In this document: positions 1 through 64,000 of the stretch, one piece after another | How positions within the stretch are numbered: the first letter of the stretch is position 1 | Layout: the number at the start of each line of letters is the position of its first letter | Assembly: GCA_949752735.1 (NCBI GenBank) | Contig: OX457051.1 | Location: 1,687,501 to 1,751,500, forward strand | Length of the DNA stretch: 64,000 bases | Direction: 5' to 3' | Source of the DNA: Lumbricus terrestris | Taxonomy: Eukaryota; Annelida; Clitellata; Crassiclitellata; Lumbricidae | Program-made: the position numbers and the translations under genes | Notes under the pieces: model-generated | What the model was told of the DNA's origin: nothing | Databases searched by the model: none | Seen by the model: the letters and a program-made list of their open reading frames with translations, nothing else

Positions 1-400
1 ACATTATTACTAAACCACAACAAATATGCGGATCTGTTGTCATTAATTTTCGTTTAATTTGATTATTTAAATGCACCTTATTTTTGTAGTACGAGTGGGG
101 TTTTTTAGTTTACAATTTTCTGGGTCCATAGGTCAGAAAAACCCTGTATCGTCATACCATGAATAGGCCTATACTGAATAGCATCAGTTTTATGTTTTGT
201 GATGCGATCATATCATTTATACCTGAAGTTGATTCTTCCTATTATTAAAGAACGTGGTTTTTGGCCTATAGGGCATTTCTTTAGCCAGAAAGACTTGCTG
301 TGGATTTGTAATTAGAACTACTCTCGAAACATTTGAACTTGTGAGCTTATGTACTTATTGTTTTGTATTTGAATATATATATATATATAAAGCACATCTA
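1..400. other. Non-coding DNA, short (AT)n run
   Basis: No coding exon or clear repeat is visible here apart from an (AT)n run near 373-389 and one TAGGCCTA palindrome near 165. The DNA is AT-rich. Confidence 0.5.
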
Positions 401-570
401 GTAGGATGAACCGTTCAGAGGCGCTCCCAGTGCGCAAGACTCCGAAAGAAACAGCAGGTTTTTAGAAGAGACAAAGCAGAGGAGAGACTGACAGACAGAA
501 GACTTAGTGTAGAGCAAACAGAAGGAGAAAGAGCATTCCAAGTTCCAAAGAGAAGAACCAATTGAGACAT
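400..570 (-). mobile_element. 3' end of an L2-like LINE (fragment)
   Basis: Read on the minus strand this ends in the GAGCGCCTCTGA tail shared by several LINE ends in this window. Upstream of the tail lies the usual end of the ORF2 protein (WNALS, then a serine/leucine-rich stretch and LLKT). It is a 5'-truncated relic with no complete domain. Confidence 0.5.
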
Positions 571-2250
571 ATTCATTTATTTATTTATTTATTTTCTAGC
601 CATTTGATATAGCGCCCCTTCAAGGCAACTACTCAGGAGCGCTCCCAGTCAAACCCCGGTCGAATAAGACAGTCTTAAGAAGAGAAAGAAATCAGGCAGA
701 CAGAGCAATAGGTATTTAAGGAAGGAAAACAGCTCATTCCAGGTCGAAGGGCCAGCCACGGAAAAAGCCTAATTGCAGTCCGTGAGCGGTGAACAATAGG
801 TTCCACTTGTGCAGCTGAGCGGAGAGAGCAGCGGCGTTGCAAGTATAAAGGAGCTAAACACTCACAACAGCGCCGGACCAAGACAGAAATTCTGTAAGCA
901 GTGCGCTGTGGGTAAGGGAGCCAGTGGAGTACATCCCACATGTATAGTAATAGTAATAGTAATGAACATTTATATAGCGCCGCTCACAGATTCAGTGGCG
1001 CTTCCGACCCAAGCTAGTGCTCACCGCTAACAAATAGTATAGTTTTCAGACGTTTACGGAACAGGGGAAGAGAAAGGCCAAGAAGCTCAGAACGGAGCTT
1101 GTGAGGAAGGCGGTTCCAACAAGTAGGACCAAGATATGCGAAGCTTCTGGACTGGGCCGTAGCTCCACGCATGCGCGGGACAACTAGAAGGCCATTGGCA
1201 GCAGATCGAAGGGCAGAGCGGCCAGGAAGAGTGGAGACCAAGTTACACAGTGCCCGAAGATAAGAGGGGGTACCCCGAGAAGAGAGTTGCGCATAAGAGT
1301 CAGGATCTTGAACTCAATGCGCTGAGGTACAGGAAGCCAATGAAGAGTGTCCCGAATAAAATCAGATATGTGAGAGAATTTGGGAAGACCAGCAATTAAG
1401 CGGGCAGCAGCATTAAGAATAGACTGAAGCTTAGAGAGGTTAAGAGAGGAGAGACCAGTATAGGCAGAGTTTCCAAAGTCGACTCTAGAGCAAATCAAAG
1501 CATGGACAAGCGCCTTGACCGCTTGAAGGGAGAGTGAGTGGCGGATAGTACGCAATTGTCGTAAGTGATAGAAACATGTTCGAGAGATTCGGTTAACATG
1601 ATCAGTAAGAGAAAGAATTGGATCCAGAGTAAAACCCAGATCACGAACAGTTGGAGAAAATTGGATATCTGGGTACAACGTGCTGAGGAGCTCCATATCA
1701 ATCTTGGCGAGCTGGACTCTACCACCAAGCCAGATGAATTGGGTTTTATCAGAGTTAAGGCGAAGACGGTTAGAAGACATCCATTGGTTCAGTTCCATAG
1801 TGGCGTCAAGGATAGTTGCAACCAGTGAAGAGGCAGCACTGGGAGAACCGTGGACAAATGCTTGTGTATCATCAGCGTATTGATGAGCAGAGGCACCCTT
1901 GCGGGATAATAGGTTCAATAGATCAGCAGTATATAGGATGTATAGAAGCGGCGCCAGGACAGAGCCTTGAGACTCAGAGACTCGTCTAAACTTGCGGCCA
2001 ATGAGGCGGTTAGCGGTGCGCAGGACCCTATTTAGGGGCCCTATCCGACAGGCTGGAAGTACACTGTATATGGTGCTGCAGTAGTCCAAAAGTGAAACTG
2101 CAAACGCATGAATAAGTGTTGAGGCGAAGAGCGGTAAATGACCTTGAGCTGTAGAAGCTGGTAGTAATAGCTGCAACATATAAGGTTAATGTGCCACGTA
2201 AATGTAAGTTCCTGGTCTAGGATGACTCCTAAATACCGGACTGAAATGGA
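571..2250 (-). mobile_element. L2/CR1-like LINE 'a', split by a second LINE
   Basis: This minus-strand non-LTR retrotransposon fragment is in two parts, about 1971-2250 and 571-942. The first part carries reverse-transcriptase connection and thumb sequence (VRYLGVILDQEL, then LLDYCSTIYSVLPACRIGPL) and ends at RRVSES. The second part resumes at HMWDVLHWLPYPQR and runs to the C-terminus. Joining the two across 943-1970 restores one continuous reading frame, which shows that the piece between is a later insertion. The 3' end on this strand is followed by an (ATTT)n tail at 571-594. The element is 5'-truncated and inactive. The clade is inferred from the HWLP and RSAA motifs. Confidence 0.75.
943..1970 (-). 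mobile_element. L2-like LINE 'b' inserted in LINE 'a'
   Basis: This minus-strand fragment holds reverse-transcriptase motifs in order: QGSVLAPLLYILY, YADDT (catalytic box), NRLRLNSDKTQFIWLG, then HWLPVPQR and the C-terminal RSAANGLLVVPR, WNRLPHKLR and RKRLKTILF. Its 3' end carries a (TAG TAA)n-type tail near 943-965 and the GCGCCGCTCACAGATTCAGT tail. The same subfamily recurs at 61303-61700. The first 68 codons of the 331-codon frame at 1184-2179 belong to the host LINE, so that ORF is an artefact of the nested insertion. Only the 3' part of the element is present. Confidence 0.8.
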
Positions 2251-2636
2251 AAAAGTGAAAAATTGTCATGAAAAAAACTTGTCGATTCTTCGATATATTT
2301 ATTTAACGTGGGTAAGACATCGCCCGTATGGCCGAAGACTAAAGAGCTAAACTCGAAAAGTTAATTGACGAGGAAATCCAAGCTGTAACTAACGTCGCAG
2401 CAGCAACGACGTGGCCTGTACTGTAAGGTAATGGTGTAGCAAGACGACGTAGTCTATAGAACGGCGTAGTCGGTGCTGTAATGGCATAGCAAGACGAGAA
2501 ACGGACGTGTTACTCACAGCGTTGTAGTCTGTATAGCGACGTGGTGTGCGTGTCGAGGAAGAAAGCCTGCTCAGAGGCGTACTCGGAGACGTCGGAGGTG
2601 TGTCGAGTTTCAGTCCTTTCATTCCTATATGACCGT
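2251..2636. other. Unassigned, imperfect short repeats
   Basis: No exon is recognised. The stretch 2400-2580 is moderately GC-rich and repeats GACGTAGTCTRTA and GGCRTAGCAAGACGA imperfectly, which suggests a decayed local repeat. Confidence 0.4.
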
Positions 2637-3945
2637 CTACGGCAAGTGTGAAACGTGGTGTCCTAGAGCTGAAGCACGTGGCGAAAAAGTCTCACGCGCA
2701 TTCGACAGGCGTTGCCACGAGAAGAGGCAGTCGCAAAGGCAGTTTTGCGGCACTGCGCTAGGAGTCAAAGAGCGGAAAATGACCTTGAGCTGCCGAAGCT
2801 GGTAGTAACAGCTGCGACTTAGAAGTTTAATGTGCCGCACAAAATGTAAGCTCCTTGTCTAGGATGACTCCTAAATCCCGGACTGAAGTCGAAAAAGTGA
2901 AAAGGATAGGGAAGTTAAATCAATCATAGCAGTTCTAGACCGAGGAACCAAGAGGTCAAATTTGTTGGATGAACGAAGTGGACAGTGGGAGAAAGGTGAG
3001 TGAGGACGATGGCAGATATTTTGGGTGCAGATCCAGTTGAGCCTATAAGATCGGAGTGAGGATCTTAAATTATGTGCGAGCACGGAGAGGAAGCCAATGA
3101 AGTTCATCAAACATAAAGGTAGAGATGTGAGAGTACTTGGGAAGGCGGGCAATCAATCTGGCAGCTGAGTTGACAACCGAGTGAATCAGTGAAAGACGAA
3201 CTTTAGGAAGACCAATGAGAAGAGAATTGCAATAGTCAATTCGAGAACATATAAAAGCATGAACTAAAGCAGTGAAGATGGAGGAGGAGACAGAGCGAGG
3301 AATGACTCTGAGACGTCTTAAATGAAAATATGACGAGCGTGTCAGATTGGAAATATGCTCAGTTAAGGTAAGTGAGCTTTCAAATACAACACCCAGATCC
3401 CGCACACTTGAATTGAAGACAAACAGCGGGGATTTTCAGAGAGAAGAATGAAATCAAGCTTCTGGAGCTGCTGAGGAGTACCTAACCAGATAAATTGAGT
3501 CTTTGAAGTATTAAGCGACTGGCGATTAGAAGATAGCCTATCCATGAGTGGAGATGATTAGTGAGAGATTCTATAAACTCAACTAAAAGCAACTGGGAAG
3601 ATGGGGGACCATGGACAAATGCCTGGACATCATCAGCAAAGAGATGGCCAGCAGCACTACAGATCGGAAAAAGAGAAGAGATGTCAGCCGTGTAAAGAAT
3701 AAATAGGAGAGGCCCAAGAACTGAACCTTGAGGAACACCCAGATTAACATGAACCCATTGGGTTCGAGAGTCACCAGATATAATCATGTGGGTTCTTTCA
3801 GAAAGGTACGAATGGAACCAAGATAGGGGAGGCCCCATAGCACCATAGGAGGTCTCAAGACGTTTGAGAAGGATATCGTGATCGACCGTGTCAAAAGCTG
3901 AAGAAACATCACAGATGGCCACAGATGGCTCAGACATTATCAACA
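2637..3945 (-). mobile_element. L2-like LINE RT relic with frameshifts
   Basis: Minus-strand reverse transcriptase in several frames. The start (3482-3943) holds DVSSAFDTVDHDILLKRL, GVPQGSVLGPLLFILYTADI and FADDVQAFVHG (variant of the YADD box). Later pieces hold LSSNRQSLNTSKTQFIWLG, VRDLGVVFE and DELHWLPL. The frame moves at least three times, so it is a pseudogene. The segment 2637-2895 resembles 2040-2250 and may come from a separate copy. It probably inserted upstream of gene 1 and takes no part in the receptor gene. Confidence 0.7.
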
Positions 3946-4726
3946 GCAGAATAATTGACCTAGAACGGATGAATAATTAAGGACCATAAAGTGCCTTCGC
4001 GTTGTCAGGGGCATTACGTGTCGGTTGCGGACGAGTTTTTCTCTGAATGTTGTTTCTCTCAAGGCTTTGAAAGCGTACCCTACAACTCCAGTTAGGAACA
4101 TCATAGTTAAAATTAATAAATAATACGTAATTTGAAAGGTCTCGCAGAGGAGAATTTTGTGGAAGAATAAAGTAAATTATTTTACGACAAAAGCCTGCTT
4201 TTGCCGTGGTGTGTCGAGAGAATCTGTAAAAACTTTATTGAAGAAATAAGAGTATTGGAACATTCTTCGGCGGAAATTTGATAAAATGTAAAACAATGTA
4301 ACGATGGCTGCAGTTTCTGAAGTCGTGAAACTTCCACTGTGCAATTCTCTGGTGTGCACCTACATGTATTGCTTAAGAAATCTTTCCTCCATCAATTCTG
4401 CCATGTTCATAGAAAATCTTAATTAGTTGCTGAGAAATTGCATTTTACCAGTGGGACATTGTGTAGGCCTATTGAGTTAACCCGTACCTACATATTGATC
4501 CTGTGGAATAAATTTGTTGAACTGTGGTGTCACCTACACGCTCGACAAATAGAGACATCGTTGCAATTGTCAAGCAAAATCATGGACATTAGTGTAGGCC
4601 TAGTGCACTTGTCCTGATGATTTGCATTGTGTTTTAACTAAATTTATTTTTACAGCTGCTTAGGCGTAGGCCTAGTGCCCTAGTCTATAACTTTGTTTTC
4701 AATAATTGAATGGTTTCTATATTCAG
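3946..4726. other. Intron or 5' flank of receptor gene 1
   Basis: No coding sequence is seen. From about 4620 the sequence aligns with 42904-42989, the intron just before the matching WSC exon of gene 2. Homology is lost further upstream, so the first WSC half-exon of gene 1 is either left of this window or gone. Confidence 0.5.
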
Positions 4727-22061
<17,335 letters not shown>

Positions 22062-22721
22062 ACCATTGAATGAGTACTGTATTGAGTATTGACTGCGATC
22101 TTTAATGTCACCATCTTCAGATAGAATGCATCCACGGTGTTAAGCTTCGCAGGAGTTGAGATACTGCTGAAGAAGTTCATTCAATTATTATGATAGGACT
22201 AGCTAGTTCTAAACGAATAGGTTTAGAATAGGACTAGGCTGTAAATGAAAACTTAAATCATGTGTGACATTGTATAACTATGTACGTAACTCACGTGTCA
22301 ACCGTATTCCTGCCATCATTGACTTTCAGTTTTTTTTTGTAATAGGGGATTTCGGCCTAATATTTTTACAGGACCATGGATTTTCGACAGCATGGTTTTG
22401 TAACTTTCTCTTTGCTGTGAGTTCTCGTTAACGCAATCTTTCTCTTCTTCTCGAATCGATACTCCGGAGTCCAGAGTAATAGGTTTACAAGTCGGGAGTT
22501 CCCACCGTGGCTGATTTGGTTGATTGCTCGGCATGTAGCGTAACGCGTAGAGTATTGTTTATGAACGTTGAGCAAGTCCTACGCTCACAATTGCTGAGTG
22601 CATGCCATCGATGTTCCCTCAGGGTCGTGTGTGCTTCTGAAGCACGCTAGGATGGCAATGGCAATCACATTGGTAGGCCTATTGTGTATTCAGTGACTAT
22701 TCTCTGTATTGTGAAGCCTGA

Positions 22722-23002
22722 TGATGATGATGATGGTGCTCTGCCCGAAGGCAGGTTAATTGGCTTTACGCCCCAGGGGATGAGATGAGTGAGGTGGTCT
22801 CCCGTTGCCTTTCCCACAGACAATGATGAGTAAGCAACATGCCCAAGGTCGCTCCGCAGGAGCTTGCGCCCATGCGTCCCACACGTGCTAGCCCGAGATA
22901 TCTAAATCCCTGAATGTCAACTCCCAGCCCGGGGCTTGAACCGCAGTCCGTTGCAACCAACAGACGAATGCCGCTCTCGCTTACCGGTGTAGCTAACTAG
23001 CT
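22722..23002 (-). mobile_element. tRNA-derived SINE (family 2)
   Basis: Same head, body, CTGCC hairpin and (GAT)n tail as the copy at 19585. In the duplicate region the matching copy is split by a 463-bp insertion (57253-57715). This copy is therefore the empty site. Confidence 0.88.
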
Positions 23003-23036
23003 CAGTTGTGTAGCCTAAGGGTGTTTTATTCATATC

Positions 23037-24340
23037 TCAATCAATCAATCAATCAATATACTTTATTGATCATCATGTATATGTATACATACAGTATAGC
23101 ACAAACAAACAGTAGTTGAAAATGTCACATGCATAGATGTCAAAGGGGCCCAAACGAACGTAAGGTTCCGCTAACAGGGTTGCCCTAATTACACGAAGAA
23201 TCAATCTATCATCAACTTTCTGCATAACAGTATACATGTATGTGTACAGACAGTTGCATATGATCAAGGTGTAAAACAATCTCTTCCATTTTACAAGTTT
23301 ATCGAAGCGCATTGAATGTAAGTTATGCAACTTAAACAAGTGGGGAAAACAAAATAACAAACAGACTAAACTAAACTAAACTAAGCTAAAAAAACTAAAA
23401 ACACAACAGTTAAGAGAATACAACAGTGCACGTGTAGGTAGTGCACTTAAAAACAAAACCATTTTGTACAATTATGCAATAGTATCCAAAAGAAATAATT
23501 TCAATTTGTATTTGAATTGGTACATTGTAGTTATACAAGTATGATCAATAGGCAGAGAATTCCACATCGACGGTCCACATATTCTAATACTATGCAGTCC
23601 AGTAGTGGTACGAACACTTCTTTGGTGGTATCTATTTACAGATCGTGTATAATGTCCATGAACGTCTGAATTTTTACAAACCAGTGGTTGAAGCTTGTTA
23701 TGATTAGATTTCTGTGAAGTTTATACATAAATACTCCAATTTGTAGTTTATTAATGTAGTCAAAAGGCAGAATTTTCAAATCACTGAATAATGGTTGTGT
23801 GTGGGCTCTAAAAGGTGCATTGCATATAATTCGAACAGCTCGCTTTTGCAGGGTTGTCAAAATAGTTAAACGAGTGTGGTATGTGGAAGCCCACGTAATA
23901 TTACAATATGACATATAAGGGTATATCAAAGAGTAATATAAATTCACAAGTATATCTCGCGGCATAAGGTGTCGAACACGAGAGATTATGCCTATATTTT
24001 TTGATATCTTTTTGGATATAGAGTTTATATGCTCCCTCCATGTTAATTGTTCATCAATGTGAACACCCAAAAATTTGGTTGATGATACCCTACAAATACA
24101 TTGTTCATCTATTTTAATTGATATATTGCAATTTGTTGCTGTTCTAAGTTTAATTTTAGACCAGAACAAAATAAAATTTGTCTTCTCAAGGTTCAGCGAT
24201 AATTTGTTGGCTTTGAACCAATCGCCTACAAGTTTTAATTCGGCATTAATTTTTTTAACCAAGACTTCAATAACAGCTGAGTATAACGTTTTGTTACATG
24301 CTATATGCAATTTAGAAAATCTGTTTGCTGTATAGGCTAC
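23037..24340 (-). mobile_element. CR1-like LINE, 3' part of ORF2
   Basis: Minus-strand frame 23636-24310 holds the post-catalytic reverse-transcriptase region: NKLSLNLEKTNFILF, FLGVHIDEQLTWREHI, YPYMSYCNITWASTY, LQKRAVRIICNA and LQIGVFMYKLH. The YADD box is missing because the element is 5'-truncated. The 3' end is an (AATC)n run at 23038-23056. The duplicate copy at 57977-59290 has a 5-bp frameshift. Confidence 0.88.
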
Positions 24341-24606
24341 ATATGGAAATAAAACAAATAATAATTTAACGCCGAATTATGAATAATTTGTAATAATAAA
24401 CTTAATTTGTAAAACAAAACGGGGTGGAGGCGAAAGATGGAAATTTCCCGGTCAACAGCGGTTACAGCCACAGTTTCGCACCTATTCACTTCAAATCTGT
24501 CAGCAAGACAGACGACCTCTCAGCCCCCTGTTCGCCCCGCCCTTGGGGCCGGGTGGGGCTAAAGACCAGTATGTTGAAGTCCATAATCAGTCAGGTTTAT
24601 TTTTAG

Positions 24607-24891
24607 AGGAAACAAATCGATTTGGATGTCTGCACTGCAGTGGATAATGAAGATGCCATCGGGGAAATTAATGCTGAAGATCAACCAGACATTGTTTACA
24701 CAACAATCATTCCACATGATAAAACGCAGGATGACATCCATGCTAATTCTCAGACCCATTCAACGACAGTGGGTGTGCTGACTTTGATATCCATAAATCT
24801 TCAGATTAAATGCATTATGGTGTTCCGCTTCGCACGAGTTAGGATATTGTTTCAGGTTTCTTCAATCCATTGTATATTAATTTATTTGTGA
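24607..24891 (+). pseudogene. Second, divergent receptor tail exon (copy A)
   Basis: After a TTTTTAG acceptor the frame from about 24613 reads KQIDLDVCTAVDNEDAIGE and later DIVYTTIIPHDKTQDD and IHANSQTH. It is a paralogue of the tail at 21913. The first tyrosine is Cys and the third is His; only IVYTTI (ITIM-like) survives. It is one base out of phase with a phase-1 splice. Copy B stops right after QTH; here the stop is lost (TAA to TCA) and the frame runs on to 24891. Probably a relic of another tandem receptor. Confidence 0.65.
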
Positions 24892-25103
24892 GGCGCGGTG
24901 GTGTAGTGGGTATGTTCATCGCCTTGCAGCCGAATGGTTGCAGCTTCGATTCCACCTCAAGCCGCAGCGTAGGGACCTTTGGCAAGTCCTTCACTCGCAA
25001 TTGCAGAGCGCTTCGGCGTGAAACTCTGATGCAGTGTCCGCGGTGTAGTTTTTGAGCGTCTCTGAGTAGAAAGTTTGAAGGGGCGCTATAACAAGTACAC
25101 ATA
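24890..25103 (+). mobile_element. tRNA-derived SINE (family 1)
   Basis: Box A region GCGGTGGTGTAGTGGG, box B-like GCTTCGATTCC, the GCGCTTCGGCGTGAAACTC body and the CTCTGAGTAG ... GGGGCGCTATAACAAG tail. The duplicate is at 59838-60053. Confidence 0.9.
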
Positions 25104-25111
25104 CAAAAACA

Positions 25112-25480
25112 TTTAGACTCAGAGACTCGTTATATGAGTTTGCCTAGACATAGAGTACATTTTGCCCGAGACTGTTACTACCGGCTGCGTCAACTTCGCA
25201 CAATTATTGCCCTTTCGCTGAATCGAATGCAGTCACTTCCCTAGTCCATTCTTTTTTTCCTTTTCATCTTGACCAGTGCTCGTCACTCTACTCTGGCCTC
25301 CCGTCCAATCGAATAGTGTGACTAAACCGAGTCTTACGCTCTGCAGCACGTCTAATTGCTTAAAATGCTAATTTTAGTCACGTCTCCCAGTTATACGCTG
25401 GATACATTACACTGGCTTCCCACCGGGCATTGAGGATCGCTGCTCTGGTTCGACAATGTCAGCCTTGAATTGTCCCACAC
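25112..25480 (+). mobile_element. L2-like LINE relic
   Basis: The plus strand reads CYYRLRQLRTIIALSLNR and later LDTLHWLP, the region after the catalytic palm in L2-like LINEs. It is interrupted by frameshifts. The duplicate is at 60059-60430. Confidence 0.6.
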
Positions 25481-25644
25481 TGCATGCATGAGCTTTGTTG
25501 CTCCCACAGGTATCCAAGTCTACCGCCCCTTCCGTTCTGGACAGAAGGGATTGCTCTTGGTTCCATTCGCATGAACTGCAACCATTCAGAATGGAGCCAT
25601 TTCTGTGATGTTTCGTTAAATTTATGCAGTTTAAAACCTTTTTT

Positions 25645-25765
25645 ACAATAGGTCTATGAATCATGTGAGCTTTGAATCTGAATATCTGGTTCGAGTTGTG
25701 GCTCACAACGATCATCCCTACCAGAGCAGCAGCGACACGTGGATCATACTGACGCCACGAGCACG
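25645..25765 (+). pseudogene. Possible fibronectin-III half-module (copy A)
   Basis: After ACAATAG the frame reads NHVSFESEYLVRVVAHND and SSDTWIILTPR. EYLVRVVAHN matches the F-strand signature of FN3 domains (Y-x-V-R-V-x-A-x-N), and the following S...ILTP resembles the G strand. No donor follows and no first half was found, so it is a relic or chance match. The duplicate at 60603-60717 keeps the frame. Confidence 0.35.
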
Positions 25766-26999
25766 TTCGAATTTTATCAATAAAGGGGAAGGGGTTATTT
25801 ATTATTATTATTTATTTATTTATTATTATTTTTTCCTCAACCAAAACAACAAACAAACATAATACAATTATGGCATTGAATAATACATTAACATAATTTG
25901 GTGAAGAAGGGGAGACCCAGAAGGGATGTAAAATCCCGCTAATAGGGCCACCCATAATTCATGTAAAATATAAAAGAAAAAACATGACAGAACATTCAAT
26001 TGTAGGAATAAAAAAAATGATGAGGAAGAGAGAAAAACAAATTAAGCAATCGACATTTCTGTATATAACGAGAAAAACAACTCTTAACTAATGACTTAAC
26101 TAAAGACTTAACTAAGGGCTTGGCGAAACCACTGAGCAGAAACCTTAACCATTACATATCAGGAAGTGTTTTAAGTAGATAAAGGCGAAGTTTATGCTTA
26201 ATAGTCTAAGCGGTACAAGTCAGATTCTGGTTAGTAAACTGCACTTTTTGAACACGGGTTGCCGCTTGGCACAGTTGTAGTTGGGACCCAAGGGAACATT
26301 TTAAGAAGGGGAGGCATCCGAAATTTCCCTTACAATTCAAGATGGCGGCTTTTTTCAAAATGGCGGCCTGAGGCTAAGAAATTCTTATAAATCATCGTAT
26401 CATCTCGTGTTTGGTGTCGTTTCTATATATTTCTGACTCGAATAACATGAATCTACGATCAAAATCAACTTTAGACATCAAAATTAAGCCCAAAAAAGTA
26501 CTTTTACATTAAAAAACAGCAAAATTGCTATTAAAATTCATCAAATAGTTCTTCATTTCCATTGCTTGTTTTCCAATTTTCTTGTGGCATATTCCTTCAT
26601 AGTTCTGGATGTTTTCTCACAGTTTTGATTATTATGCATCGGGGACCAGTGGGAATTATCCTTAGAAATCAAAATGGCGGCTTCTTAAAAATGGCGTCCT
26701 GCGTCAAAGACATCTATACAAATTGTCAAGACATGTCACGTCTAGTGTCGCTTACATATATGATTTTTGACTCGAAGAACACCAATCTAAGGTCAAAATC
26801 ATCACAGGACATCAATATATGATCAATGTTTTGCAAAACAGCAAAACTGTTTTTATAAAAACAAATACTTCTTTTGCTTTCGTTGCTTTTCTTCGGTTTT
26901 TTGTGGCATCCTTCCTCATGTATCTAGGTGGTTCTTGCGATTATATTTATAATTATTATAATTTATAATTATACTAAATAGCTAAAACCCAATAATCGT

Positions 27000-28398
27000 A
27001 GTTTTTCATATTTCCGCCCGGAAAGGGAAAACGCTCGCATAGCAGTAATGACCAACAGTACAACGATTATGACGATGAAGACGACGATTGTGATGATGAC
27101 GACAACGACGAAGACGTCATTAACCGATCCGTCTCCCTTGGCAACAGCGTCCGGACCTGCGCCGTTACGGATGAGTGATTCGTTGATGACGAGATAGAGG
27201 AAGGTTCGCGCCTGACGAACAGTTGGACCATGATCACGGACCTTGACCTACACGAACATCGTCAGATTGGTCGATTTAGATATGCTGGTGGTGGTGGTAG
27301 TTTTGATGGAGATGGCACCTGTTCTCTGGTCGATCTGAAGGAGGGTGCGGTGGTGGTGATGGTAAGCGGCGTCTACAGGATGCTGAGAGATGTAATAGGA
27401 GAGACGGGTATTGTCTTCTGCATCAGAATCTCTTGCAATGACTATCATCAGTCGACCATGATGATCCCCTACCAGCGTTCAGAGCTGGTTTTCCAGGACA
27501 TGTAGCTGAACTCAGTGAACCGTGGAATATCGTCGTCAATGTCTTTGATGGTCAACAAAGGCAGTGCTGATGACATCAGAGATGGCGTCCCAAGGATAAA
27601 GGCCAAGATGGATACGTTGACCTTGGGCGTGACCTCACGACCGAGACTGGCCTTGGCCGTGACGATGCCTTCCGAAAGGTGGACATCGAAGATTTCCTTC
27701 AACTGTTCGTCAATTGCGTATCGAATGACTACGCTCAGTCCTTCGTCACGGTCCAGTGCCTCTACAAGAGCCATAATGTTGACCAGTGTAGATGTTCTCA
27801 ATGGCCACGTAGATATCACTCGTAAAAGACGGAGGATTATCGTTTTCGTCAACAACCGTGACAGTCAGTTCCACCATGGTTGACTTCATTGGATATCCAA
27901 GATCACTACAGGCAGTGGTCAGACGGACGGTGCTCACATGTCGCTTCACGGTCCACTGACCTCAATGCTGCTGTAGTCCCTGTGTACTGATCGTAGTAGA
28001 TTGGGTCCAACAGCGAGACCCCGTCACCGTCCAGTGAACACGTCGTCGGTCCGTTTAACCCGTCATCCGGATCGTTGACTCTGAGATGAGTGACGAAGGT
28101 CCATTGAAATCATACTCAGACACCTCGGGCATTCCAGACTCTGTCAGGACCGTCACAATAGGTCCATTGCCATTGACGTCGGTGAAGTGTACGATGACGC
28201 TTGTTTCGTCAGTCAATCGGACGTCATGACTTTAGTCAATGGCAAGCGCCTGCAATTTATGGAGAGCTGCAGATTCAAAGTCCAGCCTCCTCAGCAGCTC
28301 AATTGCCCCCGTTTCGTTATTTATGCGGGAGAGATCGGTCGTCCTTGAGGGCCTTTTGCTGGCGTCGAGGTAGAACCGAACGAATCAACCACCAGCAT
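27000..28398 (-). pseudogene. Protocadherin fragment (cadherin repeats + TM), broken
   Basis: Minus-strand reading from the spacer into the left arm shows, in order and across frameshifts: SRINNETGAIELLRRLDFES, HFTDVNGNGPIVTVLTESG, VTVVDENDNPPSFTSDIYVA, TIKDIDDDIPRFTEF, VIARDSDAEDN, DQRTGAISI, VKVRDHGPTVRQART and LVINESLIRNG, followed by a Val/Ile-rich helix (about 27030-27120). DxNDNxP-type linkers, DRDEG and LD.E motifs define cadherin repeats. A TAG stop precedes VKVRDHG in both arms. Intron-less, truncated at both ends, not functional. Confidence 0.85.
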
Positions 28399-28419
28399 GT
28401 CTAAATCGACCAATCTGAC

Positions 28420-28680
28420 GATGTTCGTGTAGGTCAAGGTCCGTGATCATGGTCCAACTGTTCGTCAGGCGCGAACCTTCCTCTATCTCGTCATCAACGA
28501 ATCACTCATCCGTAACGGCGCAGGTCCGGACGCTGTTGCCAAGGGAGACGGATCGGTTAATGACGTCTTCGTCGTTGTCGTCATCATCACAATCGTCGTC
28601 TTCATCGTCATAATCGTTGTACTGTTGATCACTACTGCTGTGCGAGCGTTTTCCCTTTCCGGGCGGAAATATGAAAAACT
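28420..28680 (+). pseudogene. Inverted duplicate of protocadherin TM region
   Basis: The plus strand reads VKVRDHGPTVRQART, LVINESLIRNGAGPD, then DGSVND and a hydrophobic run of over 20 Val/Ile/Leu residues ending in VRAFSLSGRK. It is the mirror copy of the left-arm sequence and shares its upstream TAG. Confidence 0.8.
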
Positions 28681-29465
28681 ACGATTATTGGGTTTTAGCT
28701 ATTTAGTATAATTATAAATTATAATAATTATAAATATAATCGCAAGAACCACCTAGATACATGAGGAAGGATGCCACAAAAAACCGAAGAAAAGCAACGA
28801 AAGCAAAAGAAGTATTTGTTTTTATAAAAACAGTTTTGCTGTTTTGCAAAACATTGATCATATATTGATGTCCTGTGATGATTTTGACCTTAGATTGGTG
28901 TTCTTCGAGTCAAAAATCATATATGTAAGCGACACTAGACGTGACATGTCTTGACAATTTGTATAGATGTCTTTGACGCAGGACGCCATTTTTAAGAAGC
29001 CGCCATTTTGATTTCTAAGGATAATTCCCACTGGTTCCGATTCATAATAATCAAAACTGTGAGAAAACATCCAGTGCTATGAAGGAATATGCCACAAGAA
29101 AATTGGAAAACAAGCAATGGAAATGAAGAACTATTTGATGAATTTTAATAGCAATTTTGCTGTTTTTTAATGTAAAAGGACTTTTTTGGGCTCAATTTTG
29201 ATGTCTAAAGTTGATTTTGACCTTAGATTCATGTTATTCGAGTCAGAAATATATAGAAACGACACCAAACACGAGATGATACGATGATTTATAAGAATTT
29301 ATTAGCCTCAGGCCGCCATTTTGAAAAAAGCCGCCATCTTGAATTGTAAGGGAAATTTCGGATGCCTCCCCTTCTTAAAATGTTCCCTTGGGTCCCAACT
29401 ACAACTGTGCCAAGCGGCAACCCGTGTTCAAAAAGTGCAGTTTACTTTTGTGTACCGCTTAGACT

Positions 29466-31995
29466 ATAAATAATCTTGTGTTAGGTAGGGAATGAAGATG
29501 TGTAGGGAGAGAGTTCCAACATTGGGAGCCAGTATATTGTATAGAGAATCGACGAGTATTATTATGTGCGTAGGGAAGGTCATAAACAGTTAATTTTCTA
29601 GTTGAATAAGAGTGGCGATCAGAGGAAAGGTTAAAGAAATCATTAAATACAAGTGGTAATAGGCCATGGTTATAACGGTACATAAATTCTCCTATTTGCA
29701 AGTGCCTAATTTGATCGATCTTTAATAATCCAAATTCCTTGAAATACAGAGCGGTGTGGGCTCGGCGAGGAATATTAGCTATAAAACGGATTGCATATTT
29801 TTGAAGGGTGACTAGTCTGATAAAATTAGATTTGTAAGTAGACGTCCAAATTAAATTACAGTAGGTTAAATAAGGATAAATAAGAGAATAGTATAGCATA
29901 GACCGGATAGAGACAGGAATCAGTTTAGATGAGCGAAATAGCACACCAACAGTCTTAGCAATTTTGCTAGAGATATTATTGATGTGTTCCTTCCAATTTA
30001 GATGCTGGTCAATGTATACGCCCCAAAATTTTGTGGATGTTACTTGGGTGATAGGAGTCCCTTCAATAAGTAGAATAGGAAGTTCATTGGGATATTTTTT
30101 CTTATGGGATCTGAAGAGGATGTAGTTGGTTTTATCCAAATTTAGAGTAAGTTTATTTGATCGAAACCAATCAACGACTCGGTGAAGCTCAGAATTAACA
30201 GTGTCGAATAGGGTATCAATAGATTTATCAGAATGAAATAAGTTAGAATCATCAGCAAATAGTACAAAATACATAGAAGGCGATACATTAGGTAAATCAT
30301 TAATATAGATTAAAAATAAAAGAGGTCCAAGATTAGATCCTTGAGGGACACCGTGAGAAATGAGTTGTAGATCAGAAGTGCAATTGTTAACAGAAACCAG
30401 TTGAAAACGATTTTCAAGATAGCTAACAAACCATTGTAATTGTGTCCCTCTAATTCCATAGTTATAAAAATTTTTGATCAAAATATGATGATTTACAGAA
30501 TCAAAGGTTTTAGCTACATCAAGGAAGATACCAAGGGAGTATTCGTTATTTTCAATTGCATTAGAGATTTTGTCTTGTATGCTTAGAAGGGGCATGTAGG
30601 TAGAATGACCCTGTTGGAATCCATGCTGAGACTGAAATAGTACTTTCTCTTTTGATAAAAAACTATCTAAACGTGCATACATTAATTTTTCAAATATTTT
30701 GGCAAAGAATGGGAGTACAGAAATCGGTCTGTAGTTAGAAACATTGTCCCTCGGGCCCTTTTTATGAATGGGTATGACCTTGGCAGTTTTCAATGCAGAG
30801 GGGAATACTCCAGTGGTAAATGAGCAGTTGACAATCTCTGATAGCGGAATTGCAATTTTAGGCAATGTTAATAGGGCTATGGCAGGGTCAATTCCATCGA
30901 CTCCTTTACTATGCGTAGTGCGAATGGTATGCGCAAGGTTCATTATTTCACAAGGTGTAGAAGGGATTAATGCTATAGAATGTGGAAGGGGTTGGGATAA
31001 GTAGGATAAAAAAGAGTTAGTTGCAGCAGGTATTTTATTAACAAGAGATTGTGCAATGCCTGTGAAGAAATTATTGAATTTAGTTGCTATAGTCTGAGGG
31101 TCAGTAATTTGTTCACCATTTACATTCAATGCAGTAATTACAGTTTCTCTGTTAGTATCTCTATCCAGTATACTCCTCAGAAGACCCCAGGTTTTTTTAA
31201 GGTTATTACTATGAATTAAAAATTCGGATGCATAATAATCTTTTTCGGCTTGCAATTTAACATTCTTAAATTTGTTTCTGTATAGGATGAATTTCCTTTT
31301 GTTGGCCTCATTTGGATTTTTTATGAATTTTTTATATAGTTTCGCTTTCTTATTACTAGATTTTACCAGTGCCCGAGTCATCCAGGGCTTTTTTGGGATA
31401 GAGTTGCGAGCATAAGTCCTAGTGGAAATTGGAAAAGAATCATCGTAAAGCTTCTTATAATTGCTAAGAAATAGGTCATAGGCCTTATCAGTGTCTAGTT
31501 CCGTACAAGCTTCACGGATATCAGACCAGTCCGTAGAGTCTAAGGATTGCAAAAAATTGGCTTTATGGTCATCAGATACTAGGTTAAATGTCAGTGTTTG
31601 AGGCTTGTTAGGAGGTTTAATAGGACTAAAATCAAACCATGCTATGATTGGTAAATGATCAGAGATGTCTTCGATGAGAATAGAAGAATAAATAAGTTTG
31701 GTCCAAATGTTAGTGAATATGTTATCTAGTAATGTAGATGTATGGTCAGTGATCCTGGTAGGTCTGGTTATGAGAGGCAATAGATGATGGGCGGTTAGGC
31801 AATGGTAGAGATCAGCAGTGGCTTTGTGGCTATTAATTTTCAAGAGATCCATGTTAAAATCACCTAAAATTACTATGTCTTTTGATTTTTTTAGCGTATG
31901 ATCTAAAATGTTGTTAATTTCTTCAGAGAAATCTTCTAGTTTAAGCCCAGGTGGCCGATATATAACCCCATCTGTGGTTGCCCCAGTTTTATGTG
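29466..31995 (-). CDS. LINE ORF2: endonuclease (partial) + reverse transcriptase
   Basis: About 840 residues on the minus strand without a stop. Endonuclease motifs: GVIYRPPG, DIVILGDFNMD and EDISDHLPI (the SDH box). Reverse-transcriptase motifs: NYRPISVLPFFAKIFEKL, QHGFQQGHST, SLGIFLDVAKTFDSVNH (first catalytic Asp), SHGVPQGSNLGPLLFLIYIN and LFADDSNLF (catalytic FADD), then LTLNLDKTNYILFRS, KFWGVYIDQHLNWKEHI and WNSLPTHLHSLPNTRLF. This is a Jockey/CR1-type ORF2. The frame ends early only because a foldback element interrupts it at 29465; the last residues lie at 26150-26202. The N-terminal residues of the open frame (31998-32035) come from host flank. Confidence 0.92.
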
Positions 31996-32844
31996 CAATC
32001 GTCATTCGGCCGCTCATTCCTTCCCTCAGGATCAAGTCTCCGCCTGTGCCCGCAACACACTCAGGGGTTTAAGTGGCTCGCAAAAAGTGTTTGCATGATC
32101 ATTATGCTAACCTAAGTCTTCACGTGAGTGCGCATGCTAAGTAACGTTCATATAGTAAAATATATTATTTAAGATATTTCCGCTCACAAGAAGCCGCCCA
32201 AACGAAAGACCCCAACTCCAAGTTCACAATAATAGCGTGGTCAGCGAAGTTCCTGACTTTGTAGGCCTTTTAAACTTCTCTGAGTCATCCAAGACAGTTA
32301 CTTCTAATCAGAATGTACGTTCTCCAAAGGCAAAAGGAAGCAAGTCCAGTTTTGGGTTAAAATGACATTTTGGCATAATTTTGGTTCATGAAGCAAGTCC
32401 AACACAATCATCTATATAAATAGTTATTATCTCACGTAGTTTTGGCGGAAAAGCAGAGGCAGAAAGAAGCATGTCCACGTAGTTCTGGAAAATACCAAGG
32501 CAAAAGGAAGCATGTACAATTGTCCATCAACCAATTGTACTCGTAAATTTGGGTCACGTGATCGCAAATTTCCACTATATTATCGTTTTATTTAGGCTAC
32601 ATTAGGATAATTCTAAACATGGACAATACGGGTGCTCAAAATTTCTTTGCCTACCTGATAATACTAAGGAGATATCATGACAATACTGATTATAATTGTG
32701 CACATAGCTTTAAAGCCGACCGAAGGATGATGCCTGAGATGTTTTTCGCATTTTTCTCAGAAACTGAAATCTGTGACTTGCTTCCTTTTGCCTTGGCAGG
32801 GCAGTATAGCGCTGTTGTATAATTGTATAAATTTTAATATTTTG

Positions 32845-32967
32845 AAGTTTTCGAATGTGCAGCAGAATTTTCGAACCGTGAACGTAATAATTACTACGCA
32901 GCTAGAGGCTACAACTGCGTCTGCAATCCTGAATGTCAGCTCTACAACGACCTTCAGAAATGCTACG
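32845..32967 (+). pseudogene. Decayed EGF-CA exon (third receptor locus)
   Basis: It has exactly the length (123 nt) of the exons at 17877 and 19026 and an intact donor G|GTAAGT. It reads FECAAEFSNRERNNYYAA, GYNCVCNPECQLYNDLQKC. The acceptor and DID start are lost and two cysteines are replaced (Arg, Tyr). The module cannot fold normally. Confidence 0.8.
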
Positions 32968-33433
32968 GTAAGTTTTCATTGTTATGTAAAATTTAGCAAT
33001 AAATATTATTCATTCGTTCAAGTGTTTATATTGTGCTTCTTCAAGGAAACTACTCAGAGGTGCAATTATACGAATCAATGCGTCCGATAACAATCTGGAC
33101 GTAGTCCGATAAATTATGCGAAACTCTTATAAAGAATTTTAAATCGCGACTTTCTACCCACTTGGACAATTGTTCATAGGGCCTACTCAGGCTTAAAACC
33201 TATGTCTCGTGCGGTGCGCTTTCGGAAGGAATAAATGCTATTCGTGTCAAGCTAACTAAGTCACTTAAAATCAGTAATCATAATTAGCCTATAGATCTAC
33301 AACATGTTTTATTAGCTAATAAAACTTGTTCTAGATCTATAGGCTAATTATTATGATTAAAGTTTGTCATTTAAACTTGTTTGCCCAAACTTAGGATGGC
33401 AAAGTTCCCGATCTGATATTTCTATTTTACTTT

Positions 33434-33557
33434 CATCGTCAATGAAATTGAGATGTGGCATCGGCAATGGAATACAATCCGTCGTTATAATAATCCTTAT
33501 TGCAGTAGTCGTTATGTTGTCTGTTTTGTTGAAACGGAAACGCACTGAAAGCCAACG
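33434..33557 (+). pseudogene. Third transmembrane exon copy
   Basis: It reads MKLRCGIGNGIQS, then a Val/Ile/Leu helix ending LLKRKRTESQ, clearly homologous to the exons at 21108 and 55602. The normal CTTTCAG acceptor is deleted and the donor (CG|GTATG) is in phase 2 instead of 1. The frame runs on into the foldback element. Probably a relic. Confidence 0.75.
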
Positions 33558-33578
33558 GTATGTTTTAAAAGGTTCCAC

Positions 33579-34131
33579 GACAACTGGTCTACCGACAACT
33601 CGTCTCCGGACAATTGGTCTAACGACAACTGGTCTACAGACGAATAGTATTGATGAAATAGAAGCTGTATTAATGAAAATGGTTTCTTAGCATAAATGGA
33701 AGCTGGATCGATGATTTTATTCATGTATTTCGACATGCATACAGCTTCTACTTCAGATCTAAAAATACCTTCATCCACCTTCTATTTCCCACCCGTTATT
33801 TTCGTCAATCCAGCTTCTATTCCAGATATAAAACAATACCCTTATCCAGCTTCCATTACTTAAGCATTTTTCATCAATCCAGCTTATATTTCAGATAAAA
33901 AAATATTTTCATCCAGCTTTTATTTCTCATGCGTTATTTTTGTCAATCCAGCTTCTATTTCAACTGTAAAAGAGCCATCATCCAGATTTAATTTCTCTTG
34001 CGTTTTTTCATCAATCCAACCTCCATTTCACCTGTAAAAACTTTCATCCAGCTTCTATTTCTCAAGCGCTGGATCAGTTGTCTGTAGACCAGTTGTCGTT
34101 AGACGAGTTGTCGGTAGACGAGTTGTCGTGA
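33579..34131. mobile_element. TU-like foldback element with 15-bp tandem terminal repeats
   Basis: The left end has four tandem 15-bp units (GACAACTGGTCTACC and variants, 33579-33638). The right end (34079-34131) has three units in inverted orientation. Between them are 8-10 diverged copies of a CATCCAGCTTCTATTTC core spaced 30-60 bp. Sea-urchin TU foldback transposons are known for terminal repeats whose outer domain is tandem 15-bp units. It lies 21 bp after the transmembrane exon of the third receptor. Confidence 0.88.
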
Positions 34132-35147
34132 CACCGTTCTGTCCATTCAAAGCGTCATGCTCTTAATTGGCTGACCAGCAACGGAGCATTAGCAAAAACG
34201 CATAGATTCGGTGTTTAATATTAATTAACCAAATCTAAAGACACTTCAGCGTTCGGAAACTTTCTAAATTATCATAATTTATAATGCGTGTGCCTCAAAC
34301 CTTCCGTTAGCTCCAAAGGTGAAAGCTCTCAGCAATAATAATTTATTATATCGACTCTCTTCAGCTTGTTTAAAACATGTATTTATGGAAATGCTATAAT
34401 ACAATTCTGTTGATGACTTGCTACACGAAGCAATTATAAACAAATAATTTTTTTATCTGTGTTATTTAATGTGATAGAGTTTTGACTAATGTTATATAAC
34501 CTAACTGAAAATTCAAAACTGTTTTGAATTACGGAATGCCTATTATCAGCCTATACAATAGCAACATCTGCTGATAAACAATGTATGTAAATCAGGTTTC
34601 CCAGGGTCGACTATTCCGAGAAATAGTGGGCCGGTGTAAAGGTTTCAGATTACCCCCTCCTAAACATTACCCCCCTGCAAACTGTAAATTGCATCAATCA
34701 TCGCATTTATTGCACTAAAAATATCAAAAAATTCATCCCGCTTCTTGTTTTGGTCTAAAGATTTTCATCCGTCATCCAATTTCGTGGTTTGTTATCAATA
34801 TTTTCTTCTGTAACTAAAATACTATTCGCCGCTGAAGTTTACATGGAGAAAATGGCTTCGAGGCTATTATTTTTTTCGCATCAAAATATTGATAGCAATT
34901 ATATGCCTATTATACATGTAGGTCAGAGATTAAACTTGTGAGGAATAATAATTAGATGCAGGAGAGAGTCTACGCTATATAGTGTGGAACATCTCCATGC
35001 TGCTTCAAGGATAATAATATCTATTCGTATTCCTCTTCACCATAGTCGCGATGCGGTTTTATGTTCTTTTAAACAGCACTTCCTAAGATCCGTCGTCCAG
35101 ATCGAGCTACACATACATGTAGGCCTACATGCTGTACGGGTAGCATA
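34132..35147. other. Non-coding DNA
   Basis: AT-rich sequence with no exon or transposon end that could be supported. Confidence 0.5.
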
Positions 35148-35506
35148 TACCCGAATCCCAAGCCTTATAACACTTCAGAGATATTTTATTTCCGTAAACT
35201 GGAAGTTGGATGAACGATGAAAACATGATATCACTGCTGACGTATTGCAGTATCATTAGAAGCTGGATGAGCATATTAATTAACAGAAGTAGAAGTTGGA
35301 TGAGCGACGAAATCATGGTTTTATGCTAAATTGTAACCGTGAAACTAGAGGCTGGATGAACGATCAAAATATTTTTAGTTGAAGTAGAAGTTGGACGAAT
35401 AACGAAACTGTGATATAGTAGAATTAGAAGTTGGATGAGCGATGCAAAAATGACCAAAACATGTTTTAAATAATTTTACGATGCCTTAAGGCTTGGGATT
35501 CGGGTA
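35148..35506. mobile_element. 359-bp MITE (copy 2), inverted
   Basis: Same terminal TACCCGAATCCCAAGCC and same length as 11020-11378, in the opposite orientation. The internal AGAAGTTGGATGAGCGA units recur about seven times. Confidence 0.9.
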
Positions 35507-38239
35507 CGGTATATGCGTACGGGTGCGGATTGCCGCGCAAAGAATGTAGCGACTGCATCATTGTAATCGATGACTTTTAAGCTTTCGTGTATATTTTTGA
35601 AACTGCTTTCTCATCATACTTTATCGGAAGTCAAAGTCAAGATTTGGAAGTAAATCTTTTAAAGTCAATTAAATGCGGCGTATTGCAATGATGAGAAAAA
35701 ACAAGATCTACAAAGGTTTCTTACATGCGGTCGGAATACGACCATGCTGTCTGCATCATGCTGTCCGGGGTAACCCCAAGTTTTTATTTTACAGTAGGCC
35801 TACCTGATATTGGCATCGCAGAAGCTCAAGCGATTATAGATACCTGAATAAAAAAGACTAAGTGCCTAAAATATTCAAAGCTGCAAAAGTCTTACATAAT
35901 TATTATATACATTGCTTATTTCCTCACTTCTAACCTACTTGTCGTCTAGTGTTCGAGACCTAGGTTCACATTTGATAGATCCTAACCTTTACCGAACAAT
36001 TTGTAAAGCTTGCTCGCTCTTCCTGCTTCCAGCTACTGCGTTCAAGGCGTCTACCTCCATCAATTCGCTCTGTATCCGGTAGTATTTTCTCCTCTTTCTC
36101 TCGTCTCAAAACCGACCTCTTCTCTCTGGGTTGTACGCACTGGGCGCGCTTCTTAAAGACTCTTGCTGCGAGAAGCGCTATATAAAATGATCAGATACAG
36201 CACAAAACAATACAACTACTAATAAACGACATTTTTGAATAATTATCCCATCATGAAGATTGAGTAAAGGACATAGTTTCTCAGCATCCTGATGATAGTG
36301 ATGACAGTCATAATTATATAGAACAATATTGTTATGCATCTATAATAGGTGGTTTCTTTGAGCCATTTCGTTGTTCTTTTTTTGTATCTTCATCAAATCA
36401 GTCAGTAGATCTGGAGAAGGCTGACTGCTGCTTCTTTACAAATGATTAAGCTTAATATTTAAATATGTTTTTATATGCTTAGTTTCATATAACTGGTTTG
36501 TTCTGGCATCAGTAAATATTTATCTGTGTAAAGCATTCTAGATTTTATTAGCATTGTTGTTATACATTATATTGTCGGTAAGGAGTGCAGTTGGTACAGT
36601 TGATCTTCTATGAAAGAATAGCCTAGCTTTCAGGCTTCAATGCTGTTAATATCTGCACAGGATTGACAAATGACCCTAATCTCACCCAGTATTATATTTG
36701 GCATACTTTGTCGACTATCGCGAACACCAGGCTATTCAATTTAAACATCAGGATGTTGACACAAACTCTTCTGCAATATGACATCAAGCATAATTAGCTA
36801 ATAACGCAAGTCATTAAATTCCCACTGACATGCATTTAATTTGTCAGGCTGTCAATAGGCCTACTGTACGTAACTTAGTAACAGTCCTGACAAATATTTT
36901 CGGCTTCACATTTAATCGTACACGCTTTTCTGTGGCCTGGACCCTTCTTGTTCTTTAAGTTCTCTGCCCCTCGGCAGGTTTCAACTTCCAATGATGCCAT
37001 TCATCTTTTCGCTGTGCCTTTTCTCTTCAGTTCTTCCGGGACCCTACTCGCTATTTAAACATGTTTGTTGATTAGGTGAGAGCCTTCACCATTGCTGCCC
37101 ACCTGACTAGGTGCCATGGACGCCATTTCAGAACTGGCCTGAATCATATAATGGGTGCACGACCCTTCTGTATGATTGAATTTAGTTTTGAGCAGACGAC
37201 CAACAGCTATGCCTATACGAGTTTGTTTACATTTCAAGGACTGGCGGAAATACGATTTATCTGCTGGAATCACAGTGAAATTACCGATTTAAAAAAAGAT
37301 ATCGATTAATATATTTATTATCTGAACTATGTAAATGTCGATCCTGGAGACAATTTTTTTTATATTCAGTGTGTGGTCGATAACAATCTCGCACTTAAGG
37401 CCACGTCCATAACGCATAGGCGATGACTAAGCGAAACGCTATACGCACGGTCATAATATGTACCACAATAATTAAAGATTTAAATGTATTTCCCCATGTT
37501 GGAATTTATTAGGATTTTTACTGTAGTTTAGTAGGGTATTTACGTACGATATTCTGCCAAAAAAGGTCTGCCATAGTAAATGTCCGGGTTCATGATGAAT
37601 TTCCCGTATTTTTGACTGGCCTAAAAATGCTTATCACCCTAATTATTAACATCGTGTCAGCTGCATACAGTAACCTACATTAATTATAAGTCAGATCAGC
37701 ATCACCAGCCGCACAATGTGCTTTCACCTGATGAATTAAATATGACTTATTTAGCACTGGAACTATTACATTCAGCACAAAATTTACTTCCTTTGTGGGA
37801 AGACAGTGCAACTTCAGTTGCTTCATCTCATCAGCAAATAGTACTATGCATTGTTCTACCTTAAATGTATCACAACCATGATGTATTAATTAATTATTCA
37901 CGTCAGACGATTCAAGAAACTGTTTTATCTGCACGAGATGCATGTAGTGGTCTTTGCATTAGGCAAGAAGCCTTAAGCCGCTTATGTGTTGTCCGAACTA
38001 AAATAATGACTTCTCAGCATTTAACCATTCAACTCAGGACCTAGTTTAGTTTATACATTGCATCTTAAGGAATGTCCTCGTTGACTTTGTGTTAACAAGT
38101 CCTCACAGAAACTATTAAAAGTGTTCAAGAGTTGCATGCAGGTAAGTAAGTTCTCCTGGTCAGATGAAGATGCCGATGATTCTTTGATTAATGTGAATCT
38201 GTCTGATGTCTTTATATGTAGGCTACAGGCATGTAATGA
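35507..38239. other. Non-coding DNA with LINE tail and old SINE
   Basis: 35950-36215 is a plus-strand LINE 3' end (SRLKTDLFSLG, then GAAGCGCTATATAAA). 36955-37160 keeps the CTCTGCCCCTCGGCAGG hairpin and flank of SINE family 2. No host gene is recognised elsewhere. Confidence 0.5.
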
Positions 38240-39523
38240 TTAACCCTTATAGGGTCACCGGGGGGGGGTAAAAAAAACCCATCTCGGTTTTTCAAGGAAA
38301 TTTTAATCCCTGACAATAGTTGAAGAAATCGCTTCTCTGACTTTTCCTAAATATGTTTCCTGCACAGAATGCATCCAGTTTCATTAGTTATTCATGCACC
38401 CAAATAAGCTACAAAGTACCAAAATGTACCACGTCCTATCTATTTTACTCAGGAATGTTTAAATTCAGCATTATGCATGCTTTACACATGAGTGTCTTGC
38501 TGTTACAGTGTCTCCTTATCAGTATCTGGACATTATAATAGATAAGGTTATCGTTTTGGTTTCATAAAATTAGGATGAATAAATGAAATTGTCTACAGCA
38601 AATCACGCGAAGTAAGCAAGTGTAGCATCAAGCCCTACTGCATCTGTCGAAGTGCGATCTTGCTATGTGCACTTGAACGCAATTGCATTGACTGCAACAA
38701 TGCCTGAATAGACTGTATACCCTTTATCTGTCAAGTCATGAAACATTCAAACTATTGATAGATCATGTTATGAAACATTGAAGTATGAATATGGCACATA
38801 GCCTATATAATGCCAGCAATAGTTAAACTGCAATGTAATCATATGTTATTAAAAATTTCGACTAGATATGATAGTTTCATTGCATAATAGACTCAATGCT
38901 ACATATAGAATGTGGCTTTCGTGAAATTATTAATTTTGACCAAGAAATTATTAAATCATATTAGACACAGAACTTTATTGATAGCCAATTCAAGAATCTG
39001 GCCGCCATCTTATCCCAATTGTGGTTTCCTTGCAGTGCCATATAAGTGAAATTGGTTCCATCGCATTCCTTGGCCTCGAAAATGCTGATTTAGACCCTGA
39101 GATCATGTTTCCATTGCACATCATGACTTCACTAATAGCAATTTTAATATTCTGGTCGCCATTTTGTCCGCCATTTTGATTTTTGTGCAGTGCCACATAT
39201 GTGACATTGGTTCCATTGCATCCCTTGACCTCGAAAATGTTGATTTAGACTCTGAAATCATGTTTCCATTGCATACATAACTTCACTTATAGCCATTTAA
39301 GATTCTGGCCGCCATTTTGTCCGCCATTTTGATTTTCCTGCAGCGCTGCATATGTTACTTTGGTTCCAGTGCATTCCGCGAACCTTCCATAAATAACTTC
39401 TTTTAGTTTTATACTTGAAAATCGGAGTTTATCATAGGAATCCTGCGAATCACAGTGGGGGTATTTTTTTACCCCCCGGTGTCCAAAATTGGTTGAGAAA
39501 AATCGTGACCCTATGAGGGTTAA
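38240..39523. mobile_element. piggyBac-like non-autonomous element
   Basis: The ends are TTAACCCTTATAGGGTCAC (38240) and the inverse GTGACCCTATGAGGGTTAA (to 39523). The TTAA at each end and CCCT just inside are the piggyBac hallmark. Subterminal inverted GGGGGGTAAAAAAA blocks follow. The right half contains about 2.3 tandem units of about 154 bp (38990-39360) with CGCCATTTTGTCCGCCATTT. No transposase. Confidence 0.85.
38990..39360. repeat. About 154-bp tandem repeat inside the piggyBac-like element
   Basis: GCAGTGCCA anchors occur at 39032 and 39187 and a variant at 39340. Each unit carries ATTGGTTCCA, CTCGAAAATG, ATCATGTTTCCATTGCA and GCCGCCATTTT. Confidence 0.8.
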
Positions 39524-41746
39524 TGCACGAAGAGTGACCAGACACTACAGTGGCCAGACAAGGATCAATGGAAGAAAACCATCCAATCACATGTGTGAAC
39601 TATAACATATAAAATGCTTAAATGGATCTGGTATCGAAAACTTCTATAGGCCTAGCTCCATTACTTCCTAATGCAAAAGCATCGTTAGATGGTGAGAGAT
39701 ACTTTTCCAAGAGATCTTGATCAAGAGGACAAGAGATGTCGATGAGAAAGTCAATGTGAGAATTGTCGGGAGGGGTTGAGGGTTCAAACCCCCATACTCC
39801 TGTAAAAACTCTTACATAAAGTCTTCTCATTGCACGCCAAACTCAACATAAATTAAAGTCTAACCCCATTAGAGTGTAACTGTAATTTTCATTTGAATGC
39901 TAATAATTTATTTTCGATAAACCAAACGATAAACGAAACAGGTGAGTGGTTAGTTTAACACATAACGATAGGTTAAGAGCGCAGATAAATTTCATATCAA
40001 GCCTCTACCAAGGGTCGTACGTATCATAAAGCCATATCGCATAGCCAGATGAATTTTGGTTTTATCTGACTTAGGCCTGCTCAATCAATCAATCGATCGA
40101 TCGATCGATCAACCAATCAATCTTTTGTTTGATGCGCCACAGACGCATTAGAAAACATAAACACTATTGTTCATGGCAATAACGGAGATTGTCACAACGC
40201 AAGGATAAAATATTGTTGGATTTAGTAATGATTGGTTGATTGATTGATTGATTGATTAACTACAACATAAAAGAGACAGGTCATCTGCAACAGATCGTGT
40301 TCCTCGGACTGCTCTTGCGAACAACCCTTTGGCTCGACGCAGCAATCGTGAATAATCTGGTGCCCTGCTCATGACCTTCGAGTTGTGCTTTAGAAGTTTG
40401 GAGATTGCGATCACAATAATTGAATACGAGAATCAGGATGTGATATTGCAGTTCTGTTTCATCAACCATTTGTGGGAATTGCCACAACACATTACTGACA
40501 GACTTGTGCTAGTGATCTGCAGTACAGCAGTTACCGGATGCAATTATTGCAGCGTTATCCATTGATAATTCTATATGCATTGAAACAATTAGTTTTGGAT
40601 ATAGGCTAGCCTATTACTTCCTACTTACTGTTCTAAGTCGACCGGTACACAGAATACACCAACTTTTGCATGATTTCAGACAGAAATTCCTATAATAGCA
40701 TATTATTCAGTCATTCAGCTGAGGTAAGTGACCGACTCTTACCTATATTGGGCCTAATGATTATTGTGTATTTTTAGGTTTGCTGTAGATTTGAACTTTC
40801 CTTTTTATAATAATTATCAATGTGTCACGATTATGTTTTTGAGGCGGTATGCAGCATAGTGAGACAACGACGTAGCTATAAACATGCGGTTTCAATCCTA
40901 GTGCAAACTTTGTTGCTATAGTAATATGTCATAGGCCTATAAGAGTGCTAATTGAAGTTGATTGCAAAAAAACATTTTCTGAACGCGGAAACTTAGTTGT
41001 AAAACGTGTCAAACTATTTGAACATTCGTTTAGAATCGTCTGAGAAAATTGAGAGGTTCCACCCAATCTATAAACTCTCATAAAAGTCATTCATACACTC
41101 ATGTACATGACTGATATTGATAAATAGGGAAAGTACAATTGGAAGAGATGATGTAAGGGGTAACCGATGTAAGCATGTACTTTCTTGTCTATTTGCTTTA
41201 TGTAGGTTGACTGAATATCATGTATGTTGTGTTGAAAAACTGGATTATTCATCTGTCTACCATAGGCGTTTTCAGCGTTTTCGTCGCCATAGGTGTAGGC
41301 AAGTATGAGCAAAACTGTGTCTTAAAATTGACTGAGTAGAGCAGTAGGCTATCCTTCGCTGCAAAGAAAACCATTGAAAGTTCCAAAAGTTTTAGTAATA
41401 CCTGGTTTCCGCCAATATTTCAGAACACTTTACCACATTTTATTAGTTGATGCCAAACTATCAGCTGCAGGTGGTTGAATAGTATATCCCTAATTGATTT
41501 CTCCACCAATCAGTGGTAGAATGACCATTGAAAGGTGAAATCCGTAGACGAAACATCCGCATACGGCAGTCGCACTGCTCAGGACACAGCGCTCGACGAT
41601 GGAGCCACCGGATGACAGTAAAAGACATCCAGCATGTAAGCGAAGATTATGACTAAACTTTGAGAAACGACCAATCAAACGAGCAGCCCGCCGCTGAACT
41701 GTCAGCAGTATCGTAATATATTTTCATTACAATCATCATGTTAGCC
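39524..41746. other. Non-coding DNA upstream of gene 2
   Basis: (AATC)n/(GATC)n at 40080-40120 and inverted (GATT)n at 40228-40258 form a loose foldback. 40290-40430 resembles 54845-54935, an unassigned LINE-like piece. 41480-41700 (minus) reads RRAARLIGRFSKFSHNLR, a weak LINE relic. No signal-peptide exon for gene 2 was recognised, although one should lie upstream of 42233. Confidence 0.45.
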
Positions 41747-42092
41747 CAGTGGTTCCCAGCCCGCAGCCCGCGGGTCAAAAAGTGGCCCGTCAGGCCTAAA
41801 AAATGACCCTCCTCTCTCAAAGAATAGACAAATAATATATTTAAAAAATTGGCAATTTAGACAAGATAGAGCACATAATTATTTTCTATTACAAATTGCT
41901 TTAGTTTAAGTCTAAGCTTATAAATAACATCAAACAATATATTTTGAATCAATTATAACAATAATTAATATGTTCTTAGTTAATTAAATTTTAGCATTGT
42001 GGCCCCTAATGTCTTTCAACTAAGAAATCGTGGCCCTCGTGCCCTCTAACTTAGAAAAATAGCCCTAATGTCAGAAAGGTTGGAAACCACTG
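41747..42092. mobile_element. hAT-type MITE with 8-bp TSD
   Basis: A 346-bp element with ends CAGTGGTTCCC and GGAAACCACTG, flanked by a perfect TGTTAGCC duplication (41739-41746 and 42093-42100). The interior is related to 8009-8369 (GGCCCGYSAGGCCT, TAATGTC). Confidence 0.93.
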
Positions 42093-42232
42093 TGTTAGCC
42101 CAATCTTCTATAGATGATATATCAGTCAAATAAAATGTGGTTGGCCTAACTGAATGCACTTCCGATAAGACAGACCAAACCTCACATAATAATACTATAG
42201 GCTACCATGTTGGATTGTTTCTGTTGTTCTAG

Positions 42233-42387
42233 AAGCTTCGACTGATACATACTTAGGATGCTATGATGTATTTGGAGATGAGCAAACATTTGAAGACCAA
42301 TCAACAATTACATGGAACAGTTTGGTGTCAGATGGATGTAGAGAGAAATGTAGACGAAATCTTATTTATTCCTTTGCTGGAATATAT
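42233..42387 (+). CDS. Gene 2 exon: N-terminal half of WSC domain
   Basis: Acceptor GTTCTAG, phase 1 start, reading (E)[17 protein letters not shown], then [23 protein letters not shown]..., C...C and the FAGIY motif are the first half of a WSC domain. To keep the frame with the next exon the donor should be TAT|GTTGGT, since the alternative G|GTATTC would give a frameshift. Confidence 0.88.
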
Positions 42388-45300
42388 GTTGGTATTCTTT
42401 TTCATTTCATAAGAATAAAAAAATTATTGGCATTCTACAATATAGGGTGCATTGAAATAAAAAAAGATTACAAACCGCAGTTAGTTGACCTTGGCACTCC
42501 GGATGTACGAGTTTAGTTTCTTTTTTCAAAATGACGTATGATAGTTGTAAACTGCCAATAATATTATCATTCTTACAATCAAAATTTAATATGTGGCAAC
42601 CTCGGTCTGGACTCTAAACGCTCACGAGTCGGAATGAACTCCAGTCCACTTCGCCGTCTGGATCCACACGACTCACAGCCCTGTAAAATGGCGGTTCGCT
42701 ATCCTTACGGTCAAGGATGTGATCATTGAGTTGTGACGTTGGATGAAGAATCGGATCAGAGGGTGCCGAATGCGTGCTTTGCGAATTTCGGATAGGACCT
42801 ACCCTTCGCCTCTGAATACAGGTACTACAGATGCAGAAATCGTAAGATTCTGCAAACAAAATCATTGAAATATAGTGCACTTTTGCTGATGCGGTGTAGT
42901 GGCTGTTTTAACTAATTTATTTGTACAGCTACTTATGTGTTTTATAGGCCTACGTTTACATTAATTGAATGCATGTTTTCTATTTGCAGGGGGGCACTTA
43001 TTGCTATTGCGCACATCAACTGAAAGCAGGTCAAGTTGTGCAAGTTAATGATTCTCTATGCCATGTGCCATGTCTTGGTCAATCAACGGAATTTTGTGGA
43101 GGATCCAGTGATTCAACTCTAATAAGTGTTTACTCAGGTTAGTTACTGTCGGAAACCATGTCAGATGATTCTGTCATTTATGTACTGACAGCTTTTGCTA
43201 TATAAACCTTTCTACGTGGTTGCTTTAGATGGAAACTTTCTTGCCCATTCATATTATGAGATGCATAGACCAAGACGTTTGACATTACAGTCTTTCTTTT
43301 CTTTTCCGTGCTCTGCCCTTAGGCAGGTTCGAATGTTTGACGTCTCCATTGTGGATTCGTCATTCATTTAAACTTGGGAATTTTAGAGAGATGGTTTCCC
43401 GCAACGGGAAACCATCTCTAATATAGGGCCTTTCTCCCGGTGTTTTTAAGGAGACACCATCTCCCAGCGTCGATATCCTCTATCGTCCGTCCTTCGGTTT
43501 CTTCGCCCATGTGGGCATCGCATATACCGGCGATTGCTCGGTCGCCCACCACGCCCTTTGTTAAAACAGGGGGGACCACGCGAAGGTGGCGCGGTTGGGC
43601 ATTTGGGTAGCAGAGGCTATTTGAGACGCTTGCTTGCCCCATTCCCCCCCATTTTCAGATGACATTACAGTAGCAAACTAAAAACCTAAAAGGCTGTGCT
43701 CGGTGGCGAGTCGATGCATCTTTAAATTTGCGACCAGGACGCGCATTCGAGTCTGAATCGAGAGGTAGGCCCATTCGTCATAACCTCTAATATAGGGCCT
43801 ACATGTAGGCTTACGAATACACACCATGCCTCTATCGTTTGTTTGAACCGATCAACTACGTTGGTTGTAGTGTAGTTTACGGCAAGGCGCACCTGTGCGT
43901 GAGGATGTTGTTTCTTAAGCTTATACACTGGTCGTGTTTTTCAGATGACATTAAAATCTCGGTTTAGCATGTGTCGTAACGTTGTGGCGGGGTACCCATT
44001 CGAAAAGTAAAAAATAACAGAAAAGCGATATTCATTCATTTATTAGATGCATTTATATAATATATTGCGCCGTTCACGGGGCTACTCAGAGGCGCTCCCA
44101 ACCTCAGCGCGGCCAAATAAAACTGTCTGAAGAATCTTGATCAAGGCAATGGCCTCCATAGAAAATAACATTTTGTTTAAGATTCAATGGTTTCGAGTGG
44201 TATCGAGTGGTCATATAGTATTATCCACGCATTGCATACCAGGAAGAATGTGATTAGGCCTGTAACGGGTATGAATCTGTAACTGCTGCTCGTCCGTTGC
44301 AAACCCCACTCAGCTATCGTCAGGATGGCCGTCCAGCGATTAGTGAGAGAGGGGTCTGTCCATATGTTACGCGTGTCGTCTCAGGGGGAATGAAACGCAA
44401 GTCCACCTTCGTGATCTTTCAAAGGCTAGCAGCTCCCTCCGATCGAATCGCTCCCGCAACAGATCAGGACGATGTCGAAAACAGAAAAAGATTTATTCAT
44501 AAAGTTGCACTGCTGTCGATGGGATCGTCACACCGTGGTCGCACGTCGTCGTACTCGTCCTTCCGTGCTGTCACATCACTCTCTCAGCTCCAACGTCTCT
44601 CTCTTTTCTGCCACTGCCCGCCCGTCCGATGAGGCTAGGCAAAAGAGGCAAATGGCCGGAAACAGAGAGGCAGGCTTCCAAAAGAGGCAAATGGCGGGAA
44701 ACGAAGAGGCTGGCCTCCAAAAGATGCAAAAGGCGGGAAACGATGAGGCAGACCTCCAAAAGATGCAAAAGGCGGGAAACGAAGAGGCTGGCCTCCAAAA
44801 GATGCAAAAGGCGGGAAACGAAGATGCTGGCTTCCAAAAGATGCAACAGGCTGGAAACGAAGAGGCTGGTCTTCAAAAGAGCCGAACAGCGGGAAACGAA
44901 GAGGCTGGCCTCAGAAAAGAAAAGAGGGAATCCCAATTTTCGCCACATCTTCCTCCCTCGCGATTAAAAATGTCCTCATTTTTCGTCTAAAGTCCATAAG
45001 TCTGCAACATGGTCCAAAGACACAAGGGCCGTCCCAAACGGGACAAAAATACTTAACTACAGACATTCACAGTCTGTGCAAGTTATTGTGTTCATGACGA
45101 TAAAGAACGTAGTGCTGTACTGTTCTTCGTTTTATAGTTCTCGAAATGATAGCACTGTCCATCTAAAAGACTATAGGCGGCTTATTCAGTCTTCACAATG
45201 CCGGGTCGCAACAAAACGTAGATAACAGGTCTCATATGAGACAACATCGTAAAACCAGAAACTTTTAACTAACGAAATTCGCTTAGCAGAAATTCGTTCC

Positions 45301-48300
45301 ACATGGAACAAGATCATACAAATTAACATACATAGAGCATAAAACCAATCACCACAGACCTCAGTTATTGTTCATTCATCCTCTACCGAGATCATGATGG
45401 CATCAGGGCTGCGTTGGTCCGGAGAGAGATAAGTCCTCGGACTCTGACAAAACGCGTTCCGGGCTGCGCTGTCCCGCAGGAAAAGAAGAGTCCTCCGACT
45501 CGGATGGGACGTAATCCGGGGCCATCGCTGCTCAATGCGGACGACGGCTCACTCGTAAGATCTACGACCGGTTCTCCATAGGCGTCAGCCATCGGATCGG
45601 GTCGATTGGCCATCTTTCGTCGACGTACGGTTCTGAAGGAGGAGGAGGAGCACACGGACGTAGCATCGCGACCCCGCACGGACGTGCAATGGTTGCGCGG
45701 GTAGGTTTGTCGTACCCTCTCGATGAATTGTTCCGGAGAATGGAACAGTCATGGGCTCTCGCCCATCTGGTATACTGCCCCGATGCTGTCCTCAGCGACC
45801 GCAGGTGAGGACAGAGAAATCGCTGCGCCAGGGGGTGCCAAAGCGGGGGGTCGTCCGGCAAAAGGTCCTGCAGCATACGTTGCAACGCCTCCTGTTCGGA
45901 TCCGGGTTCCAACAGGGACGACGACATTGAAGATTCCGGTCCTTCCATATCGGGCGTCGTCTCAACTGTCGCTTCTCCCGGAGAGGTCTCAGCCGGTACC
46001 GTCGGCGGCGAAAGATCTGCCAGTAGCGCGTCCATTTCGGCCTAGTCCAACAGCTCCTCCAAGGCAAACCCTCGGGAAAGTCGCTCCGCAAGTCCCAAGC
46101 GGAGACGGCGTACTCTTCTATAGGCGCGTCGGCAGCACAGGCGGTCGCTTCGACCAGCTTACATAAAGGCCCGACTTCCCGTACTCTCATAACCCGAGCT
46201 CCTCTTCGTCTGCGGTGTCCGTGGACGATTCTCAGGTGGCGCAACAGCGACTGACGTCCATATCTCCCCGAATATCTCGCCGGGCACAGGGGCAATGAGG
46301 AACTTCTTCCGCATCCATATTCGACTGACGAAAGAGGCCGTCACACGCTCGTCGGTGTAATTTACCCCCTTCGGCCGAAGGAGTGGTCGGCGTCCCTTCG
46401 CCAATCGGTTCTGCAGCGGAAACCAGAGTTGTTGCCGCTCCTTTTTCGCGCCATTCGAGCTGATCGCTCCGCTCACTCCGTCGGGCACGTGTGTGGAGAG
46501 CGAATGGACGCTCCTATTTTCTCTTTCTAGTGGCTGCCTATGACTTTTACCCACATGGCGGGGACCCACGGGTGTGACCTTTAACCCTACCCCTGGCTTA
46601 ACTCCGGGCGCTGTTTCTAACGGGCGCCTACGAGGGTGGGAAGGTTTAAATCTACTCTTATCGTACGTCAGCCCGTCGCCCCTACGCGCTCTGCGTCGCG
46701 ATGGCTGCCTCACGGGGCGCGCTTTGTCCGTCTCTGTCCTATGCGCCGTAATCGCCGTTCCACCCAAGTCTCTATCGTCAAGCGAAAATAATTATATCCA
46801 CCAAAGTCTATCAGTAACTGGTCCAGGTGGTCCTACCGCTTATGGATATCAGATCTGTCGGTAAATCTTTCATCAAAGTGTCTTGTAGTACATTCTGTCC
46901 GTCTAACCCTTCTTTTCGCTTTCGCTCTACTAGGCAGCTAAGTGCAGTTTGTAGTGCACGATACTTTTGAGAAGTTTCTAGGATTTGTCAGTTTGGATTT
47001 CTTTGCATTTTGTCGTTGCTGTGTGTCATACTGCATTTAGTTTTTTTCTGATTATTTTTTAGTTTGCTCAAGAGGATTCTACGGACGTAATTGCAGCAGC
47101 AACTGCAACTGCAAAGACAATGCCAACTGTGTAGTTTACGGAAACTGCCCTGGAGATGAATGTGCAGCTGGATGGAGGCTGAACATAGTGTCTGCAAATA
47201 TAAGGAGCTGTTCTCTTGGTAAGATTATTAAATCAGCTATTATTACTGTAGATGCCGAAATAATAAGAGTTATAAACTTTTTAGACTACGTGTGAACAGA
47301 AATAATTCAGTTATTTAACTTATTTTGTGGATTTAGTAAGGTTGCCGGTCTGCGCATGTATACCTGTTTCAAGCTAGACAAGTGCAAATTGTGATGATCA
47401 GCAGACCAATGTGGTCTATTGGTCTCATACATTTGTTCAATTATATTTCACATCATAATTTCTCGTGCATTAGATCATCCTCCTATTGAAAATCCTATTT
47501 GGTCACATTTCGACTGCTGAAGAAATATTACAACACCTCTCTATATCGTTTGTAAGACATTGTCGCCCCTGGAGGCCTGGACATTATTCCCCGGACATTA
47601 AGCCCCTGAACAACCCATCCCCTTTTTGCTTAGACAATTGGACATTTTCCCCATTCCGGACACTTTCCCTCTGTTCAATTAGTCTATAAATTTATGCGTT
47701 TCATTGGTGAGGCTTTATTTTTCTGCTTTTCCGCTTTGTCAGCTGTAAATGCCATCACGGTAAAGACCTGTTACTGTCATTCAGATGTAAACTTACGACT
47801 TGTTGGTGTCATTCAGTTAACCATTTCTAGCGCTAGAACTTCTTATTGTCATTTAGGTCTATATTTAAGACTTGTTAATGTCCTTTACGGCATTACCCCT
47901 CGACTTATTCCCAGACTATAGGACATATTTCTCTCAGACTGTGACGTAACCACCTAAACATGATCAAAATATCTCTTTGCTGGAGACTTGTTGACGTTGT
48001 TCACATCCAAAATAATATTTAAAATGAATGAGAGCTATGAGGTAAGACTTACAGTAACTCTGAACGACTAGTGGGACAAACTATTCTTGTAGATGCTTTG
48101 GATTTAGGCTATAGTCTTAATGCCTGACATAATATTAACATATCGTTCTATATGCTTGGAGTGTATAATTTTCATGTAGGGCCTACAACTATACAAAGTA
48201 TCACTTTGGCATTATTATTATAATATTATTTTACTGTTTAATATACAAATAGGTTATGCACCTTAACATTATTCTTAGAGACATATGTCTAATATTTTAG

Positions 48301-51300
48301 GTGATTATATCACAGCCTGAGAGTATAATATCCTAGACTGGGGAAGGGTCGAGGGTAATGTCCGGGGATATGTCTGGAAGGATTGTCTCCAGTGGGATAA
48401 CGTCCGTCCATCCTTTAGATCTGTTAGAGTGTCGTGTTAAGCATCCGTATGAGATTCTTTCCATGCAATGGCCAGATAGATACATAATGTCAATACAAAA
48501 ATAATTATGATAAAGTATCAACTTTAAAAGCATGAAAATTGGGGTTTCTGTTACTGTACATAATTATAAAATTAATTAATGATAATGGAGATTTTGCAAG
48601 ATGTTAATGCTATGAAATGTGTTATTCTGCACCATGTGAACCATTGAGCAAAAATTATATCTTTTTCTGATTTTCTAGATTTCAACGAGTGTGAGACTAA
48701 TTGCAATTCAACTAATTCCATCAACTGTCACAACTGTAGTTCTGATCTGCATCAAAAATGTATGAACACCAAAGGCAGTTTTACATGCCTCTGTGAAGAT
48801 GGATATAGATATTTAGCAACAAATGGGACTTGCACAGGTAAACGATCTTATCTTTAAATATAAGTTTATTTTATCGGAAATTAATCGGGACTTCACTATG
48901 TAATGGTTTTATTAGCAATTATTTATCTATAATCTCTCTTGTCTCTAAATTAGTGGTTGAACCTTTTTTTCATTGTGACTAAAGGTTGGACTGATTTTGA
49001 ACTTATAGGCCTGCTTCTTTGTATGGCTTCGACTTCTGTGAGTCGAAACTATGCTTCAGTAATAATTTAAATACTTAGACTACAACCAGGATTGACCGAT
49101 TTCGCGCCTCGACAGCTGATGCTCCTCCACCGACATTCTCATCAACGTCTACTATATTTGATACATTCCGTCCCATCCCGGAATTGGAACTTCGTCTAGT
49201 GCAAAAGTCTGGTAATCTTAAATCATGTGAAATAGACGGTTTACTGTCAATACCGCGCACACAATACCGCGCACACAATACGGCGCACACAATACCGCGA
49301 TTTTCAATACCGCGCACCTTCAATACCGCGCACGATCGTTACCGCGCACGATCGTTGCCAGGCCCGGCCCTAGGGTTTGCGGGGCCCTAGGCAGCATCGG
49401 GTCCTCAAGCATAAATTTACGCAGTTGGTTTTCTGTCAACACGGCACTAGTGGGAGAGAGTCACCTAAGATGGGACACTTAACGTTGTTTCCCAAATTTC
49501 TGTTGAGTTAATAGCACTATTTTACAGTAAGCCACACTGGTGTGGCCTATATATACATATTTGACTTTAAAATGATGCGTTTAAAATAATGGCAATTTTC
49601 CCCAAGAGCGATATTATTGTCATTAAAAACAATTACTAATAATTTATGTTCCAACTTAAGCAACTATATCCATATAATTATATGATAAGATAATAATTTC
49701 CATAATGTCAGATTGTGAAAATTTAATAATGTTAAATAGCATCAGCAAACATGAAAAATTTCAATTAGCCTATCAATCAAATCAAGACAGCGGCACCGTA
49801 GCACATTAATTTTAACAGTTGCTAGGTAAAGTCTAATTAATATACGTGATAGTCTATTGTTATTCGCAACTCTTGACGGTGGCTTCCTCTGCGAATAGCG
49901 GTATATAGCAATATATGCGTGTCCCATCTTATGTAGCGCTCCATCTCAGGTGACTTTTCCTACTACCTTATGTAGGCCTATATAGGCCTATCTAAGTAAT
50001 GCACAATCATAAGCGCCCGCAGTGCCCGCACTTAGGGGCAAGAGATGCCCCGACCCGAAAATTGAGAATTTTCCAGCAACTGAGGCATACGTTTTGGTTT
50101 TTGACAAATTTCTTTGCGCCAGAGCACTAATGACGCTAATCATTCACGAAGTAAATTTACATTATTTTAGACACCTCTCTGAAAATATCCATGTTCTAAA
50201 TTTCCTGCTTTGCATTTTCTAAGCTTTGGCTAACAATGTCACCACTATCATTGTGATTTGACATCTCCTACAAAAGTGTATGCGGACGTCCATTTGCGAA
50301 TTTGAAGCAAAATGAGTTAATTACTATGATTATAATATATTTTCTGATGAAAATTCTACTTGCAGGCCTAGGCCAAAAAGTAAGCTAAGCTAACTGTTCA
50401 GAAATTTCGCTCTTTCAAAATCCCCCTATAACATTCACGTGGCAAATTGACTGCATACATAGTTGCTGTGCGACGTAACCATTGTATATATTCGTTTAAT
50501 GTGAAAAAAACAGGTTGACAAGACCGCAACTCAGTAACATGAAAGGGAGCATGACGGGTTACACAGTCGCTTGTTGAGAAGGCACATATAGAGGGCTCTT
50601 GGGATAAAGTTTTTATCGTCCTTCGGTGGCAACTCAAAGTTATGCGGACGTGGTCGAAGGCAGTATTGACGTTGAATAATCGGAGGAAACAAGGTCCTCA
50701 GCACATGAAACGGATTTTTGACTGCAGACTCTAATAGGCTTTCGTCGGCTTCTTTAGCCAAGTCCGATACGCTTGGAGAGTCTTCCGGCAGGTAGCCCAT
50801 CCGCTGCGTTCTGCGAAGAAAACGGTCGAGTCTGCTCCTGTCATCGGCGCTGGTGAAACCCCACCAGGCTGGAGCAGCGTAGAGGAGCCGCGACACAGTT
50901 GTGGCTCGAGCAACGTCGTGTAGCGCTGTTGATGGTAGGCCGTGGGACTTGAGAACACGGAGGGCGTATACGGAGCGGGAACAGGTTCCCAGAACCCCAG
51001 CGATGTGATTGGATACACTGAGGTCTTCTCGCAGTGTCACTCCAAGTATCTTTAAAGATGTAACTCGCTCCATTCCGGTGATTGCTGGCGGCGGCATGAT
51101 GTTACGGCGGCAATAGATCACCATCTCACGTGATTTGGTGGTGTTTAAGCGCAAGTTGTTGCGGGTTGCCCATGCGGCAACATGTGCAAGTTCTTTTTCC
51201 ACTGAGACTCGCATCGAAGCTCCGATAATCAGATAAGTATCGTCCGCATACTTAAGGATCTTGTTTCGGTGGTCGACCGGGTGTAAATCGGAAGCGTTCA

Positions 51301-54300
51301 CCACGAAGCCCGATGGTCCGATTCCTGATCCCTGCACAACACTGGCGTTGATCTTTGCAGCGGGTGACAGCCGTCCGGAAAATCGCGTCACATGGCTCCT
51401 GTCCTCAAGGAAACGGACGATCCAGTTGTAGATCTCGTCTGGTAAATCAAGAGCACAGAGCTTGGAGGCCAGTGTCGCATGGCGGACGGTGTCAAAAGCC
51501 TTGCTGAAGTCAAGGGCATTGCTGAAGTCAAGGGCATTGCCAATCTAGACAAAGAAAAAAATCATAGCCAGCAACGCGGGCCCCTGGAAGCGCGGGCCCC
51601 AAGGCGGCTGCCTCGCTCGCCTTGCCCTAGGGCCAGGCCTGATCGTTGCAGCGTTTTATTACGAATTTGTTCAATCCAACTTCTATTTCATACCTATAAA
51701 AACCCTCATCCAGCTTCTATTTCTCGCACGTTATTTTCGTCAATCCAGCTTCTATTTCAGACATAGAAATACCTTCATCCAGCTCTTATTCCTCATGCTT
51801 TATTTTCGTCATTCGAGCTTCTATTTCACCTGTAAAAGACCATCATCCGGATTCCATTTCTCTTTCGTTTTTTCAATAATCCAGCCTCCATTCCACCTGT
51901 AAAAACAAACTTTCATCCAGCTTCCATTTCTCAATGCGTCACAATCGGATTGACGAAAATAAGGCTTGAGAAATAGAAGCTGGATGAAGGTATTTATATG
52001 TCCTGAAAATAGAAGCTGGATTGACGGAAATAAAGCTTGAGAAATGGAAGCTGGATGAGAGTATTTTTATATAGGAAATAGAAGCTGGATTGACGAGAAT
52101 AACGAGAGAGAAATACTTACTAGAGATGTTGAAACAGGCAAGAAGAAAGAATTGAAGGATTGAATATTTTAGAAATAAGAGCATGATTGTATGCGTGTAA
52201 AGCTTTGGTATTTGGAAATTTTGTGAGTAAGTAAGTAAGTAAGCAGGTAAGGAATTGTAGAATTTGCGCTGAGATGTTGAAAGATGTAAGTATTTAGAAC
52301 TGAAAGAGTGAAGAAATGAGAAACAAGTGCAGGATTGTGTATGTGTAAAGCTGTTGAAGTGCTGAAATTTTGTGATTGAGTAAGTAAGCAGGTCAGGAAT
52401 TGTAGCATTTGTGCGGTTGAGATGTTGAAATGTGTAAGTATTTAGAACTGAAGGTGTGAAGAAATTAGAAACAAGTGGAGGACTGTGCATGTGTAAAGCT
52501 GTTGAAGTTCTGAAATTTTGTGAGTAAGTAAGTAAGTATGTCAGGAATTGTTGAATTTGTGCGGTTGAGATGTTGAAAGATGCAAGTTAAACTTGAAGAG
52601 TGTCTTTCATCTATGTATTCCTGGTTTTGTTTCAATGGTTTGGCCATAAACCCTGACAAGTCTGAGGCAATTTTATTTGGGTCACGCCAGCGCCTGCGCT
52701 CTTTCCCTCCACTTTCTGATATCGACCTTGCGGGCACTGCTGTTCATCTGTCAGATACTGTCAAAACACTTGCAGTAACCCTAGACAATAAGCTCACATT
52801 TCGACCTCACATAACTAGCATTTGTAAATCTTGTTTCTATCACATTCGGGCAATACGTCACATCAGGTCGGCCCTGACTATGGATATGTCTCAAACCATT
52901 GCCTGTTCTCTTGTCTCATCCCGCCTTGTTTATGCTAACGCCGTTTTTGTCGGTCTCTCAGTCACTGAGCTCAACAGGTTGCAACACATCCAAAACTCCT
53001 TAGCGCGTGTTGTGCTGCGCGTCCCAATACAAACTAGTTCCTCAGTACTACTCCAACAACTGCATTGGCTTCCTGTTCAGTACAGGATAAAATTCAAATT
53101 GGCATGTCTGACCTTCAAATCTCTCAGTACCAACGCACCTTCCTACCTTCAGTCACTACTAACTCCTTACATTCCTCCTCGTTGCTTGCGTTCATCGGGC
53201 ACAAGTCTTTTATCTGTAACCTCCAAATGCACAACGCATTTGGAGGTTACAACTGCTCCTGCAATTCTGGATACAAGCTCCACAACGACCTCCATAAATG
53301 TTATGGTAAAATTATTTCAATATTAACTAAGCTTAAGCAAAAATTAAACAGTGATAATAAATTATGCCGCTAGTTTAATTTTGCAATGTGTCATCAAATA
53401 TTATCAAGGTGATGGTGAGTGATTAGTAATGATGGTGAGGGAACCGATAATGAGCGGAATTCAGGAGGGTGCAGAAAATTGCAGAATTGGCTTCCTGAAG
53501 AGACGCTATACACATTCTCATAACGAACGAATGAATCAGAGGCATTTTCGCAAGCCTGGAAGCAGACGGGGACTGGTTTTATAGCAGTAGCTAAGAGCGA
53601 AGTCCGTGAGGGATCCTAAATACCTCGGGGCAAAACAAAAAACAACGAATGAATTGATTGATAAGTCTGCAGTTTTCAAATCGTCGGCCCCACAGTCGTT
53701 TTGCCAGAAACGGATCTGTTATTATTGTGATTTAAATCAATGGGGCATATGGGTCTAGTGCTTTAGGCCTACGCTTAAAAGATTTAGAAGAGCCCTCTTG
53801 ATTCGTGAACTAAGACCTTTCTCTCTCTAACATTTTAGATATTGACGAATGCAGCTCTGGATCTCATGGCTGTGGTCAAGTGTGCGTAAATACGATCGGG
53901 AACTACTCATGTGATTGTAATTCTGGCTTTGTTTTAGTCGATCGATTCAATTGCCACGGTAAATGCTTCTTCTTCTTGATTCTAATTGCCACTTCATTTC
54001 GTTAGCAGCTTCTCATTTTCCTTATCAATTTACCACGGTCACGTTCGCCTTAACTTTATGCCAAAAATCAGTTAGGCCTACTGCTCAAAAAAGATCCATT
54101 CTTTGAATCGTCTGGTCAATTTTGTAGGCCTATTTTCATCCTACTTGATTCGCATGTGAAAATGGTTTCGTGTTGCTTAATTGTGATAAGCAACTTGTGC
54201 TAAAGTAACTCATTTTACGAATCATGGCTGACTCAAGTAGGCCTAACACGTTATTTTAAGCCTGACTTCCGATCCTGCTCAGTTGGATCCAATCCAGGAC

Positions 54301-54545
54301 TCTTATAATATGCTACACGTAGATTATAGTCTGGGACCGGTATAGAGCCTACTTGGGCTCTTGTTGCTATATAAAGAGACCGTGTGATATCAAAGAAGTT
54401 CATGTCACCCTCCTCCTTTCTACGGGCTTGGGACTGGCTCTACCAGAGTGCGATTAGATGAATGATCCTGCTCAGTTGGAATGAGGAATGATCTGCCTCC
54501 TGAATTACGATCCTATTCAGTCCTTCCATCATCATTACTAATCAC

Positions 54546-54605
<60 letters not shown>

Positions 54606-56532
54606 GACAATTTATATGGCGCCGTAACGCGGCCATACCGCTACAAGGGCGCCACACACCATCGGCTCCTCTATTCATCACACCTCGGGCTTATCATTCG
54701 AAACTTAAGACTTTCCACAAACTCCTACCGTGTCTCATCTGATCCTCCACCATCCAATTCACGGCTCAAACGACACCCGCCTTAGCAGCTGTTCCGCCCC
54801 CTGATCCTATGGTAACTCCACCCGGACCACCACGGACTACTCTCACGTACAACCCTTGTAACTCAACGCAGCGCTCGTAAATAAGCTGGTGCCCGCGCTT
54901 TGGCTTTTGAGCTGCGCTTTAGATATTTCGAGCTTACGATTACGATTACGAAGTTATTTTGGCTCTCTCTAATTATCGCGCAAATATTGGCAGCATAAAT
55001 TCATAAAGATTAATTCTGTCAAGAGAGTCAAACTGCATTCTCCTCTGACAGATGATGGTCCATCACTTGGCCAAATTGAATGTCATCGTCGAATTCTAAA
55101 GGAATTACGATAGTAAAGGGGAATGGTCCACAAGTAGCTTAGTTTTATGACAATCTCCAGTTGCGGGAGTTTTACGTTTTACCGAAATGTTTATCGTATG
55201 CACGCAATAATGACTTGCAAGAAATCCATTTGGATGTCACCAGCCTTTGTTTTCGATAATAATAATTATTACTTCCTCGATATGGCATAAAGACCGAAAA
55301 ATTGCTCTGTAATTAATGTCTGTTGTTAGAACGTGTTTCATATTCTCTAATACCGTAGACCCAATAATTGTTTTCGTTTACAATCATATTACTTATGTAG
55401 ATCCCCCCCATTATATTTAGACTGAAGTTATAATTGGGCAACAGTCAAGTCGACTGTACAAATAAACTACTCCTATTAGATTTGAGACTCTTGTGTTTTA
55501 CATCGTTATTAGATCTGTAGTCTGAGTCATTTAATATTCTGCTCTCTATCAACAGAAATAACTAAATTGAACTGATAATTTTATTGCTGTTTTACTTTCA
55601 GTCGATTGTTCTTCACTAAAATTGGGATACGACATCGGCGTTGGTATACAATCCTTCATTAATATTATCCTTATCGCAGCAGTCGTCATGCTTTTTATTT
55701 TGTTGAAACGGAAACGTACCGCAGAAGCAAAAGGTACGCAAGGTCTAATTAGTAATTAATGCCTAATAAAATTAGGCCTACATTTTGGTGGCCGGTCAAT
55801 GGCAAACATTCTGACGTGTCGAATCTGATTGCACTTGATATAGGTATAAAATATTATTAATTAAGTCTAATGAAACTACATCTCTGGAAAACTGTCAGAA
55901 TTGAAATGTCATCCACAGTAACTGTCGTAATTATAGCCTAACTCTGCTGCTGTGCTTAAGAGAGGAGTTGTTTTACTTTATGTTCACTGCGATAATATAT
56001 AATGTGATTTTAACCTTACAGGCCTGTAGGCCTAATTTAAAGTCAATGCTTGATAGTCTAAACAATGGCATAGTAAATGTTTGTAAACAACGTCGTACAG
56101 TTAAGCCATTTGTAGATTCTTATTAAGATATGCTATCTGCTAGAAACCTAAAAATAAGATCTCACCAGTAGGCTGAGCTACACAGATATCATAAAGCTCG
56201 CATGAATATGTAATAGTAGGACCTACAATCCCTAGGCCTAGGCCCTACTTGTAAGTCTACCAAACATACGCAGTCAATGTAACGAAAAGCCACGAACTTT
56301 TTGCAGAAATTTAGTAGCCTAGATTACTGTCTGTAGTGTCTGAACTGTTAACATTAATAATTAATTGTTACATTTATTATTAGAAGACGCAATCGGATTG
56401 GATGTCTACACTGTGCTGGATAGGAAGGCACCACCGGCGAGAGCAGACGACCAACCAGAGAGTCTATACACAGCTATTGTACTACAGGATAAAACTCATG
56501 AGGGCATCTATGCTAACACTGAATCAAATTAA
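42233..56532 (+). CDS. Receptor gene 2: WSC + EGF modules + intact TM + tyrosine tail (multi-exon)
   Basis: Exons in order: WSC 42233-42387 and 42990-43137, MEGF-like EGF 47063-47218, EGF-CA variant 48679-48837, EGF-CA 53839-53958, transmembrane 55602-55733, tail 56384-56532. Because all EGF exons are phase 1-1, the exon at 48679 can splice straight to 53839, skipping the truncated exon at 53239. The predicted protein is a type I receptor with a short stalk: four EGF exons shorter than gene 1, but with the membrane helix intact. The first coding exon with a signal peptide is not recognised. Introns hold a GC-rich relic, a minisatellite, a composite hAT element and LINE pieces. The order is conserved with gene 1, so it is a tandem paralogue. 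Confidence 0.8.
42540..42905. other. Intron of gene 2, GC-richer insertion
   Basis: 42600-42860 is GC-richer than its surroundings and open on the minus strand (88 codons, with [11 protein letters not shown] and [16 protein letters not shown]). It is absent from gene 1 and may be a retroelement relic, but no domain was identified. Confidence 0.35.
42990..43137 (+). CDS. Gene 2 exon: C-terminal half of WSC domain
   Basis: Acceptor TTTGCAG, donor TCAG|GTTAGT, 148 nt. It reads [25 protein letters not shown] and [17 protein letters not shown], matching exon 4727-4874 closely. Confidence 0.92.
43387..43419. repeat. Perfect 15-bp hairpin (3-nt loop)
   Basis: Arms AGAGATGGTTTCCCG and its exact inverse around CAA. 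It sits at the start of a block (43385-46930) absent from gene 1, so it could mark an insertion boundary. Confidence 0.9.
44045..44130 (-). mobile_element. LINE 3'-tail fragment
   Basis: The plus strand reads ATATATTGCGCC, then GGGGCTACTCAGAGGCGCTCCCA, the inverse of the L2-like LINE tail. Very short. Confidence 0.5.
44472..44990 (+). CDS. Hypothetical ORF with seven 13-residue repeats
   Basis: The 172-codon frame begins [15 protein letters not shown] and has, from about residue 55, seven units of 13 residues with consensus [13 protein letters not shown], then a basic end. The 39-bp DNA unit is a multiple of three, so all frames stay open across it, and a reading frame alone proves little. 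It lies within an intron of gene 2 in a block absent from gene 1. It may be part of a mobile element. No family is recognised. Confidence 0.35.
   Translation: MSKTEKDLFIKLHCCRWDRHTVVARRRTRPSVLSHHSLSSNVSLFSATARPSDEARQKRQMAGNREAGFQKRQMAGNEEAGLQKMQKAGNDEADLQKMQKAGNEEAGLQKMQKAGNEDAGFQKMQQAGNEEAGLQKSRTAGNEEAGLRKEKRESQFSPHLPPSRLKMSSFFV
44634..44920. repeat. 39-bp minisatellite, about 7 units
   Basis: The unit core is AAGAKGCAAAWGGCGGGAAA followed by CGAAGAGGCTGGCCTCCAA. Variation between units is mostly single substitutions. Confidence 0.93.
45390..46770 (-). pseudogene. GC-rich coding relic, possibly retroelement ORF1
   Basis: About 1.4 kb is markedly GC-richer than the rest of the window. Minus-strand frames overlap: 46159-46767 (basic N-terminus), 45792-46295 ([19 protein letters not shown] then RIVH, resembling half of a C2H2 finger) and 45562-46035 ([13 protein letters not shown] and [15 protein letters not shown], ending basic). 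Frames shift between them and a TAG precedes MDALLADL. Composition and the finger-like motif suggest a retrotransposon gag/ORF1 relic. The family is not identified. Confidence 0.4.
47063..47218 (+). CDS. Gene 2 exon: MEGF/SR-F-type EGF module
   Basis: Acceptor TTTTTTAG, donor TTG|GTAAGA, phase 1-1. It reads [33 protein letters not shown] and ends RSCSLG. It is three codons shorter than the gene 1 exon. Confidence 0.88.
47219..48678. other. Intron of gene 2
   Basis: No exon. 48345-48420 aligns with the gene 1 intron at 8930-9010. 47570-47650 repeats GGACATTNNCCCC-like words imperfectly. Confidence 0.5.
48679..48837 (+). CDS. Gene 2 exon: EGF-CA variant module
   Basis: Acceptor TTTCTAG, donor ACAG|GTAAAC, 159 nt, phase 1-1. 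It reads [34 protein letters not shown] and ends NGTC. It matches 9293-9451 in length and in the extra NCHNC cysteines. Confidence 0.9.
49246..49350. repeat. Short tandem repeat, 14-16 bp units
   Basis: Six to seven variants of CAATACCGCGCACA, the last two as ACCGCGCACGATCGTT. GC-rich. The hAT element at 49359 inserted at its right edge. Confidence 0.85.
49359..51641. mobile_element. 2.28-kb hAT element with 8-bp TSD, carrying a LINE
   Basis: The ends are CAGGCCCGGCCCTAGGG and CCCTAGGGCCAGGCCTG, inverted, flanked by a perfect ATCGTTGC duplication (49351-49358 and 51642-51649). Subterminal GGGCCC blocks are also inverted. No hAT transposase is visible; the cargo is the 50398-51545 LINE fragment and AT-rich filler. 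The insertion splits a tandem-repeat / TU-like region. Confidence 0.92.
50398..51545 (-). mobile_element. LINE reverse-transcriptase fragment
   Basis: Minus-strand frame, starting upstream of 51391 with KAFDTVRHA, then [29 protein letters not shown] (catalytic YADD), [52 protein letters not shown] and a C-terminal RNFIPRAL-like end. It lacks the N-terminal endonuclease. The QGSGIGP and AWWGF style differs from the L2-like copies, so it is a separate clade not assigned here. Confidence 0.88.
51650..52115. mobile_element. TU-like foldback core
   Basis: 51660-51940 holds repeated CATCCAGCTTCTATTTC in plus orientation and 51950-52115 holds GAAATAGAAGCTGGATGA in the inverse, so the two halves fold back. 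It is the same inner repeat family as 33579-34131 and 61770-61900. Outer 15-bp domains are not evident, unless the CAATACCGCGCACA tandem on the far side of the hAT insertion is one. Confidence 0.75.
52123..52570. repeat. 148-bp tandem repeat, 3 units
   Basis: GAGATGTTGAAA anchors are at 52123, 52271, 52419 and 52567. Each unit contains a (GTAA)n block and TGTGTAAAGCTGTTGAAGT. Confidence 0.92.
52580..53220 (+). mobile_element. LINE ORF2 fragment, plus strand
   Basis: An open frame of about 213 codons: [75 protein letters not shown] and [14 protein letters not shown]. This is the region downstream of the YADD box. It ends abruptly where it is fused to the truncated EGF exon at 53239. Both the 5' and 3' ends of the LINE are missing. 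Confidence 0.88.
53239..53305 (+). pseudogene. Gene 2: 5'-truncated EGF exon
   Basis: Only [20 protein letters not shown] remains of the module, with its donor G|GTAAAA. The acceptor, the DIDEC start and three cysteines are replaced by LINE sequence. A perfect 15-bp hairpin spans the junction (53216-53250). It should be skipped in splicing. Confidence 0.88.
53839..53958 (+). CDS. Gene 2 exon: membrane-proximal EGF-CA module
   Basis: Acceptor ACATTTTAG, donor CACG|GTAAAT, 120 nt, phase 1-1. It reads [24 protein letters not shown] and [10 protein letters not shown], nearly identical to 19452-19571. Confidence 0.93.
54544..54605. repeat. (AAT)n microsatellite
   Basis: About 20 trinucleotide units, followed by GCGCCGTAACGCGGCC. 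It is absent from the matching site of copy A near 20400. Confidence 0.95.
55602..55733 (+). CDS. Gene 2 exon: intact transmembrane exon
   Basis: Acceptor CTTTCAG, donor AAAG|GTACGC, 132 nt, phase 1-1. It reads [15 protein letters not shown], then a helix of about 21 Ile/Leu/Val/Ala residues and [15 protein letters not shown] is a typical stop-transfer signal, so the protein is type I. Confidence 0.92.
56384..56532 (+). CDS. Gene 2 exon: cytoplasmic tail with three tyrosine motifs
   Basis: Acceptor TATTAG, phase 1, stop TAA 56530-56532. [14 protein letters not shown] and EGIYANTES as in gene 1. Two YxxL/I motifs are 16 residues apart, wider than the usual 6-12 of an ITAM, so ITIM-like plus a Grb2-type YxN site is the better description. 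Confidence 0.9.
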
Positions 56533-57195
56533 ACCATTGAATGAGTACTGTATTGAGTATTGACTGCGATCTTTAATGTCACCATCTTCAGATAGAATGC
56601 ATCCACGGTGTTAAGCTTCGCAGGAGTTGAGATACTGCTGAAGAAGTTCATTCAATTATTATGATAGGACTAGCTAGTTCTAAACGAATAGGTTTAGAAT
56701 AGGACTAGGCTGTAAATGAAAACTTAAATCATGTGTGACATTGTATAACTATGTACGTAACTCACGTGTCAACAGTATTCCTGCCATCATTGACTTTCAG
56801 TTTTTTTTTGTAATAGGGGGTTTCGGCCTAATATTTTTACATCCCCATGGATTTTCGACAGCTTGGCTTTGTGTTTTTCTCTTTGCTGTGAGTTCTCGTT
56901 AACGCAATCTTTCTCTTCTTCTCGAATCAATGCTCCAGAGTCCAGAGTAATAGGTTTACAGGTCGGGAGTTCCCACCGTGGCCGATTTGGTTGATTGCTC
57001 AGTATGTAGCGTAACGCGTAGAGTATTGTTTATGAACGTTGAGCGAGTCCTACATGTACGCCCACAATTGCTGAGTGATGCCATCGATGTTCTCTCAGGG
57101 TCGTATGTGCTACTGAAGCACGCTAGGATGGCAATGGCAATCACATTGGTAGGCCTATTGTGTATTCAGTGACTATTCTCTGTATTGTGAAACCT

Positions 57196-57940
57196 GATGA
57201 TGATGATGATGGTGCTCTGCCCGAAGGCAGGTTAATTGGCTTTACGCCCCAGCAGGGCTGGTATGTACAGGGCACGGCATAAGGTAATCACATATAGTGC
57301 CTAAGCGCGACTTAGTAATTCCGGATATAACCATTGGAATGTATCCATATGCACGAGAAAAAACAGCAACGAGAATAACTAATCTACACATTCCTTGAAC
57401 CCGACGATGCATGACGCTTGCTCTTCCCCCAATTCAATAGATGTTGGCAGCGTGGGGTAAACAGAATCAGACCTAGAGCGGCCCGTAGGGAAATATCGGA
57501 CGGCTGCCTATTGTTCGCGCTGTCCAGCGAAAGTCGGCCGTCTATTGTTCACAATGGGAGTAGCCGGCTTAAAACTACCTCGAAGTTGGAATAACGTTAT
57601 ACATAGTTTAATTCGCTAATCTCAAGCCGTGCATACGGAAATAACCCAGTATTCCTGTATAGGCCAGATTTAAGCCAAATATACGAGTTATGCGCTCATG
57701 TACATACGGGCCCAGGGGATGAGATGAGTGAGGTGGTCTCCCGTTGCCTTTCCCACAGACAATGATGAGTAAGCAACATGCCCAAGGTCGCTCCGCAGGA
57801 GCTTGCGCCCATGCGTCCCACACGTGCTAGCCCGAGATATCTAAATCCCTGAATGTCAACTCCCAGCCCGGGGCTTGAACCGCAGTCCGTTGCAACCTAC
57901 AGACGAATGCCGCTCTCGCTTACCGGTGTAGCTAACTAGG
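57196..57940 (-). mobile_element. tRNA-derived SINE (family 2), split
   Basis: The parts 57196-57252 and 57716-57940 together equal the intact copy at 22722-23002. The tail hairpin and (GAT)n are left of the insertion and the tRNA-like head is right. Confidence 0.9.
57253..57715. mobile_element. 463-bp insertion with imperfect inverted ends
   Basis: Present only in copy B. It starts CAGGGCTGGTATGTACA and ends with the partial inverse (TGTACATACGGGCCCAG). CCCAG is found at both sides and may be a short target duplication. No gene inside. Young, because the copy A site is empty. Confidence 0.8.
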
Positions 57941-57976
57941 TCAGTTGTGTAGCCTAAGGGTGTTTTATTCATATCT

Positions 57977-59290
57977 CAATCAATCAATCAATCAATATAC
58001 TTTATTGATCATCATGTTTTATGTATACATACAGTATAGCACAAACAAACAGTAGTTGAAAATGTCACATGCATAGATGTCAAAGGGGCCCAAAGGAACG
58101 TAAGGTTCCGCTAACAGGGTTGCCCTAATTACACGAAGAATCAATCTATCATCAACTTTCTGCATAACAGTATACATGTATGTGTACAGACAGTTGTATA
58201 TGATCAAGGTGTAAAACAATCTCTTCCATTTTACAAGTTTATCGAAATGCATTGAATGTAAGTTATGCAACTTAAACAAGTGGGGAAAACAAAATAACAA
58301 ACAGACTAAACTAAACTAAACTAAGCAAAAAAAAAACTAAAAACACAACAGTTAAGAGAATACAACAGTGCACGTGTAGGTAGTGCACTTAAAAACAAAA
58401 CCATTTTGTGCAATTATGCAATAGTATCCAAAAGAAATAATTTCAATTTGTATTTGAATTGGTACATTGTAGTTATACAAGTAAGATCAATAGGCAGAGA
58501 ATTCCACATCGACGGTCCACATATTCTAATACTATGCAGTCCAGTAGTGGTACGAACACTTCTTTGGTGGTATCTATTTACAGATCGTGTATAATGTCCA
58601 TGAACGTCTGAATTTTTACAAACCAGTGGTTGAAGCTTGTTATGATTAGATTTCTGTGAAGTTTATACATAAATACTCCAATTTGTAGTTTATTAATGTA
58701 GTCAAAAGGCAGAATTTTCAAATCACTGAACAATGGTTGAGTGTGGGCTCTAAAAGGTGCCTTGCATATAATTCGAACAGCTCGCTTTTGCAGGGTTGTC
58801 AAAATAGTTAAACGAGTGTGGTATGTGGAAGCCCACGTAATATTACAATATGACATATAAGGGTATAGCCTATCAAAGAGTAATATAAATTCACAAGTAT
58901 ATCTCGCGGCATAAGGTGTCGAACACGAGAGATTATGCCTATATTTTTTGATATCTTTTTGGATATAGAGTTTATATGCTCCCTCCATGTTAATTGTTCA
59001 TCAATGTGAACACCCAAAAATTTGGTTGATGATACCCTACAAATACATTGTTCATCTATTTTAATTGATATATTGCAATTTGTTGCTGTTCTAAGTTTAA
59101 TTTTAGACCAGAACAAAATAAAATTTGTCTTCTCAAGGTTCAGCGATAATTTGTTGGCTTTGAACCAATCGCCTACAAGTTTTAATTCGGCATTAATTTT
59201 TTTAACCAAGACTTCAATAACAGCTGAGTATAACGTTTTGTTACATGCTATATGCAATTTAGAAAATCTGTTTGCTGTATAGGCTACATA
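57977..59290 (-). mobile_element. CR1-like LINE, 3' part (copy B)
   Basis: Duplicate of 23037-24340. A 5-bp insertion (TA to TAGCCTA, 58866-58872) breaks the frame between LVNLYYSLI and YPYMSYCNI. The rest is nearly identical. Confidence 0.88.
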
Positions 59291-59553
59291 TGGAAATAAA
59301 ACAAATAATAATTTAACGCCGAATTATGAATAATTTGTAATAATAAACTTAATTTGTAAAACAAAACGGGGTGGAGGCGAAAGATGGAAATTTCCCGGTC
59401 AACAGCGGTTACAGCCACAGTTTCGCACCTATTCACTTCAAATCTGTCAGCAAGACAGACGACCTCTCAGCCCCCTGTTCGCCCCGCCCTTGGGGCCGGG
59501 TGGGGCTAAAGACCAGTATGTTGAAGTCCATAATCAGTCAGGTTTATTTTTAG

Positions 59554-59709
59554 AGGAAACAAATCGATTTGGATGTCTGCACTGCACTGGATAATGAAGA
59601 TGCCATCGGGGAAATTAATGCTGAAGATCAACCAGACATTGTTTACACAACAATCATTCCACATGATAAAACGCAGGATGACATCCATGCTAATTCTCAG
59701 ACCCATTAA
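59554..59709 (+). pseudogene. Second, divergent receptor tail exon (copy B)
   Basis: KQIDLDVCTALDNEDAIGE, DIVYTTIIPHDKTQDD, IHANSQTH and a TAA stop at 59707-59709. Tyrosines 1 and 3 are replaced by Cys and His. It keeps the ancestral stop that copy A lost. Confidence 0.68.
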
Positions 59710-59837
59710 ACGACAGTGGGTGTGCTGACTTTGATATCCACACATCTTCAGATTAAATGCATATATGGTGTTCCGCTTCGCACGAGTTAGGATATTGTTT
59801 CAGGTTTCTTCAATCCATTATATATTAATTTATTTGT

Positions 59838-60053
59838 GAGGCGCGGTGGTGTAGTGGGTATGTTCATCGCCTTGCAGCCGAATGGTTGCAGCTTCGATTC
59901 TACCTCAAGCCGCAGCGTAGGGACCTTTGGCAAGTCCTTCACTCGCAATTGCAGAGCGCTTCGGCGTGAAACTCTGATGCAGTGTCCGCGCTGTAGTTTT
60001 TGAGCGTCTCTGAGTAGAAAGCTTGAAGGGGCGCTATAACAAGTACACATACA
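59838..60053 (+). mobile_element. tRNA-derived SINE (family 1)
   Basis: Duplicate of 24890-25103 with a few substitutions. Confidence 0.9.
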
Positions 60054-60058
60054 AAAAC

Positions 60059-60430
60059 ATTTAGACTCAGAGACTCGTTATATGAGTTTGCCTAGACATA
60101 GAGTACATTTTGCCCGAGACTGTTACTACCGGCTGCGTCAACTTCGCACAATTATTGCCCTTTCGCTGAATCGAATGCATTCACTTCCCTAGTCCATTCT
60201 TTTTTTCCTTTTCATCTTGACCAGTGCTCGTCACTCTACTCTGGCCTCCCGTCCAATCGAATAGTGTGACTAAACCGAGTCTTACGCTCTGCAGCACGTC
60301 TAATTGCTTAAAATGCTAATTTTAGTCACGTCTCCCAGTTATACGCTGGACACGTTACACTGGCTTCCCACCGGGCAGCGCATTGAGGATCGCTGCTCTG
60401 GTTCGACAATGTCAGCCTTGAATTGTCCCA
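60059..60430 (+). mobile_element. L2-like LINE relic (copy B)
   Basis: Duplicate of 25112-25480. It keeps HWLPTGQRIEDRC where copy A has lost four bases. Confidence 0.6.
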
Positions 60431-60602
60431 CACTGCATGCATGAGCTTTGTTGCTCCCACAGGCATCCATGTCTACCGCCCCTTCCGTTCTGGACAGAAG
60501 GGATTGCTCTTGGTTCCATTCGCATGAACTGCAACCATTCAGAATGGAGCCATTTCTGTGATGTTTCGTTAAATTTATGCAGTTTAAATTTTTTTTTACA
60601 AT

Positions 60603-60717
60603 AGGTCTATGAATCATGTGAGCTTTGAATCTGAATATCTGGTTCGAGTTGTGGCTCACAACGATCATCTCTACCAGAGTAGCAGCGACACGTGGATCAT
60701 ACTGACGCCACGAGCAC
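60603..60717 (+). pseudogene. Possible fibronectin-III half-module (copy B)
   Basis: NHVSFESEYLVRVVAHND then LYQSSSDTWIILTPR. The frame is unchanged from copy A (Pro to Leu substitution). Confidence 0.35.
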
Positions 60718-61302
60718 GTTCGTATTTTATCAATAAAGGGGAAGGGTTTGCGATCGTCATTCGGCCGCTCATTCCTTCCCTCCGCCTGTGCCCGCAACAC
60801 ACTCAGGGGTTTAAGTGGCTCGCAAAAAGTGTTTGCATGATCATTATGCTAACCTAAGTCATCATGTGAGTGCGCAGGCTAAGTAACGTTCATATAGTAA
60901 AATATATTATTTAAGATAATTATTATTTCCGCTCACACGAACCCACCCAAACAAAAGACCCCAACTCCATGTTCACAATAATAGCGTGGTCAGCGAAGTT
61001 CCGGACTTTGTAGGCCTTTTAAACTTCTCTGAGTCATCCAAGACAGTTAGGCTACTTCTAATCAGAATGTACGTTCTCCAAAGGCAAAAGGAAGCAAGTC
61101 CAGTTTTGGGTTAAAATGACATTTTGGCCTAATTTTGGTTCATGAAGCAAGTCCAACACAATCATCTATAATTATAAATAGTTATTATCTCACGTAGTTC
61201 TGCCGGAAAAGCAGAGGCAGAAAGAAGCATGTCCACGTAGTTCTGGAAAATAACAAGGCAAAAGGAAGCATGTCCAATTGTCCATCAACCAATAATTGTA
61301 AT

Positions 61303-61700
61303 TGTAATTGTAATTGTAATTGAGTATTTATATAGCGCCGCTCACAGATTCAGTAGCGCTCCCGACCCTAGTTAGCACTGTCGCTGACGAATAGTATGGT
61401 CTTCAGGCGTTTCCTAAACAGAGGGAGAGAAAGACTGAGAAGCTCAAGGCGTAGTTTGTGTGGAAGACGGTTCCAGCATGAGGGGCCAACATAGGCAAAG
61501 CTTCTGGATTGGGCAGTAGCACCACGCATGCGAGGAACAACAAGGAGGTCATTAGCTGCTGAACGAAGGGCAGAGCGACCAGGGAGAGAGGAGACATGGA
61601 TGCAGAAAGCACGGAGGTAGGAGGGAGCTACCCCAAGAAGAGAATTGCGCATAAGAGTCAGAATCTTAAACTCTATGCGTTGCGATACAGGAAGCCAATG
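61303..61700 (-). mobile_element. L2-like LINE 3' end, present only in copy B
   Basis: The minus strand reads RNSLLGVAPSYLRAF, LPGRSALRSAANDLLVVPR, GATAQSRSFAYVGPSCWN and RKRLKTILF. The tail is GCGCCGCTCACAGATTCAGT plus (AATTGT)n at 61293-61322. It interrupts sequence that is continuous at 32520-32545. Same subfamily as 943-1970. Confidence 0.88.
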
Positions 61701-61769
61701 TACAATAATATTGTAGGCCTACTCGTAAATTCGGGTCACGTGATCGCAAATTTAATTAAGAGCTATTTT

Positions 61770-61900
61770 TCATAAATCCAGCTCCATTTCAGCTAGAAAA
61801 TCTATTCTGCTGGCCCACTTCGATTAAAAGGGAAATTATTTTCATCAATCCGACTTCTATTTCGCAAGATATCTTTTCGCCAATCCAACTTGTTTTCCAC
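61770..61900. mobile_element. TU-like inner repeat fragment
   Basis: CATAAATCCAGCTCCATTTC and CATCAATCCGACTTCTATTTC-like units, as at 33700-34075. Short relic. Confidence 0.55.
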
Positions 61901-62104
61901 CAACGCTGAAACCATGCCAATAATTCGGAATCGTGAACCTTCGGAATAGTGGGCCACTACCTTCAACCACGCCAATCAGCAATAAACACTTAAACACAAC
62001 CAAATTCAAGATTCCGACAAACTTCCGATCACTTTGCGGAAAGTTGTAAAGATAGTCGCATCACGAAACTCGCGTGAAACGAAAAGACCCTTAGCCTATT
62101 TGAT

Positions 62105-62158
62105 ATTTTCAAGGCTAAGTTGCTGGGTTGCTAAGTTGCTGGGTTGCTAAGTTGCCTT
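62105..62158. repeat. 16-bp tandem repeat
   Basis: GCTAAGTTGCTGGGTT repeated about three times, just before the LINE. Confidence 0.85.
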
Positions 62159-62159
62159 C

Positions 62160-63490
62160 GGCAAGAAAATTGTCGAACCAGAGAGAGTGAATCAAAGATG
62201 GAAAGAATACTGCGAGGAACTATACATCGAAGAAGACGAGCACGAAGAGATTGACATCCAAGAAAGGGAACCACCACCGCTGAAGGAAGAGATTAGGCGT
62301 GCAGTAATGAAGTCGGCGTCACGAAAGGCACCAGGTCCGGATGACGTGGCAGCTGAATTACTGAGGTTTGGAGGAGAGATGACAGTGACCAAACTACATG
62401 AGATATGTACGGAGGTGTGGAAGACCGGAGTATGGCCGAAAGAATGGACTCAATCAACATTCATCCCACTTCCCAAGAAGGGTGACCCGCTCCAGTGTGA
62501 CAATTACAGAACCATCGCACTGGTCTCGCACGCAAGCAAAATTTTGCTGCGCGTTATGCTAGACCGCATGCAAAACAAGCTCGAAATGGAGATTGCCCAG
62601 GAACAAGCGGGTTTTAGACCAAGAAGAGGTACAAGAGACTAGATTGTGAACCTCAGGATCATAATAGAGAAAGCAAGAGAAAGAAATCAACCACTCTACT
62701 TTTGTTTCATTGACTTTACTAAGGCCTTTGATAGGGTCCGACACGATCAGCTATGGCTGACCATGCTCGAAATGGGCTTTCCACCTCATCTAGTCCAGCT
62801 GCTAAGAAATTTGTACAGACAACAACGGGCAAATGTCAGAACAGACGACCACGCTTCGGCATGGTTCAAGGTTAAAAAAGGTGTTCGACAGGGCTGCAAC
62901 CTCTCCCCATGTCTGTTTAACATTTTAGCAGAACAAATTATGCGAAAAGCACTAGCAGGTTTCGCTGGTGGATTCAGGATTGGCGGAAGAACCATCAACA
63001 ATCTGAGATATGCAGACGATATCGTCCAACTGGCCACAACACCAGAAGAACTGCAAGAACTAGTGAAACAAGTCGCAAGTGCTGCAGAAGAATATGGCAT
63101 GTCGATCAACGTAACAAAGACGAAAGTTATGACGAATACTGAGGAGGTGCTCGAAACGGTGGTGGGCACGGAAAAACTAGAACAAGTGAACTCCTTTGTA
63201 TATTTAGGGAGCAGGATAGCAAAAGATGGGAATTGTGTGAATGAAGTTAAATCAAGGCTAGCCATGGGGATGACTGTCATGACCAAATTTACGAAGATTT
63301 GGAAGAACAAATCAATCAGCACCGACACCAAATTGCGGTTGATGAAGGCTTTGGTGTGGCCAGTAGCGACGTATGGATGTGAAGCATGGACTCTGAACAA
63401 GGATCAAGAAAAGCGAATTCAAGCATTTGAGAACAAGTGTATCAGAAAGCTGATGAGAATTTCATGGACAAAAATGATGACCAACGAACA
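62160..63490 (+). mobile_element. RTE-like LINE reverse transcriptase with one stop codon
   Basis: Frame 62187-62642 and 62646-63490 are collinear around a single TAG at 62640-62642. Motifs: APGPDDVAAELLR, WPKEWTQSTFIPLPKKGD, NYRTIALVSHASKILLRV, QAGFRPRRGTRD, then CFIDFTKAFDRVRHDQLW (first catalytic Asp), GVRQGCNLSPCLFNILAE, NLRYADDIVQLA (catalytic YADD), FVYLGSRIAKDG, WPVATYGCEAWTL and IRKLMRISW. The TAG is best explained as CAG to TAG. Truncated at both ends; endonuclease missing. Codon use is uniform and the copy looks young. Confidence 0.92.
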
Positions 63491-64000
63491 AGTGTATATT
63501 AGGGTGTCCCAAAAAATATTTTTTCCGAAATTTTCTATGCAGTCCCCTAAAAAGTTTCCATATGGTCCCATAATAACACCTGTAAAATTTTATGACACCA
63601 CGAAAATATTTAGGGGTCCCTCAAGCCGCCCAAATTTTACCCATATTGACATAATTTGCGCCTGATGTGTCCAACTTCTAAATGCCTTTAGATCCTAACC
63701 CTTGATCCTATTATATCAAATTTAATACCATTGGAAAGCTCTTGAATGGTAGACTTTACAGGTATCTAACTTTATTGGATACAATGGATATTTTGGGCAT
63801 AGTCTTACGCTCAACAAATGCAAAAATCGAGAAAAATCTGAGATTTTCGACTTTGGACACAGTATCAGTGTACACACAACTAATCATTGCGAGTAGTCAT
63901 TACAAACTCTTGATAATGTAACAAGTCGTGGTTTTAGCTCCTCCATACCTTCATCTGTTTCACGATAAGAAATTCTGAGGGGGCTGAGGGGTTCAACCCA
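63491..64000. other. Repeat-like DNA after the LINE
   Basis: It begins AGGGTGTCCCAAAAAA at the LINE break, a sequence style found at ends of Tc1/mariner-type repeats. The matching inverse end is not in the window. No gene is seen. Confidence 0.4.

Follow-up and report, generated by a model that had tools for sequence, protein, structure and literature searches.

Excision of Tc1 in C. elegans leaves the scar TACATGTA. For Sleeping Beauty and mariner elements, footprints derived from 3-nt overhangs are reported in the available part of PMC7827188. In the PHIS superfamily, as treated in the available text of PMC4482050, targets are AT-rich, ISL2EU elements usually start with GG, and the target site duplications (TSDs) are AT for ISL2EU, TWA for PIF/Harbinger, ANT for Pangu, CWG for NuwaI and TNA or CTNAG for NuwaII, with none for Spy. 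The GG-ended groups covered in that text duplicate AT (ISL2EU) or ANT (Pangu), not TA (PMC4482050).

In the genome analyzed here, the palindrome TAGGCCTA and its shorter forms TAGGCTA and TAGCCTA are present in one copy of a repeated sequence at positions where another copy has a plain TA. We give about an even chance to the best explanation, in which these motifs are mostly excision scars of a cut-and-paste element with a TA target and GG...CC ends.

Abundance and spectrum of the motif

The assembly searched comprises 1,056,305,194 bp in 331 contigs, and the window, which is the whole 64-kb stretch of DNA under analysis, spans positions 1,687,501-1,751,500 of contig 17. Counts were made in the window, in 21 stretches of 10 kb each (210 kb), in sets of 274 kb and 314 kb, and in the whole genome. 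Non-LTR retroelements (Pfam RVT_1 and Exo_endo_phos) abound in the window, which also contains a cadherin-domain-like piece whose score is just below the curated cut-off; its content is therefore animal-like.

All motif copies quoted in the original prediction, which was made from the letters of the window, are present where it placed them. In the window, TAGGCCTA occurs 35 times against 0.75 expected under a second-order Markov model, TAGGCTA 15 times and TAGCCTA 20 times. The 21 sampled 10-kb stretches hold 100 copies of TAGGCCTA against 1.55 expected, and it is the top-ranked octamer there, simple repeats aside. The scale is genome-wide, with 354,398 copies of TAGGCCTA in 1.056 Gb. One would then have to ask of chance or base composition, which could point to the mild over-representation of some other palindromes, why ATGGCCAT, a palindrome of equal composition, has 18,699 copies genome-wide and ATCCGGAT, the reversed word of TAGGCCTA, has 8,418; these counts refute it, and we assign it practically no weight. 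The reverse of ATGGCCAT, TACCGGTA, which would be the word expected as a 2+2 scar of an element with CC...GG ends, has 27,641 copies genome-wide. The three motif forms together amount to 314 copies in 314 kb, or about one motif per kb. Words like TAGGCCTA may be common in some other aquatic animals. A literature search for TAGGCCTA as a whole word returned no paper, and further literature searches showed no description of the motif or of the insertion process.

Inserts between two TAs were counted as TA-X-TA in 314 kb, with expectations from a third-order Markov model. The most enriched form is TA-GGCC-TA (150 against 6.9 expected); GGC and GCC together reach 164 against 33 expected, with a split of 75:89, GG/CC reaches 154 against 109, GC 58 against 55, and the eleven six-nt forms tested yield one copy altogether. 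The five-nt class GGCCC/GGGCC is rare, with 13 copies from 5 loci against 2.1 expected. It had appeared important in the window (9 copies against 0.3 expected) and was demoted to a weak hint after the larger samples, 210 kb of which hold only 3 copies; read as GGC+CC or GG+GCC, it would hint weakly that the third base of the element is C. The restricted spectrum is the series GG+CC, GG+C and G+CC. The original prediction, which likened the 3-nt inserts to the footprints of Mos1, holds insofar as this spectrum fits transposon scars, but a 2+2 / 2+1 series fits better than the Mos1 type, because the 4-nt form tops the spectrum, five-nt forms are rare and the six-nt forms tested are almost absent.

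The scar types that match Tc1-like ends are also raised, with CATG (the Tc1-type scar TACATGTA) at 43 against 8.0 expected and CAG/CTG at 62 against 41 (314 kb), and each of the two types has one pair of empty and filled sites. This parallel is weak on its own, because other palindromes between TAs (AGCT, GATC, CCGG) are raised about equally, ~5-fold.

The base preceding TA is G in 0.38 of the flanks against a background of 0.19 (274 kb), and a reading of the motif as a telomere junction (TTAGG/CCTAA) was dropped because G most often precedes TA. The one-mismatch neighbors of the motif show an excess of ~70, as compared to 129 excess intact copies; by 8d/(1-d), this decay series would put the mean age of the motif, roughly, at ~6% divergence. 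Programmed somatic excision was also set aside: the motif appears to decay by mutation and to have been duplicated with a satellite unit.

Presence and absence of the motif at TA sites

The window contains a segmental duplication whose copies A and B (Table 1) align in five blocks of 6,838 columns with 96.2% identity. Between its aligned blocks, copy A carries an insertion with large inverted arms. Among the 46 indels in the alignment, 14 are of 4-8 bp, and the motif accounts for four of these (19978/54073, 21401/55878, 23924/58866 and 32299/61048). Three of the four are exact in the sense that removing the insert leaves TA, whereas random placement gave a mean of 0.02 and a maximum of 2 in 20,000 trials. 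Eight indels are of 5-6 bp, comprising the four motif indels and one TACATG (22580/57051), and the TACATGTA that the latter creates in copy B looks like a Tc1-type 2+2 scar. The original prediction had named five sites in these copies and proposed a count of the short indels between them. Presence or absence of the motif at TA is real, but two of the sites are less clean: the counterpart of 21401 in copy B reads CTACA, with no exact TA, and the left flank of 61714 adjoins a separate ~400-bp insertion in B, so that only the right flank matches firmly. Counted over the indels of 5-6 bp, the motif makes up half (4/8), not a majority.

Table 1. Duplicated copies and occupied or empty TA sites, in window coordinates
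Feature	Position	Strand	Counterpart or basis
Copy A of segmental duplication	19066..32546	+	blastn self-comparison, alignment; blocks within 19066-25793 and 31994-32546
Copy B of segmental duplication	53224..61307	+	blastn self-comparison, alignment
TAGCCTA, 5-bp insertion	58866..58872 (copy B)	.	TA in copy A (23924)
TAGGCTA	61048..61054 (copy B)	.	TA in copy A (32299); alignment
TAGGCCTA	54073..54080 (copy B)	.	TA in copy A (19978); local identity ~79%
TAGGCCTA	61714..61721 (copy B)	.	TA at 32538 in copy A
TAGGCTA	21401..21407 (copy A)	.	missing in copy B (55878)
TACATGTA	57051..57058 (copy B)	.	TA at 22580 in copy A
TAGGCTA common to A and B	24333..24339 (B: 59280)	.	coding test against simple insertion
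Empty TA in LINE RT	16318..16319	.	L137 copy (7084) holds TAGGCCTA
TAGCCTA, 5-bp insertion in unrelated LINE RT	3534..3540 (outside duplication)	.	paralogous empty copy

The comparison was extended to all TA-X-TA sites in 314 kb that have an X of 3-4 nt and are spanned by a paralogous copy. An exact empty TA copy exists for 13 of the 60 sites with GGC, GCC or GGCC, against 6 of 931 sites with other X (P = 8e-13, Fisher's exact test). The difference is seen at both lengths, with 6/21 for GGC/GCC against 3/339 for other X, and 7/39 for GGCC against 3/592. The six other inserts with an empty copy are ACC, ACT, CAG, CATG, AGCT and TCAA, one each. When two satellite monomers of locus L139 are counted once, 12 of 59 motif sites have an empty copy (P = 9e-12), and a stricter first pass gave 6/51 for the motif (GGC/GCC 3/18, GGCC 3/33) against 6/836 for other X. 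Filtered all-against-all alignments contain 98 indels of 5-6 bp; only six of these are the motif, and three of the motif indels come from the satellite array of L139. The events are insertions at TA with the TA duplicated, as in Tc1/mariner scars, and their polarity can be read at some sites only. A TA-targeted, sequence-specific insertion acting genome-wide is well supported by the presence or absence of the motif at TA, and such insertions, as originally predicted, account for a large part of the palindrome's abundance.

The same data bear on whether TAGGCCTA is a functional site, e.g., for a DNA-binding protein, that is maintained by selection or has spread through point mutations. A perfect palindrome at high density would suit such a site. 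However, the motif is present or absent between copies as a whole block of 5-6 bp at TA, it is found within satellite monomers and broken retroelements, and the 3-nt forms would be broken sites; we regard a functional site as very unlikely.

Polarity was assessed by a coding test, in which the protein match across a site is compared between the filled form and the flanks joined at TA. Coding evidence was obtained at 7 of 347 motif sites, two of which favor the empty form (by at least 10 bits) and three the filled form, while two (L137 7084, +4.6 bits; L142 6900, +3.8 bits) are neutral. Copy A has an open LINE reverse transcriptase (RT) frame (23636-24376, minus strand) that the insert at 58866 breaks in copy B, and joining the flanks at TA raises the best RT match from 121 to 295 bits, or from 94 to 309 bits in a second protein set. 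At 3534, joining the flanks raises the match from 67.0 to 85.5 bits, and from 51.6 to 104 bits in a larger protein set. The filled form is favored at 24333, at its copy 59280 and at L138 9307: removal of the block at 24333 worsens the match (123 to 75.5 bits; 199 to 175 bits), and the motif at L138 9307 is part of its reading frame. Among 1,500 random control sites, 109 had coding evidence, 6 favoring removal and 57 favoring keeping; three of the six overlap TATATATA words and one lies 22 bp from 58866. Satellite DNA offers a further view, as two neighboring monomers of L139 (7842 and 7934) carry TAGGCCTA and each has 14 empty matches and 1 filled match; the empty monomers belong to L139 itself and to L141, which is on a different contig. 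Where its direction is readable, the event is mostly an insertion.

Open frames of at least 250 aa contain two motif copies in 40,760 bp against ~31 expected from their share of TA dinucleotides, a scarcity that would follow from frame-breaking insertions after the arrival of the retroelements and for which the open-frame condition selects by itself. A protein search with the LINE RT gave 2,731 homologs, and none among the 120 listed carries an animal name. Relatives of the LINE RT were sought in viral contigs and none were found; a motif-pair pattern occurs in at least 120 stretches of viral contigs.

Possible sources of the insertions

If the motifs are excision scars, the element would target TA and duplicate it on insertion, and its ends would be 5'-GG...CC-3'. 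Its cuts would be staggered by 2 nt, such that excision leaves at most two bases of each end between the TAs, and joining would yield TAGGCCTA from GG+CC, TAGGCTA from GG+C and TAGCCTA from G+CC. It would jump often at low copy number. That an element is the producer is inferred, as are its low copy number, its GG...CC ends and the 2-nt stagger. How many scars there are is no objection by itself, because in cut-and-paste transposition a scar can arise without any gain in copies, and a family that persists for long with few copies could thus produce many scars. What weighs against such an element is that so heavy a load of scars at low copy number would require it to persist for long and to be excised often in the germline.

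The window was searched for inverted repeats that are flanked by TA and begin with GG or GC forms, and none was convincing; the same search in 274 kb gave 10 loose matches, the best GGC-starting one being two hAT-like elements. No TA-duplicating element with GG...CC ends was found in the window, or among those matches in the 274 kb and those TA-GG boundaries in a separate survey that were followed up, nor did they yield the GGC...GCC-ended TA element that had originally been proposed. Counted on both strands, 300 of 437 TAGGCC words run directly into TA, and no enriched continuation was seen among the remaining TAGGCC cases. In the boundary survey, the rarer TA-GG boundaries are GGTT (2, the L127 repeat), GGTA (1) and GGGG (1).

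Several candidates were rejected. The pair at L125 4345-4677 and 8740-9083 (TA-GGCG...CGCC-TA, ends CATAGGCGTA) is hAT-like and no source of TA scars, because both copies are flanked by perfect 8-bp target duplications, AATGTGCA and AGTATATA, as expected of hAT elements. Its family is dispersed (1,691 and 2,852 first-look candidates, 40 scored each), with copies that begin within a few bases of one another and 21 of the 39 other copies listed sharing the start base. The TA-GG repeat at L122 8447-9308 and its relatives (ends TAGGGCTGCCAAC) show an 8-bp duplication, AATAATTT, in L122. The GG start of L127 6820-7346 lies inside a longer TA-flanked inverted repeat (6788-7376) that starts TA-CAGGG, and 26927-28753 of the window sits within kb-long inverted arms.

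Two kinds of transposase were considered. Tc1-type DDE transposases (PF13358) are present, with 147 matches among 150 scored of 2,198 candidates, and none of these matches is linked to GG ends. The ends are TA-CAGT or nearly so in three of the four loci read (L150, L151, L152), and none were found in the fourth, L153. These ends speak to an elaboration of the original proposal, in which a Tc1/mariner element would cut 3-4 nt inside GGC(C) ends and the overhangs would anneal with one mismatch. The nearly equal numbers of GGC and GCC agree with it, as do the 3-nt overhang footprints known for Sleeping Beauty and mariner in the available part of PMC7827188, but the 4-nt form is the most enriched and the ends read are mostly of the TA-CAGT type; we find it improbable. 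PIF/Harbinger-type transposases (DDE_Tnp_4) are few, with 59 matches from 85 candidates, and among them are sets of copies that agree in score and frame length, the two properties compared. Such sets are the profile that excision scars need. The TWA or AT duplications of PHIS elements are not seen at the empty sites, which are TA as judged on scars rather than on an element, and the base before TA is mostly G, not the fixed T or A that TWA or AT would need.

The empty and filled sites could also be accounted for by a micro-insertion process in which a TA receives GGCC (or GGC/GCC) and a second TA in one step and never hosts a full element, for example by abortive strand transfer by a TA-specific transposase or by end-filling with a fixed template. 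The hundreds of thousands of TAGGCCTA copies favor such a process, given that the DNA searched yielded no TA-duplicating element with GG...CC ends. However, the series GG+CC, GG+C and G+CC is what the joining of two ends yields, the TACATGTA at 57051 suggests scars from more than one type of element, and we know of no enzyme that writes such micro-insertions; we consider direct writing possible and rather doubtful. It is a tentative prospect that TA dinucleotides receive one fixed palindrome, GGCC (or GGC/GCC), together with a copy of the TA, through a new process that involves no resident transposon. Such a process would have acted several hundred thousand times in a single animal genome and would be among its main causes of frameshifts and short indels.

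If the motifs are excision scars, they are far more numerous than any element copies that can be seen, a transposon can change a genome chiefly through its remnants, and the scars are a datable record of its jumps. If they are not, a sequence-specific mutational process of a new kind is at work. Either way, an insertion of 5-6 bp able to break reading frames has recurred to a density of about one motif per kb, and such a class of mutation would be missed by repeat annotation that is built on copies of elements.

Comparison with known systems

The motif resembles the Tc1 scar in its TA target, in the duplication of TA and in the two bases per end left between the TAs, and differs in that the ends of Tc1 are CA...TG whereas those inferred here are GG...CC. 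With Sleeping Beauty and mariner it would share the TA target and the short footprint left when staggered cuts are joined, but those elements have 3-nt overhangs, according to the available part of PMC7827188, whereas the 4-nt form is the most enriched here. A GG start, as described for ISL2EU in the available text of PMC4482050, AT-rich targets and the occurrence of Harbinger-type transposases in this genome are points of likeness to the PHIS superfamily; unlike the PHIS TSDs described in that text, the duplication here is TA alone.

Words and blocks resembling the motif

Across the whole 1.056-Gb assembly, TACCGGTA was found 27,641 times whereas ATCCGGAT was found 8,418 times, and the surplus of TACCGGTA perhaps consists of scars from mariner elements with CC...GG ends. 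Among the one-mismatch neighbours of the motif, the greatest excess was observed for TAGACCTA/TAGGTCTA, with 36 occurrences against 6.5 expected in 274 kb (the window together with the 10-kb sample stretches L121-L141). This excess could be explained by transition decay or by an additional scar type.

An 8-bp block similar but not identical to the motif, TAAGCCTA, is located at 19174-19181 of the window; of three related copies, only this one has it, the block being absent at 18028 and 53334. A 78-bp palindrome (33277-33354, 92% complementary) carries TAGCCTA and TAGGCTA near its ends. A GC-rich stretch of 7,152 bases from a collection of viral contigs (L062) contains eight occurrences of TAGGCCTA and five of the 7-letter forms TAGGCTA and TAGCCTA. 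The insertion splitting copy A of the segmental duplication harbors inverted arms of ~1.06 kb with 98-99% identity (26233-27292 and 28388-29446), and the piece between them resembles a cadherin domain (PF00028), slightly below the curated cut-off.

Tc1-type and Harbinger-type transposase frames and a possible Tc1-like element

The TA-flanked element in L127 is possibly Tc1-like. Transposase frames of Tc1 type (378 aa) and Harbinger type (438 aa) lie close together at two places in the assembly, and the one on contig C9 also includes a 913-aa DDE_3 frame. The two clusters perhaps represent a single large composite element or a duplication.

hAT-like elements and Gypsy-type frames

The two inverted hAT-like copies in L125 are each bordered by a perfect 8-bp duplication; the family is dispersed, with thousands of first-look candidates genome-wide. 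For the second, non-autonomous hAT-like element, the 8-bp duplication AATAATTT was observed at the L122 copy, and no clear 8-bp duplication at the L146 copy. In the Gypsy-type frame of L138, the integrase domain is located upstream of the reverse transcriptase. The frames of L128 and L137 additionally contain a SCAN domain.

Mobile-element features and their locations in sampled stretches (L) and assembly contigs (C)
Feature	Location	Strand	Size	Ends
hAT-like element, two inverted copies	L125 4345-4677 and 8740-9083		333-344 bp	CATAGGCGTA
hAT-like non-autonomous element	L122 8447-9308 and L146 318-1322			TAGGGCTGCCAAC
Gypsy-type retroelement frame	L138 288-6053	(-)
TA-flanked element	L127 6788-7376			inverted repeats ~200 bp, starting CAGGGTGCGCC
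Neighbouring Tc1-type and Harbinger-type transposase frames	C9:13.818-13.854 Mb; C18:2.326-2.357 Mb
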